32,620 bases of DNA from a virus. The DNA is taken from positions 1 through 32,620 of IMG/VR virus record IMGVR_UViG_3300007539_000096; one strand, given 5' to 3'. Positions within the stretch are counted from its first letter, which is position 1. The number at the start of each line of letters is the position of its first letter. Under the pieces are notes generated by a model, which saw only the letters and a program-made list of their open reading frames with translations, was not told the origin of the DNA and did not search any database. The position numbers and the translations under genes were made by a program. This document shows, piece by piece, positions 1 through 32,620 of this stretch.

Positions 1-13
1 ACTTCGGAACCCC
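1..13. repeat. 13-bp terminal direct repeat, left copy (putative cos overhang or circular overlap)
   Basis: Bases 1-13 (acttcggaacccc) are identical to 32608-32620. A chance match of this length at the two ends is about 1 in 67 million. The repeat lies in the gap between the last early gene (ends at 79) and the small terminase gene, where lambda-type phages carry cos. Its length is close to known cos overhangs (lambda 12 nt), so end-repaired cohesive ends are a good explanation; an assembly overlap of a circular molecule is the alternative. Confidence 0.75.
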
Positions 14-78
14 AGCTGCATACCCGGCTGGCAAGAGATTCCTTTATCGGTAAAGCCAGCGTTACCGTTACAGTTGCG
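1..78. other. Intergenic region next to the genome ends (putative cos/packaging region, left part)
   Basis: No gene is supported here. Joined to 32566-32620 across the ends it forms a roughly 120-base non-coding stretch between the last early gene and the small terminase gene. It holds an imperfect inverted repeat, GCTGGC at 27-32 and GCCAGC at 55-60, with TTTA/TAAA (43-46, 51-54) inside it. This may fold, but it has no T-tract and I do not call it a terminator. Assignment as packaging region is by position only. Confidence 0.4.
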
Positions 79-411
79 CTAGGCTGCGTCATCGCTGCCT
101 CCTGTCTTAGTCGTATTGCCAACCCTGCTCCGACGCCGCCTTGGCCTACTGCAACGCTTAGCCAGCCACTTATCAGCAGCAGCACAGAACATACGGCACG
201 ACTCAAACAGAAACCCGTCATCATCCAGCTCTGCCCTATGCGGCGCAGTAGTGCATGTGTGGTGGTTGGCTCGCTCTGCTTTCCTCCAGTAATGCACCAT
301 GTAGCTGCTGCCGCCTAGGTGCTGTGCCCTGACGGTGAAGCCGCGCTCTACCAAGTCGGCCACCACCCAGTCCACGTCCCTGCTGTCTACCGTGATGTTG
401 CGCTTAGTCAT
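79..411 (-). CDS. Hypothetical protein, basic C-terminus
   Basis: About 110 residues, family not recognised. The start at 411 is chosen because a strong GGAGGTGAG ribosome binding site stands just before ATG; it overlaps the upstream gene end by 8 nt, which suggests translational coupling. An in-frame upstream Met (423) would place the binding site inside the gene. The N-terminal part (DSRDVDWVVADLVERGF, then a VHYWRKAE segment) looks like a small alpha/beta fold. The C-terminal third is rich in Arg and Cys (C-SRPRRRRSR), so nucleic-acid binding is possible but unproven. It is the last gene of the leftward early block and abuts the putative cos region. Confidence 0.6.
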   Translation of the reverse strand: MTKRNITVDSRDVDWVVADLVERGFTVRAQHLGGSSYMVHYWRKAERANHHTCTTAPHRAELDDDGFLFESCRMFCAAADKWLAKRCSRPRRRRSRVGNTTKTGGSDDAA

Positions 412-604
412 ACTCACCTCCACGCCTGACTATCTGGCGGACCGCGTCTATATCCAGCCCGTAGCTGCATAACGCGCCGCATATCGCGTTGTTGAGCAGC
501 ATCGCAATCTGTGCCAGTTCGTCCGTGTCTAAGCCTGTATCAGTTGCAGCTGTTGCAACTCCTGCGTATCCGTCTTCGCCTTGTATGGTTATCGTGATGG
601 TCAT
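404..604 (-). CDS. Small hypothetical protein
   Basis: 66 residues, no family recognised. The N-terminus is an alternating beta-strand (MTITITIQGEDGY) followed by an Ala/Thr-rich linker and a hydrophobic helix (LAQIAMLLNNAICGALCSYG). ATG follows a GAAAGGAAAAC leader (good SD). It lies between the replisome organiser (13 nt away) and the last early gene (8-nt overlap), so it is probably co-expressed with replication genes. It contains one of the 14 GTTGCAAC palindromes (552-559), read here as Val-Ala-Thr. The start MTIT resembles that of the RusA-like gene upstream, but the rest does not match. Confidence 0.6.
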   Translation of the reverse strand: MTITITIQGEDGYAGVATAATDTGLDTDELAQIAMLLNNAICGALCSYGLDIDAVRQIVRRGGEYD

Positions 605-617
605 GTTTTCCTTTCTA

Positions 618-1571
618 TTATGCTGATGTTATCTGTTCCTTAAGCTGCTTCCGCTTCTGCCTCAGTTCCGCATACTGCTGTTTCACCTCCTCTGTAGCCA
701 TCATGTCCCACTGCAAGCCGTGCGGTGTCTGCATGGCGTAGTGTGTCTCGATGTGCTTAATCTGCTCCTGTATCGCATCCAGCTGCTGTTTAAGGGTCCA
801 CACGGTCTTAGGTTGGCTCTGCTGCCGCGCAGGTGCAGTGGCAGTTGCAGCCATAGGGCGGTCACAGCGGTTGAGCCAGTTCACGAACCTGCGCCGGGTC
901 AGCTGTTTGCCGTTAGTCAGGCACCATGCCTGGGCCTTGCCGTATTCCTGCTGCACATCTATGCCGCTGTAGCAGGACATGCCTTGCAGCTGGGTCAGGT
1001 AGTCATCGTCACACAGAACAGGCTTTTTAGCCTTTTGTGACGTTGGCACTGCTCCAGCAGTGCATTCAGAAGCAGGTGAACGCCCAACGTCTTTTTCTGC
1101 TTCTGCTTCTGCCTCTGCCTCTGCTTGGGTTAACGCCGGTTTACTGTGGTTTACCGTGGTTAACGAGTGTTTACAGGTGTTTACATCGTAAACATTTTTG
1201 TTTACGGATTGTTTACGCGAGCGGTAGTCGCGCATGTATTCACGCAGATACTCACGCCGCTCTTCATCGCTGCGGCGGTTTCGGTATGTCTCGTAGTTCA
1301 GCAGTGCCCAACCGCCAGGAACAGCAACGACTCTGCGACCGTCGTGTTCCGGGTTTTTGCTGTAAGGGTCAGGGTTGGACAAGACATCAAGTGCCGACTC
1401 TGTTTCCTCTATGCTGAGGTTTGCCGTGCGGGCCAGGCCCGGCAGTGATGCTTCGATGAATCCGGCAGCATCTGCCTTTGCCAGCATGGTCACAAACAGC
1501 AGCCGCACTTCCTTTGGTTCACTCCACAGGCTGCTCTCGGTGATGTTGCTGAATAATTTAGCGAACGCCAT
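618..1571 (-). CDS. Phage replisome organiser / replication initiation protein
   Basis: 317 residues. The N-terminal ~110 residues (AKLFSNITESSLW, then a helix-rich segment with SLPGLARTANLS and a GGWALLNYETYR segment) resemble the winged-helix N-terminal domain of phage replisome organisers and DnaD/lambda-O-type initiators. A charged linker (RREYLREYMRDYRSRK), an Ala-Glu repeat and a C-terminal helical region with a coiled coil (LKQQLDAIQEQIKHIE) follow, the latter suited to recruiting host helicase loader. ATG at 1571 follows GAAAGGAAGGCGTA. The central linker contains a dense phased iteron array (1129-1216), as in lambda O, which carries ori inside the gene. No phage helicase or polymerase is visible, so it must use host machinery. 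Family call rests on overall pattern. Confidence 0.75.
   Translation of the reverse strand: MAFAKLFSNITESSLWSEPKEVRLLFVTMLAKADAAGFIEASLPGLARTANLSIEETESALDVLSNPDPYSKNPEHDGRRVVAVPGGWALLNYETYRNRRSDEERREYLREYMRDYRSRKQSVNKNVYDVNTCKHSLTTVNHSKPALTQAEAEAEAEAEKDVGRSPASECTAGAVPTSQKAKKPVLCDDDYLTQLQGMSCYSGIDVQQEYGKAQAWCLTNGKQLTRRRFVNWLNRCDRPMAATATAPARQQSQPKTVWTLKQQLDAIQEQIKHIETHYAMQTPHGLQWDMMATEEVKQQYAELRQKRKQLKEQITSA
1129..1216. repeat. Phased iteron array GTT(T/A)AC: putative phage replication origin inside the initiator gene
   Basis: On the plus strand GTTTAC or GTTAAC starts at 1129, 1139, 1149, 1159, 1169 and 1179, exactly 10 bp apart, then GTAAAC (the reverse complement) at 1188-1193, then GTTTAC at 1200 and 1211: nine copies in 88 bp. 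The period of 10 is not a multiple of 3, so the encoded protein does not repeat; the constraint is on the DNA. The 3' part is AT-rich (1180-1215) and could melt. Helical phasing puts the first six sites on one face of the helix. Lambda and some lactococcal phages likewise place iterons inside the initiator gene. Confidence 0.8.
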
Positions 1572-1719
1572 TACGCCTTCCTTTCGTTTTCACTGGTTCA
1601 GTCACGAAATACGCGCAGCCCTTGCTCAAACACGTCCTGACGCTGACGCCGTTTCTGGTGTAGCTGTGGACGCTGATGTTGCCGCAGAGGCTGCATTGTG
1701 TGTAGGTGCTACGGTTCAT
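1558..1719 (-). CDS. Small C4 zinc-ribbon protein
   Basis: 53 residues. Cysteines at about positions 9, 12, 30 and 35 (QCSLCGN ... RTCLSKGC) fit a single treble-clef or zinc-ribbon site. The start at 1719 overlaps the stop of the RusA-like gene as ATGA, and the 3' end runs 14 nt into the replisome organiser gene, so the three are probably translationally coupled. The tail is basic (EPVKTKGRRNGVR). Without this gene there would be an unexplained 144-nt gap in a tightly packed operon. Role unknown; a nucleic-acid-binding accessory protein for replication or recombination is an inference from its neighbours. Confidence 0.7.
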   Translation of the reverse strand: MNRSTYTQCSLCGNISVHSYTRNGVSVRTCLSKGCAYFVTEPVKTKGRRNGVR

Positions 1720-2198
1720 AACGGTTGCAACACTCCACCAGCCTGTTCCTCAATCTGCCGCACAACCACGCTGCACCCGCACAGCTGCCGCTCCTCGCAA
1801 TACACCTTTTCCACATACTGCCGCGCAACCTGGCTGTCGTCGCGCCAGACTATGCCTGTCATCGCATCCTCCACAGCCCGCATCAATTTCGTGGCGTCAG
1901 GTTTATGAACGTGCCACTTAGGTGCGGTCTCCTTCAGAATCCTGCCGCCGCTCCGATAATGGCTCTTAGGCCGATGCATATGCAGTGTCAGACTCAGCTC
2001 CAGCGGCCCGTCCAGCAGCTCACAGTCAGCCTGTTCATGCATGGCTTCTAGCGCAGCTCTAGCCACATCCTGACGCCACATGCGCCCGTTCTCACCAGAT
2101 GCATCAACCATGCAGATTCTGCCACTGTGTTTGTTGATGAATCCGCGTTTTGACCCAGCCGGGCGAGGTGTCCCATAAACGGTGAAGGTTATGGTCAT
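1716..2198 (-). CDS. rusA: RusA-like Holliday junction resolvase
   Basis: 160 residues, close to RusA-family length. RusA dimers cut Holliday junctions and resolve branched DNA before packaging. The N-terminal strand (TITFTVYGTPRPAGSKRGF) matches the family start. The acidic signature is present: HKPDATKL (D101), EDAMTGIVW (D111) and RDDSQV (D120, D121), followed by K131 in YVEKVY. The start at 2198 has a near-perfect GGAGG site and overlaps the upstream stop as ATGA. The gene ends in ATGA shared with the zinc-ribbon gene downstream. The classical KPDxDN is KPDATK here, so one of the usual second acidic positions is replaced by Thr. Activity is likely, given the remaining Asp residues, but this is inference. 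Confidence 0.85.
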   Translation of the reverse strand: MTITFTVYGTPRPAGSKRGFINKHSGRICMVDASGENGRMWRQDVARAALEAMHEQADCELLDGPLELSLTLHMHRPKSHYRSGGRILKETAPKWHVHKPDATKLMRAVEDAMTGIVWRDDSQVARQYVEKVYCEERQLCGCSVVVRQIEEQAGGVLQPL

Positions 2199-2210
2199 CG
2201 GTCCACCTCC
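2194..2210. repeat. 17-bp exact repeat, copy 1: gene end + RBS + start junction
   Basis: gtcatcggtccacctcc occurs here and at 2584-2600. On the minus strand it encodes the end of one gene (Glu-Val-Asp-Arg-stop), the GGAGG ribosome binding site and the overlapping ATGA start of the next gene. A duplicated coupling junction can arise by local duplication or recombination between gene cassettes. Confidence 0.8.
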
Positions 2211-2377
2211 TTCATTCGCCAGCTTTCTGGGTCAAATGTGCATCTCTTAACCTGGTAGTGCAGGTGAAACAAAACCCGGTCTTCAAGAGGCATCGACCAC
2301 CACCGTTCTTGCTCGAAGAACTCAATCCGATGCCACTCGCCCCGCGCCAGCGCCTCGTAGATTTCGGTTTTAGTCAT
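2195..2377 (-). CDS. Small hypothetical protein
   Basis: 60 residues, family not recognised. It is aromatic-rich and charged (ARGEWHRIEFFEQERWWSMPLEDRVLFHLHYQ). The start at 2377 follows AGGAGGCGCAGA and overlaps the upstream gene by 8 nt; the stop overlaps the RusA-like start as ATGA. It ends in Glu-Val-Asp-Arg, the same four residues as the protein encoded at 2585-2842, because the 17-bp DNA junction is duplicated (see repeats). Coupling to the resolvase suggests a role in the same recombination block, but nothing in the sequence defines it. Confidence 0.65.
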   Translation of the reverse strand: MTKTEIYEALARGEWHRIEFFEQERWWSMPLEDRVLFHLHYQVKRCTFDPESWRMKEVDR

Positions 2378-2588
2378 TCTGCGCCTCCTGTTTTGCAGCA
2401 GATGTAAAGTCCCGCTTTAAAGCTGCTGCACTCTTCTCAGCCCAACGTCCGCACCAGCTGTCGCGGTGAACCAGCATCTCCTCGTCGTAGATGGCGAAAC
2501 TGCGACACACCCCGGCGTAATGCACGGTCTTGGACGGCTCGTAGTGTTTGCACAGCTGGCATCGTCGCTCTATCAGCGGCCTTGTCAT
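2370..2588 (-). CDS. Small C4 zinc-finger-like protein
   Basis: 72 residues with Cys-x-x-Cys (RRCQLCKHYEP), a third Cys (GVCRSF) and a fourth (SWCGRW), a spacing compatible with one zinc site. The start at 2588 is chosen because GGAGGTGGACCG lies directly upstream and ATGA overlaps the preceding stop; an in-frame Met at 2609 lacks a proper site. The C-terminus is a charged helix (WAEKSAAALKRDFTSAAKQEAQ). The gene overlaps the next one by 8 nt. Family not recognised; similar short Cys-rich proteins occur repeatedly in this early region. Confidence 0.65.
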   Translation of the reverse strand: MTRPLIERRCQLCKHYEPSKTVHYAGVCRSFAIYDEEMLVHRDSWCGRWAEKSAAALKRDFTSAAKQEAQND

Positions 2589-2600
2589 CGGTCCACCTCC
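2584..2600. repeat. 17-bp exact repeat, copy 2: gene end + RBS + start junction
   Basis: Second copy of the sequence at 2194-2210, again covering Glu-Val-Asp-Arg-stop of one gene and the RBS and ATG of the next. The flanking genes are not similar to each other apart from this junction. Confidence 0.8.
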
Positions 2601-2842
2601 AGTTCCCACTTGTCCTCCTCCCAGCTCTGAACCAAGTCGGCTGCCTGCATTATTGCAGTATCAGCATCAGCGACCGCGCCACACTCAGGGCACTCTGGAT
2701 TTTCCACAGTGTCAGGTTCTGCCGGGTAGCAGGATTCAGGTGGTCCATAAAGCTGCGCCGAGCAGCCGAAGGTCACGTCTACGTCGTACTCATGCCCGCA
2801 ATTGTTGCACTCATAGCTAACTGTTGCACTAGTCACTCTCAT
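2585..2842 (-). CDS. Small zinc-ribbon protein
   Basis: 85 residues. The N-terminal half carries CNNCGHEYDVDV and the middle CPECGA, a two-knuckle zinc ribbon (CxxC ... CxxC), with two further Cys between them (FGCSAQ, ESCYPAE). The rest is acidic (DTAIMQAADLVQSWEEDKWELEVDR). The start at 2842 follows GGAGGAGAA, the best site in the area; an in-frame Met at 2911 would run back through the preceding gene. It ends in the duplicated EVDR/ATGA junction. Acidic zinc ribbons of this kind in phages are often host-factor binding proteins, but that is only a general expectation here. Confidence 0.65.
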   Translation of the reverse strand: MRVTSATVSYECNNCGHEYDVDVTFGCSAQLYGPPESCYPAEPDTVENPECPECGAVADADTAIMQAADLVQSWEEDKWELEVDR

Positions 2843-2855
2843 TTCTCCTCCGTGG

Positions 2856-3065
2856 TTAGATTTTGACTCTCTCGAAAACCCGCATGAAGTCGGCGTAGGG
2901 CCGTGCTGCATCCGGTTGCTGCGCGTCGTCCAGTCTCCTGTAGAGCACGCCTCTCCTCGGCCTGGTGTTGGCTAATCTCAGCTCCAGATTCTCGTTCACA
3001 ACCAGCACCCGAATGCTTTTGTGATGTTTGTGCTGCCACTGAGTCACGTTGATGTTCTCGCTCAT
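2856..3065 (-). CDS. Small hypothetical protein
   Basis: 69 residues, family not recognised. The composition is protein-like (KSIRVLVVNENLELRLANTRPRRGVLYRRL ... YADFMRVFERVKI): a hydrophobic strand pair followed by a basic helix. AGGAGGAGACATGAACC precedes ATG at 3065. A second reading frame starting at 3072 uses the same binding site but gives a Gln/Arg/Ser-rich, low-hydrophobicity product, so I prefer this frame. It lies 15 nt downstream of the SSB-like gene and 13 nt upstream of the zinc-ribbon gene, inside the DNA-metabolism block. Confidence 0.55.
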   Translation of the reverse strand: MSENINVTQWQHKHHKSIRVLVVNENLELRLANTRPRRGVLYRRLDDAQQPDAARPYADFMRVFERVKI

Positions 3066-3080
3066 GGTTCATGTCTCCTC

Positions 3081-3362
3081 CTAGAACGGCGGGTTGTCAT
3101 TCTGCCAGTCAGCGGCAGGCACATCCTCGTCGCGGATTTTGCTCTGCGGCTTGCTCGGCTGCTGCTCGGACTGCTTCTGGAACGGCGGCTCGAACTTGAG
3201 GCTAATCCAGCGCGTGCCTTTGGCGCTGGTTTTGAGCCAGCCGCTGACCCGCAGCTCTACGCCGCCGACCAGCACGTTGCCTTTGTAGTCGGGCCGGGCG
3301 CTGTTGCCGCCTTTGTCGTTCTCAAACATGCTGCCTGTTTCCGGTTTCATTTCGTATGCCAT
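3081..3362 (-). CDS. SSB-like small DNA-binding protein
   Basis: 93 residues. The core (YKGNVLVGGVELRVSGWLKTSAKGTRWISLKFEPPF) has the strand-rich pattern of small OB-type or DUF736-like phage proteins. A flexible linker rich in Gln, Ser and Lys follows, then an acidic tip ending in Asn-Asp-Asn-Pro-Pro-Phe. This layout, fold plus linker plus acidic tail ending in P-F, mimics bacterial SSB, whose tail ends in D-D-D-I-P-F and docks repair proteins. It is encoded just downstream of the DNA methyltransferase and in the same block as the RecE-like nuclease and RusA, which supports a single-strand-binding or recombination role. Start 3362 has GAAAGGAAC upstream. Function is inferred from architecture, not from a certain family match. 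Confidence 0.6.
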   Translation of the reverse strand: MAYEMKPETGSMFENDKGGNSARPDYKGNVLVGGVELRVSGWLKTSAKGTRWISLKFEPPFQKQSEQQPSKPQSKIRDEDVPAADWQNDNPPF

Positions 3363-3399
3363 ATCTGTTGTTCCTTTCTCTTGTTGTTAACGGTTGCAA

Positions 3400-4056
3400 C
3401 TAAAACGAAAACACTTCCTGCGCCAGCCGTTTAGCAGCTATCTCGCAGTAGCGTTCCTCAATCTCGATTCCGATTGCCTTGCGGCCCAAGTCTTTCGCTG
3501 CGCGTAGTGTGGTGCCGCTGCCCATAAAAGGGTCGAGGATTGTTTTCGCGGCATCTACTAAAAGAATACACCACCTCATTAACTCCAAAGGCTTCTGTGT
3601 TGGATGCAAGACTTTTTCACCGGCCTCACTGTCTCTAACCAATCCCTTCCATAAATGCCTAAATATGGACGGCGACCTTAATACGTTTGTCCAAGCCATT
3701 TCGCAGTCTGAAAAAGAATTATCAGGTCCGCGCCCTCCTCCAGTCTTATCCCACACAATCCATCCGTTAGATGGCGGCAACTTACCTGCGTAATAATTAG
3801 CACCAAATGTTATAGTGTAGCGGTGACCTAAAATAAATGCCGGGTCAAAAGGCTTGTCGTCACCAAACACAGGGGGCTTACCGCCACGCATTATCCTCCT
3901 GTTACCTTTGCCGACAACTTGCGGCTTCATCACGTAACCAATCCCATACGGCGGGTCAGTCAGCACTAAGTCAACCTTCGGCAGCGTCGGAAGTATCTCT
4001 CGACAGTCACCGTGATAGATAGTGCAGGAGTCGTCTTGGTAGTAGGGTTTCATCAT
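3400..4056 (-). CDS. DNA methyltransferase (N6-adenine or N4-cytosine, beta-class)
   Basis: 218 residues. Motif IV DPPY is at 34-37, HPTQKP (motif X) lies in the C-terminal half and the AdoMet-binding motif I DPFMGSGT starts at 175; the order IV-X-I is that of beta-class amino-methyltransferases. The segment between them (about 40-150) holds the target-recognition part and is visibly more AT-rich than neighbouring genes (3540-3900), suggesting it has been exchanged. No partner nuclease is encoded beside it, so this is an orphan phage enzyme that could protect phage DNA from host restriction or mark it. The start at 4056 overlaps the upstream stop as ATGA. The recognition site cannot be read from sequence; the over-represented GTTGCAAC palindrome is one testable candidate. 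Confidence 0.9.
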   Translation of the reverse strand: MMKPYYQDDSCTIYHGDCREILPTLPKVDLVLTDPPYGIGYVMKPQVVGKGNRRIMRGGKPPVFGDDKPFDPAFILGHRYTITFGANYYAGKLPPSNGWIVWDKTGGGRGPDNSFSDCEMAWTNVLRSPSIFRHLWKGLVRDSEAGEKVLHPTQKPLELMRWCILLVDAAKTILDPFMGSGTTLRAAKDLGRKAIGIEIEERYCEIAAKRLAQEVFSF

Positions 4057-4370
4057 TTAATCCTTATGCACGGCGTATTGTTGTTTCCGAACGCTGCACA
4101 GGTCGTGGGATGCAGCGTGATTGTTTTCCCGGTCCAGTCGGTGTCGCTGTTGCCGTATTTGGCCACGAGCGTCTTGACGTTCGTTTTGTTCAGGACCAAG
4201 CCCTTGGTGCCTTTGGTGAAGTAGAGGATAACCCGCTTTTTGCCTGGGTCTGAAGCGGCACCCTTCACCACCTCAACCTTCGCTTCCTTAATCACGACCT
4301 GCACGTCTTTGCCGTCTAGGTCTGGCGCGGCAATGTATTTTTCGCTGGTGTAGAATTTTAGAACGTTCAT
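4053..4370 (-). CDS. Conserved phage protein of the recombination module (KGLVLNKTN type)
   Basis: 105 residues. The pattern (MNVLKFYTSEKYIAAPDLDGKDVQVVI ... VILYFTKGTKGLVLNKTNVKTL ... WTGKTITLHPTTCAAFG ... CIRIK) matches a small beta-rich protein common in siphoviruses next to RecE/exonuclease genes. It is usually left as hypothetical; an OB-like nucleic-acid-binding fold is plausible. It lies 4 nt downstream of the PD-(D/E)xK nuclease gene and overlaps the methyltransferase as ATGA. No recognisable annealase (RecT, Beta, Erf) is present in this genome, so this protein or the SSB-like one could partner the nuclease. That is inference. Confidence 0.65.
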   Translation of the reverse strand: MNVLKFYTSEKYIAAPDLDGKDVQVVIKEAKVEVVKGAASDPGKKRVILYFTKGTKGLVLNKTNVKTLVAKYGNSDTDWTGKTITLHPTTCAAFGNNNTPCIRIK

Positions 4371-4374
4371 AGCT

Positions 4375-5322
4375 TTAGTCCATCATCAGGGTTTCACCGG
4401 CAATACTCAGTTCAGTCATCGCATCGTCCATCATCCAGCTCGGAGTCATCAGCTGCGGTATGGAGCCGCCTTCTGCGTTGGCTTCCGTGTAGGTCGGGTA
4501 GTGTTTCATATGCTCGCAGAGCTGCAACCGTTGCAACGCATCCGAAACTTCCTGCTTGGCTTGTGCATACCATCCGTCAGCTAATTCAGTAACGAAGACA
4601 CAGGGCGGGTCTGATTTCTGCAGGAATATGAACACAAATCGGTCCACCTTCAAGCCCGCAGCGCGTGCGACTTCGGTGTAAATGTGTGCCTGCCTGTGGT
4701 AGCCGAAATTCAGCACCATCTGCCGCACTTTGTCAGGATGTGCGTCCGCGCAGGTCTTCAAGTCAACGATGGTCCCGGCACCGTAGCCGTCCATGCGTAT
4801 GCGCCACGGTCTGCCGTTCCACTCAGCAAACACCGAGCCTTCCCAGTGTGTCATCAGCCGCAGCAACCCAGCCGCGAACGTGTCCGAGTTGAGCACCCGC
4901 CGCGCATTCAGGAGCTGGGTAAGCTCCGACTGGCTCAGAATGGTTTTGTCGCTGTGTTGCGCCGCCCATTCCTTGCAGTAGGTCGCGTTCCAGTTCCAAG
5001 GCTTGAGACCAGTGCTGCTCGGATACTCGGCAGGAGCAGTGTAGAAGTCCTCGCGGCCTTCGAGCAGGAAGCTGTGCCAGATGCTGCCCAGCTCCATTTG
5101 TTTTGTGCGAGGTTTTGAGTAAAGCCCGCTCTGCTGCTGCCAGTAGCGTTCAGGTGACTTTATGAACGTGTCGAGGCTGCTCTTGTTCAGACTCTGGTGC
5201 GCGTGATATTCCTGCGCATCCATTGCCACGATAGGGCAGGGGAGCGGCGCTGGTTTGGATTTTAGTTTTTTCTGTCTCATGGTTGTTTCTGGTTCTGGTG
5301 GTTGTGTGTGGTCAATCCACAT
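4375..5322 (-). CDS. PD-(D/E)xK nuclease, RecE / exonuclease VIII-like
   Basis: 315 residues. The second half follows the RecE C-terminal (PDDEXK-like, DUF3799) pattern: SLNKSSLDTFIKSPERYW near the start of the domain, MELGSIWHSFLLEG with H83, D178 in RIRMDGYG, the D187-x-K189 pair in TIVDLKT, and QAHIY (Q211, Y215). RecE-type enzymes degrade the 5' strand of dsDNA to feed single-strand annealing. No Cas4-type cysteine cluster is present. The start at 5322 overlaps the upstream gene by 11 nt with GGAG upstream; Met15 is an alternative. It sits upstream of the recombination-module protein, methyltransferase, SSB-like and RusA genes. A GTTGCAAC palindrome lies inside (4530-4537). Confidence 0.85.
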   Translation of the reverse strand: MWIDHTQPPEPETTMRQKKLKSKPAPLPCPIVAMDAQEYHAHQSLNKSSLDTFIKSPERYWQQQSGLYSKPRTKQMELGSIWHSFLLEGREDFYTAPAEYPSSTGLKPWNWNATYCKEWAAQHSDKTILSQSELTQLLNARRVLNSDTFAAGLLRLMTHWEGSVFAEWNGRPWRIRMDGYGAGTIVDLKTCADAHPDKVRQMVLNFGYHRQAHIYTEVARAAGLKVDRFVFIFLQKSDPPCVFVTELADGWYAQAKQEVSDALQRLQLCEHMKHYPTYTEANAEGGSIPQLMTPSWMMDDAMTELSIAGETLMMD

Positions 5323-5596
5323 TTTTGAGTCTCCAATACCTGGTGTAGTGCCCAGCCACGTTTACTGTCACTGACTCGACTCTACCTTCGACCTCTGCTG
5401 TTCGAAGTTTCTCGCCGGCTGTAGTGCGGTGGCAATTCAGCATCCGCGCAACCTCCGGTGTGGTTTTCCATCCCTCAGCTTTGAGCTGTTCCGGTGTCGG
5501 CCCGGCGAATTCACGGGTCCAGTCGTCAGGTAATGCAATCACAGCTTTGTAGCCGTTGCTTGTTGCGCCTGTATTTTTGCTACGATGCTCTGCCAT
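5312..5596 (-). CDS. Helix-turn-helix protein, probable DNA-binding
   Basis: 94 residues. The segment WKTTPEVARMLNCHRTTAGEKLRTAEVEGRVESVTVNVAGHYTRYWRL reads as a winged helix: a helix-turn-helix (TPEVARMLNC-HRTTAGEKL) followed by a two-strand wing and an RYWRL end seen in several phage wHTH proteins. The N-terminal part (YKAVIALPDDWTREFAGPTPEQL) may be a separate strand-helix unit. The start at 5596 is chosen for AAAGGAGAATACAA directly upstream; it lies inside the end of the metallophosphoesterase gene. Could be an early transcription factor or a DNA-replication accessory protein. No exact family recognised. Confidence 0.65.
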   Translation of the reverse strand: MAEHRSKNTGATSNGYKAVIALPDDWTREFAGPTPEQLKAEGWKTTPEVARMLNCHRTTAGEKLRTAEVEGRVESVTVNVAGHYTRYWRLKNVD

Positions 5597-6333
5597 TTGT
5601 ATTCTCCTTTGTTGCACTCAAACACTACGAATCCGAAATCAACCAAACCGTTGCAACGGCGGCTGCCATACTTGCTGCCGTGTCCCTGCAACGCCGGTGT
5701 GGTCATTGCCAGCCAGTCTGGTCCACCTGCATAGCTGTGGTAGTGGACGTGGCTGCGAATGATGACGTCAGCCTTCGGAGCCAGTTCAGCCTCAGCCCAG
5801 AGCTGGTTCCACAAGTGCTCCTTCGCCACCGCTGTGTGGCGACCGTGCGGCACCGAGCTAGAGCCACAGTGGTGCTTAAGGTCGAACACGACGCCCTCCA
5901 CGTCGACCCACTCGTGGCTTCCGATTTTGGCGTTCAAATCAGCAGCGACCTGGTTCTCGAAGTCCTCTGCATCGCCAGTGTGGCTGGCTGTGCCATATGT
6001 GCATACCACTTTGGTTTTTCTGCTGATTCCAACCCGCGCAGCAACCACAGCCATCTCAGCCTGCTCCTGCCGGTCAGTCGTGGTTTGCTCGGTGCCGCCG
6101 CTGCGGTAGCCACTGCCATCAATCATGTCGCCGTTCAGGAACAGCACGTCATACGGTCCATGCTTCAGCACTTCGCGTTTGTAGAAGTCCCAGCACGCAC
6201 GTTGGACGGTGGCATACTTCTGCCGCTTGGTTCTGCTGTCATCGTCGTTCTTCTCCGCGAGCCACCAAGCGGGCGGTGTAAGCCCGACCAGATGGCCGCA
6301 GTGGAAGTCGCTTAGGATTAGTATTCGTTTCAT
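5539..6333 (-). CDS. Calcineurin-like metallophosphoesterase
   Basis: 264 residues with the metallophosphoesterase metal-site motifs in order: D9-x-H11 in SDFHCGH, G68-D69 in LNGDMID, a histidine in YGTASHTG (H118, replacing the usual GNH(E/D) with G-T-x-x-H), and H195-x-H197 in SHVHYH. The family hydrolyses phosphomono- or phosphodiesters with two metal ions. Phage members include nucleic-acid phosphatases and cyclic phosphodiesterases; the substrate cannot be told here. It starts 14 nt after the end of the GIY-YIG gene, with no clear SD, and its 3' end overlaps the HTH gene by 58 nt, a larger overlap than elsewhere in the operon. An anti-defence role (cleaving cyclic nucleotides) is possible but unsupported. 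Confidence 0.85.
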   Translation of the reverse strand: MKRILILSDFHCGHLVGLTPPAWWLAEKNDDDSRTKRQKYATVQRACWDFYKREVLKHGPYDVLFLNGDMIDGSGYRSGGTEQTTTDRQEQAEMAVVAARVGISRKTKVVCTYGTASHTGDAEDFENQVAADLNAKIGSHEWVDVEGVVFDLKHHCGSSSVPHGRHTAVAKEHLWNQLWAEAELAPKADVIIRSHVHYHSYAGGPDWLAMTTPALQGHGSKYGSRRCNGLVDFGFVVFECNKGEYKWQSIVAKIQAQQATATKL

Positions 6334-6347
6334 AGTTTGTTTGTTTT

Positions 6348-7325
6348 TTATTGCGCTAGCACTGGTTGTGGTGGTTGTGAGCCGATGATACTGGTTGCAA
6401 CCGTCATTAAATCTTGTGGTTTTACTGAGGCGCTAAACCACTCGCCGTAAATATGGCTTAGGTGTTTGTGCATCCACCCGTGCATTTTTCGCTCAGTGTT
6501 CATTGCTTTAGCGGTTGGAAGAACCCAGTGAACCTTGCACTCGTTCAGCGGGTTGCATTGTGCCCTTGCTCTCATCTCCGCATTCGCGTCACTCATGCCG
6601 ACCTTGATATGCCTGCTGTTTCCGATGCAGTAGATTCCCGGCTTGCGCGACCTTACCTGCTTCAAAGCCATTTTAGCTTCTGCCTTCCTTGCAGATTCAA
6701 TCCTAGCCTCCATTTCCATTTTGTCCTTGGCTGCTTTTTGGATTGCGTCTAAGTCGTATTTACAAACCCAATCGTAACCTACTGAAGATGATAACTTCCA
6801 CGACTTATTAAAAGCCCTGTGTGTGTGTTTGCTCCCCATCCACATGTAACCAGCTACCCCGCCAGCCCCGCGCATTATTGCACCCCAGTCTGAATCTTCA
6901 TTGTCCACCTTCCACATGTATCGCGCAGGAGATATAGATTCACCCTGTCCTTCTTTCGGCGGAAGAACGTCCCTTTTAATCGTTCCGTAATGGTCGTGCG
7001 CATCAATAACTTTGCAGGACTCCAAAAAGCGCACATTTGGGGCTGAAAAGGCTGGATTCCATAGCGTGTCCCCACCGCTCATTCTAGCGTTACCGCAGCA
7101 ATCACCATGCCTACCGTAACTACAAAACATGTTTCCGTTTCTGTCGTTTATGATATACATGTTCGTGTAAATCCAGTGATACCCCCGAGAGAAATGGCAC
7201 AAGCACCTAAAATCATTTCCAATTATCGGGGTTAATCCATCGAAGTATATCTGTCGGTCATCAAACGCACCGCATCCGTGGTATATGTCAAGCCATGCAC
7301 GTAAATACTTTCCGTCCCTATTCAT
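6348..7325 (-). CDS. Protein with C-terminal GIY-YIG / T5orf172-like domain
   Basis: 325 residues. The C-terminal ~95 residues (PGIYCIGNSRHIKVGMSDANAEMRARAQ ... NTERKMHGWMHKHL ... GEWFSA) match the T5orf172/MUG113 branch of the GIY-YIG superfamily: GIY core, KVG, an ER-x-x-H motif and final GEWF. A Lys/Glu/Ala-rich helix (residues ~195-220) links it to an N-terminal ~190-residue domain (AWLDIYHGCGAFDDRQIYFDGL ... MWKVDNEDSDWGAIMRGAGG) that I do not recognise. The start at 7325 has AGAAAGGAAGAA upstream. The 6700-7320 stretch is noticeably AT-richer than its neighbours, suggesting recent acquisition, as for homing-type endonucleases. Nuclease activity is expected from the family but not certain. 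Confidence 0.75.
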   Translation of the reverse strand: MNRDGKYLRAWLDIYHGCGAFDDRQIYFDGLTPIIGNDFRCLCHFSRGYHWIYTNMYIINDRNGNMFCSYGRHGDCCGNARMSGGDTLWNPAFSAPNVRFLESCKVIDAHDHYGTIKRDVLPPKEGQGESISPARYMWKVDNEDSDWGAIMRGAGGVAGYMWMGSKHTHRAFNKSWKLSSSVGYDWVCKYDLDAIQKAAKDKMEMEARIESARKAEAKMALKQVRSRKPGIYCIGNSRHIKVGMSDANAEMRARAQCNPLNECKVHWVLPTAKAMNTERKMHGWMHKHLSHIYGEWFSASVKPQDLMTVATSIIGSQPPQPVLAQ

Positions 7326-7335
7326 TTCTTCCTTT

Positions 7336-7530
7336 CTAAAAATTACCCACCACGCCATGCGTCGAAGCTGAAGAGGCCCAGTTCCTCAGCCTCGAACCGT
7401 GTGCAGTCCAACCCCTTTCCTTTCTATGGTTAGGTTTGGTCACGGTTTGCATGGCGCGGTGGAAAGTGTTTTCGGCGGCGGGACCGGGGTCTGTTCCGGT
7501 CGCTGGTTTAAGTTTAAGAGTCTTTTCCAT
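7336..7530 (-). CDS. Possible small hypothetical protein
   Basis: 64 residues (MEKTLKLKPATGTDPGPAAENTFHRAMQTVTKP, then a basic, Ser/Trp-containing tail). It fills the gap between the GIY-YIG gene and the Cys-cluster membrane protein on the same strand, but has no clear ribosome binding site and an unremarkable composition. I keep it at low confidence; the alternative is a ~200-nt untranslated region. Confidence 0.35.
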   Translation of the reverse strand: MEKTLKLKPATGTDPGPAAENTFHRAMQTVTKPNHRKERGWTAHGSRLRNWASSASTHGVVGNF

Positions 7531-7558
7531 CTCGAATGAGACGCCGCCAAAAGTGGTT

Positions 7559-7696
7559 TCAGTCCTTGTCGCAGTCCTCTTCGCAGGAGCAGCAGCAGTC
7601 GTTGCACCGGTTGCAACGTCCGCCCCAGATTAGCGCACCAAGTACGGTTGTGGCTCCGAGGCAGGCGAACAGTAGTAGAGCCAGGAACGGTGTCAT
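7559..7696 (-). CDS. Small membrane protein with a cysteine cluster
   Basis: 45 residues. Residues 2-23 form one hydrophobic segment (TPFLALLLFACLGATTVLGALIW), a membrane anchor or signal sequence. The rest packs seven cysteines into about 16 residues (RCNRCNDCCCSCEEDC) with an acidic end. The start at 7696 overlaps the upstream stop as ATGA and has AGGAGG 11-12 nt upstream. Such a cluster could bind zinc, iron or copper, or be palmitoylated-like or disulfide-bonded at the membrane. A GTTGCAAC palindrome falls inside the cluster codons (7610-7617). No family recognised. It is unusual among early phage genes. Confidence 0.6.
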   Translation of the reverse strand: MTPFLALLLFACLGATTVLGALIWGGRCNRCNDCCCSCEEDCDKD

Positions 7697-7926
7697 CGCA
7701 TTGCCTCCTCTCTGATGTCGTTGCGAACCATGTTTACGCATTGCTCAAACGTGGCAGCGGTCCATCGCCGTTCGTCCGTTGCGCACCAGACGCTCCATTC
7801 ATCGCTTACCTCGATTGTGACGCCCACGGCTGTGCGGTGCTTCCACTTGCCGTATTGCAAATACCAGCTGCCGGGTAGAAGTGCGTCCAGTGTCCGTGTG
7901 AGTTGTTCGTTCAGTTCTTCGTTCAT
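7693..7926 (-). CDS. Small hypothetical protein
   Basis: 77 residues, family not recognised. It begins with a helix (NEELNEQLTRTLDALLPGSWYLQY), then strands containing many Trp (GKWKHRTAVGVTIEVSDEWSVWCATDERRWTA), then a helix (ATFEQCVNMVRNDIREEAM). The domain looks compact and complete. Start and stop both share ATGA with neighbours (7923-8219 upstream, 7559-7696 downstream), so it is translated as part of a coupled string. Confidence 0.65.
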   Translation of the reverse strand: MNEELNEQLTRTLDALLPGSWYLQYGKWKHRTAVGVTIEVSDEWSVWCATDERRWTAATFEQCVNMVRNDIREEAMR

Positions 7927-8219
7927 TGCAGTTGTTTGGGTTGGCTGTTAATGGTTGCAAGTTCAGACTTAAAACAATCGGCACAGATGCCGTGACTTCC
8001 AGTGGGTTGGCCCCAGGTGCAAAAGCGGATTCTGTGGCCGGAGCCGCCTTTGACGTAGGTGCCGCCGCACCAGGAACAGGTGATGAGTTTGCGTTTGCGC
8101 AGACCGCGCAGCAGTTCCCGGAGCAGTTGCGCCGTGACTCCGATTGAGACGACAATGCCGAGGACGATGATGTAGACGACAGCGACAGGGACTGCCATGA
8201 TGAAAGAGATGAATTTCAC
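7923..8219 (-). CDS. Membrane-anchored zinc-ribbon protein
   Basis: 98 residues. An N-terminal hydrophobic helix (residues ~3-30, ISFIMAVPVAVVYIIVLGIVVSIGV) is followed by a basic stretch (RGLRKRK) and a Cys pattern CSWCGG ... RFCTWG ... CADC, a zinc-ribbon-like unit. The start is GTG at 8219 overlapping the preceding stop; an ATG 8 codons further on (MAVPVAV) is a possible alternative. By the positive-inside rule the zinc unit should be cytoplasmic. Two other frames are open over this stretch but give proline/serine-rich products without structure. Function unknown. Confidence 0.6.
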   Translation of the reverse strand: MKFISFIMAVPVAVVYIIVLGIVVSIGVTAQLLRELLRGLRKRKLITCSWCGGTYVKGGSGHRIRFCTWGQPTGSHGICADCFKSELATINSQPKQLQ

Positions 8220-8473
8220 TTGAGGCTCCCAAAGTTCAGGGTTGAGGTTTTGTCCAGACCGCGCCGCTCAATCCATGCGTCATAGGCTCTGGCTACCTGA
8301 CGCACTGTGTCGCCGCACTCGCAGAAGAGGGCAGGGGTTTCTTTGCGCTTCGGGTTGCGCTGTTGCCGTTCCAGTTCCCGGCACCGCTGGCAGACCCACT
8401 CGCGCCCACCGGAGCATCGTATGGTTCCTGGATTGCCGCACTCGCACTCACGATTCTGTTTTCTTGTTTTCAT
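8216..8473 (-). CDS. Small Cys-rich zinc-binding-like protein
   Basis: 85 residues. Cysteines come in pairs: RECECGNPG, IRCSGG, WVCQRCRE and LFCECGD, enough for two zinc sites. The region between is strongly basic (RELERQQRNPKRKE), suggesting nucleic-acid binding. It overlaps the downstream membrane zinc-ribbon gene by 4 nt (GTGA) and the upstream DnaJ-like zinc protein gene by 26 nt. No SD is apparent, so translation is probably coupled. Family not recognised. Confidence 0.55.
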   Translation of the reverse strand: MKTRKQNRECECGNPGTIRCSGGREWVCQRCRELERQQRNPKRKETPALFCECGDTVRQVARAYDAWIERRGLDKTSTLNFGSLK

Positions 8474-8633
8474 TGTCTTTGGTTGTGAATCCTAGCTCCC
8501 AAGCGTGAATGATTGTCAGTCCTTGCAACTCAGGAGGCAGTTCAGGGTCGATTCCATTGAAGACGCTGCCGCACTCCTCGCAATGGTCGATGCCGCTTCC
8601 GTCACAGAACTGGCACTGTTGTCGTTGCTCCAT
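8448..8633 (-). CDS. Small DnaJ-type zinc-finger protein
   Basis: 61 residues. The start CQFCDGSGIDHCEECG is the CxxCxGxG ... CxxC signature of half a DnaJ zinc centre. The rest (PELPPELQGLTIIHAWELGFTT) is short and may bind a partner. The start at 8633 has a clear GAGGAG site 8 nt upstream. Small proteins with this motif are common in phages, and their role is mostly unknown. It is the first gene of the leftward early block with a good binding site. Confidence 0.65.
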   Translation of the reverse strand: MEQRQQCQFCDGSGIDHCEECGSVFNGIDPELPPELQGLTIIHAWELGFTTKDNENKKTES

Positions 8634-8719
8634 AGGTTTATCTCCTCATCTCGTTCTGCCTCCTCGAGCAGTCGGCGTTGGAGTCGGCGGCTGGGGTGGC
8701 GTTGGGTTTGTGTTTTCAT
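8516..8719 (-). CDS. Doubtful small ORF at the head of the early block
   Basis: 67 residues, beginning MKTQTQRHPSRRLQRRLLEEAERDEEINL, which looks like a plausible charged helix, then a Ser/Ala-rich part that overlaps the better-supported DnaJ-like gene in another frame. There is no SD. It could be a short leader protein, or the region could simply be the untranslated leader of the early transcript. Low confidence. Confidence 0.25.
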   Translation of the reverse strand: MKTQTQRHPSRRLQRRLLEEAERDEEINLWSNDNSASSVTEAASTIARSAAASSMESTLNCLLSCKD

Positions 8720-8722
8720 CTG

Positions 8723-8750
8723 TTGACAGTGGTTAAAAGAGGCTTAGTGT
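8723..8750 (+). promoter_or_regulatory. Putative promoter of the plus-strand RHH gene
   Basis: TTGACA at 8723-8728 (perfect -35), 16-bp spacer, then TAGTGT at 8745-8750 (matches the first, second and last positions of TATAAT). Transcription would begin near 8757, three bases before the ATG at 8760, giving an almost leaderless mRNA. That fits the lack of an SD. The weak -10 suits a regulated promoter. Confidence 0.4.
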
Positions 8751-8759
8751 GCGTGTGCT

Positions 8760-8990
8760 ATGAAAAAAACAGTTGCAAAGACTGAAACTAATGCCGCCGG
8801 TCGGACCTACGTTGGCCGTGGGATTTCGATGCCCGGCGAGCTATGGGAACGGATTGACCGCTACGTGCACGAGGCGTATCCTCGGTTTGCGAATGTGAGC
8901 CACTTCCTTCAGGTTGCGGCTTACAGTGCGATGAAAACTGAGGCAGCTCAGAATGAGCCATCCAAAACAAACTCTGGTCGAGACCGTTGA
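8760..8990 (+). CDS. Ribbon-helix-helix (RHH) DNA-binding regulator
   Basis: 76 residues on the plus strand, against the general direction. The middle (YVGRGISMPGELWERIDRYVHEAYPRFANVSHFLQVAAYSAMK) reads as strand - helix A - turn - helix B of an Arc/CopG-type RHH: strand GRGISMP, helix GELWERIDRYVHEAYP, turn FANVS, helix HFLQVAAYSAMK. RHH proteins bind operators as dimers of dimers through the strand pair. The N-terminus is basic (MKKTVAKTETNAAGR) and the C-terminal tail polar. It is transcribed away from the leftward early block, only about 40 bp from its first possible start, so it is well placed to control that block and itself. Confidence 0.75.
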   Translation: MKKTVAKTETNAAGRTYVGRGISMPGELWERIDRYVHEAYPRFANVSHFLQVAAYSAMKTEAAQNEPSKTNSGRDR

Positions 8991-9133
8991 GCAGCATGTG
9001 ACGCAGCATGGTTCGTGCGTCTGTGCCGTCCATCTCGTAGGCCACGTCCAGCGCCAACGACAAGCTAGTACCCGTGTCGTGGTTTGTAAGACAGGTTTTG
9101 GTGGTGTGACAATTTGAGTTATATTTAGTGTTC
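8788..9133 (-). CDS. Possible RHH-like protein antisense to the plus-strand RHH gene
   Basis: About 114 residues if read from 9133. The part that does not overlap the opposite gene (residues ~1-48) has a segment GTSLSLALDVAYEMDGTDARTMLRHMLLNGLDQ with a strand and a helix B typical of RHH proteins, though helix A looks short. The C-terminal half runs antisense through 8760-8990 and is Arg/Ser/Pro-rich, as chance antisense frames are. No SD. Either a real gene whose tail overlaps a convergent gene by 200 nt, or a remnant. If it is not coding, 8991-9201 holds nothing else I can support except one operator-like repeat. Confidence 0.35.
9083..9101 (+). repeat. Operator-like repeat, copy 1
   Basis: TTTGTAAGACAGGTTTTGG. 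Matches copy 2 (9283-9301) in 18 of 19 positions, exactly 200 bp away, and in part copy 3 on the other strand. Copies 1 and 2 fall in different reading frames relative to the minus-strand frames over them (CLTN versus LSYK), so the similarity is at DNA level. Candidate binding site for one of the RHH proteins. Confidence 0.55.
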
Positions 9134-9201
9134 ATCTGCATCTCGTTTGTGTGGTGTGGTTTATCAAACATCGCACAATGTATGGTATATTCAAGCCAAT
9201 C

Positions 9202-9396
9202 TTATGACTTACCGTTTTGTAATACAAATTGCTCAATCAGAACACGGACTTGAGCCGAAGTGGAGCGACCGTTCAGGTAGGATTTGTAAGACAGCTTTTG
9301 GAGCAGAGACACTGGAATGTGTGATGAAACAACTGTCAGCCTTTCACCTGTTACTCTGTCCTGTCGTTGAATCGCTCTACCTGCTGTCGCTCTCAT
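9202..9396 (-). CDS. Ribbon-helix-helix (RHH) DNA-binding regulator
   Basis: 64 residues. The C-terminal two thirds (RLTVVSSHIPVSLLQKLSYKSYLNGRSTSAQVRVLIEQFVLQ) has the full RHH pattern: strand LTVVSSHIP, helix VSLLQKLSYKSYLNG, turn RSTS, helix AQVRVLIEQFVLQ. The N-terminus is basic (MRATAGRAIQRQDR). No SD precedes the ATG at 9396; a putative promoter at 9407-9435 would start transcription about 4 nt upstream, so the mRNA may be nearly leaderless. It is divergent from a third RHH gene (9495-9656) across 98 bp that hold several repeats. A plus-strand frame covers the same bases but shows no domain. Confidence 0.7.
   Translation of the reverse strand: MRATAGRAIQRQDRVTGERLTVVSSHIPVSLLQKLSYKSYLNGRSTSAQVRVLIEQFVLQNGKS
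9283..9301 (+). repeat. Operator-like repeat, copy 2
   Basis: TTTGTAAGACAGCTTTTGG, one mismatch to copy 1. It lies inside the minus-strand RHH gene 9202-9396. Confidence 0.55.
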
Positions 9397-9406
9397 TGCG
9401 ATTACG

Positions 9407-9435
9407 TAAATATGAAAAATGTCTTACAGGCGCAA
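9407..9435 (-). promoter_or_regulatory. Putative minus-strand promoter of the RHH gene, with an operator-like site in the spacer
   Basis: On the minus strand TTGCGC (9430-9435) is followed by a 17-bp spacer and TATTTA (9407-9412). Transcription would start near 9400, just before the ATG at 9396. The spacer contains TGTAAGACA (plus-strand 9420-9428), the core of the repeats at 9083 and 9283, so a repressor bound there would block the promoter. This could also be a start of leftward early transcription. Confidence 0.45.
9420..9428 (-). repeat. Operator-like repeat core, copy 3 (inverted)
   Basis: TGTAAGACA on the minus strand, followed as in the other copies by two bases and a T-run. It falls inside the spacer of the putative promoter 9407-9435. 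Confidence 0.5.
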
Positions 9436-9447
9436 GCCTTTTTGCGC
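9430..9447. promoter_or_regulatory. Inverted repeat in the divergent intergenic region
   Basis: GCGCAA (9430-9435), 6-bp spacer, TTGCGC (9442-9447). It overlaps the putative -35 of the minus-strand promoter and lies between two divergent RHH genes. A shorter sequence, TACGTAA, flanks it on both sides (near 9404 and 9477). Operator for an RHH dimer pair is the likely meaning; a small hairpin is possible. Confidence 0.45.
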
Positions 9448-9494
9448 ATCTTTTCGCATTGTAATCTTAACCAAATACGTAAAGTGTTGTAGTT

Positions 9495-9656
9495 ATGAAA
9501 GTTAGAGACGGAAAAGTTTTGGTCAATTTCTGGCTAAACCAGGAAGACTTTGAAGCGGCAGAGAAACTGCGGGAGGTTCTGCACCTGCGCCGCAGCGACT
9601 TTTGGCGGTTCCTCCTGAAAGGGATGCGGCTGAAGATGGGTAAGCTTGGCCTGTGA
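9495..9656 (+). CDS. Small ribbon-helix-helix (RHH) DNA-binding regulator
   Basis: 53 residues, plus strand. Nearly the whole protein is an RHH: strand GKVLVNFWLNQ, helix EDFEAAEKLREVLHL, turn RRSD, helix FWRFLLKGMRLKMG. This is close to the 53-residue length of P22 Arc. It starts 98 bp from the divergent RHH gene 9202-9396 and ends 8 bp before the end of the minus-strand metallopeptidase gene, so it is convergent to the late genes. Likely an autoregulated repressor or switch factor; which operator it binds cannot be told. Confidence 0.75.
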   Translation: MKVRDGKVLVNFWLNQEDFEAAEKLREVLHLRRSDFWRFLLKGMRLKMGKLGL

Positions 9657-9664
9657 TGCTGCCG

Positions 9665-9910
9665 CTACTGGTCCACACGCCTGAAGCCCTGCTTCCACAG
9701 CACCTTCGCAATCGCTGTTGCTGCTGGATAAACGTCCTCTTCGGGCTTGTCTGGAAACACCTCGTGCAGACATTCGTGTATCAGTGTGTCCAGATAGTCG
9801 AACGGGCACTGGCGCGGATCCACCTCTATCACGCCGTCGCCGTAGCTCAACCCAACTGCGCCTTCGCGGCCCAGCTTCCGTTCTACGACTCGGATTCTTT
9901 TTCTCACCAC
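9665..9910 (-). CDS. Small HExxH zinc metallopeptidase-like protein
   Basis: 81 residues. The centre TLIHECLHEVFP carries H45-E46-x-x-H49, the gluzincin zinc motif, with a preceding strand (GVIEVDPRQCPFDYLD) and a following acidic residue cluster (KPEEDV) that could supply the third ligand. It is like the short SprT/M78-like phage peptidases, far smaller than full enzymes. The start is GTG at 9910, overlapping the Cys-rich gene by 7 nt. It is the last gene of the late operon and meets the plus-strand RHH gene tail to tail. Possible roles: virion or host-protein processing, or lysis. Substrate unknown. Confidence 0.65.
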   Translation of the reverse strand: MVRKRIRVVERKLGREGAVGLSYGDGVIEVDPRQCPFDYLDTLIHECLHEVFPDKPEEDVYPAATAIAKVLWKQGFRRVDQ

Positions 9911-10131
9911 ACGTCCTCCGGGCAGTGTTCCGCTTCTCTACAGAGCCTGCGACAGCACTGCTTGCTGATGTTGCACGCCTCGAAGGCTTCGTTGTAGTTG
10001 CTGCACTTTTTGCACAGCACCATGCGCACTGCAAACCGCTCCAGAGTGTGTCCCTGCGCAGGCTCGCTGTTCACCTCGTGCCGCCACAGGTTCTGCACCC
10101 GCACACGCCTGCCTGTGACTCTGAACATCAT
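9904..10131 (-). CDS. Small Cys-rich protein
   Basis: 75 residues. The C-terminal half is packed with cysteine: CKKCSNYNEAFEACNISKQCCRRLCREAEHC, eight Cys in 31 residues, enough for two zinc sites or several disulfides. The N-terminal half is a basic strand-rich segment (MFRVTGRRVRVQNLWRHEV). The start at 10131 overlaps the stop of the 1240-residue tail protein as ATGA, and the stop overlaps the metallopeptidase gene, so the three are coupled. Not recognised. Confidence 0.6.
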   Translation of the reverse strand: MMFRVTGRRVRVQNLWRHEVNSEPAQGHTLERFAVRMVLCKKCSNYNEAFEACNISKQCCRRLCREAEHCPEDVW

Positions 10132-13100
10132 ACCAGCGGCACCTCCACCCAGAACTGGTCTGTTAGCAGCGGCGTGTAGGTGATTTCATTCGAAGCCGCA
10201 TTGATTCGTGGGCCAGATGCAATGCGTGCGTCGAAGGGCAGTGGAGGGTTAGCCCTGAGCCACGTCCCGCACGGCACAGTCTCACACGTCACTGTCTCTG
10301 TTGCTATGGCGTCCCAGCACCAGAAGCTGGTCCCGCCGTCATCCGTCCAAACGCTGGTGAAGCCGCTGCTGTTGTCGCAGTACTCCTCCGAGCCAGGAGC
10401 CCGCTTGCTGCCCTTGCGCTCGGTGTAGGTTGTGCGGCTGACTCTGGCTATGAAGCCACCAAAGTTGTTTTCCATCAGCTCTTTCACACCGTCAGGCAGG
10501 CAGTATTCCCACGCCGTGTCCCAGTAGATGCGATGCATGACCCTATCCTCTTCGCAATGGATGCCATCTGGGCTGTAGTTGGACTCGATGCTGCGCCGCA
10601 CCTGCTTGGCTCCATCCAGCCAGCCGTAGCTGCCGAACAGCGTGTCAGGAGCAGGCCCGGTCACGTTGTCGAGCATACCGTTTGTGTAGGTCAGGTTTAC
10701 GTCAGCGGTGTAGTTGTCATACTGGTATTGCAGCTTAGTCGGCACCGGAAGCCGCGCTTTTGTGAGCAGGTTGAGCATGCGCGAATGCCGGTTGAAAGTG
10801 TCTGCATAGATGTTCGTGTTTGGCATTGGACCGAAACCCTCTGGAACATCGTCTCGTGCTGCGTCTCCTATGAATCCAGTCCATCTGGTTCCGTTTGCTT
10901 CGTATTGCAGGTTTTCCCATGAATAATCGTATAGTGTTCCGTAGTCGCTGAAGCCGACCGGGTTGTTTTCGCAGACATGTTGCAGGCTCAGTGCCTCATC
11001 CATCCACCCTTCACATCCAGCCCGCAAATACAGGTCCAGTTTCTGGTGTTCGTCCACGGTCATGCGCGTGTCCCAGCTCTGGACCGTGTCGTTGCCGTCG
11101 TCGTATGGCTCGTTCTGGAGCGCGACTAGGAACACGGTAGGATAGCATGCTCCATAAACGTCAGTCGGTGCCGTGTAGCCGCCGTAGTCACCCAGCGATG
11201 CCAGCGGGCACTGCCAGTGACCATTGTTTAGATGCACATGGTATGACCGAAGAGCATTGTCAATCGTCCTGTAGCCGTTCAGCCCTGTCAGTTCGTCCTC
11301 TAGGTCTGTGACTGTGCTTGGCTTGGTTCCGCCCAAGTCCCACGTCGGCGCGGTAGCTGACCAGCTGCTAGGTGCGTCCTCGTGCGTCTGGAACCTGCCA
11401 CTGAAGGTGATTTTGACGATGTCCGCGTCCCAGTCATGCACCACCGCAGATTCAACCTCAACCGGCGGCTCGTAGACGCGGCAGCTCTTTCTGAATCTGG
11501 TGCCGTCCACCATGTAGCGCGTGTCGTGGTTCGCGCCTTCCACGTATCTGTATCCGGTCGGCGCTTCTGGTGCATAGAGTGCGGACTGGGCGCGTGGATT
11601 GCCTTTTGTCGTTGCTCCAGTGGCAGAATCCACGGTCACCGTGTAGTTGTAGCTGACAAATCCCACGAGCGCCGCTGGAAAGTCGTTGCTCTTGAAATGG
11701 CACCGGTCGCTGAACGCCCAGTAATCGGAATACGCGCTGGGTTTATAGATGCTGCTCTCGCTCGGGTCGTAGTGCTTAGGTTCAACGAAGGAACACCAGC
11801 GGTTCGTCCATCCGTTTTTCAGCGCACTGCTTCTGATGCCGTCGTAGACATAGACTGACGCCGTTCCGTCTGATGTGTAGGTCTTTGCCGCTCCAGCTGT
11901 GAATGTTGCTCCGTCGCCGTAGTTGCCGCCGCCGTATTGGACGCTGCCTGTGCCTTTGACGATGTATGTCTCGCCTGGTTGTAGGCTTCCACTTGCAATG
12001 GCATCAGGCGGTGGAGCGATTCCTGCCAATAAATCAACCCTGCTGTTTTTGAGTCCATAGGCATAGCGTTTGTAGTAGAGAATGGATTTGCCGTCTGCCA
12101 CCTCGTAGGCGACGAAATTGCGCCGTGGCAGGATGTGCAGGCATTTGTTCGTGAGCCGCCTAGCCACGTCATAGAGCGGGTTACGGTTCACCTCTGGGCC
12201 GCTACTGATAGGCCAGCTACCGACGATGCAGCCGTAGCGCATAAAGTTGTCACCGATGGCTTTGCTGGTCTCGACGTCAATGCCGCGGCCATCCACCTGC
12301 CGCCCGTTGCCAGCCGCAGCTAGCCGCAGAATCATTGCCGCGTCCCAGTGGTCAGGTTTCCGGTCCTCCAGCTCTGCGAACTCGCACCGTATTTCTCCAT
12401 CTGCGGAAGAAAACCGCACCTGATTGCCGATGCGCACCTTCAGTTCAGACCGTTGCGCTGCGTTGCTAAACCAGAACAGAGCAGAAGCGTTGCCGTCGTC
12501 GTCAGGTGTAAGGCTGGTGCTGTAAAGCTGGGTCGCACCGTCCAGAACCTGAACAGTCGCCGCTGTCTCCAGTTCCTTGGCCTTTACGAAAACGGCGGCG
12601 GCAACAAAGCCGTCTGCGATTGCGTATGAGGTTCCGCCTGTTACCCACCTTGCTTCTGTGCCGGATTCGTGCTGTATGGCTCCGGTGATGCGGCAGCTTG
12701 GATACTGCACGTCAATCGCGGTCTGGTCAGGACTGAGTGTGCCGCGTGCAGGAGCAAGCGCGTATTGGCGGGTAAAGAACCTTTGTGCGTCAAAGGCTAT
12801 GGACTGGATTTTGAATGTGTCTTTGATTCTCTGGTATGTGCTGCCACGGAAGTCAGAAGCCATCGCAGCGACGATGCGGTTTAAGTGGTCTCCGCCTGTG
12901 TGAACTAGGTCGCCGTATCCTTCATACGGTCCCTCAATCCAATCCTGCAACGGGAATACATCTGTTGAATAATCAGCGCAGTCTGTTGAGTTGCTGACAT
13001 ACACAATATATGACATGCCGCCCTTAACTATGCCCTGTATGTGCCCATCGCCGTGCGTCTCTGAACCGCATGGACAGCCGCCAGCGTATGTGATGACCGG

Positions 13101-13850
13101 GTAGCCGTCGCCGTCGTAGCTTAATGTTCCGCTGTGGCTTGGAATATCCACATCCGTGCGTAGTCCTGTAAATTTTCTTCGGTAGTTGATAACTCCATAG
13201 CCTATGTCAGGCGTGATGCCGTCGCTGTCGCCGCAGTATGTTGTGGTTCCAGTGTAGGTGTAGGTGGTTTGTATCTGTTCCGGTGTTGGAAGGTAGCCGC
13301 CATACGACTTGCCGTGCGGACTCCAATAGTGACTGGATATCCGCATCCACGCCTGCGCCGCATCTCCGGCAGGCCAAGCAGTCACTCCTGCGTCGGCGTC
13401 AATGCCGCCTCGCTGATACTTGCTCAGCTCCCAGTATTGTTCCAGCGTCTGCGGCGGCTGCAGGTTCCAGAGCAGCGGAAGTTCGTTATATCTATCTTCC
13501 TCCTCTACTGTAACAACTGGACTTCCTTTGACCAGCGCCATGCCTGTGCAGGCTAGGTTCGCACCCTCGTTGTCACCGGCGTCTGCTGTAGGGAATATCA
13601 GGTCGGTTTTTTCCGGGTCCACGGCACCGTAGATGTCCCAGTATTCCAGTTGCGATGGAAACAGGTAGCCGCTTGCGTCAGGGTTGCGCATCTGACGCCA
13701 CAGGTTGACCAAGTAGTAGCTGACGCGCCAGGCCCAGTCACCGATTCCGCTCAGCATCCTGTCATTGACGGCAGCGGCCTGCGCCGCCATATCCGACGAC
13801 GTAGGCCGCTCACCAACCTCAACAACAGGTGCTCGCGTGAAGGTAATCAC
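10128..13850 (-). CDS. Large tail-tip / receptor-binding structural protein
   Basis: 1240 residues, the longest gene. Its place after the tape measure and distal-tail genes, and its size, mark it as the tail tip or central fiber. It is rich in Tyr, Trp, Asp and Gly and has fiber-like segments, e.g. LQPGETYIVKGTGSVQYGGGNYGDGATFTAG near residue 630, a motif seen in phage fibers. It has many Cys (for example GGCPCGSETHGDGH near 260), unusual for a cytoplasmically made virion protein. No enzymatic motif is clear; PNTNIYADTFNRHSRMLNLL near 1020 may be a helical joint. Start is GTG at 13850. It contains no GTTGCAAC site, while these are frequent elsewhere. Confidence 0.7.
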   Translation of the reverse strand: MITFTRAPVVEVGERPTSSDMAAQAAAVNDRMLSGIGDWAWRVSYYLVNLWRQMRNPDASGYLFPSQLEYWDIYGAVDPEKTDLIFPTADAGDNEGANLACTGMALVKGSPVVTVEEEDRYNELPLLWNLQPPQTLEQYWELSKYQRGGIDADAGVTAWPAGDAAQAWMRISSHYWSPHGKSYGGYLPTPEQIQTTYTYTGTTTYCGDSDGITPDIGYGVINYRRKFTGLRTDVDIPSHSGTLSYDGDGYPVITYAGGCPCGSETHGDGHIQGIVKGGMSYIVYVSNSTDCADYSTDVFPLQDWIEGPYEGYGDLVHTGGDHLNRIVAAMASDFRGSTYQRIKDTFKIQSIAFDAQRFFTRQYALAPARGTLSPDQTAIDVQYPSCRITGAIQHESGTEARWVTGGTSYAIADGFVAAAVFVKAKELETAATVQVLDGATQLYSTSLTPDDDGNASALFWFSNAAQRSELKVRIGNQVRFSSADGEIRCEFAELEDRKPDHWDAAMILRLAAAGNGRQVDGRGIDVETSKAIGDNFMRYGCIVGSWPISSGPEVNRNPLYDVARRLTNKCLHILPRRNFVAYEVADGKSILYYKRYAYGLKNSRVDLLAGIAPPPDAIASGSLQPGETYIVKGTGSVQYGGGNYGDGATFTAGAAKTYTSDGTASVYVYDGIRSSALKNGWTNRWCSFVEPKHYDPSESSIYKPSAYSDYWAFSDRCHFKSNDFPAALVGFVSYNYTVTVDSATGATTKGNPRAQSALYAPEAPTGYRYVEGANHDTRYMVDGTRFRKSCRVYEPPVEVESAVVHDWDADIVKITFSGRFQTHEDAPSSWSATAPTWDLGGTKPSTVTDLEDELTGLNGYRTIDNALRSYHVHLNNGHWQCPLASLGDYGGYTAPTDVYGACYPTVFLVALQNEPYDDGNDTVQSWDTRMTVDEHQKLDLYLRAGCEGWMDEALSLQHVCENNPVGFSDYGTLYDYSWENLQYEANGTRWTGFIGDAARDDVPEGFGPMPNTNIYADTFNRHSRMLNLLTKARLPVPTKLQYQYDNYTADVNLTYTNGMLDNVTGPAPDTLFGSYGWLDGAKQVRRSIESNYSPDGIHCEEDRVMHRIYWDTAWEYCLPDGVKELMENNFGGFIARVSRTTYTERKGSKRAPGSEEYCDNSSGFTSVWTDDGGTSFWCWDAIATETVTCETVPCGTWLRANPPLPFDARIASGPRINAASNEITYTPLLTDQFWVEVPLV

Positions 13851-13853
13851 GAA

Positions 13854-14252
13854 TTAAGGCTCACATGCTACGATTTCGAGACGGATTCCGCTTACGCTCG
13901 GTTTCACGCTCAGGTATTTGCCGCCGTCCATCTTGAACGGCCCGGCAACTTCACCGACGCCGATGTTGATATGCTCAGTGGTTCCAGCATCGAACGAGAC
14001 CACCCAGGTGCCGGTTGTGTCTTCTACGTTGCGCAGCAGCACCCAGTGGTCAGATGATACGTCAATAGAGCCGATACCGATTGTGGGCGAGCCTACAGCA
14101 GTCAGCGTGACAAAGCTGGTGCCGGTGCTGACGTAGATGCTCTGGTGCATCTCGTCTCCGGTCATGTCACCCAGAGCAAAGCTGCTGGTTGCGTTCTGAA
14201 CGGTGGTGCCGCTTTTGCTGGCGGCGAGTTTTGCGGTTAGTGTCAGTGCCAT
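13854..14252 (-). CDS. Probable minor tail or virion protein
   Basis: 132 residues, all-beta in character (MALTLTAKLAASKSGTTVQNATSSFALGDMTGDEMHQSIYVSTGTSFVTLTAV ... GPFKMDGGKYLSVKPSVSGIRLEIVAC). The pattern of short Gly/Thr-rich strands fits a jelly-roll or fiber-cap protein. AGGAGAAAAT stands before ATG at 14252. It lies directly upstream of the large tail-tip gene and downstream of distal-tail candidates, so a tail-tip accessory or decoration role is likely. Family not recognised. Confidence 0.55.
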   Translation of the reverse strand: MALTLTAKLAASKSGTTVQNATSSFALGDMTGDEMHQSIYVSTGTSFVTLTAVGSPTIGIGSIDVSSDHWVLLRNVEDTTGTWVVSFDAGTTEHINIGVGEVAGPFKMDGGKYLSVKPSVSGIRLEIVACEP

Positions 14253-14276
14253 ATTTTCTCCTGTTGTTGTTGGTGT

Positions 14277-14444
14277 TTACGCCCAGCGTGCGTCTCCTGA
14301 GCCGCCGCCGGTAGATTTTGCTGATGGTCTGCGCGTGACGCCGCGAGTGGTGCGGCTTGTGAATACGCCCACGCCTCTGGATGGCTGCTGCTGTTGCAAC
14401 TGCCGCTCCAGCTTCTTAATCTTTGCAACTAAGTGTTTAATCAT
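14277..14444 (-). CDS. Small basic protein with coiled-coil start
   Basis: 55 residues. Residues 1-20 form an amphipathic helix (IKHLVAKIKKLERQLQQQQ), followed by a Gly/Arg/Ser/Thr-rich tail (TSRTTRGVTRRPSAKSTGGGSGDARWA). The start at 14444 has a strong GAGGAGGCGAC site and overlaps the preceding stop as ATGA. Another reading frame here gives a Gln/Ser-rich product without a binding site and is rejected. A GTTGCAAC palindrome (14393-14400) encodes Leu-Gln in the helix. Role unknown; perhaps a tail-tip assembly adaptor. Confidence 0.6.
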   Translation of the reverse strand: MIKHLVAKIKKLERQLQQQQPSRGVGVFTSRTTRGVTRRPSAKSTGGGSGDARWA

Positions 14445-15190
14445 GTCGCCTCCTCATATAAAAAGGTGCTGTAGCTGTCGGCGTGCCAGTATTCCTGCGT
14501 GATTTGCCACTTGTCCGTTCCGTATTGGTCCACGGTAGGCGTGCGCTTCAACCAGTAGCCATCTGGAAGGCTGAACTTAATGGTTCCAGGTATGTTTTCC
14601 GCAGACTGAAGCGCGGCAGTTGAGTAAACCTTTCCAACGTTGGTCAGCACAGGCTGAATCGTGCTGTTGGATGTGATGACGACTGTGTGCCGCAACACGA
14701 ACTGCGACACGGTGTAAGCCTCAACACCCTTTGCCAGTTCGTCGTAAAGGCTGTCAGCAAGCTGGACTGAACCTGCCGGAAGCGGAGCGAGCAGGTCAGC
14801 CGCCGTGGTTCCGTCGCCGCGCAATGCTGCTTCGATTGCGGCCTTAAAGTTCACCTTTTCCGAAGGCTCCCAGGTTTCCTGTTCAGATGTCACGCTCGGA
14901 TGCTCAAATATGGACTTTTCCAAGTCGTTGCCGATAAGGCTCCACTCATCAGACAGCGGCACAGCCGGGTCTTGCGTTTCGGCAGCGCCATACGTTACTT
15001 CTAGGCTGCCATATCCTCCCTGCTGGTCTGGAACATAGCGCACACTGTATCCGTTGCTGATTGCGTTTGCGCTGAGTGTTTCAAGTTCCGCCGGTGTGCC
15101 GGTGTAGACCACAACCTGCTGGTATCCAGTGCGCGGATTCCATGTGTAACCTCTAGCTTCGCCTGTGACTGTTGTGCCGTAAAATTCCAT
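14441..15190 (-). CDS. Probable distal tail protein
   Basis: 249 residues. It lies right after the tape measure gene, the usual place of distal tail proteins. The N-terminal part (MEFYGTTVTGEARGYTWNPRTGYQQVVVYTGTPAELETL ... GYSVRYVPDQQGGYGSLEVTYG) is beta-rich, the middle helical (KAAIEAALRGDGTTAADLLAPL), and the end again beta-rich (GYWLKRTPTVDQYGTDKWQITQEYWHADSYSTFLY). The last segment is of the type seen in tail proteins of virion beta-sandwich folds. No family match is certain. It starts 1 nt after the tape measure stop and ends in ATGA with the small basic gene. Confidence 0.55.
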   Translation of the reverse strand: MEFYGTTVTGEARGYTWNPRTGYQQVVVYTGTPAELETLSANAISNGYSVRYVPDQQGGYGSLEVTYGAAETQDPAVPLSDEWSLIGNDLEKSIFEHPSVTSEQETWEPSEKVNFKAAIEAALRGDGTTAADLLAPLPAGSVQLADSLYDELAKGVEAYTVSQFVLRHTVVITSNSTIQPVLTNVGKVYSTAALQSAENIPGTIKFSLPDGYWLKRTPTVDQYGTDKWQITQEYWHADSYSTFLYEEAT

Positions 15191-15191
15191 G

Positions 15192-16250
15192 TTACAGTTC
15201 CTCGTTCATAGCTGCCGCTGTTCGCGATGTATTGCTTGCTATCTGCTGGAGTAGGTTCACCTTCTGCCGCTCAATTTGAGATGTGCCGCCTCTGAATAAG
15301 CCGATGCGCGCCAGTGCGTCAGCTGCTGTTCCTCTGCCCGCCGATGATGAAGGCATTCCAGTTTTTGCCACGTTGCTCCAGTAATCGCCGCCATCCATGT
15401 CTCCTGTTGTGTATCTGTTCGCGGTGGCACCGGTGCTTTCATCACCACCTCCAAGCCTTCCCGTCAACATGCCTCCTATAGACATTGTAAGCGCCCTGCT
15501 TGCGCTTGGTGACAATCCCGCCTTTGCGACTATTCGCGCAACCTGCGCATGATAAAACGCCGTTACTAAACCTTCGCCAATTCCCATCAGATTACTGACT
15601 GACTTGCCGCGAATCTCTCTTAGAAACTTGCCCAGCCTTGTCTCCGCCTCTTCGATTCCGCGAATAACATCCTCGCGCACAGCAACGCCCAGATTCTTTG
15701 CCTCTGCGACGTTTGCAGCAAAACCGTTGGCCATCGCTGTCAGTGTTGGAACGGCGGACCTGCCCATTACTATCAGCGCGTCACCTAGCATCTGCTGCCT
15801 ATTCTCAGACTCGCCTATGTGGTTTGCAATTCGCATGAAAACGTCTTCGATGCGGAGAGTTTTTATTTCGGCAAACGACACGCCCAGCCTCTCAAAAGTC
15901 TTTGCCATGTTCCCGCCCTCGCCGCCTTCAATGGCCGTCTTGACCGCCTTTGACAGGGCCAAAATGTTCTTCTCTATATCTTCCATAGAACCGCCCGCTG
16001 CGCTTATTGCATATTCCCATTCCTGGAGCGCGTCGGTGCTAATTCCAAGCGCATCAGACATGTGTGTCAGGTTAGACGCGAAATCCACAACCCTCCTGAC
16101 TGAGTGGATGCCAAAGCTTATCCCTATTGCGGCAGCGAATGTGCGCACAGCACCGCCAATCTTGTTCAGCCGCGCCATCGTCCTGTCAGCAGCTGCGCCG
16201 AACTTGGAGTCATTGCCGCTAATCTCAATATCAAGTCGCTGTTTCGCCAT
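15192..16250 (-). CDS. Short tape measure protein
   Basis: 352 residues. The start LDIEISGNDSKFGAAADRTMARLNKIGGAVRTFAAAIGISFGIHSVRRVVDFASNLTHMSDALGIST is typical of tape measure proteins: a strand, a helical linker, a hydrophobic helix, then the SDALGIS-T motif near residue 70. The rest is mostly helical with a Gly-rich zone (250-275) and a C-terminal helix. Most siphovirus tape measures are 600-1500 residues. At about 1.5 angstrom per residue this one predicts a tail near 50 nm, among the shortest. The gene overlaps the upstream chaperone candidate by 20 nt. A second, undetected tape measure gene is unlikely because no other long helical gene exists here. Confidence 0.75.
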   Translation of the reverse strand: MAKQRLDIEISGNDSKFGAAADRTMARLNKIGGAVRTFAAAIGISFGIHSVRRVVDFASNLTHMSDALGISTDALQEWEYAISAAGGSMEDIEKNILALSKAVKTAIEGGEGGNMAKTFERLGVSFAEIKTLRIEDVFMRIANHIGESENRQQMLGDALIVMGRSAVPTLTAMANGFAANVAEAKNLGVAVREDVIRGIEEAETRLGKFLREIRGKSVSNLMGIGEGLVTAFYHAQVARIVAKAGLSPSASRALTMSIGGMLTGRLGGGDESTGATANRYTTGDMDGGDYWSNVAKTGMPSSSAGRGTAADALARIGLFRGGTSQIERQKVNLLQQIASNTSRTAAAMNEEL

Positions 16251-16809
16251 GCTGCTTCCTCTTGTAAAACTCCATTATTTCCTGTTCCTGCGGAGACGCA
16301 AACCGTAGGCCACCTTCCTGCGCCCAGTAGCCGCAGACCTCCCACAGCGCCTGTGTCAGCGGCAGCTCCATAGCCTCCTGCATCGTCACGCCGATGCGGC
16401 TTGTGAGTGTGCCGACGAGTGTCCTCAGTGCATCTCCATCACCGGGCTGTGCGTTCTGTTTTCGGTCAGACGGCACAAACACGGTCGGTCCCTGCCAGCT
16501 GCGCCTGACATAGTTCAGCAGCACCTGCACGTTGCGCTCTTGGGCTAGGAGCAGCTTCAGACCCAACCACGAAATCTGAAGCTGCCCCACCCTCGACTCG
16601 ATGCGCTTGGCGGCGCGGGTCTGAGTGCGACTAAACACAAACACGGCAACAGCAGCCTGCCCAAGTGTAACAGAGTAGGGCAGTGCGGTAGGTGCGGCTA
16701 GAGGACTGCCTAGCCGCCGCAGCAGAAGCGCATGTCCAACCTGCATCGGCAGCAGTGTGGTGCCTGCAATGCGTGTGCGGTCAGGAAATATGGCTTCTGC
16801 GTAATCCAT
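16231..16809 (-). CDS. Probable tail assembly chaperone
   Basis: 192 residues between the major tail protein and the tape measure, the standard position of tail assembly chaperones. The N-terminal TTLLPMQVGHALLLRRLGSPL is like the phage chaperone segment found in similar proteins (PFSLGHxLLLxRxGSP). A helical middle (AAKRIESRVGQLQISWLGLKLLLAQE) and a C-terminal helix (ALWEVCGYWAQEGGLRFASPQEQEIMEFYKRK) follow. I looked for a programmed frameshift linking it to the next frame, as in lambda G/GT, and saw no slippery heptamer at the overlap with the tape measure. The start at 16809 is 2 nt after the major tail protein stop. Confidence 0.6.
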   Translation of the reverse strand: MDYAEAIFPDRTRIAGTTLLPMQVGHALLLRRLGSPLAAPTALPYSVTLGQAAVAVFVFSRTQTRAAKRIESRVGQLQISWLGLKLLLAQERNVQVLLNYVRRSWQGPTVFVPSDRKQNAQPGDGDALRTLVGTLTSRIGVTMQEAMELPLTQALWEVCGYWAQEGGLRFASPQEQEIMEFYKRKQHGETAT

Positions 16810-16811
16810 TA

Positions 16812-17264
16812 TTAGCTCACGGCGGTCGTCAGTGTGGTGGCGTCAGAGCCTGATGCTGTATAGCGGACAAGGTTGAGGCTGACCGTGGCGAAACCGTCGC
16901 TAGTTTCTGAAGCGGTAAAGCCGCCGTCATAAATCCAGTCTCCGTTTGCTTCGCTGTTGCGGTCGCTGGCAATCGTCACCTTGATGCGGGCACCAGGCGA
17001 AACCAGAGCAGCAGCAGCGTTGGCTACTGTGTGCGTGGTTTTCGACACAGCGAGAGCAGAAACGCGGCAGCTATACATCTCGCGCCCGTTCGCAGCACCG
17101 ATGACTTCGCCGGTGGTAGGGTTAATCAAGTCCTGCTTGATGGCGTGGTCATGCGTGACCTCCATGCTGGTTATGAGCAGCTCGCAGGTCGCGCTTAACC
17201 CGCTCCAGCTGATTGTGCCATAGGTGTGCGGTACGCCCGCTGTTCCATAGTTCGTGTATGCCAT
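16812..17264 (-). CDS. Major tail protein
   Basis: 150 residues with the beta-rich, Thr/Ser/Gly-rich look of a siphovirus tail tube protein (TISWSGLSATCELLITSMEVTHDHAIKQDLINPTTGEVIGAANGREMYSCRVSALAV ... ARIKVTIASDRNSEANGDWIYDGGFTASETSDGFATVSLNLVRY). Alternating strands and the DGGFTA-xx-SDGFATVSLNL ending fit a tube subunit. Its position before the chaperone and tape measure is as expected. AGGAGAAATAAAC precedes ATG at 17264. In most genomes it directly follows the tail terminator; here a 6.7-kb module of exported proteins stands between them. Confidence 0.65.
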   Translation of the reverse strand: MAYTNYGTAGVPHTYGTISWSGLSATCELLITSMEVTHDHAIKQDLINPTTGEVIGAANGREMYSCRVSALAVSKTTHTVANAAAALVSPGARIKVTIASDRNSEANGDWIYDGGFTASETSDGFATVSLNLVRYTASGSDATTLTTAVS

Positions 17265-17266
17265 GT

Positions 17267-17953
17267 TTATTTCTCCTGTTTGTTGTTGAGTTTCTCCAAA
17301 ACCGCCTCCAGTGCATCCGGTATGCCATTTTTATTCGCATCCACCATACCCTGAAGGTATCCGTGCCGCCGGAACATGTAGATTGCACCGCCTCCGACGC
17401 AGACGAGAATCAGCACCAGCGTTTCATTCCCGGCTAGCATCTGCGCTCCGAATATCAGTGCCGCACCCGCAGCACCCGTCCAGACCTGAACAGTGGTCCC
17501 GGTAAATGCTCTGATGGCAGGATGGAACATGGCTAGAGCTGCCAGCAGCAGGCCAAACCCTAGCAGCTTGATAGAACCGTAACTGCGCAACTTAGCTTCC
17601 AGCTTTGCCACACTCGCCCAGTCGTCCCTAGCTCTATCATGCTGCGCTGTTCCCATGCTTGTTCTGATACTCTCGGTGACTCTGGTGCCATCTATGGTCC
17701 GCTCGTAAACCTGCTCGCTAGGAGTCTCCTGATTCTCGCCTTGTTCAAAGTTTAGCGTCGGCACTTCACCTACAGGCACGAGCTGTGGTGCATCTGGAGT
17801 CTGAACCAGTGCCATCTGTTGCAACTTCGCAGTGTAGCTGCTGCCCTTCTGCGGAGCTGGTGGCAGCATCTTGCAGCCGCTAGCCAGTAACAGCAGGCAC
17901 GCAAACACAATGGCCCAACCTAGAAATTCTACGACGCGGTGGAATGATTTCAT
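17267..17953 (-). CDS. Lipoprotein with membrane segments and EF-hand-like loop
   Basis: 228 residues. The N-terminus (MKSFHRVVEFLGWAIVFACLLLLASGC) is a lipoprotein signal ending in lipobox LASGC, so Cys27 should be lipidated. A polar region (30-125) is followed by two or three hydrophobic segments (IKLLGFGLLLAALAMFHPA; VWTGAAGAALIFGAQML; TLVLILVCVGGGAIYMF). The C-terminus has DANKNGIPDALEAVLEKL, an EF-hand/thrombospondin-type calcium loop (D-x-N-x-N-G-x-x-D). It overlaps the holin-like gene as ATGA, and a GTTGCAAC site lies inside (17818-17825). Roles to consider: outer-membrane lysis component (spanin-like), or superinfection exclusion at the envelope. Lipobox and loop are seen; function is inferred. 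Confidence 0.7.
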   Translation of the reverse strand: MKSFHRVVEFLGWAIVFACLLLLASGCKMLPPAPQKGSSYTAKLQQMALVQTPDAPQLVPVGEVPTLNFEQGENQETPSEQVYERTIDGTRVTESIRTSMGTAQHDRARDDWASVAKLEAKLRSYGSIKLLGFGLLLAALAMFHPAIRAFTGTTVQVWTGAAGAALIFGAQMLAGNETLVLILVCVGGGAIYMFRRHGYLQGMVDANKNGIPDALEAVLEKLNNKQEK

Positions 17954-18159
17954 GATTTCGGTTTGTTTTCGGTTAGTTTCTGCCAGCCCTTGAGACCTAG
18001 AACAGACGCCACAAGATACACCTGCTCAATAGGAATCGCTGCCACGGCTCCGGTTTTGACAGTCACATAAACCAACTGGAACAGGACTGCTGCCACGACT
18101 GCCAGCATAGCAACTCTAGTGCTGCTGGTTGTATCTGATTTGCTGCTTAATACGCTCAT
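17950..18159 (-). CDS. Small two-helix membrane protein, holin candidate
   Basis: 69 residues. A polar N-terminus (MSVLSSKSDTTSSTR) is followed by two hydrophobic segments (VAMLAVVAAVLFQLVYVTV and AIPIEQVYLVASVLGLKGW) and a polar basic end (QKLTENKPKS). Size, topology and coupling to a lipoprotein gene (ATGA overlap) fit a class II-like holin. Holins form the lesion that starts lysis. No endolysin is recognisable nearby, which weakens the call. It starts 1 nt after the stop of the beta-helix protein gene. Confidence 0.5.
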   Translation of the reverse strand: MSVLSSKSDTTSSTRVAMLAVVAAVLFQLVYVTVKTGAVAAIPIEQVYLVASVLGLKGWQKLTENKPKS

Positions 18160-18160
18160 A

Positions 18161-19849
18161 TCAATATGCTCCTATGGTTACTGTTTCGGCTCTGATGGTT
18201 CCTGCCCCAGATGCAGCCGGTGCCTCGGTCTGTGTGCTGCTGTTCGTCACCGACTCTGCGCTGATGGTTGCCACGTCATTGCCTGCCGCATCCTCCAGTC
18301 CGTCGCCGGGATTCGTGTAGCTCACGGTCACAGTCTCGCCTGAGTAAACAGTCGGCACAGTGTAAACCAGACTGGTGGTGCCGCTTCCGCTGCTGTAAGT
18401 CGCAGTCTGTGCCCCGCCACCGTCCACACTGATTGTCATGCCACCGCTGCCACCTGAGCCGACGACTGTTGCCTCTCCAAAAACAACGGTCAGTGTGGTT
18501 CCGTCAGTTGCGACTGAAGCAGAGCTGAATGCTGGCGGCGTGGTGTCTGTTCCGCTATACTCATACGCCCCAATATCCCACGTTCCATCACTGCCTCTGG
18601 TTGCCCCGAGCAGGTCTGTGCTGTATGTGGCTCCAAGGTCTGCGCCAAGGTCTTTTGCCGACGATGACGCACCGATTGTGTAGTCTCCGCCAGCATAGTT
18701 TACGAACGGGTCAGATGCAGAACCCACGCCGTTAGATTCAGACGTTGTTCCGTCATAGAGATTGTAGTCGTGCGAGAGGTTTGTTGCCTCGTAGTCTAAG
18801 GTCACAGCGTAAAATATGTTGTTGGTAAAAGAGCTGGAATTAAAGTTAGCATTCGCACCGACAATACCGTAGCTCATATTCACGATGGTGTTGTTGTGAA
18901 ACTCGACCTCCACATAGCCTGTGTCATATTTCTGAAGGTCTGCCTCAAAAGCCCTGGCAGTGGTGCCTCCGTCATGAAACACATTGCCGTAAACCTGGCA
19001 TCCAGTCCGCACACCTTCCGCTGGACCAGCGTGATAAACCCCTTCTGCGTTATAGTTGGATATGTCGTTATAGCGCACAACTAGGTTGTCGCATGTCTCG
19101 CCCTGTGCGTATATTACGTTCGTGTGGTATGCCACATTACTAGACCTCGCATCCTTCAGAACGCAGTATTCTATGGTAACATTAGAGTGCTGAAATACGT
19201 ATATCAGTGTGGAAAAGCCGTGGATTTTGCAGTGCGAAATAAGCAGGTTATCGGAGCTTGCTCCAGGCGTTAAGTCCATCCCACGCACACCGCTTGTGTA
19301 GTTATAGTCAGAAGTTGTATCTGCTGGTCCGTCCAGCTCGATATATTTAATCTCCCAGTAATCGCACGCGAATCCCCAAAATACACCGCCGCTGTTTGCG
19401 CCCTCCGCGCAATTAACCTTGATTCCGTATTCAGTCTGACCGTCGATTGTGATGTAGTCGCGGCTTGCGTCTGGGTATATGACGTTCGCTGCTCCAGTGT
19501 CTATTGTTACCTGCCCATCGTATCCTGCGCTCCATCCAGTTGCCGATGTTGCGGCGCTGTCGGACGCGGTGGCACGTTTCAGTGTTATCGGGTTGCCGCT
19601 GGTTCCACTGCCCTTAATGACAACTGACTGAGTGTATGTTCCGGCAGCTATCCAAAGCGTGTCGCCTGCTCCAAGCTGTCCAGCCGAAGCGCCCCACACC
19701 ACATCTGAAAAGCCATTAAATGCGTTGTCCCAGTCTGAACCATCTTCAGCACCGTATGAACCGCCGTTTGGGCGAACAAACAAGTCCTCAGCCGATGCGC
19801 TAAAGCAGATGCAGGCTGCAACAAATGTTCTAGTCAGACAATTCAGCAT
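18161..19849 (-). CDS. Secreted beta-helix spike / depolymerase-like protein
   Basis: 562 residues. The start at 19849 gives an N-terminal signal peptide (MLNCLTRTFVAACICFSASA, cut likely before EDLFVRP). Then a right-handed parallel beta-helix (about 25-400): short Asn/Ile/Val-rich turns such as DNLLISHCKIHGF, SNVTIEYCVLKDA, DNLVVRYNDISNY, VEVEFHNNTIVNM. Then WDIGAYEY, a typical closing motif of choice-of-anchor Q proteins, and a C-terminal Ig-like SWM-type domain (TTPPAFSSASVATDGTTLTVVFGEATV). Beta-helix proteins in phages are often tail spikes that bind or cleave polysaccharide; no catalytic residues can be assigned. It overlaps the LamG gene by 20 nt. The signal peptide is unexpected for a virion part. 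Confidence 0.75.
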   Translation of the reverse strand: MLNCLTRTFVAACICFSASAEDLFVRPNGGSYGAEDGSDWDNAFNGFSDVVWGASAGQLGAGDTLWIAAGTYTQSVVIKGSGTSGNPITLKRATASDSAATSATGWSAGYDGQVTIDTGAANVIYPDASRDYITIDGQTEYGIKVNCAEGANSGGVFWGFACDYWEIKYIELDGPADTTSDYNYTSGVRGMDLTPGASSDNLLISHCKIHGFSTLIYVFQHSNVTIEYCVLKDARSSNVAYHTNVIYAQGETCDNLVVRYNDISNYNAEGVYHAGPAEGVRTGCQVYGNVFHDGGTTARAFEADLQKYDTGYVEVEFHNNTIVNMSYGIVGANANFNSSSFTNNIFYAVTLDYEATNLSHDYNLYDGTTSESNGVGSASDPFVNYAGGDYTIGASSSAKDLGADLGATYSTDLLGATRGSDGTWDIGAYEYSGTDTTPPAFSSASVATDGTTLTVVFGEATVVGSGGSGGMTISVDGGGAQTATYSSGSGTTSLVYTVPTVYSGETVTVSYTNPGDGLEDAAGNDVATISAESVTNSSTQTEAPAASGAGTIRAETVTIGAY

Positions 19850-20585
19850 AAGTGCGAGTGCCTCCAGAGTTATAAACCCATGCCTTTTCTTCGGTTGTGA
19901 GTTTCCGGTTGAATAAACCGACAAAGTCAATTTCCATATTTTTTCCGACTGTCGCTGTGCCGCCGCCGAAATACAACGCCGTGCCGGGGGATGTGAACGT
20001 CTCGCTTTGCGTTGCAAGGTCAGTGTTGTTTATCCACATATTGTGGTCTCCTGCTGAATTGTCATATTCCAAAACCACAGTATACCACGTTCCTACACTG
20101 GGTATCGTTGTCGATTGTATTTCCGACGCATCCGCTATCCTGCCACGTATGCCGTTTGATGTTATGTAGCGCACCGCAACTCCACCGGTGCTACTTGACA
20201 AGGCATAGTCCCCCGATGCTACTCCGGTGTAACTTCTGAACCTAACCACCATGGTTGCGTCAGTTGATGAGTCAGGCAACCAGACTCCTGCGCCAATAAT
20301 TCCAGCTATCGTCCACAGCTTGTCTCCAGTTGCAGCAGCAATTCCGCGACTTGGCGAGGTGTCGTATGTTGGAGAATTAACCTCCGTGAGGTCGTGGGTC
20401 GAGTGCGAGTCTGTTGCATCAGCGAAGTCATACCACGCAATAAGCGACGCTTTGCTAAGGCCTCCACCGCCAACCTCATCATTCACAGTGCCGCCCAGAA
20501 ACACCGGGTCAGCCAGGTCCAGCACTCCAACTTGTGCCTGAACCTGAACCAGACCGAGTAACAGAACTAGCAGCAGTCGTTTCAT
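19830..20585 (-). CDS. Secreted LamG / concanavalin-like carbohydrate-binding protein
   Basis: 251 residues. Signal peptide MKRLLLVLLLGLVQVQAQ at the N-terminus. From about residue 45 a LamG jelly-roll: SLIAWYDFADATDSHSTHDLTEVNSP, then strand segments TMVVRFRSYTG, TWYTVVLEYDNSAGDHNMWIN, and the usual end IDFVGLFNRKLTTEEKAWVYNSGGTRTYAEL. LamG domains bind sugars or receptors; phages carry them in tail fibers, hosts in secreted proteins. ATGA overlap with the gene before it. It may be a receptor- or glycan-binding accessory of the neighbouring fiber and beta-helix proteins. Confidence 0.75.
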   Translation of the reverse strand: MKRLLLVLLLGLVQVQAQVGVLDLADPVFLGGTVNDEVGGGGLSKASLIAWYDFADATDSHSTHDLTEVNSPTYDTSPSRGIAAATGDKLWTIAGIIGAGVWLPDSSTDATMVVRFRSYTGVASGDYALSSSTGGVAVRYITSNGIRGRIADASEIQSTTIPSVGTWYTVVLEYDNSAGDHNMWINNTDLATQSETFTSPGTALYFGGGTATVGKNMEIDFVGLFNRKLTTEEKAWVYNSGGTRTYAELSD

Positions 20586-20947
20586 GGAATCACTTCAAGG
20601 TGCGCTTCAACCTCGGTTTTCGTAGCATCGTCCGCAGATTCATATTTCTCCAAGAGTTCAGCCTGAATCAGCCGCTTCTCTTGAGCCACGATGGCGTTGA
20701 GTTTAGCTGTGAATAGTGCCTGAACATATTGCAGCGCCGTCATCTGTGGCACTGTGGCAACGTCCACATCAGGATTCTCGGCAACGGCTTTAGCAACAGC
20801 TTCAGCATTCATTCTGGTAACGACGCGCTGCACAGCTTTGAGCTGGACCGGCGTGTAGCTGAGGGTAGCGTCAGCAGCAGTTGCGGTTACAGTGAAGGCT
20901 GCGAGAGCCACGATAAGTGCTAGTGTCTTTTTCATATAGTCTTTCAT
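20582..20947 (-). CDS. Small secreted helical protein
   Basis: 121 residues. A signal peptide (MKDYMKKTLALIVALAAFTVTATAADA) is followed by a nearly all-helical body (TPVQLKAVQRVVTRMNAEAVAKAV ... QYVQALFTAKLNAIVAQEKRLIQAELLEKYESADDATKTEVEAHL) with possible coiled-coil character. ATG at 20947 overlaps the upstream stop as ATGA; Met5 is an alternative start. Its size and helical body suggest an oligomeric adaptor or chaperone for the large exported proteins around it. That is inference. No family recognised. Confidence 0.65.
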   Translation of the reverse strand: MKDYMKKTLALIVALAAFTVTATAADATLSYTPVQLKAVQRVVTRMNAEAVAKAVAENPDVDVATVPQMTALQYVQALFTAKLNAIVAQEKRLIQAELLEKYESADDATKTEVEAHLEVIP

Positions 20948-21390
20948 TCAAACCAAGCGCCACCAATGAAACAGTTAGTGGTCGCAGTTCCGGTGTTAAA
21001 CAAGCTGATAACAGCGTGGTTAGTTACTGTGATGCTGAACGACTCAGCTCCAGATGCTTTGTATTCAGGCACAGCCGTAATCGTGCGAGCGGTGCCGTCA
21101 GCTCTCACCTCAATCTGCGCCCTTGCTCCTGATGTAAGATTGCTGGCGATGATGTAGCAGTCACCCGTCAGCTCGATGATGCCGTAGGTGTTGGTGCTCG
21201 CCATGTTCACGACTAGGTTGGTGCCATCCAGGCTCAGCGTGTTGAACGGCGTCAGCACCCGGCCTATGTTAAGCGTGGTCATGGTCACGTCATCGTCAAA
21301 CGCAACGCCGCCACTGTTGCTGTATCGCACCTGCCCGACTGCAATACCGAGCAGGCCCAGAGTTAAGAGTGTTGCAAGAGTCTTTTTCAT
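20944..21390 (-). CDS. Small secreted beta-rich protein
   Basis: 148 residues. The start at 21390 is ATG (MKKTLATLLTLGLLGIAVGQ, a signal peptide with lysines, a hydrophobic core and a likely cut near GQ/V); a GTG 3 codons upstream is less likely. The mature part is beta-rich (GVAFDDDVTMTTLNIGRVLTPFNTLSLDGTNLVVNMASTNTYGIIELTGDCYIIASNLTSGARAQIEVRADGTARTITAVPEYK ... CFIGGAWFE), like the trimeric beta-domains of small tail fiber tips. Two Cys in the mature part could form a disulfide outside the cytoplasm. It is next to the 869-residue fiber and may be its cap or chaperone. Confidence 0.65.
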   Translation of the reverse strand: MKKTLATLLTLGLLGIAVGQVRYSNSGGVAFDDDVTMTTLNIGRVLTPFNTLSLDGTNLVVNMASTNTYGIIELTGDCYIIASNLTSGARAQIEVRADGTARTITAVPEYKASGAESFSITVTNHAVISLFNTGTATTNCFIGGAWFE

Positions 21391-21391
21391 A

Positions 21392-24001
21392 TTAGCCACC
21401 CACTTCGGTCAATGTAATGGTCGCGACCCAGCGCGTGTTATCACCCGTTCCGCCGGTGCAGGATATATCCAGTGCCTCGTTTGTGTCGTCGGCAGATACC
21501 GTCACATCCCACGTTGCATCATCCTCAGCCAGCACTGTCTTAGTCACGCTGCCAACTAAGGTGGTGTTTGATGCGCCGTCGCGTTTAATCAGACCTTCAA
21601 ACTTATAATACCCCGACTGCTCTACGCCTGCCCCTGCATCCGTCGTGCGCCCGACCACTGAAACGGTGAAGCCCCAGCTTGTGTTTGCTGGCAGGACTAA
21701 ACGCGCACTAGAGCCGCCCAAAAACAGGTCGGCAGGAGTCGTGCCGCTGGTTGTGTTGCGAGCGACTAAGCGTGAGCCTTGGGCATCGCCGTTTGCTGCG
21801 AAACGACCGGAGGCGTATGCGTGTTGACCGTAGAGGTATGCGTTGGCGTATCGCCCTGCGAATACCGAACCGTAGGCTCCAGGGGCGGATGAAGATGCCC
21901 CGCCGACAACAGCGGAGCCATAACCTGTTGCAGTGGAAGACGAACCTCCAATCGCCACAGAAAAAGTACCTCCGGAGGTTAAACTTGTGCCACCTATTGC
22001 AACCGAATATTGTCCACTAGCTGTAGCGTAGGAGCCACCAATGGCAACGCCCCTAGAGGCAGATGCCGAGGGTGCTTGCCCTCCGATTGCGACCGAGAGG
22101 TCGCCGGATGCCGTCCGGCTGGCGTCTGGGTACGTGCTGACTGTTACTGCATATTGCCCACGCGCAGTAGTCGGAACTGTGCCTCCGAAAACCTCAAACG
22201 CACCCAATCCAGTCGTGCGCATGCGCAGAGTTTGGTCATCCGCACCTGTGCCTGCTGTTTCTAGAGCAATGGTTCCGGTCCCGGAGCCGTCGTGGCTGAG
22301 GCTGATTCTGGAGTAATTGGAGGCGTCTGTGTAGGTGCCGTAAATCCTCGAGGTCTGGGCATTTGTGCCGTTGCGTTGAGCTAAGGTTCCGGCGGAGTCA
22401 TAGGTTATTACCGTTGGGTTGTTAAGGCTGTCTACAATGCTGAAACCCAATGGCCCATAGTATGCGGAGCTTCCACCAGTAGACTGGTATACTTTCACAT
22501 ATGGAGTGTTTCCGCTTTCGATATGCACCCGGCCCGACCCCGCTTTTCCATCCACAGAGAACTTTTTGAAGCCCGAGGAATAAACCGACAATATATCACC
22601 GGTGATGCTGCTATTAACATTAATCCCCGCCATATTCGTAATCGTTCCCGTGCCGTTGCCATCGAGTGTGCCAGGAATTGTGACGGTGCCATCTGGATAG
22701 ATGCTGAGCTTGTTTGTGTTGCTGCCGACGTCTGCGTTTGGACCATAGACAAATCGCAGCTCCGAGCCGTTCGCATTCGTGCTCGTGAGTTTGGCCAGCG
22801 TCCACTTGTCAGTGATTGCAGAGCCGTCCTCCGCAACCTCGGTAAAGTCCAATGCAGAACTAAATCCGCCTTCAGGTCCGCCTACGAGTGCCATATTGCC
22901 CTCTGTGCCGTTAACGACCAGGCCGTACGGAGCAGGTGACAGCACAGTTGCAGCTGCCAGAGCGCGGTTGGTGGTGCTGATTAATGCGCCACCGAATGCC
23001 TCTGTATTGTTTGCTGTGATGTTGTTGCTGACGCTGAGGCTTGGCATCCACCACTTGCCGTTTGTGTCAAAGTTGCCGAGTGTGGTTGAGCCAGCATCCA
23101 CGTCGGTGTTTGCGTATTTTCGGAACACCATCTTGTTATCGTCTGAACCTAAGCCGTAAACGGTTGTGCCTGTCGTTGCGCCACGGTCACGAAATGCCAT
23201 GACTGCGTTTTGGCCCTGCTGAACTGATGCGCCAGACGGCTGCACCCGATACACCTGCTGAGTGGCCACCGTAAGAGGGTCGGTCATGTCGCCGTAAAAC
23301 ATCTCCAAATAGCCGCCGTCCGCGTTTTTGCCTTTGGACCAGACCCACTTGTCAACGAGGCTGGTTCCAGTCGGGTCAACCTCCACATGCTCAAACACGG
23401 TGCTGTGACCGCCCTCGCTGGTTCCGACTAAAGCCATGGTGCCGTCTGTTCCTGCAACTGTTAAACCCACAGGGTAGTTGCCGACCCAGTTTGTGTTGAG
23501 AGTCCAGTTCGTCGTGACAATGGACACGCCTGACAGCTGTCCGGTGTCGTGGTCGGTAATGTTCGTGCTGATGAGCAGGTAGCCGCTGCTGATGTAGTCC
23601 GCATTCAGCAGCTGCCCGGTTCCGGCCAGGTCGTTTGTGCCGGTCAGGTCGGAGCCGCCGCCAGGTGGAATGTATGTGATACCATCGCTGGTCAGCGTCC
23701 CTATTTCATGGCTGCCACTGCCTGATGGCACACTGATTTTGATTTTGTCGTAGCCGCCGATTCTGACCTGATACAAGCCTTCGACCAGCGACACAGACAG
23801 CACGCCGTCAGTTGCAGTCGTGCGCACAGGTCTGCCGGTTGTAATGAGCGCGTCACCAGTTTGCAGTGGCGTGGTAAGCGGCCAAAACTCAACGCGCACA
23901 GTTGTCGCGTCGCCATTCGCGTCCTGAATTGTGCCGGTAACAGTTGCAGCGTTTGCAACAGTTGCAACGACAGACAAAATCAAGGTCAGTAGTAATCTCA
24001 T
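21392..24001 (-). CDS. Tail-fiber-like protein with signal peptide and YadA-like repeats
   Basis: 869 residues. N-terminus MRLLLTLILSVVATVANAA is a textbook Sec signal peptide. Residues ~20-110 look like a carboxypeptidase-regulatory-type beta domain (ATVTGTIQDANGDATTVRVEFWPL). Two copies of a ~80-residue unit follow: GLTVAGTDGTMALVGTSEGG and GLVVNGTEGNMALVGGPEGG, each continuing to a DKW motif. Near 635-745 there is a YadA-head-like repeat (SRGVAIGGSYATASGQYSVAIGGTS...), and a beta C-terminal domain at the end. The architecture is that of a trimeric phage fiber, but the signal peptide would send it through the membrane, where virion parts are not normally assembled. It overlaps the upstream membrane-protein gene as ATGA. 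A GTTGCAAC site lies in the signal-peptide codons (23961-23968). Confidence 0.8.
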   Translation of the reverse strand: MRLLLTLILSVVATVANAATVTGTIQDANGDATTVRVEFWPLTTPLQTGDALITTGRPVRTTATDGVLSVSLVEGLYQVRIGGYDKIKISVPSGSGSHEIGTLTSDGITYIPPGGGSDLTGTNDLAGTGQLLNADYISSGYLLISTNITDHDTGQLSGVSIVTTNWTLNTNWVGNYPVGLTVAGTDGTMALVGTSEGGHSTVFEHVEVDPTGTSLVDKWVWSKGKNADGGYLEMFYGDMTDPLTVATQQVYRVQPSGASVQQGQNAVMAFRDRGATTGTTVYGLGSDDNKMVFRKYANTDVDAGSTTLGNFDTNGKWWMPSLSVSNNITANNTEAFGGALISTTNRALAAATVLSPAPYGLVVNGTEGNMALVGGPEGGFSSALDFTEVAEDGSAITDKWTLAKLTSTNANGSELRFVYGPNADVGSNTNKLSIYPDGTVTIPGTLDGNGTGTITNMAGINVNSSITGDILSVYSSGFKKFSVDGKAGSGRVHIESGNTPYVKVYQSTGGSSAYYGPLGFSIVDSLNNPTVITYDSAGTLAQRNGTNAQTSRIYGTYTDASNYSRISLSHDGSGTGTIALETAGTGADDQTLRMRTTGLGAFEVFGGTVPTTARGQYAVTVSTYPDASRTASGDLSVAIGGQAPSASASRGVAIGGSYATASGQYSVAIGGTSLTSGGTFSVAIGGSSSTATGYGSAVVGGASSSAPGAYGSVFAGRYANAYLYGQHAYASGRFAANGDAQGSRLVARNTTSGTTPADLFLGGSSARLVLPANTSWGFTVSVVGRTTDAGAGVEQSGYYKFEGLIKRDGASNTTLVGSVTKTVLAEDDATWDVTVSADDTNEALDISCTGGTGDNTRWVATITLTEVGG

Positions 24002-24270
24002 TTCAATTTCTCCAGCTTCTCCAGTTCATGCTTCAGCGGGCACTGCCCAGCATGTGCCTTGTCACATTTCGAGTGTGCTCTATTCACCATGTCAGCCAGC
24101 GCGTCCTCTCTCTTGATGCGCTTAAGCCGCACATAAATTGTCTGTGCCGTCATCACGATTGCCAGCACGAGCGCCACAAACTGCGCGATTTGATACGCCT
24201 CTTCGATAGTCGGAATGTAGGTGAATCCAACCAGACTCCACGCGCTTGCGACTTTTGCTCCGTCTATCAT
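23998..24270 (-). CDS. Small membrane protein, possible holin
   Basis: 90 residues from the start at 24270, which overlaps the tail terminator stop as ATGA; an in-frame Met four codons upstream (24282) is also possible. A hydrophobic region spans about residues 12-45 (VGFTYIPTIEEAYQIAQFVALVLAIVMTAQTIYV), at least one membrane helix, then a basic and charged tail (RLKRIKREDALADMV ... KCDKAHAGQCPLKHELEKLEKLK) with two Cys. This is the plan of some small holins. It opens the cassette of signal-peptide proteins, so it could also help their export or lysis timing. Uncertain. Confidence 0.5.
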   Translation of the reverse strand: MIDGAKVASAWSLVGFTYIPTIEEAYQIAQFVALVLAIVMTAQTIYVRLKRIKREDALADMVNRAHSKCDKAHAGQCPLKHELEKLEKLK

Positions 24271-24698
24271 CCGGTTATCCATGTCTGAAATGTTAGCTGC
24301 CTTTCGTACAGCCCGTCAGTCTGCAACAGTTGCTCTCCAGCTAGCTGGAAAAAGCTGCAAGCGGCGGTCGAGTCGTATGACTCCATTGCGGTTTTGACTT
24401 CGCGCACAACCCGTTCCGGGTCGAGGTTCAGACCTGCGTCCGTGTAGCGGTTCACTTCGTCATTGAAGCTGCACAGCACTACGACCGAAGCTGTTCCGAG
24501 TGAAATTCCGTTGCCGGTCGCCTGAGCTGAAAGATTGTCAGGCTGGCGTATAACGATGACTGCGCCGGTGCTGCGCCTGGCGTTGCCTGCTGCGTCGTTC
24601 TGCTCTCCATCATCCAGCAGCACAGAAACACCGTCGATGTAATCAACTGCGCTGATTAAGTCGTATGCTTTGGCTTGGATGTGGTTGTAGTCGAGCAT
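24267..24698 (-). CDS. Probable tail terminator protein
   Basis: 143 residues at the standard position after the neck proteins. The pattern (AKAYDLISAVDYIDGVSVLLDDGEQ ... GAVIVIRQPDN ... SVVVLCSFNDEVNRYTDAGLNLDPERVVREVKTAMESYD ... LYERQLTFQTWI) has the alternation of helices and strands of lambda gpU-like tail terminators, including an early helix, a beta hairpin and a final strand. These form the hexameric ring that stops tail growth. ATG at 24698 comes 3 nt after the upstream stop. Confidence 0.6.
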   Translation of the reverse strand: MLDYNHIQAKAYDLISAVDYIDGVSVLLDDGEQNDAAGNARRSTGAVIVIRQPDNLSAQATGNGISLGTASVVVLCSFNDEVNRYTDAGLNLDPERVVREVKTAMESYDSTAACSFFQLAGEQLLQTDGLYERQLTFQTWITG

Positions 24699-24701
24699 GG
24701 C

Positions 24702-25385
24702 TTAACTCAGTCTAAGTCCAGATTTTGCAGCAGCCTTTCGTTCGCGGTCGATGACGTACTCCATAATGTCTTTCGTCACAGTCTTGAGTGCGGCAACAAC
24801 ACCGCGCATTGCCAGCTTGCTGTTGATGCTGTTCTTGGCCATCTCAGCCATCTTAGCGCCACCAGCCCAGCTGAAGCGGATGTAACGTGGAGACCTTCCG
24901 AAGACGGTGAAAACCTCAGACAGCAGCGCACCGTATTTGTTTTTTGCAACGCGACCGTAGCTGATTTCTTTTCGCGGATACTTGGCACCCAAAGCCGTAA
25001 ATCCTCGCGCCTTTTCACGCGCACCAAGTTCGCGCCGAACGGCTTCCTGCCACCAGTTCAGTTTCTTGCCCTTGACGGTCTTGGTTCTGCCGTGTTTCTT
25101 GCCGACCTTGAAAACTGTTTTGCGCGATGCAACGTCTGTTGCAATCTGCATTTTCTCCATCACACCCTGCCGCACCTTGAGTCCGCCACCGCTCTTGAGC
25201 CTGTTCATGTTGCTCTCCCTGATGCTCCCAGACTTCGGCATAATTGCCTTGAAGTTCTTATGCAGCTCAATACCCAGCTTCGCGCCCTGCTTTGCCAGCA
25301 CCTGGTCCAGCGACTTGCCAGACGCCGCCTTATACCGCCGGATTGCGGCATTGAGCTGGTTTACGTTGGTGTGTATGCTGACCAT
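24702..25385 (-). CDS. Neck / minor tail component, HK97 gp10-like
   Basis: 227 residues, strongly basic (many Lys, Arg). The start (MVSIHTNVNQLNAAIRRYKAASGKSLDQVLAKQGAKLGIELHKNFKAIMPKSGSI) is like HK97 gp10/minor tail protein Z-type neck proteins, which begin with a helix that counts down from an N-terminal strand and often have this KGxxL pattern. The central basic region (KKHGRTKTVKGKKLNWWQEAVRRELG) is longer than in gp10 (~130-150 residues). It starts directly after the connector gene and ends 3 nt before the tail terminator. A DNA-touching neck role is an inference from charge and position. Confidence 0.55.
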   Translation of the reverse strand: MVSIHTNVNQLNAAIRRYKAASGKSLDQVLAKQGAKLGIELHKNFKAIMPKSGSIRESNMNRLKSGGGLKVRQGVMEKMQIATDVASRKTVFKVGKKHGRTKTVKGKKLNWWQEAVRRELGAREKARGFTALGAKYPRKEISYGRVAKNKYGALLSEVFTVFGRSPRYIRFSWAGGAKMAEMAKNSINSKLAMRGVVAALKTVTKDIMEYVIDRERKAAAKSGLRLS

Positions 25386-25703
25386 TTACTGTTTCTCGTT
25401 AACTTCGCAAATCATCTTCCAGAATACGGCATCGCGCCGAACTGCGCGTATCGTGTGAATGAGTCCGATTGAGTCTGTGAAATACTCTCCAACTCTCGGC
25501 GCACCATAAACGTCCCGCTTCTGAACCCAGACCTCGCTTGCTTCACTCTGAATCAGGTCCAGCTCCGCACGCTGCACGATTTCAGGTGGCACGGTGCGGT
25601 CCACGATGGCGGTGACAGTACCGCCACGGAACACCACCTGCTCCCCGTTAAACCCGAGGAGCGCGGTGGTTCCGAGTGCGAGTATGTCGGACGCGATGCT
25701 CAC
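25386..25703 (-). CDS. Head-tail connector / head completion protein
   Basis: 105 residues, beta-rich (VVFRGGTVTAIVDRTVPPEIVQRAELDLIQSEASEVWVQKRDV ... GEYFTDSIGLIHTIRAVRRDAVFWKMICE). The ending IHTIRAVRRD-x-x-FWKMICE is typical of small stopper-type connectors that follow the capsid gene. GTG at 25703 overlaps the last base of the upstream stop. Probably forms the ring between portal/adaptor and tail terminator. Named by position and pattern, not by a certain family. Confidence 0.6.
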   Translation of the reverse strand: MSIASDILALGTTALLGFNGEQVVFRGGTVTAIVDRTVPPEIVQRAELDLIQSEASEVWVQKRDVYGAPRVGEYFTDSIGLIHTIRAVRRDAVFWKMICEVNEKQ

Positions 25704-25927
25704 TATTTCTTAGCTTTCGCCTCAGCTTTTTGCGTCTTAAGTTCGCCTTTGAGCATTAAGACGGCGCTTTTAGTGAACTTGGCACCTCGGTCAGTCGTGA
25801 ACAGCGCGAGACTCTGGCCAGCTTTTTCACCCTTGCGGAACTCCAGCAGCATGTCCGCATACGGTCCCATAGCCAGCGCCTTGCGTGAATTCGGTCCCGT
25901 GATTTCGTCGATAAATCCTCGTCTCAT
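25703..25927 (-). CDS. Small hypothetical protein after the capsid gene
   Basis: 74 residues. Mixed start (MRRGFIDEITGPNSRKALAMGPYADMLLEFRKGEKAGQSLALFTTDRGAKFTKSAVLMLKGEL) with a Lys/Ala-rich tail (KTQKAEAKAKK). The position just after the major capsid and before the connector would suit a head decoration or adaptor protein, but no family is recognised. It lies just past a strong hairpin (25945-25976), so its expression may be attenuated relative to capsid. Confidence 0.55.
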   Translation of the reverse strand: MRRGFIDEITGPNSRKALAMGPYADMLLEFRKGEKAGQSLALFTTDRGAKFTKSAVLMLKGELKTQKAEAKAKK

Positions 25928-25944
25928 AGTAGTTGTAAGGGAAA

Positions 25945-25976
25945 GGCGGGCGGCAGCTATTTCACCACCGCCCGCC
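25945..25976 (-). terminator. Strong hairpin after the capsid gene (terminator or attenuator)
   Basis: A perfect 9-bp stem GGCGGGCGG / CCGCCCGCC (25945-25953 and 25968-25976), loop of 14 nt, between the capsid gene and the next gene in the same direction. On the minus strand the stem is followed by a mixed T/C run (TTTCCC), not a full T-tract, so partial termination or mRNA stabilisation of the capsid message is more likely than full termination. Confidence 0.6.
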
Positions 25977-25988
25977 TATTGTTCAGGT

Positions 25989-27869
25989 TTAGGCAGTGAT
26001 GAGGACTTCAGCCTGCGTGGTGTCGCCAGCGACGGCACCAAACATCACGTCATACGCAGCCCACCAGACGCGACCGGCGGTGTTGTACCAAGTGGCCGTC
26101 TGCACCGTAATCCCCTGCGGCAACGTCACAGAGCCGATGCTCTCAAACTGACCGGAAGGAAGTTCGATGCTGCGACCGGAGGCAAGGACGATGGCGTCAG
26201 GTCCGCAGACGAAGCCGCACGTATTGGCGGTGGCGTCCGTCCATCGGTTCTGCTCAGCGATGACGTCAAAGCCGTAAGCACCTTGTTCGCCCAACCGGAA
26301 GCTGTCTCGGTCAGTTGGAAGCAGATATGCAAGGTGTCCGCCGTCCAACAGCAGAACCTTTCGCCCATAGTTCTTAGCAGCAGCCAGAATTGGAGGCAGG
26401 TCAGCGCTGTCGAAGTTAGCAGCCGCGCCAACAGTGATAGCGGTGCCGTAGGTTCCAGTAACCATAACAGCGGTGATGGCGTCGCTGATTTTGTCAGCGA
26501 GGTTGTTCGCATTAATCTGCGCGAGGTGAGCCAGGCGACTGCCTTGGTTCAGCTCGGAGTTCAGCAAGTGGAACGAGTTCGACAGCTGGTTCACAGTCAC
26601 GGTCGAGACGGCAAGCGTGCTGTCGCCACTCTCGAAGTTCGTGGCGTTGCTCTGGCTGGTCGAGCCGACAGTAGCCTTGCGCACGTCAACGCTGGCGCGA
26701 GGTTTCATCGGGTCCACACCAAAGTCACGCGTGAACACATTCAGCGGCGCCAGCTTGTTGTGAGCCACAACAATCAGACCGTCCGCCATGTAGTCATTCA
26801 CGAGACCAGCAGCAATCGTGTTGGCGTTCTTCGGGTTGAAGGTCGTCAGCACGTTCTGCAACGTGTCGTGGTTCTGCATGCGGAACTTGTTGCGGTCGGC
26901 ACCAGGCTCCATCGAGTTATACTTCTCAATGAGCGGGTTGCCCTTGTTCTCCACAACCTGACTGGCTTCGCCTCCTTTAAGAGGAATCGCCTTAATCATG
27001 TTGAGCGCCAAGGTTTCGCCCTGTTCTCCGCTGGACGCTTGGTCCACAAACGGTTTCGGGTCGATGCCGCGCTCGGCACACAGAGGCGTCAGCTGCGCAG
27101 TGATACGAGCAGTGCGCTCGGCTTGCAGCTTGTTCTCCAGAGCCTTGATTTGGTCGGCGGTGATGATGTTTTCCGGGGCGGGTTTCGTTGCCTCCACCGG
27201 GGCTTGGTTCTTAACTTCCATTGTTTTTTCCTTTGGTTTGTTGTCGGTGGAGGCTTCTGCGCCTCCTAATCCCGCAGGCACCTTTGTGAAGCGGGAAAGA
27301 TTAAAAGTGTTCGCAACGGTTGCAACGTCGATGACTTCATCAGCAAAGCCAGCTTTCACGGCTTCGTCTCCATCCATCCACGTCGTCTCGCGCATCAGGT
27401 CGCGCATCGCTTTGGCTGGCTTGCCGGTTTTCTCGGCATAGATGGCTGCGATTTTGTCAGATTCGCGGTCGAGCAGCTCTGCCATCTCGCGCATGGTTTC
27501 GGAATCGCCCACAACCAGTCCCTGTGCGTCGTGAATCATCATCCGGCTGTGCTTCGGCATCTGGACCTTGTTTGCAGCAAGAGCAATCCAACTTGCAGCA
27601 GATGCAGCAATCCCATCCACGCGAGCCGTCAGGTTGGCTTTGCGCTCGGCCAGCATGTTGTAGATGGCCAGCCCGTCAAAAACAGAGCCGCCGGGGCTGT
27701 GAATGCGCATCACGATTTCCTTACCCTTCGGAATCTGCGCCAGCTCGTTGGCGAATGACTCCACTTCTACTCCAGAGCCGTCCCAGCTTCCGCCTATTTC
27801 GCCGTAAATGCGGATTTCAGCCGGTGAATCGTCGTCTGCTTTATTCGTTATCCTGAACCATTGGTTCAT
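25989..27869 (-). CDS. Fused head-maturation protease (ClpP-like), scaffold and major capsid protein
   Basis: 626 residues. Residues 1-200 are a ClpP/S14-type prohead protease: HSPGGS at 57-62, catalytic Ser90 in GIAASAAS, catalytic His113 in MIHDAQG. Residues ~215-305 are a scaffold-like charged coiled coil (ADQIKALENKLQAERTARI). From ~330 to the end is the HK97-fold-type major capsid protein (AGLVNDYMADGLIVVAHNKLAPLNVFTRDFGVDPMKPRASVDVRKATVGS ... WAAYDVMFGAV). The start at 27869 has AAGGAGGC upstream and overlaps the portal end by 29 nt. An in-frame start with its own binding site at 27221 (Met217) would give scaffold plus capsid alone, a plan like lambda C/Nu3. Self-cleavage should free mature capsid. 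Confidence 0.85.
   Translation of the reverse strand: MNQWFRITNKADDDSPAEIRIYGEIGGSWDGSGVEVESFANELAQIPKGKEIVMRIHSPGGSVFDGLAIYNMLAERKANLTARVDGIAASAASWIALAANKVQMPKHSRMMIHDAQGLVVGDSETMREMAELLDRESDKIAAIYAEKTGKPAKAMRDLMRETTWMDGDEAVKAGFADEVIDVATVANTFNLSRFTKVPAGLGGAEASTDNKPKEKTMEVKNQAPVEATKPAPENIITADQIKALENKLQAERTARITAQLTPLCAERGIDPKPFVDQASSGEQGETLALNMIKAIPLKGGEASQVVENKGNPLIEKYNSMEPGADRNKFRMQNHDTLQNVLTTFNPKNANTIAAGLVNDYMADGLIVVAHNKLAPLNVFTRDFGVDPMKPRASVDVRKATVGSTSQSNATNFESGDSTLAVSTVTVNQLSNSFHLLNSELNQGSRLAHLAQINANNLADKISDAITAVMVTGTYGTAITVGAAANFDSADLPPILAAAKNYGRKVLLLDGGHLAYLLPTDRDSFRLGEQGAYGFDVIAEQNRWTDATANTCGFVCGPDAIVLASGRSIELPSGQFESIGSVTLPQGITVQTATWYNTAGRVWWAAYDVMFGAVAGDTTQAEVLITA
27219..27238 (-). 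promoter_or_regulatory. Internal RBS and start codon for a separate scaffold-capsid product
   Basis: On the minus strand AAAGGAAAAAACA precedes an in-frame ATG at 27221-27219 (Met217 of the fusion, MEVKNQAP). It falls exactly between protease and scaffold, after a Lys/Glu-rich linker (TDNKPKEKT). This would give a 410-residue scaffold-capsid precursor in excess over the protease. Confidence 0.5.
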
Positions 27870-29253
27870 TGATTGCCTCCTTTTCAAGTCCTAGCTGTTT
27901 CGCATACTCATGCTCAGATGCCCGCTGCCTCAAAACCGCCCTCCAGTCCAAACCTTGCTTGCCACATTCCGCAGCCTGCGTGGTCAGGTTCGCTTCCAGT
28001 TCAGCAATCGTCGCTGCGCTGTTGCGGCCCACGTCCACATTGACGGCGCGAGGCGGGTGAATTTCGATGTTCGCCCAGTCTTCAGGTTTTGCGCTGAGTG
28101 CGGATTCGCCTCCGTTCGCAGCCCAGCCCATGACGTATGCGTGAACCTCCCTCAGAGCCGAAGCCATGACTTGAAAGCGCGACCGGAAGAACACAGCCGC
28201 CATGTCCAGACTGCCACGGTAAACCGTTCCCTGCATGGAATCAGGAAACACCAGCACCAGCGGAAAGCCGCATCCGGTGCAAGCCAGCTCGGAAAGGTAG
28301 CGCCAATACTCGCGAGTCACCACGCTAGGGCGGTCGCTCTTGAACTGCTGGAAATCGTCGCCGGGCTGCAACACGATGGGAGCAGAACCAGTAACGTCCC
28401 TGTAATACTCAGCCCTTGACTCCGTAGCCGTAGCGCCCGTGTTCATCGACTGCGATGCCGTGAACCTAGACTGCCGCAGCTGGGTCAGGTCCAGGCTACC
28501 ACCCTGCACTTTGATGACATTTGTGCGGCTCGCTGCATCCTTTGCCGCCTGCATCTCAAGCGATTGCAGGTCGGTCAGGTCATGCAGTGTATTGATGACC
28601 GGATAGATGAAAGGCAGTCCACGGTATTGACCAGGCCTGCTCGGCTCGAAAACGTGAATGATTTGCTCCGCAGGCACCAGCTCATAGGCAAACTCGTTCC
28701 TGCCTTTGCGGTGTTTGACGTAGTAGCTGATGGGTCTGCCGTTTGAATCAACCCGGATGCCGTCGATGACTTGCGGGTTCTCGCGCTCATCTGGTGGCGT
28801 CTCGATGGCGTGTCCTTCCATGACCAGCAGGCGAGGTCTGCCACTCTGGCCGCGCACCTTCCGAATGAAGCATTCGCCATCCACGAACCATGTGCGAGCA
28901 ATCAGGCTCTGGAGTGTGCCGAAATCTTGCAGGCTGCGAATATCAGGAAAGCGTTCCCATCCGTTCCACCAAACCTTAGCGGCTGCGTTCCAGTCCTCGT
29001 CTTGGCTGACGTGCTGAATCTGGAGTCCTGCACCCACCACGTAGGTCTCAAAGATGTCTGCCATCCGGTTTACGATGGCGTTGTTTTTCTCGAAGTAGCG
29101 CGCCTTCCGCACCAGCTCTAGCCTCGTGCTGTTGTCGGCGTCAAACCGCGCATCACGCGGGCCAGACTCAATCACGATGCTGCGCGTGGTGCTGAACCTG
29201 GCACCTTCAAACAGGGCGCGGTATGCTGTTTTTAGTCGTTCTGCTAGTGTCAC
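27841..29253 (-). CDS. Portal protein, lambda gpB family
   Basis: 470 residues. Typical lambda-family portal pattern: RFDADNSTRLELVRKARYFEKNNAIVNRMADIFETYVVG near the start, WNAAAKVWWNGWERFPD, the DGE-x-F-x-R motif in ARTWFVDGECFIRKV, AEQIIHVFEPSRPGQYRGLPFIYPVINTLHDL, and a long C-terminal helix region. It forms the dodecameric ring at the capsid vertex through which DNA enters. Start is GTG at 29253, overlapping the upstream gene as GTGA. Length is a little short of lambda gpB (533). Confidence 0.9.
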   Translation of the reverse strand: MTLAERLKTAYRALFEGARFSTTRSIVIESGPRDARFDADNSTRLELVRKARYFEKNNAIVNRMADIFETYVVGAGLQIQHVSQDEDWNAAAKVWWNGWERFPDIRSLQDFGTLQSLIARTWFVDGECFIRKVRGQSGRPRLLVMEGHAIETPPDERENPQVIDGIRVDSNGRPISYYVKHRKGRNEFAYELVPAEQIIHVFEPSRPGQYRGLPFIYPVINTLHDLTDLQSLEMQAAKDAASRTNVIKVQGGSLDLTQLRQSRFTASQSMNTGATATESRAEYYRDVTGSAPIVLQPGDDFQQFKSDRPSVVTREYWRYLSELACTGCGFPLVLVFPDSMQGTVYRGSLDMAAVFFRSRFQVMASALREVHAYVMGWAANGGESALSAKPEDWANIEIHPPRAVNVDVGRNSAATIAELEANLTTQAAECGKQGLDWRAVLRQRASEHEYAKQLGLEKEAINEPMVQDNE

Positions 29254-29660
29254 AGGCTGATTGCAGTAAAGTCGTTTCTGTAGCTGGTGACTGGTTTTGA
29301 ATCCAGGCGGTAGAGCATTTCGGCCAAAATCTCAGCCTGGTCAGACGTTGAAAGCGATGTGGCGCACGTGTCATACAGGTCCAGCAGCTGACTCCAGACC
29401 TCAAACATTAGGTCGGAGTTGTCGGTCGTAATCTGCGTGGATGCGCCATTGGCGCTGGTGCCGCCCAGCTTGTAGCCGCTCTGGCTGGCTTGGAATCTGG
29501 AGTAAAGGTGGTCCTCTAGCACGTCCCGCAACGCAGACTGCTCTGCGCTGGCTTGGATAGCTGCACCCTTCAGATTCCGTCTCAGTTTGTCAGTAGAAAC
29601 AACCACTGACCACAGTTTAGCAGGTGCGTGGCGGATGTGGTAGAGGTGCGAGTTGAGCAA
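29250..29660 (-). CDS. Head protein of unknown function upstream of portal
   Basis: Up to 136 residues. No ATG exists near the 5' end; candidates are TTG at 29660 or GTG further in (VVVSTDKL). The body is helical at first (LRRNLKGAAIQASAEQSALRDVLEDHLYSRFQ), then has a Gly/Ser/Thr-rich segment and a helical end (SDLMFEVWSQLLDLYDTCATSLSTSDQAEILAEMLYRLDS). It occupies the place of the small gpW connector in lambda, but the sequence does not look like gpW. The 5' end contains a short tandem repeat, and a terminator lies just upstream, so its own promoter or read-through must express it. Confidence 0.5.
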   Translation of the reverse strand: MLNSHLYHIRHAPAKLWSVVVSTDKLRRNLKGAAIQASAEQSALRDVLEDHLYSRFQASQSGYKLGGTSANGASTQITTDNSDLMFEVWSQLLDLYDTCATSLSTSDQAEILAEMLYRLDSKPVTSYRNDFTAISL

Positions 29661-29681
29661 ATGCGAGCAAATGCGAGCAAC
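29655..29681. repeat. Short tandem repeat (GAGCAAATGC x2.7)
   Basis: GAGCAAATGC at 29655-29664 and 29665-29674, then GAGCAAC at 29675-29681. It sits between the terminator and the start of the gene 29250-29660 and may overlap its leader. Function unknown. Confidence 0.7.
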
Positions 29682-29708
29682 AAAAAACCCGCCGTGTTAG
29701 GGCGGGTG
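29681..29708 (-). terminator. Intrinsic terminator
   Basis: Minus strand: a 7-bp GC-rich stem ACCCGCC / GGCGGGT (29701-29707 and 29687-29693) with a 7-nt loop, followed by six T (plus-strand A 29682-29687). It ends the terminase transcript after gene 29727-29933 and separates packaging from head genes. Confidence 0.85.
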
Positions 29709-29726
29709 ATTTGTGGGCTGTGGCTT

Positions 29727-29933
29727 TTACAGTGCCGCAACGCCCTCGGCTGTAATCATGTAAGCCTCGCCATCGCTCTTGACCAGCCCAGCCGCCATTA
29801 GGTGTCCAAAGGTAGCCTTGTCGCTCTCGCTCTTGAGCACGTCAGACGTCCAAGCCCAATCTTCAGCGGGGTCGCTGTCGGCGCAGGGGTTTTCGTTCAG
29901 TTTTGCCAGTAGGTCTTTCATGTTCGCTGTCAT
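29727..29933 (-). CDS. Small hypothetical protein, winged-helix-like end
   Basis: 68 residues from ATG 29933 (an alternative at codon 5). The C-terminal half (DKATFGHLMAAGLVKSDGEAYMITAEGVAAL) looks like the helix and hairpin of a small winged helix. The N-terminal part is acidic (ENPCADSDPAEDWAW). Reading further upstream (to 30056) would run in the frame of the HTH gene overlap and is less likely. A GTTGCAAC palindrome lies 28 nt upstream (29961-29968) in the gap. It is the last gene before the terminator. Confidence 0.5.
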   Translation of the reverse strand: MTANMKDLLAKLNENPCADSDPAEDWAWTSDVLKSESDKATFGHLMAAGLVKSDGEAYMITAEGVAAL

Positions 29934-29976
29934 GGTTGAAATGTAACACGGGTTGCATTCGTTGCAACAGTTATTT

Positions 29977-30273
29977 TCACTTTTTTTCAGGTGCCGCACC
30001 GCAACAGTCGCAACGCTCAAACGCCAGCCCTTCACCGTGGCAGTTTGGGCACCCATACTTGTCGTGCGCGTGATGTGTCGGCAAGTATCCCAGCTTCTGG
30101 AACTGGTTGATTACGAAATCCCTGCGGTATCTGACGCGCTGAGACAGCCACTTGATTCTGGCTTGTGTAATGCCTAGCTCGTGCTCCTTTCGTTTAATAG
30201 TCCACTCGCTGACTCCAATCAAACCCGCAACCTCCTGCCGCGTCATCAGATACGGTAGTTTATCGTAGTTCAT
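29977..30273 (-). CDS. MerR/excisionase-like HTH fused to a DnaJ-type zinc finger
   Basis: 98 residues. The first ~60 residues (PYLMTRQEVAGLIGVSEWTIKRKEHELGITQARI ... RVRYRRDFVINQFQKLGY) form an excisionase/MerR-type winged HTH. The end CPNCHGEGLAFERCDCCG is the CxxCxGxG ... CxxC half of a DnaJ zinc centre. The start at 30273 overlaps the terminase stop as ATGA. Without an integrase gene an excisionase role is unlikely; binding to DNA near the packaging genes or control of late expression is possible. Confidence 0.65.
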   Translation of the reverse strand: MNYDKLPYLMTRQEVAGLIGVSEWTIKRKEHELGITQARIKWLSQRVRYRRDFVINQFQKLGYLPTHHAHDKYGCPNCHGEGLAFERCDCCGAAPEKK

Positions 30274-32108
30274 CGTTTCACCTCCTCGTATGTAAACAGA
30301 TTCAGATAATTCGCCGCCGCAACCTGCATAACCTCGCAGTCAAACATGTGGTTCGGCCAGTGTTTGCTCCTGAGTTGCCACTGGTGGTACGTCTTGCCGG
30401 TCAGCTTGTTGAATACAGCAGTCTTTGTTTCTGCATCCATATGCCGCCAGTAGTCATCGGTTGCAACTGCTTCAGATACTGCCCATTCGTAGCCGCCTTG
30501 ACCGCGCCTGAGCGCGTCGAGCACGTCCTTGAACGAGTCGCCGCTGAACTCAAACAGTGGCATAAGCAGCTGTCCCGCCTTACTGGTGCCTAGGTAAGGG
30601 TCGATGTTCCGCACAGCATACGGCATCAGTGCGCCGTCCTGACCCCTCCAACGCTTCCTGCCAGGCATACCCTTAGACGGCATCCAACCCAAGAGCAGGG
30701 CGGTGCCATCCACCTGCACAGACATCTCTGCGCAAGTGCGGTAAACCTCAGCATCAGACCTGGCTCCGAAGCCGGAATCAACGACAACTCCGGCATCGTC
30801 CACGCCATGCTCCATCTGCTTGGCTCTGACTTCGTCCCACGTTGACAGTGAACCGGCGTCGATGGCTTGGCTGTTGCCGTTCTGCCACTGCCGCACGACG
30901 AACCAGAAGTAATCTGGGCCTTTGGCCTGGCAATCCACAGTCATGATTTTGTGCCAATCTCCTTCAGTCACACGCGCACGCACAATCTCTGTGCGCTGAC
31001 CGGCTGTGTCCTGTGACACGTATGGCTCTGCCAAGTCGCCGTTGATGAAGCCCTGAAGCCCTAGCAGCGACTGTTTCGCTTGCAGGAACTTGACCGCCAG
31101 CCGCCCAAAGGATGTCTCTGGTGAGCTGGCGTAGAGGCTGGGCAGGTGTCGGCTTTTGAAGCTGACCGAAGCCGTTGCATTGGTTGCAACCCACTTTCCG
31201 TCTCTGACCATGCGCGTTTTGTGTCCGTCCTCAATCTCACCGGCGCAGAACGGGCAGACACAGTGCGCCGACCGTTCAACCTGCTCTAGATTCCATCCAG
31301 CTTTGGTCTTTGCGGCTTGGTCCCACGCAACGAATGCCTCGTTTCCGGTCAGCCTGAAGGTTGAGAACTGCTTAGACCACGCCAGCACCACCAGCTTGCC
31401 GCAGTGCGGACACGGCACGTTATACCGCTGCTGGTCGCCCTTCAGGAACTCCTGCCATATCAGCCCTGTGTCCATAGTCGGCGTGCTGGTTTTGATGCGC
31501 TTCGGGTTGCTGAATGACTTGGTGCGCTGCTCGGCAAGGTTTACTGCATCTGCTTCGCCTCTGCCGCCGTCGTCAAACTTGTCCACCTCGTCCAGAATCA
31601 CGAGACGGGCAGGGCGGCTGGCTAGGTTGCCGGGCGAGTTTGAGCCGATGAAGTTGACTATGGCGCTGCCAATCTGCTGCTGAGTTTTCTTGAAGTCGTG
31701 CCGCCGCAAGCCACGAGGCACCAGCCGTTCCAGCACTTCAGACGCCATAATCATCGGTTGCCACCGCGTCTCGCTGAAGCTCTGAGCCAGCGACAGAGAC
31801 GGCATCACCCACAGCACTCCAGTCGGGTCGTTGATTATGGTCCACGCCACGCCGCCCATCAGTGCTGTGGTTTTGCCCGACTGCGAACCGAAGCAGGCAA
31901 CGGAGTCAGTCACCACCGGGTCAGCGAAATCCTGCAACACGTCCAGCAGGTATTCCCGACCGTCAAACAGCATCGGTCCAGGCTCCTGTGTCTGTGGCGG
32001 CGGCAGTGTTATGTTAGCCGCGCACCAGTCGCTGACTCTGCCGGATGGCAGTGGAGCGAGTGCCGCCAGCATGACTTGGCGTAGGTCTAGTAACTGTTCC
32101 TTATTCAT
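30270..32108 (-). CDS. Terminase large subunit, GpA family
   Basis: 612 residues. The ATPase domain has Walker A GSQSGKT (74-80) and Walker B LVILDEVD (169-176). A zinc site follows (CPHCGK near 233; CPFC near 287), typical of lambda GpA-like terminases. The nuclease domain starts near TVDCQAKGPDYFWFVV and has VVDSGFGARS and a final His/Asp-rich helix. It cuts concatemers at cos and drives DNA into the head through the portal. The start at 32108 overlaps the small subunit by 8 nt with GGAG upstream. GTTGCAAC sites at 30460 and 31183. GpA-family terminases generally make cohesive ends, which agrees with the 13-bp end repeat. Confidence 0.95.
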   Translation of the reverse strand: MNKEQLLDLRQVMLAALAPLPSGRVSDWCAANITLPPPQTQEPGPMLFDGREYLLDVLQDFADPVVTDSVACFGSQSGKTTALMGGVAWTIINDPTGVLWVMPSLSLAQSFSETRWQPMIMASEVLERLVPRGLRRHDFKKTQQQIGSAIVNFIGSNSPGNLASRPARLVILDEVDKFDDGGRGEADAVNLAEQRTKSFSNPKRIKTSTPTMDTGLIWQEFLKGDQQRYNVPCPHCGKLVVLAWSKQFSTFRLTGNEAFVAWDQAAKTKAGWNLEQVERSAHCVCPFCAGEIEDGHKTRMVRDGKWVATNATASVSFKSRHLPSLYASSPETSFGRLAVKFLQAKQSLLGLQGFINGDLAEPYVSQDTAGQRTEIVRARVTEGDWHKIMTVDCQAKGPDYFWFVVRQWQNGNSQAIDAGSLSTWDEVRAKQMEHGVDDAGVVVDSGFGARSDAEVYRTCAEMSVQVDGTALLLGWMPSKGMPGRKRWRGQDGALMPYAVRNIDPYLGTSKAGQLLMPLFEFSGDSFKDVLDALRRGQGGYEWAVSEAVATDDYWRHMDAETKTAVFNKLTGKTYHQWQLRSKHWPNHMFDCEVMQVAAANYLNLFTYEEVKR

Positions 32109-32565
32109 TCTCAGTCTCCTTGATTACGTGTTCACGTCCTCTGGCTAGTATCTTGCCATCCACGTATGCAGCAATCGCTTTCCGCGCGTGCTCCGGGTCC
32201 GTAGGGTTGCAGCGCCGCGCAAGAGCTGACGGCATAGCGCGGACTGCCTCTGTTAGCGTGCTGAGTGTGCCATTGACCACGGCGCTGACCTCGGATGCCG
32301 GTATTAGCTCGCGGCGTTTCTGCTGCAGCTCCAGTTCTGCCATCTCAGCCTCCGCACGTTCGCGCCTGGCTTTAGCTTCCTTCAGGTCATCAATCAGAGC
32401 AGCTAGTAGCTGGCGTGTGGAGAAGGTGCCGTCCTTGTCCACCTTTTCGCCAGCTTTGCTCAGGCCGCGCTTTATCGTTTCGCGGCTGCGTCCTGTCTCC
32501 GACGCTGCCTCCAGTAGAGTCCAGCGTTTCTGTGTGTGTCGTTTTCTGGTCGGTTTCGTGTTCAT
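32101..32565 (-). CDS. Terminase small subunit, Nu1-like
   Basis: 154 residues. N-terminal winged HTH (RWTLLEAASETGRSRETIKRGLSKAG), a coiled coil (DDLKEAKARRERAEAEMAELELQQKRRELI), then PASEVSAVVNGTLSTLTEAVRAMPSALARRC, the Nu1-type C-terminal part that contacts the large subunit. It should bind cos-side sites in the neighbouring non-coding region. No good SD precedes ATG at 32565. It is the first gene of the late leftward transcript and is followed directly by the large subunit. Confidence 0.85.
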   Translation of the reverse strand: MNTKPTRKRHTQKRWTLLEAASETGRSRETIKRGLSKAGEKVDKDGTFSTRQLLAALIDDLKEAKARRERAEAEMAELELQQKRRELIPASEVSAVVNGTLSTLTEAVRAMPSALARRCNPTDPEHARKAIAAYVDGKILARGREHVIKETENE

Positions 32566-32588
32566 GATGTCAAAAACTCAAACTTTAA

Positions 32589-32616
32589 CGTATAAACGAG
32601 TTGAGCAACTTCGGAA
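32589..32616 (-). promoter_or_regulatory. Weak putative promoter for the terminase genes
   Basis: On the minus strand TTCCGA (32611-32616), 16-bp spacer, TATACG (32589-32594), 24 nt before the small terminase ATG. The -35 lies in the 13-bp end repeat and would be formed only after circularisation or in the concatemer. Match is modest. Confidence 0.25.
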
Positions 32617-32620
32617 CCCC
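32608..32620. repeat. 13-bp terminal direct repeat, right copy (putative cos overhang or circular overlap)
   Basis: Identical to bases 1-13. It lies 43 nt upstream of the small terminase start, where a cos site would be. Confidence 0.75.

Follow-up and report, generated by a model that had tools for sequence, protein, structure and literature searches.

The window analysed here is a single IMG/VR virus record of 32,620 bp. Its late operon, on the minus strand, resembles that of a small siphophage, with terminase, portal, fused protease-capsid and neck genes followed by genes for the tail tube, tape measure and tail tip. Between a tail-terminator candidate and a major-tail-protein candidate, the latter without a family match in Pfam or PHROG, lies a cassette of coupled genes (Table 1). 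An earlier note, made from the sequence alone, had counted seven or eight; we count eight, overlapping by 4 to 20 nt or separated by gaps of 1 to 2 nt. Five consecutive genes encode proteins with Sec/SPase I-type signal peptides (SPs), one a lipoprotein and two membrane proteins. The cassette is kept in every near-identical sister contig (at least 99.98%) that spans the region and is thus not an assembly accident. Signs of a separate transcription unit were scarce, in that promoter and terminator patterns were not commoner than in shuffled sequences and none was convincing.

Table 1. Coordinates of the cassette, its neighbours and selected features of related and distant phages
Sequence	Feature	Coordinates	Strand	Remarks
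Window	Fused head maturation protease and capsid, 632 aa	25989-27887		
Window	Tail-terminator candidate (flanking)	24267..24698	-	Homologues sit at neck positions in relatives
Window	Eight-gene cassette	24282-17267	-	
Window	94-aa holin-like or membrane protein, cassette gene 1	23998..24282	-	One TM segment; overlaps
Window	Tail-fibre-like protein, 869 aa	21392..24001	-	Predicted Sec/SPase I SP MRLLLTLILSVVATVANA/ATV... (slash, predicted cut); weak YadA_head; mature N-domain homologous to SP-less fibres
Window	First mature domain plus linker of the fibre, residues 19-131	23609..23947	-	Transthyretin-like fold (alignment, AF2 model, tail-tip/neck chain matches)
Window	151-aa beta-rich SP protein	20944..21399	-	SP best from Met4
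Window	121-aa SP protein	20582..20947	-	SP call
Window	251-aa SP protein	19830..20585	-	SP call; PHROG_4390 E=1e-4, function unknown
Window	Beta-helix protein (spike/pectate-lyase-like), SP	18161..19849	-	Beta_helix E=2e-8; phrog_30287 E=1e-16
Window	69-aa holin-like protein	17950..18159	-	Two TM segments
Window	Lipoprotein, 228 aa	17267..17953	-	Lipobox LASGC; further TM segments
Window	Major-tail-protein candidate (flanking)	16812..17264	-	Directly ahead of tail-assembly and tape-measure genes
Window	1240-aa tail protein	10128-13850		Possible receptor-binding tail tip
Window	Small ORF with HExxH-type motif	9665-9910		LIHECLHEVF; no Pfam match
L045	Post-capsid SP family, ~145-170 aa	16104-16541		
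L046	Post-capsid SP family	7796-8242		
L050	Post-capsid SP family	7250-7693		
L056	Post-capsid SP family	16278-16712		
L057	Post-capsid SP family	7931-8374		
L058	Post-capsid SP family	7458-7916		
L059	Post-capsid SP family	8021-8536		
L005	Stand-alone 39-aa peptide	6663-6779		Nearly all signal peptide (MKRLLLSTLLLMLCPLALAQYSTATLTHGLTNSIKKGAQ)
L200	G409 homologue of the window lipoprotein, 293 aa	6606-7487		Multi-TM; between neck and tail genes
L102	SP-bearing ~150-aa protein	8344-8838		Between protease and capsid genes
L112	SP-bearing ~150-aa protein	6721-7197		Between protease and capsid genes
L107	SP-bearing ~150-aa protein	8072-8515		Between protease and capsid genes

Tailed phages assemble their virions in the cytoplasm in all well-studied cases, so signal peptides on fibres and spikes are unexpected; we agree with the earlier note that Sec-type N termini conflict with this route. 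ORFs were called mechanically, and their N termini were scored with a home-made, rule-based caller that considers n-region charge, h-region hydrophobicity, the residues at -3/-1 and the lipobox. On a calibration set of 113 proteins from E. coli K-12 and lambda, it recovered 23 of 25 known exported proteins and flagged 4 of the 88 others, namely three membrane proteins and ldtD, which we take to be exported. Applied to the window, the caller reproduced the proposed run of five SP proteins and the lipobox of the lipoprotein. All five combine a positive n-region, a hydrophobic core and small -3/-1 residues with the absence of a second TM segment; the weakest, the 151-aa protein, is borderline (score 2.09 from Met4 and 1.85 from the GTG). 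No call was obtained for any other structural gene of the window at its own start. Elsewhere in the window, a replication-side ORF scored only at an internal GTG, and a 60-aa ORF carries a lipobox-like stretch. Judged by their N termini, these five proteins are predicted Sec/SPase I preproteins. Export for the sake of disulfide formation was considered and rejected: the mature SP proteins contain 0.78% cysteine, which is not above the 0.87% of cytoplasmic structural proteins.

As to the individual genes, the ORF of the 94-aa protein shares 16 nt with the tail-terminator candidate and 4 nt with the fibre gene and has no Pfam or PHROG assignment. For the 151-aa and 121-aa proteins, no homologues were seen in relatives. 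The 251-aa protein had been described as a LamG protein, a label that does not hold since there is no Pfam match. The beta-helix assignment was borne out, and the SP-bearing start of this protein is the ATG at 19849, which is preceded by an SD-like sequence, not the TTG at 20017; its C-terminal part shares 39% identity with a protein of Marinobacter phage PS3. The membrane and holin-like proteins, likewise as described, have one and two TM segments, respectively; together with the lipoprotein, they may be parts of a lysis cassette. Small TM genes like the 69-aa one come after appendage genes in a relative, G393. No endolysin domain was recognised in Pfam scans covering part of the ORFs. In relative G409, which is without SP fibres, the site between neck and tail genes likewise holds a homologue of the lipoprotein (E=8e-12), and a lysis-type gene may therefore be the older occupant of this site.

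Relatives, mostly known from public metagenomes, were found via a two-sequence TerL alignment and number in the dozens. For a survey, we took 18 related contigs with a TerL identity of at least about 44%, several of which are fragments, and 15 control phages as an estimate of the chance rate of SP calls, and counted, among structural-side ORFs of 100 aa or longer, the soluble SP or lipoprotein preproteins. Such preproteins made up 40 of 246 ORFs in the relatives versus 1 of 186 in the controls (Fisher p=1.3e-9), and a soluble SP-bearing protein of at least 300 aa was present in 13/18 relatives versus 0/15 controls (p=3e-5), both p values being indicative only, given the dependence among ORFs of one contig and among related contigs. 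The single call among the controls was lambda Lom, which is truly exported. In a tree built from the TerL proteins of 33 phages, the SP trait needs 5 changes versus a mean of 11.3 after shuffling, with none of 500 shuffles as low, and is found in 15 of the 17 rows of one moderately supported ingroup. P8625, the nearest isolate that we found, sits on a very long TerL branch, and its placement is unsure.

The carriers of SPs are fibre and spike proteins and, in several relatives, a family of ~145 aa encoded right after the capsid gene. In one relative (G394), five genes in a row encode SP proteins, of 840, 499, 1092, 168 and 412 aa, another (G393) has SP proteins of 145, 924, 187 and 501 aa, and in L005 an SP-bearing beta-helix-like protein follows shortly after the head genes. 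The large SP-bearing proteins match PHROG families of tail fibres, EPS depolymerases and virion structural proteins; those of the relatives also have Pfam domains of the Phage_depo_C and endosialidase N-terminal types, and one of them is similar to tail spikes of Klebsiella phages (E=7e-13). SPs were absent from the core proteins (terminase, portal, capsid, neck, tape measure and tail tube); the sole marginal call, on the portal of G405, failed a stricter rule. In four relatives (G396, G398, G399 and G400) the large SP-bearing proteins are encoded where fibres usually are, behind the tail-tip genes, and other relatives have the module ahead of, between or behind the neck and tail genes; its place in the late operon evidently shifts while the SPs persist. 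The gene-order comparison suggested by the earlier note thus shows a module that is not unique and sits at differing places, with SPs on fibres and spikes spread over the clade. SP fibres are absent from G401, G406, G409 and P8625, and one relative (G404) has SP-bearing proteins together with an SP-less fibre, which indicates that export is not needed for such fibres.

The post-capsid SP proteins form a diverged beta-sandwich family of ~145-170 aa, encoded directly downstream of the protease-capsid gene in many relatives, and are candidate head-surface proteins. An AF2 model of a ~145-aa member (pLDDT 79) has a generic beta-sandwich or jelly-roll fold with many tied matches, and a PDB sequence search for a head-decoration protein returned nothing useful. 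In the window, the gene directly after the capsid gene encodes an SP-less protein of 74 aa, at the place where many relatives have the SP protein. The fused protease-capsid ORF itself recurs in L005; others, e.g. G401, G402 and P8625, have two separate genes. L005 also encodes a stand-alone 39-aa peptide, coupled to the following structural gene.

We then turn to the 869-aa fibre, for which a YadA-like nature had been claimed. In the window, the YadA_head match stays below the Pfam cut-off (E=0.0025); in one relative it is clear (7e-12). No direct homologue of this fibre was found among 50,697 phage records. The same records yielded no direct homologue of the 1240-aa tail protein either; it belongs to no known family, and its one homologue is in G404 (E=1e-75).

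An N-domain family of eight members is defined by the initial ~100 residues of the mature window fibre, which are homologous to SP-less fibres of sister phages (E=1e-7). In the window fibre, this first mature domain starts exactly at the predicted cleavage site. Across the family, the domain starts 0, 0 and 2 residues past the predicted cut in the three SP members and at protein residue 2-3 in the five SP-less ones. A second pair with a different N-domain, G407 with and G406 without an SP, shows the same arrangement. Structure prediction, as proposed in the earlier note, gave an AF2 model of the N-domain that is mostly confident over residues 1-88 and that matches N-terminal parts of fibre and neck chains from Bxb1, cyanophage A-1(L), Ur-lambda and XM1, where the match likewise begins at residue 2-3. 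The scores were Z 8.8 for 8keg_a (75 aligned, rmsd 3.3), 8.4 for 9d93_Lb (83, 7.2), 8.1 for 9e7m_Ta (77, 3.8) and 7.7 for 7kjk_A3 (79, 4.2), with cellular TTR-like domains tying. As modelled, the transthyretin/CnaB-like fold is a common one, and since cellular domains score equally, the match supports an attachment role and does not prove it. Dual isoforms made from an internal start were considered as well and rejected: there is no start codon between the SP and residue 35, the TTG codons 7 and 9 lying within the SP, which makes an SP-less isoform by this route unlikely. Nor is a trimeric autotransporter adhesin of the YadA type a good candidate. Pfam scans of the YadA-like proteins returned only YadA_head repeats, and the C-terminal anchor barrel for passage through the outer membrane was not found; with Sec alone, the periplasm would be the end point for such proteins.

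Exported phage proteins as such are already known. Lambda Lom and similar tail-operon morons are Sec-exported and encoded among tail-fibre genes (PMC12309495), yet Lom is an outer-membrane barrel encoded by a single gene and no fibre. Lys44 of Oenococcus phage fOg44 and the SAR endolysins are tailed-phage proteins whose export signals engage host Sec before lysis (PMC6116005), but these are lysis enzymes, neither fibres nor spikes. PBSX XepA, a prophage beta-sandwich protein from a late lysis cassette, is exported during development and reported absent from mature particles (PMC6834076); it, too, is no fibre. The model of the post-capsid SP protein aligns to XepA with Z 8.7 (105 aligned, rmsd 3.1), unrelated folds being equally good. 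Outside phages, Pantoea WceF is a trimeric enzyme of tailspike fold that carries an export signal (PMC7949094), but the signal is of the Tat type and the gene is a bacterial biofilm gene outside any phage operon.

The closest comparison is P8625 (KP792622), a lytic siphophage of 32.9 kb isolated on a Verrucomicrobia (Puniceicoccales) strain and the only isolate of a Verrucomicrobiota phage that we found. Like the window, it encodes a related protease/capsid (28%) and a module of a YadA-like fibre, a small protein, a ConA/LamG protein and small membrane proteins; unlike in the window, this module follows the tail tip. According to its authors, none of its proteins has a signal peptide (PMC4642752), and our caller found none either. 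The earlier note knew of no described system with this set and order of genes. P8625 provides an SP-less counterpart, and to that extent the claim falls; the part that stands concerns the SPs, as we found no isolated phage with this arrangement and, in a literature coverage largely exclusive of subscription journals and preprints, no account of tailed phages in which Sec signals are found on fibres and spikes as a class.

Given the comparable SP-less module of P8625, we read the window cassette as an ordinary appendage-plus-lysis module, placed ahead of the tail-tube gene and tagged for export. Its products would be true fibres and spikes behind cleavable Sec signal peptides, exported and joined to the virion at lysis, a reading to which we assign a probability of roughly 40%. 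The support at sequence level consists of the SP N termini, their clade-wide recurrence, mature parts homologous to fibres and depolymerases, and a predicted cut that coincides with the start of an attachment-type domain. Homology to virion fibre or spike proteins is seen for the SP proteins of the relatives and, through the N-domain, for the window fibre. In such a scheme, fibres and spikes would pass through Sec into the periplasm, lose their SP to signal peptidase I, trimerise and be stored there, while heads and tails would be assembled in the cytoplasm. The membranes would then be breached by the holin and other lysis proteins that this module encodes, and the stored appendages would meet the particles and dock via their freed N-domains. 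The presumed benefit would be to keep sticky or enzymatic appendages away from assembling particles and the cytoplasm until release. Such a two-compartment virion, with heads and tail tubes of cytoplasmic and fibres, spikes and possibly a head-surface protein of periplasmic origin, joined at lysis, is a proposal that we make tentatively. Against it, appendages and particles would need to find each other at dilution once the cell has lysed, and the 1240-aa tail protein could be the real receptor-binding part.

The earlier note had offered attachment of fibres outside the cytoplasm, remodelling of the host surface and secreted depolymerases as options. This list was the right one, and clade-wide SPs at the exact boundary of an attachment-like domain favour exported virion appendages over unrelated secreted proteins. 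Still, in the main alternative, the SP proteins would be exported fibre and spike derivatives that never join the virion. Their site of action might be the periplasm, the cell surface or the exopolysaccharide of an infected cell or its debris, where they would mask receptors against superinfection or trim the capsule so that progeny escape. We take this possibility seriously without thinking it probable. The SP proteins commonly have beta-helix, pectate-lyase, CBM or depolymerase domains, WceF and XepA provide examples of an exported tailspike-fold enzyme and of an exported protein absent from particles, and the SP proteins of G404 next to its SP-less fibre keep this alternative alive. It fits less well with a mature N-domain that, as modelled, resembles virion-attachment domains and begins exactly at the cut, with SP proteins in the tail-fibre position of G396, G398, G399 and G400, where no other fibre candidate was seen, or with YadA-like proteins that have no anchor domain in Pfam scans and would stop in the periplasm with Sec alone.

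Another explanation dispenses with export and cleavage altogether: the hydrophobic N termini might serve as membrane or particle anchors or have no effect, with fibres that are cytoplasmic or membrane-tethered and built in normally. Cytoplasmic assembly in all well-studied tailed phages and the homologous fibres of sister phages without any SP would agree with this. However, the full SP anatomy, with a charged n-region, an h-region of 8-12 residues and small -3/-1 residues, is unlike a simple anchor, and the predicted cleavage sites recur at domain boundaries in diverged phages, which makes this explanation unlikely in our view. It seems more improbable still that the genes are morons, i.e., captured host genes for secreted proteins or adhesins with no relation to virion function. 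SP-bearing beta-helix proteins are common in bacteria, and lambda Lom shows that a tail-fibre region can encode an exported protein. Against capture stand the homology to phage spikes and fibres, an N-domain common to SP-less phage fibres, the recurrence across the clade, and genes that overlap or abut with no promoter or terminator pattern of their own above shuffles.

The host is probably a member of the Verrucomicrobiota, as suggested by the TerL sequence: in bacterial genomes, seven of the best matches fall on MAG contigs assigned to Verrucomicrobia or Spartobacteria, although the binning of phage contigs into MAGs is fallible. No SP fibre cassette could be clearly made out in the Verrucomicrobia MAG contigs that were mapped. 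Among 388 sampled genomes from the phylum to which MAG contig L123 belongs, there were only 2 prophages of this TerL family, which gave little host context.

Should the fibres prove to join virions, some components of a tailed phage would be produced outside the cytoplasm, contrary to the standard picture, and the mechanism may be a categorically new one; if they do not, a phage clade would have turned its fibres into exported effectors. Either outcome touches annotation practice. Studies of phage diversity-generating retroelements (DGRs) count absent signal peptides in favour of phages as the source of variable fibre-like proteins (PMC6199706), and in a DGR survey signal peptides were mainly on cellular targets (PMC8144416), a cue that points the wrong way here. 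The finding also gives a concrete question for phages of Verrucomicrobiota. The SP trait may extend beyond this clade, as three distant phages (TerL 27-30%; L102, L112 and L107) encode SP-bearing proteins of ~150 aa, in their case between the protease and capsid genes.
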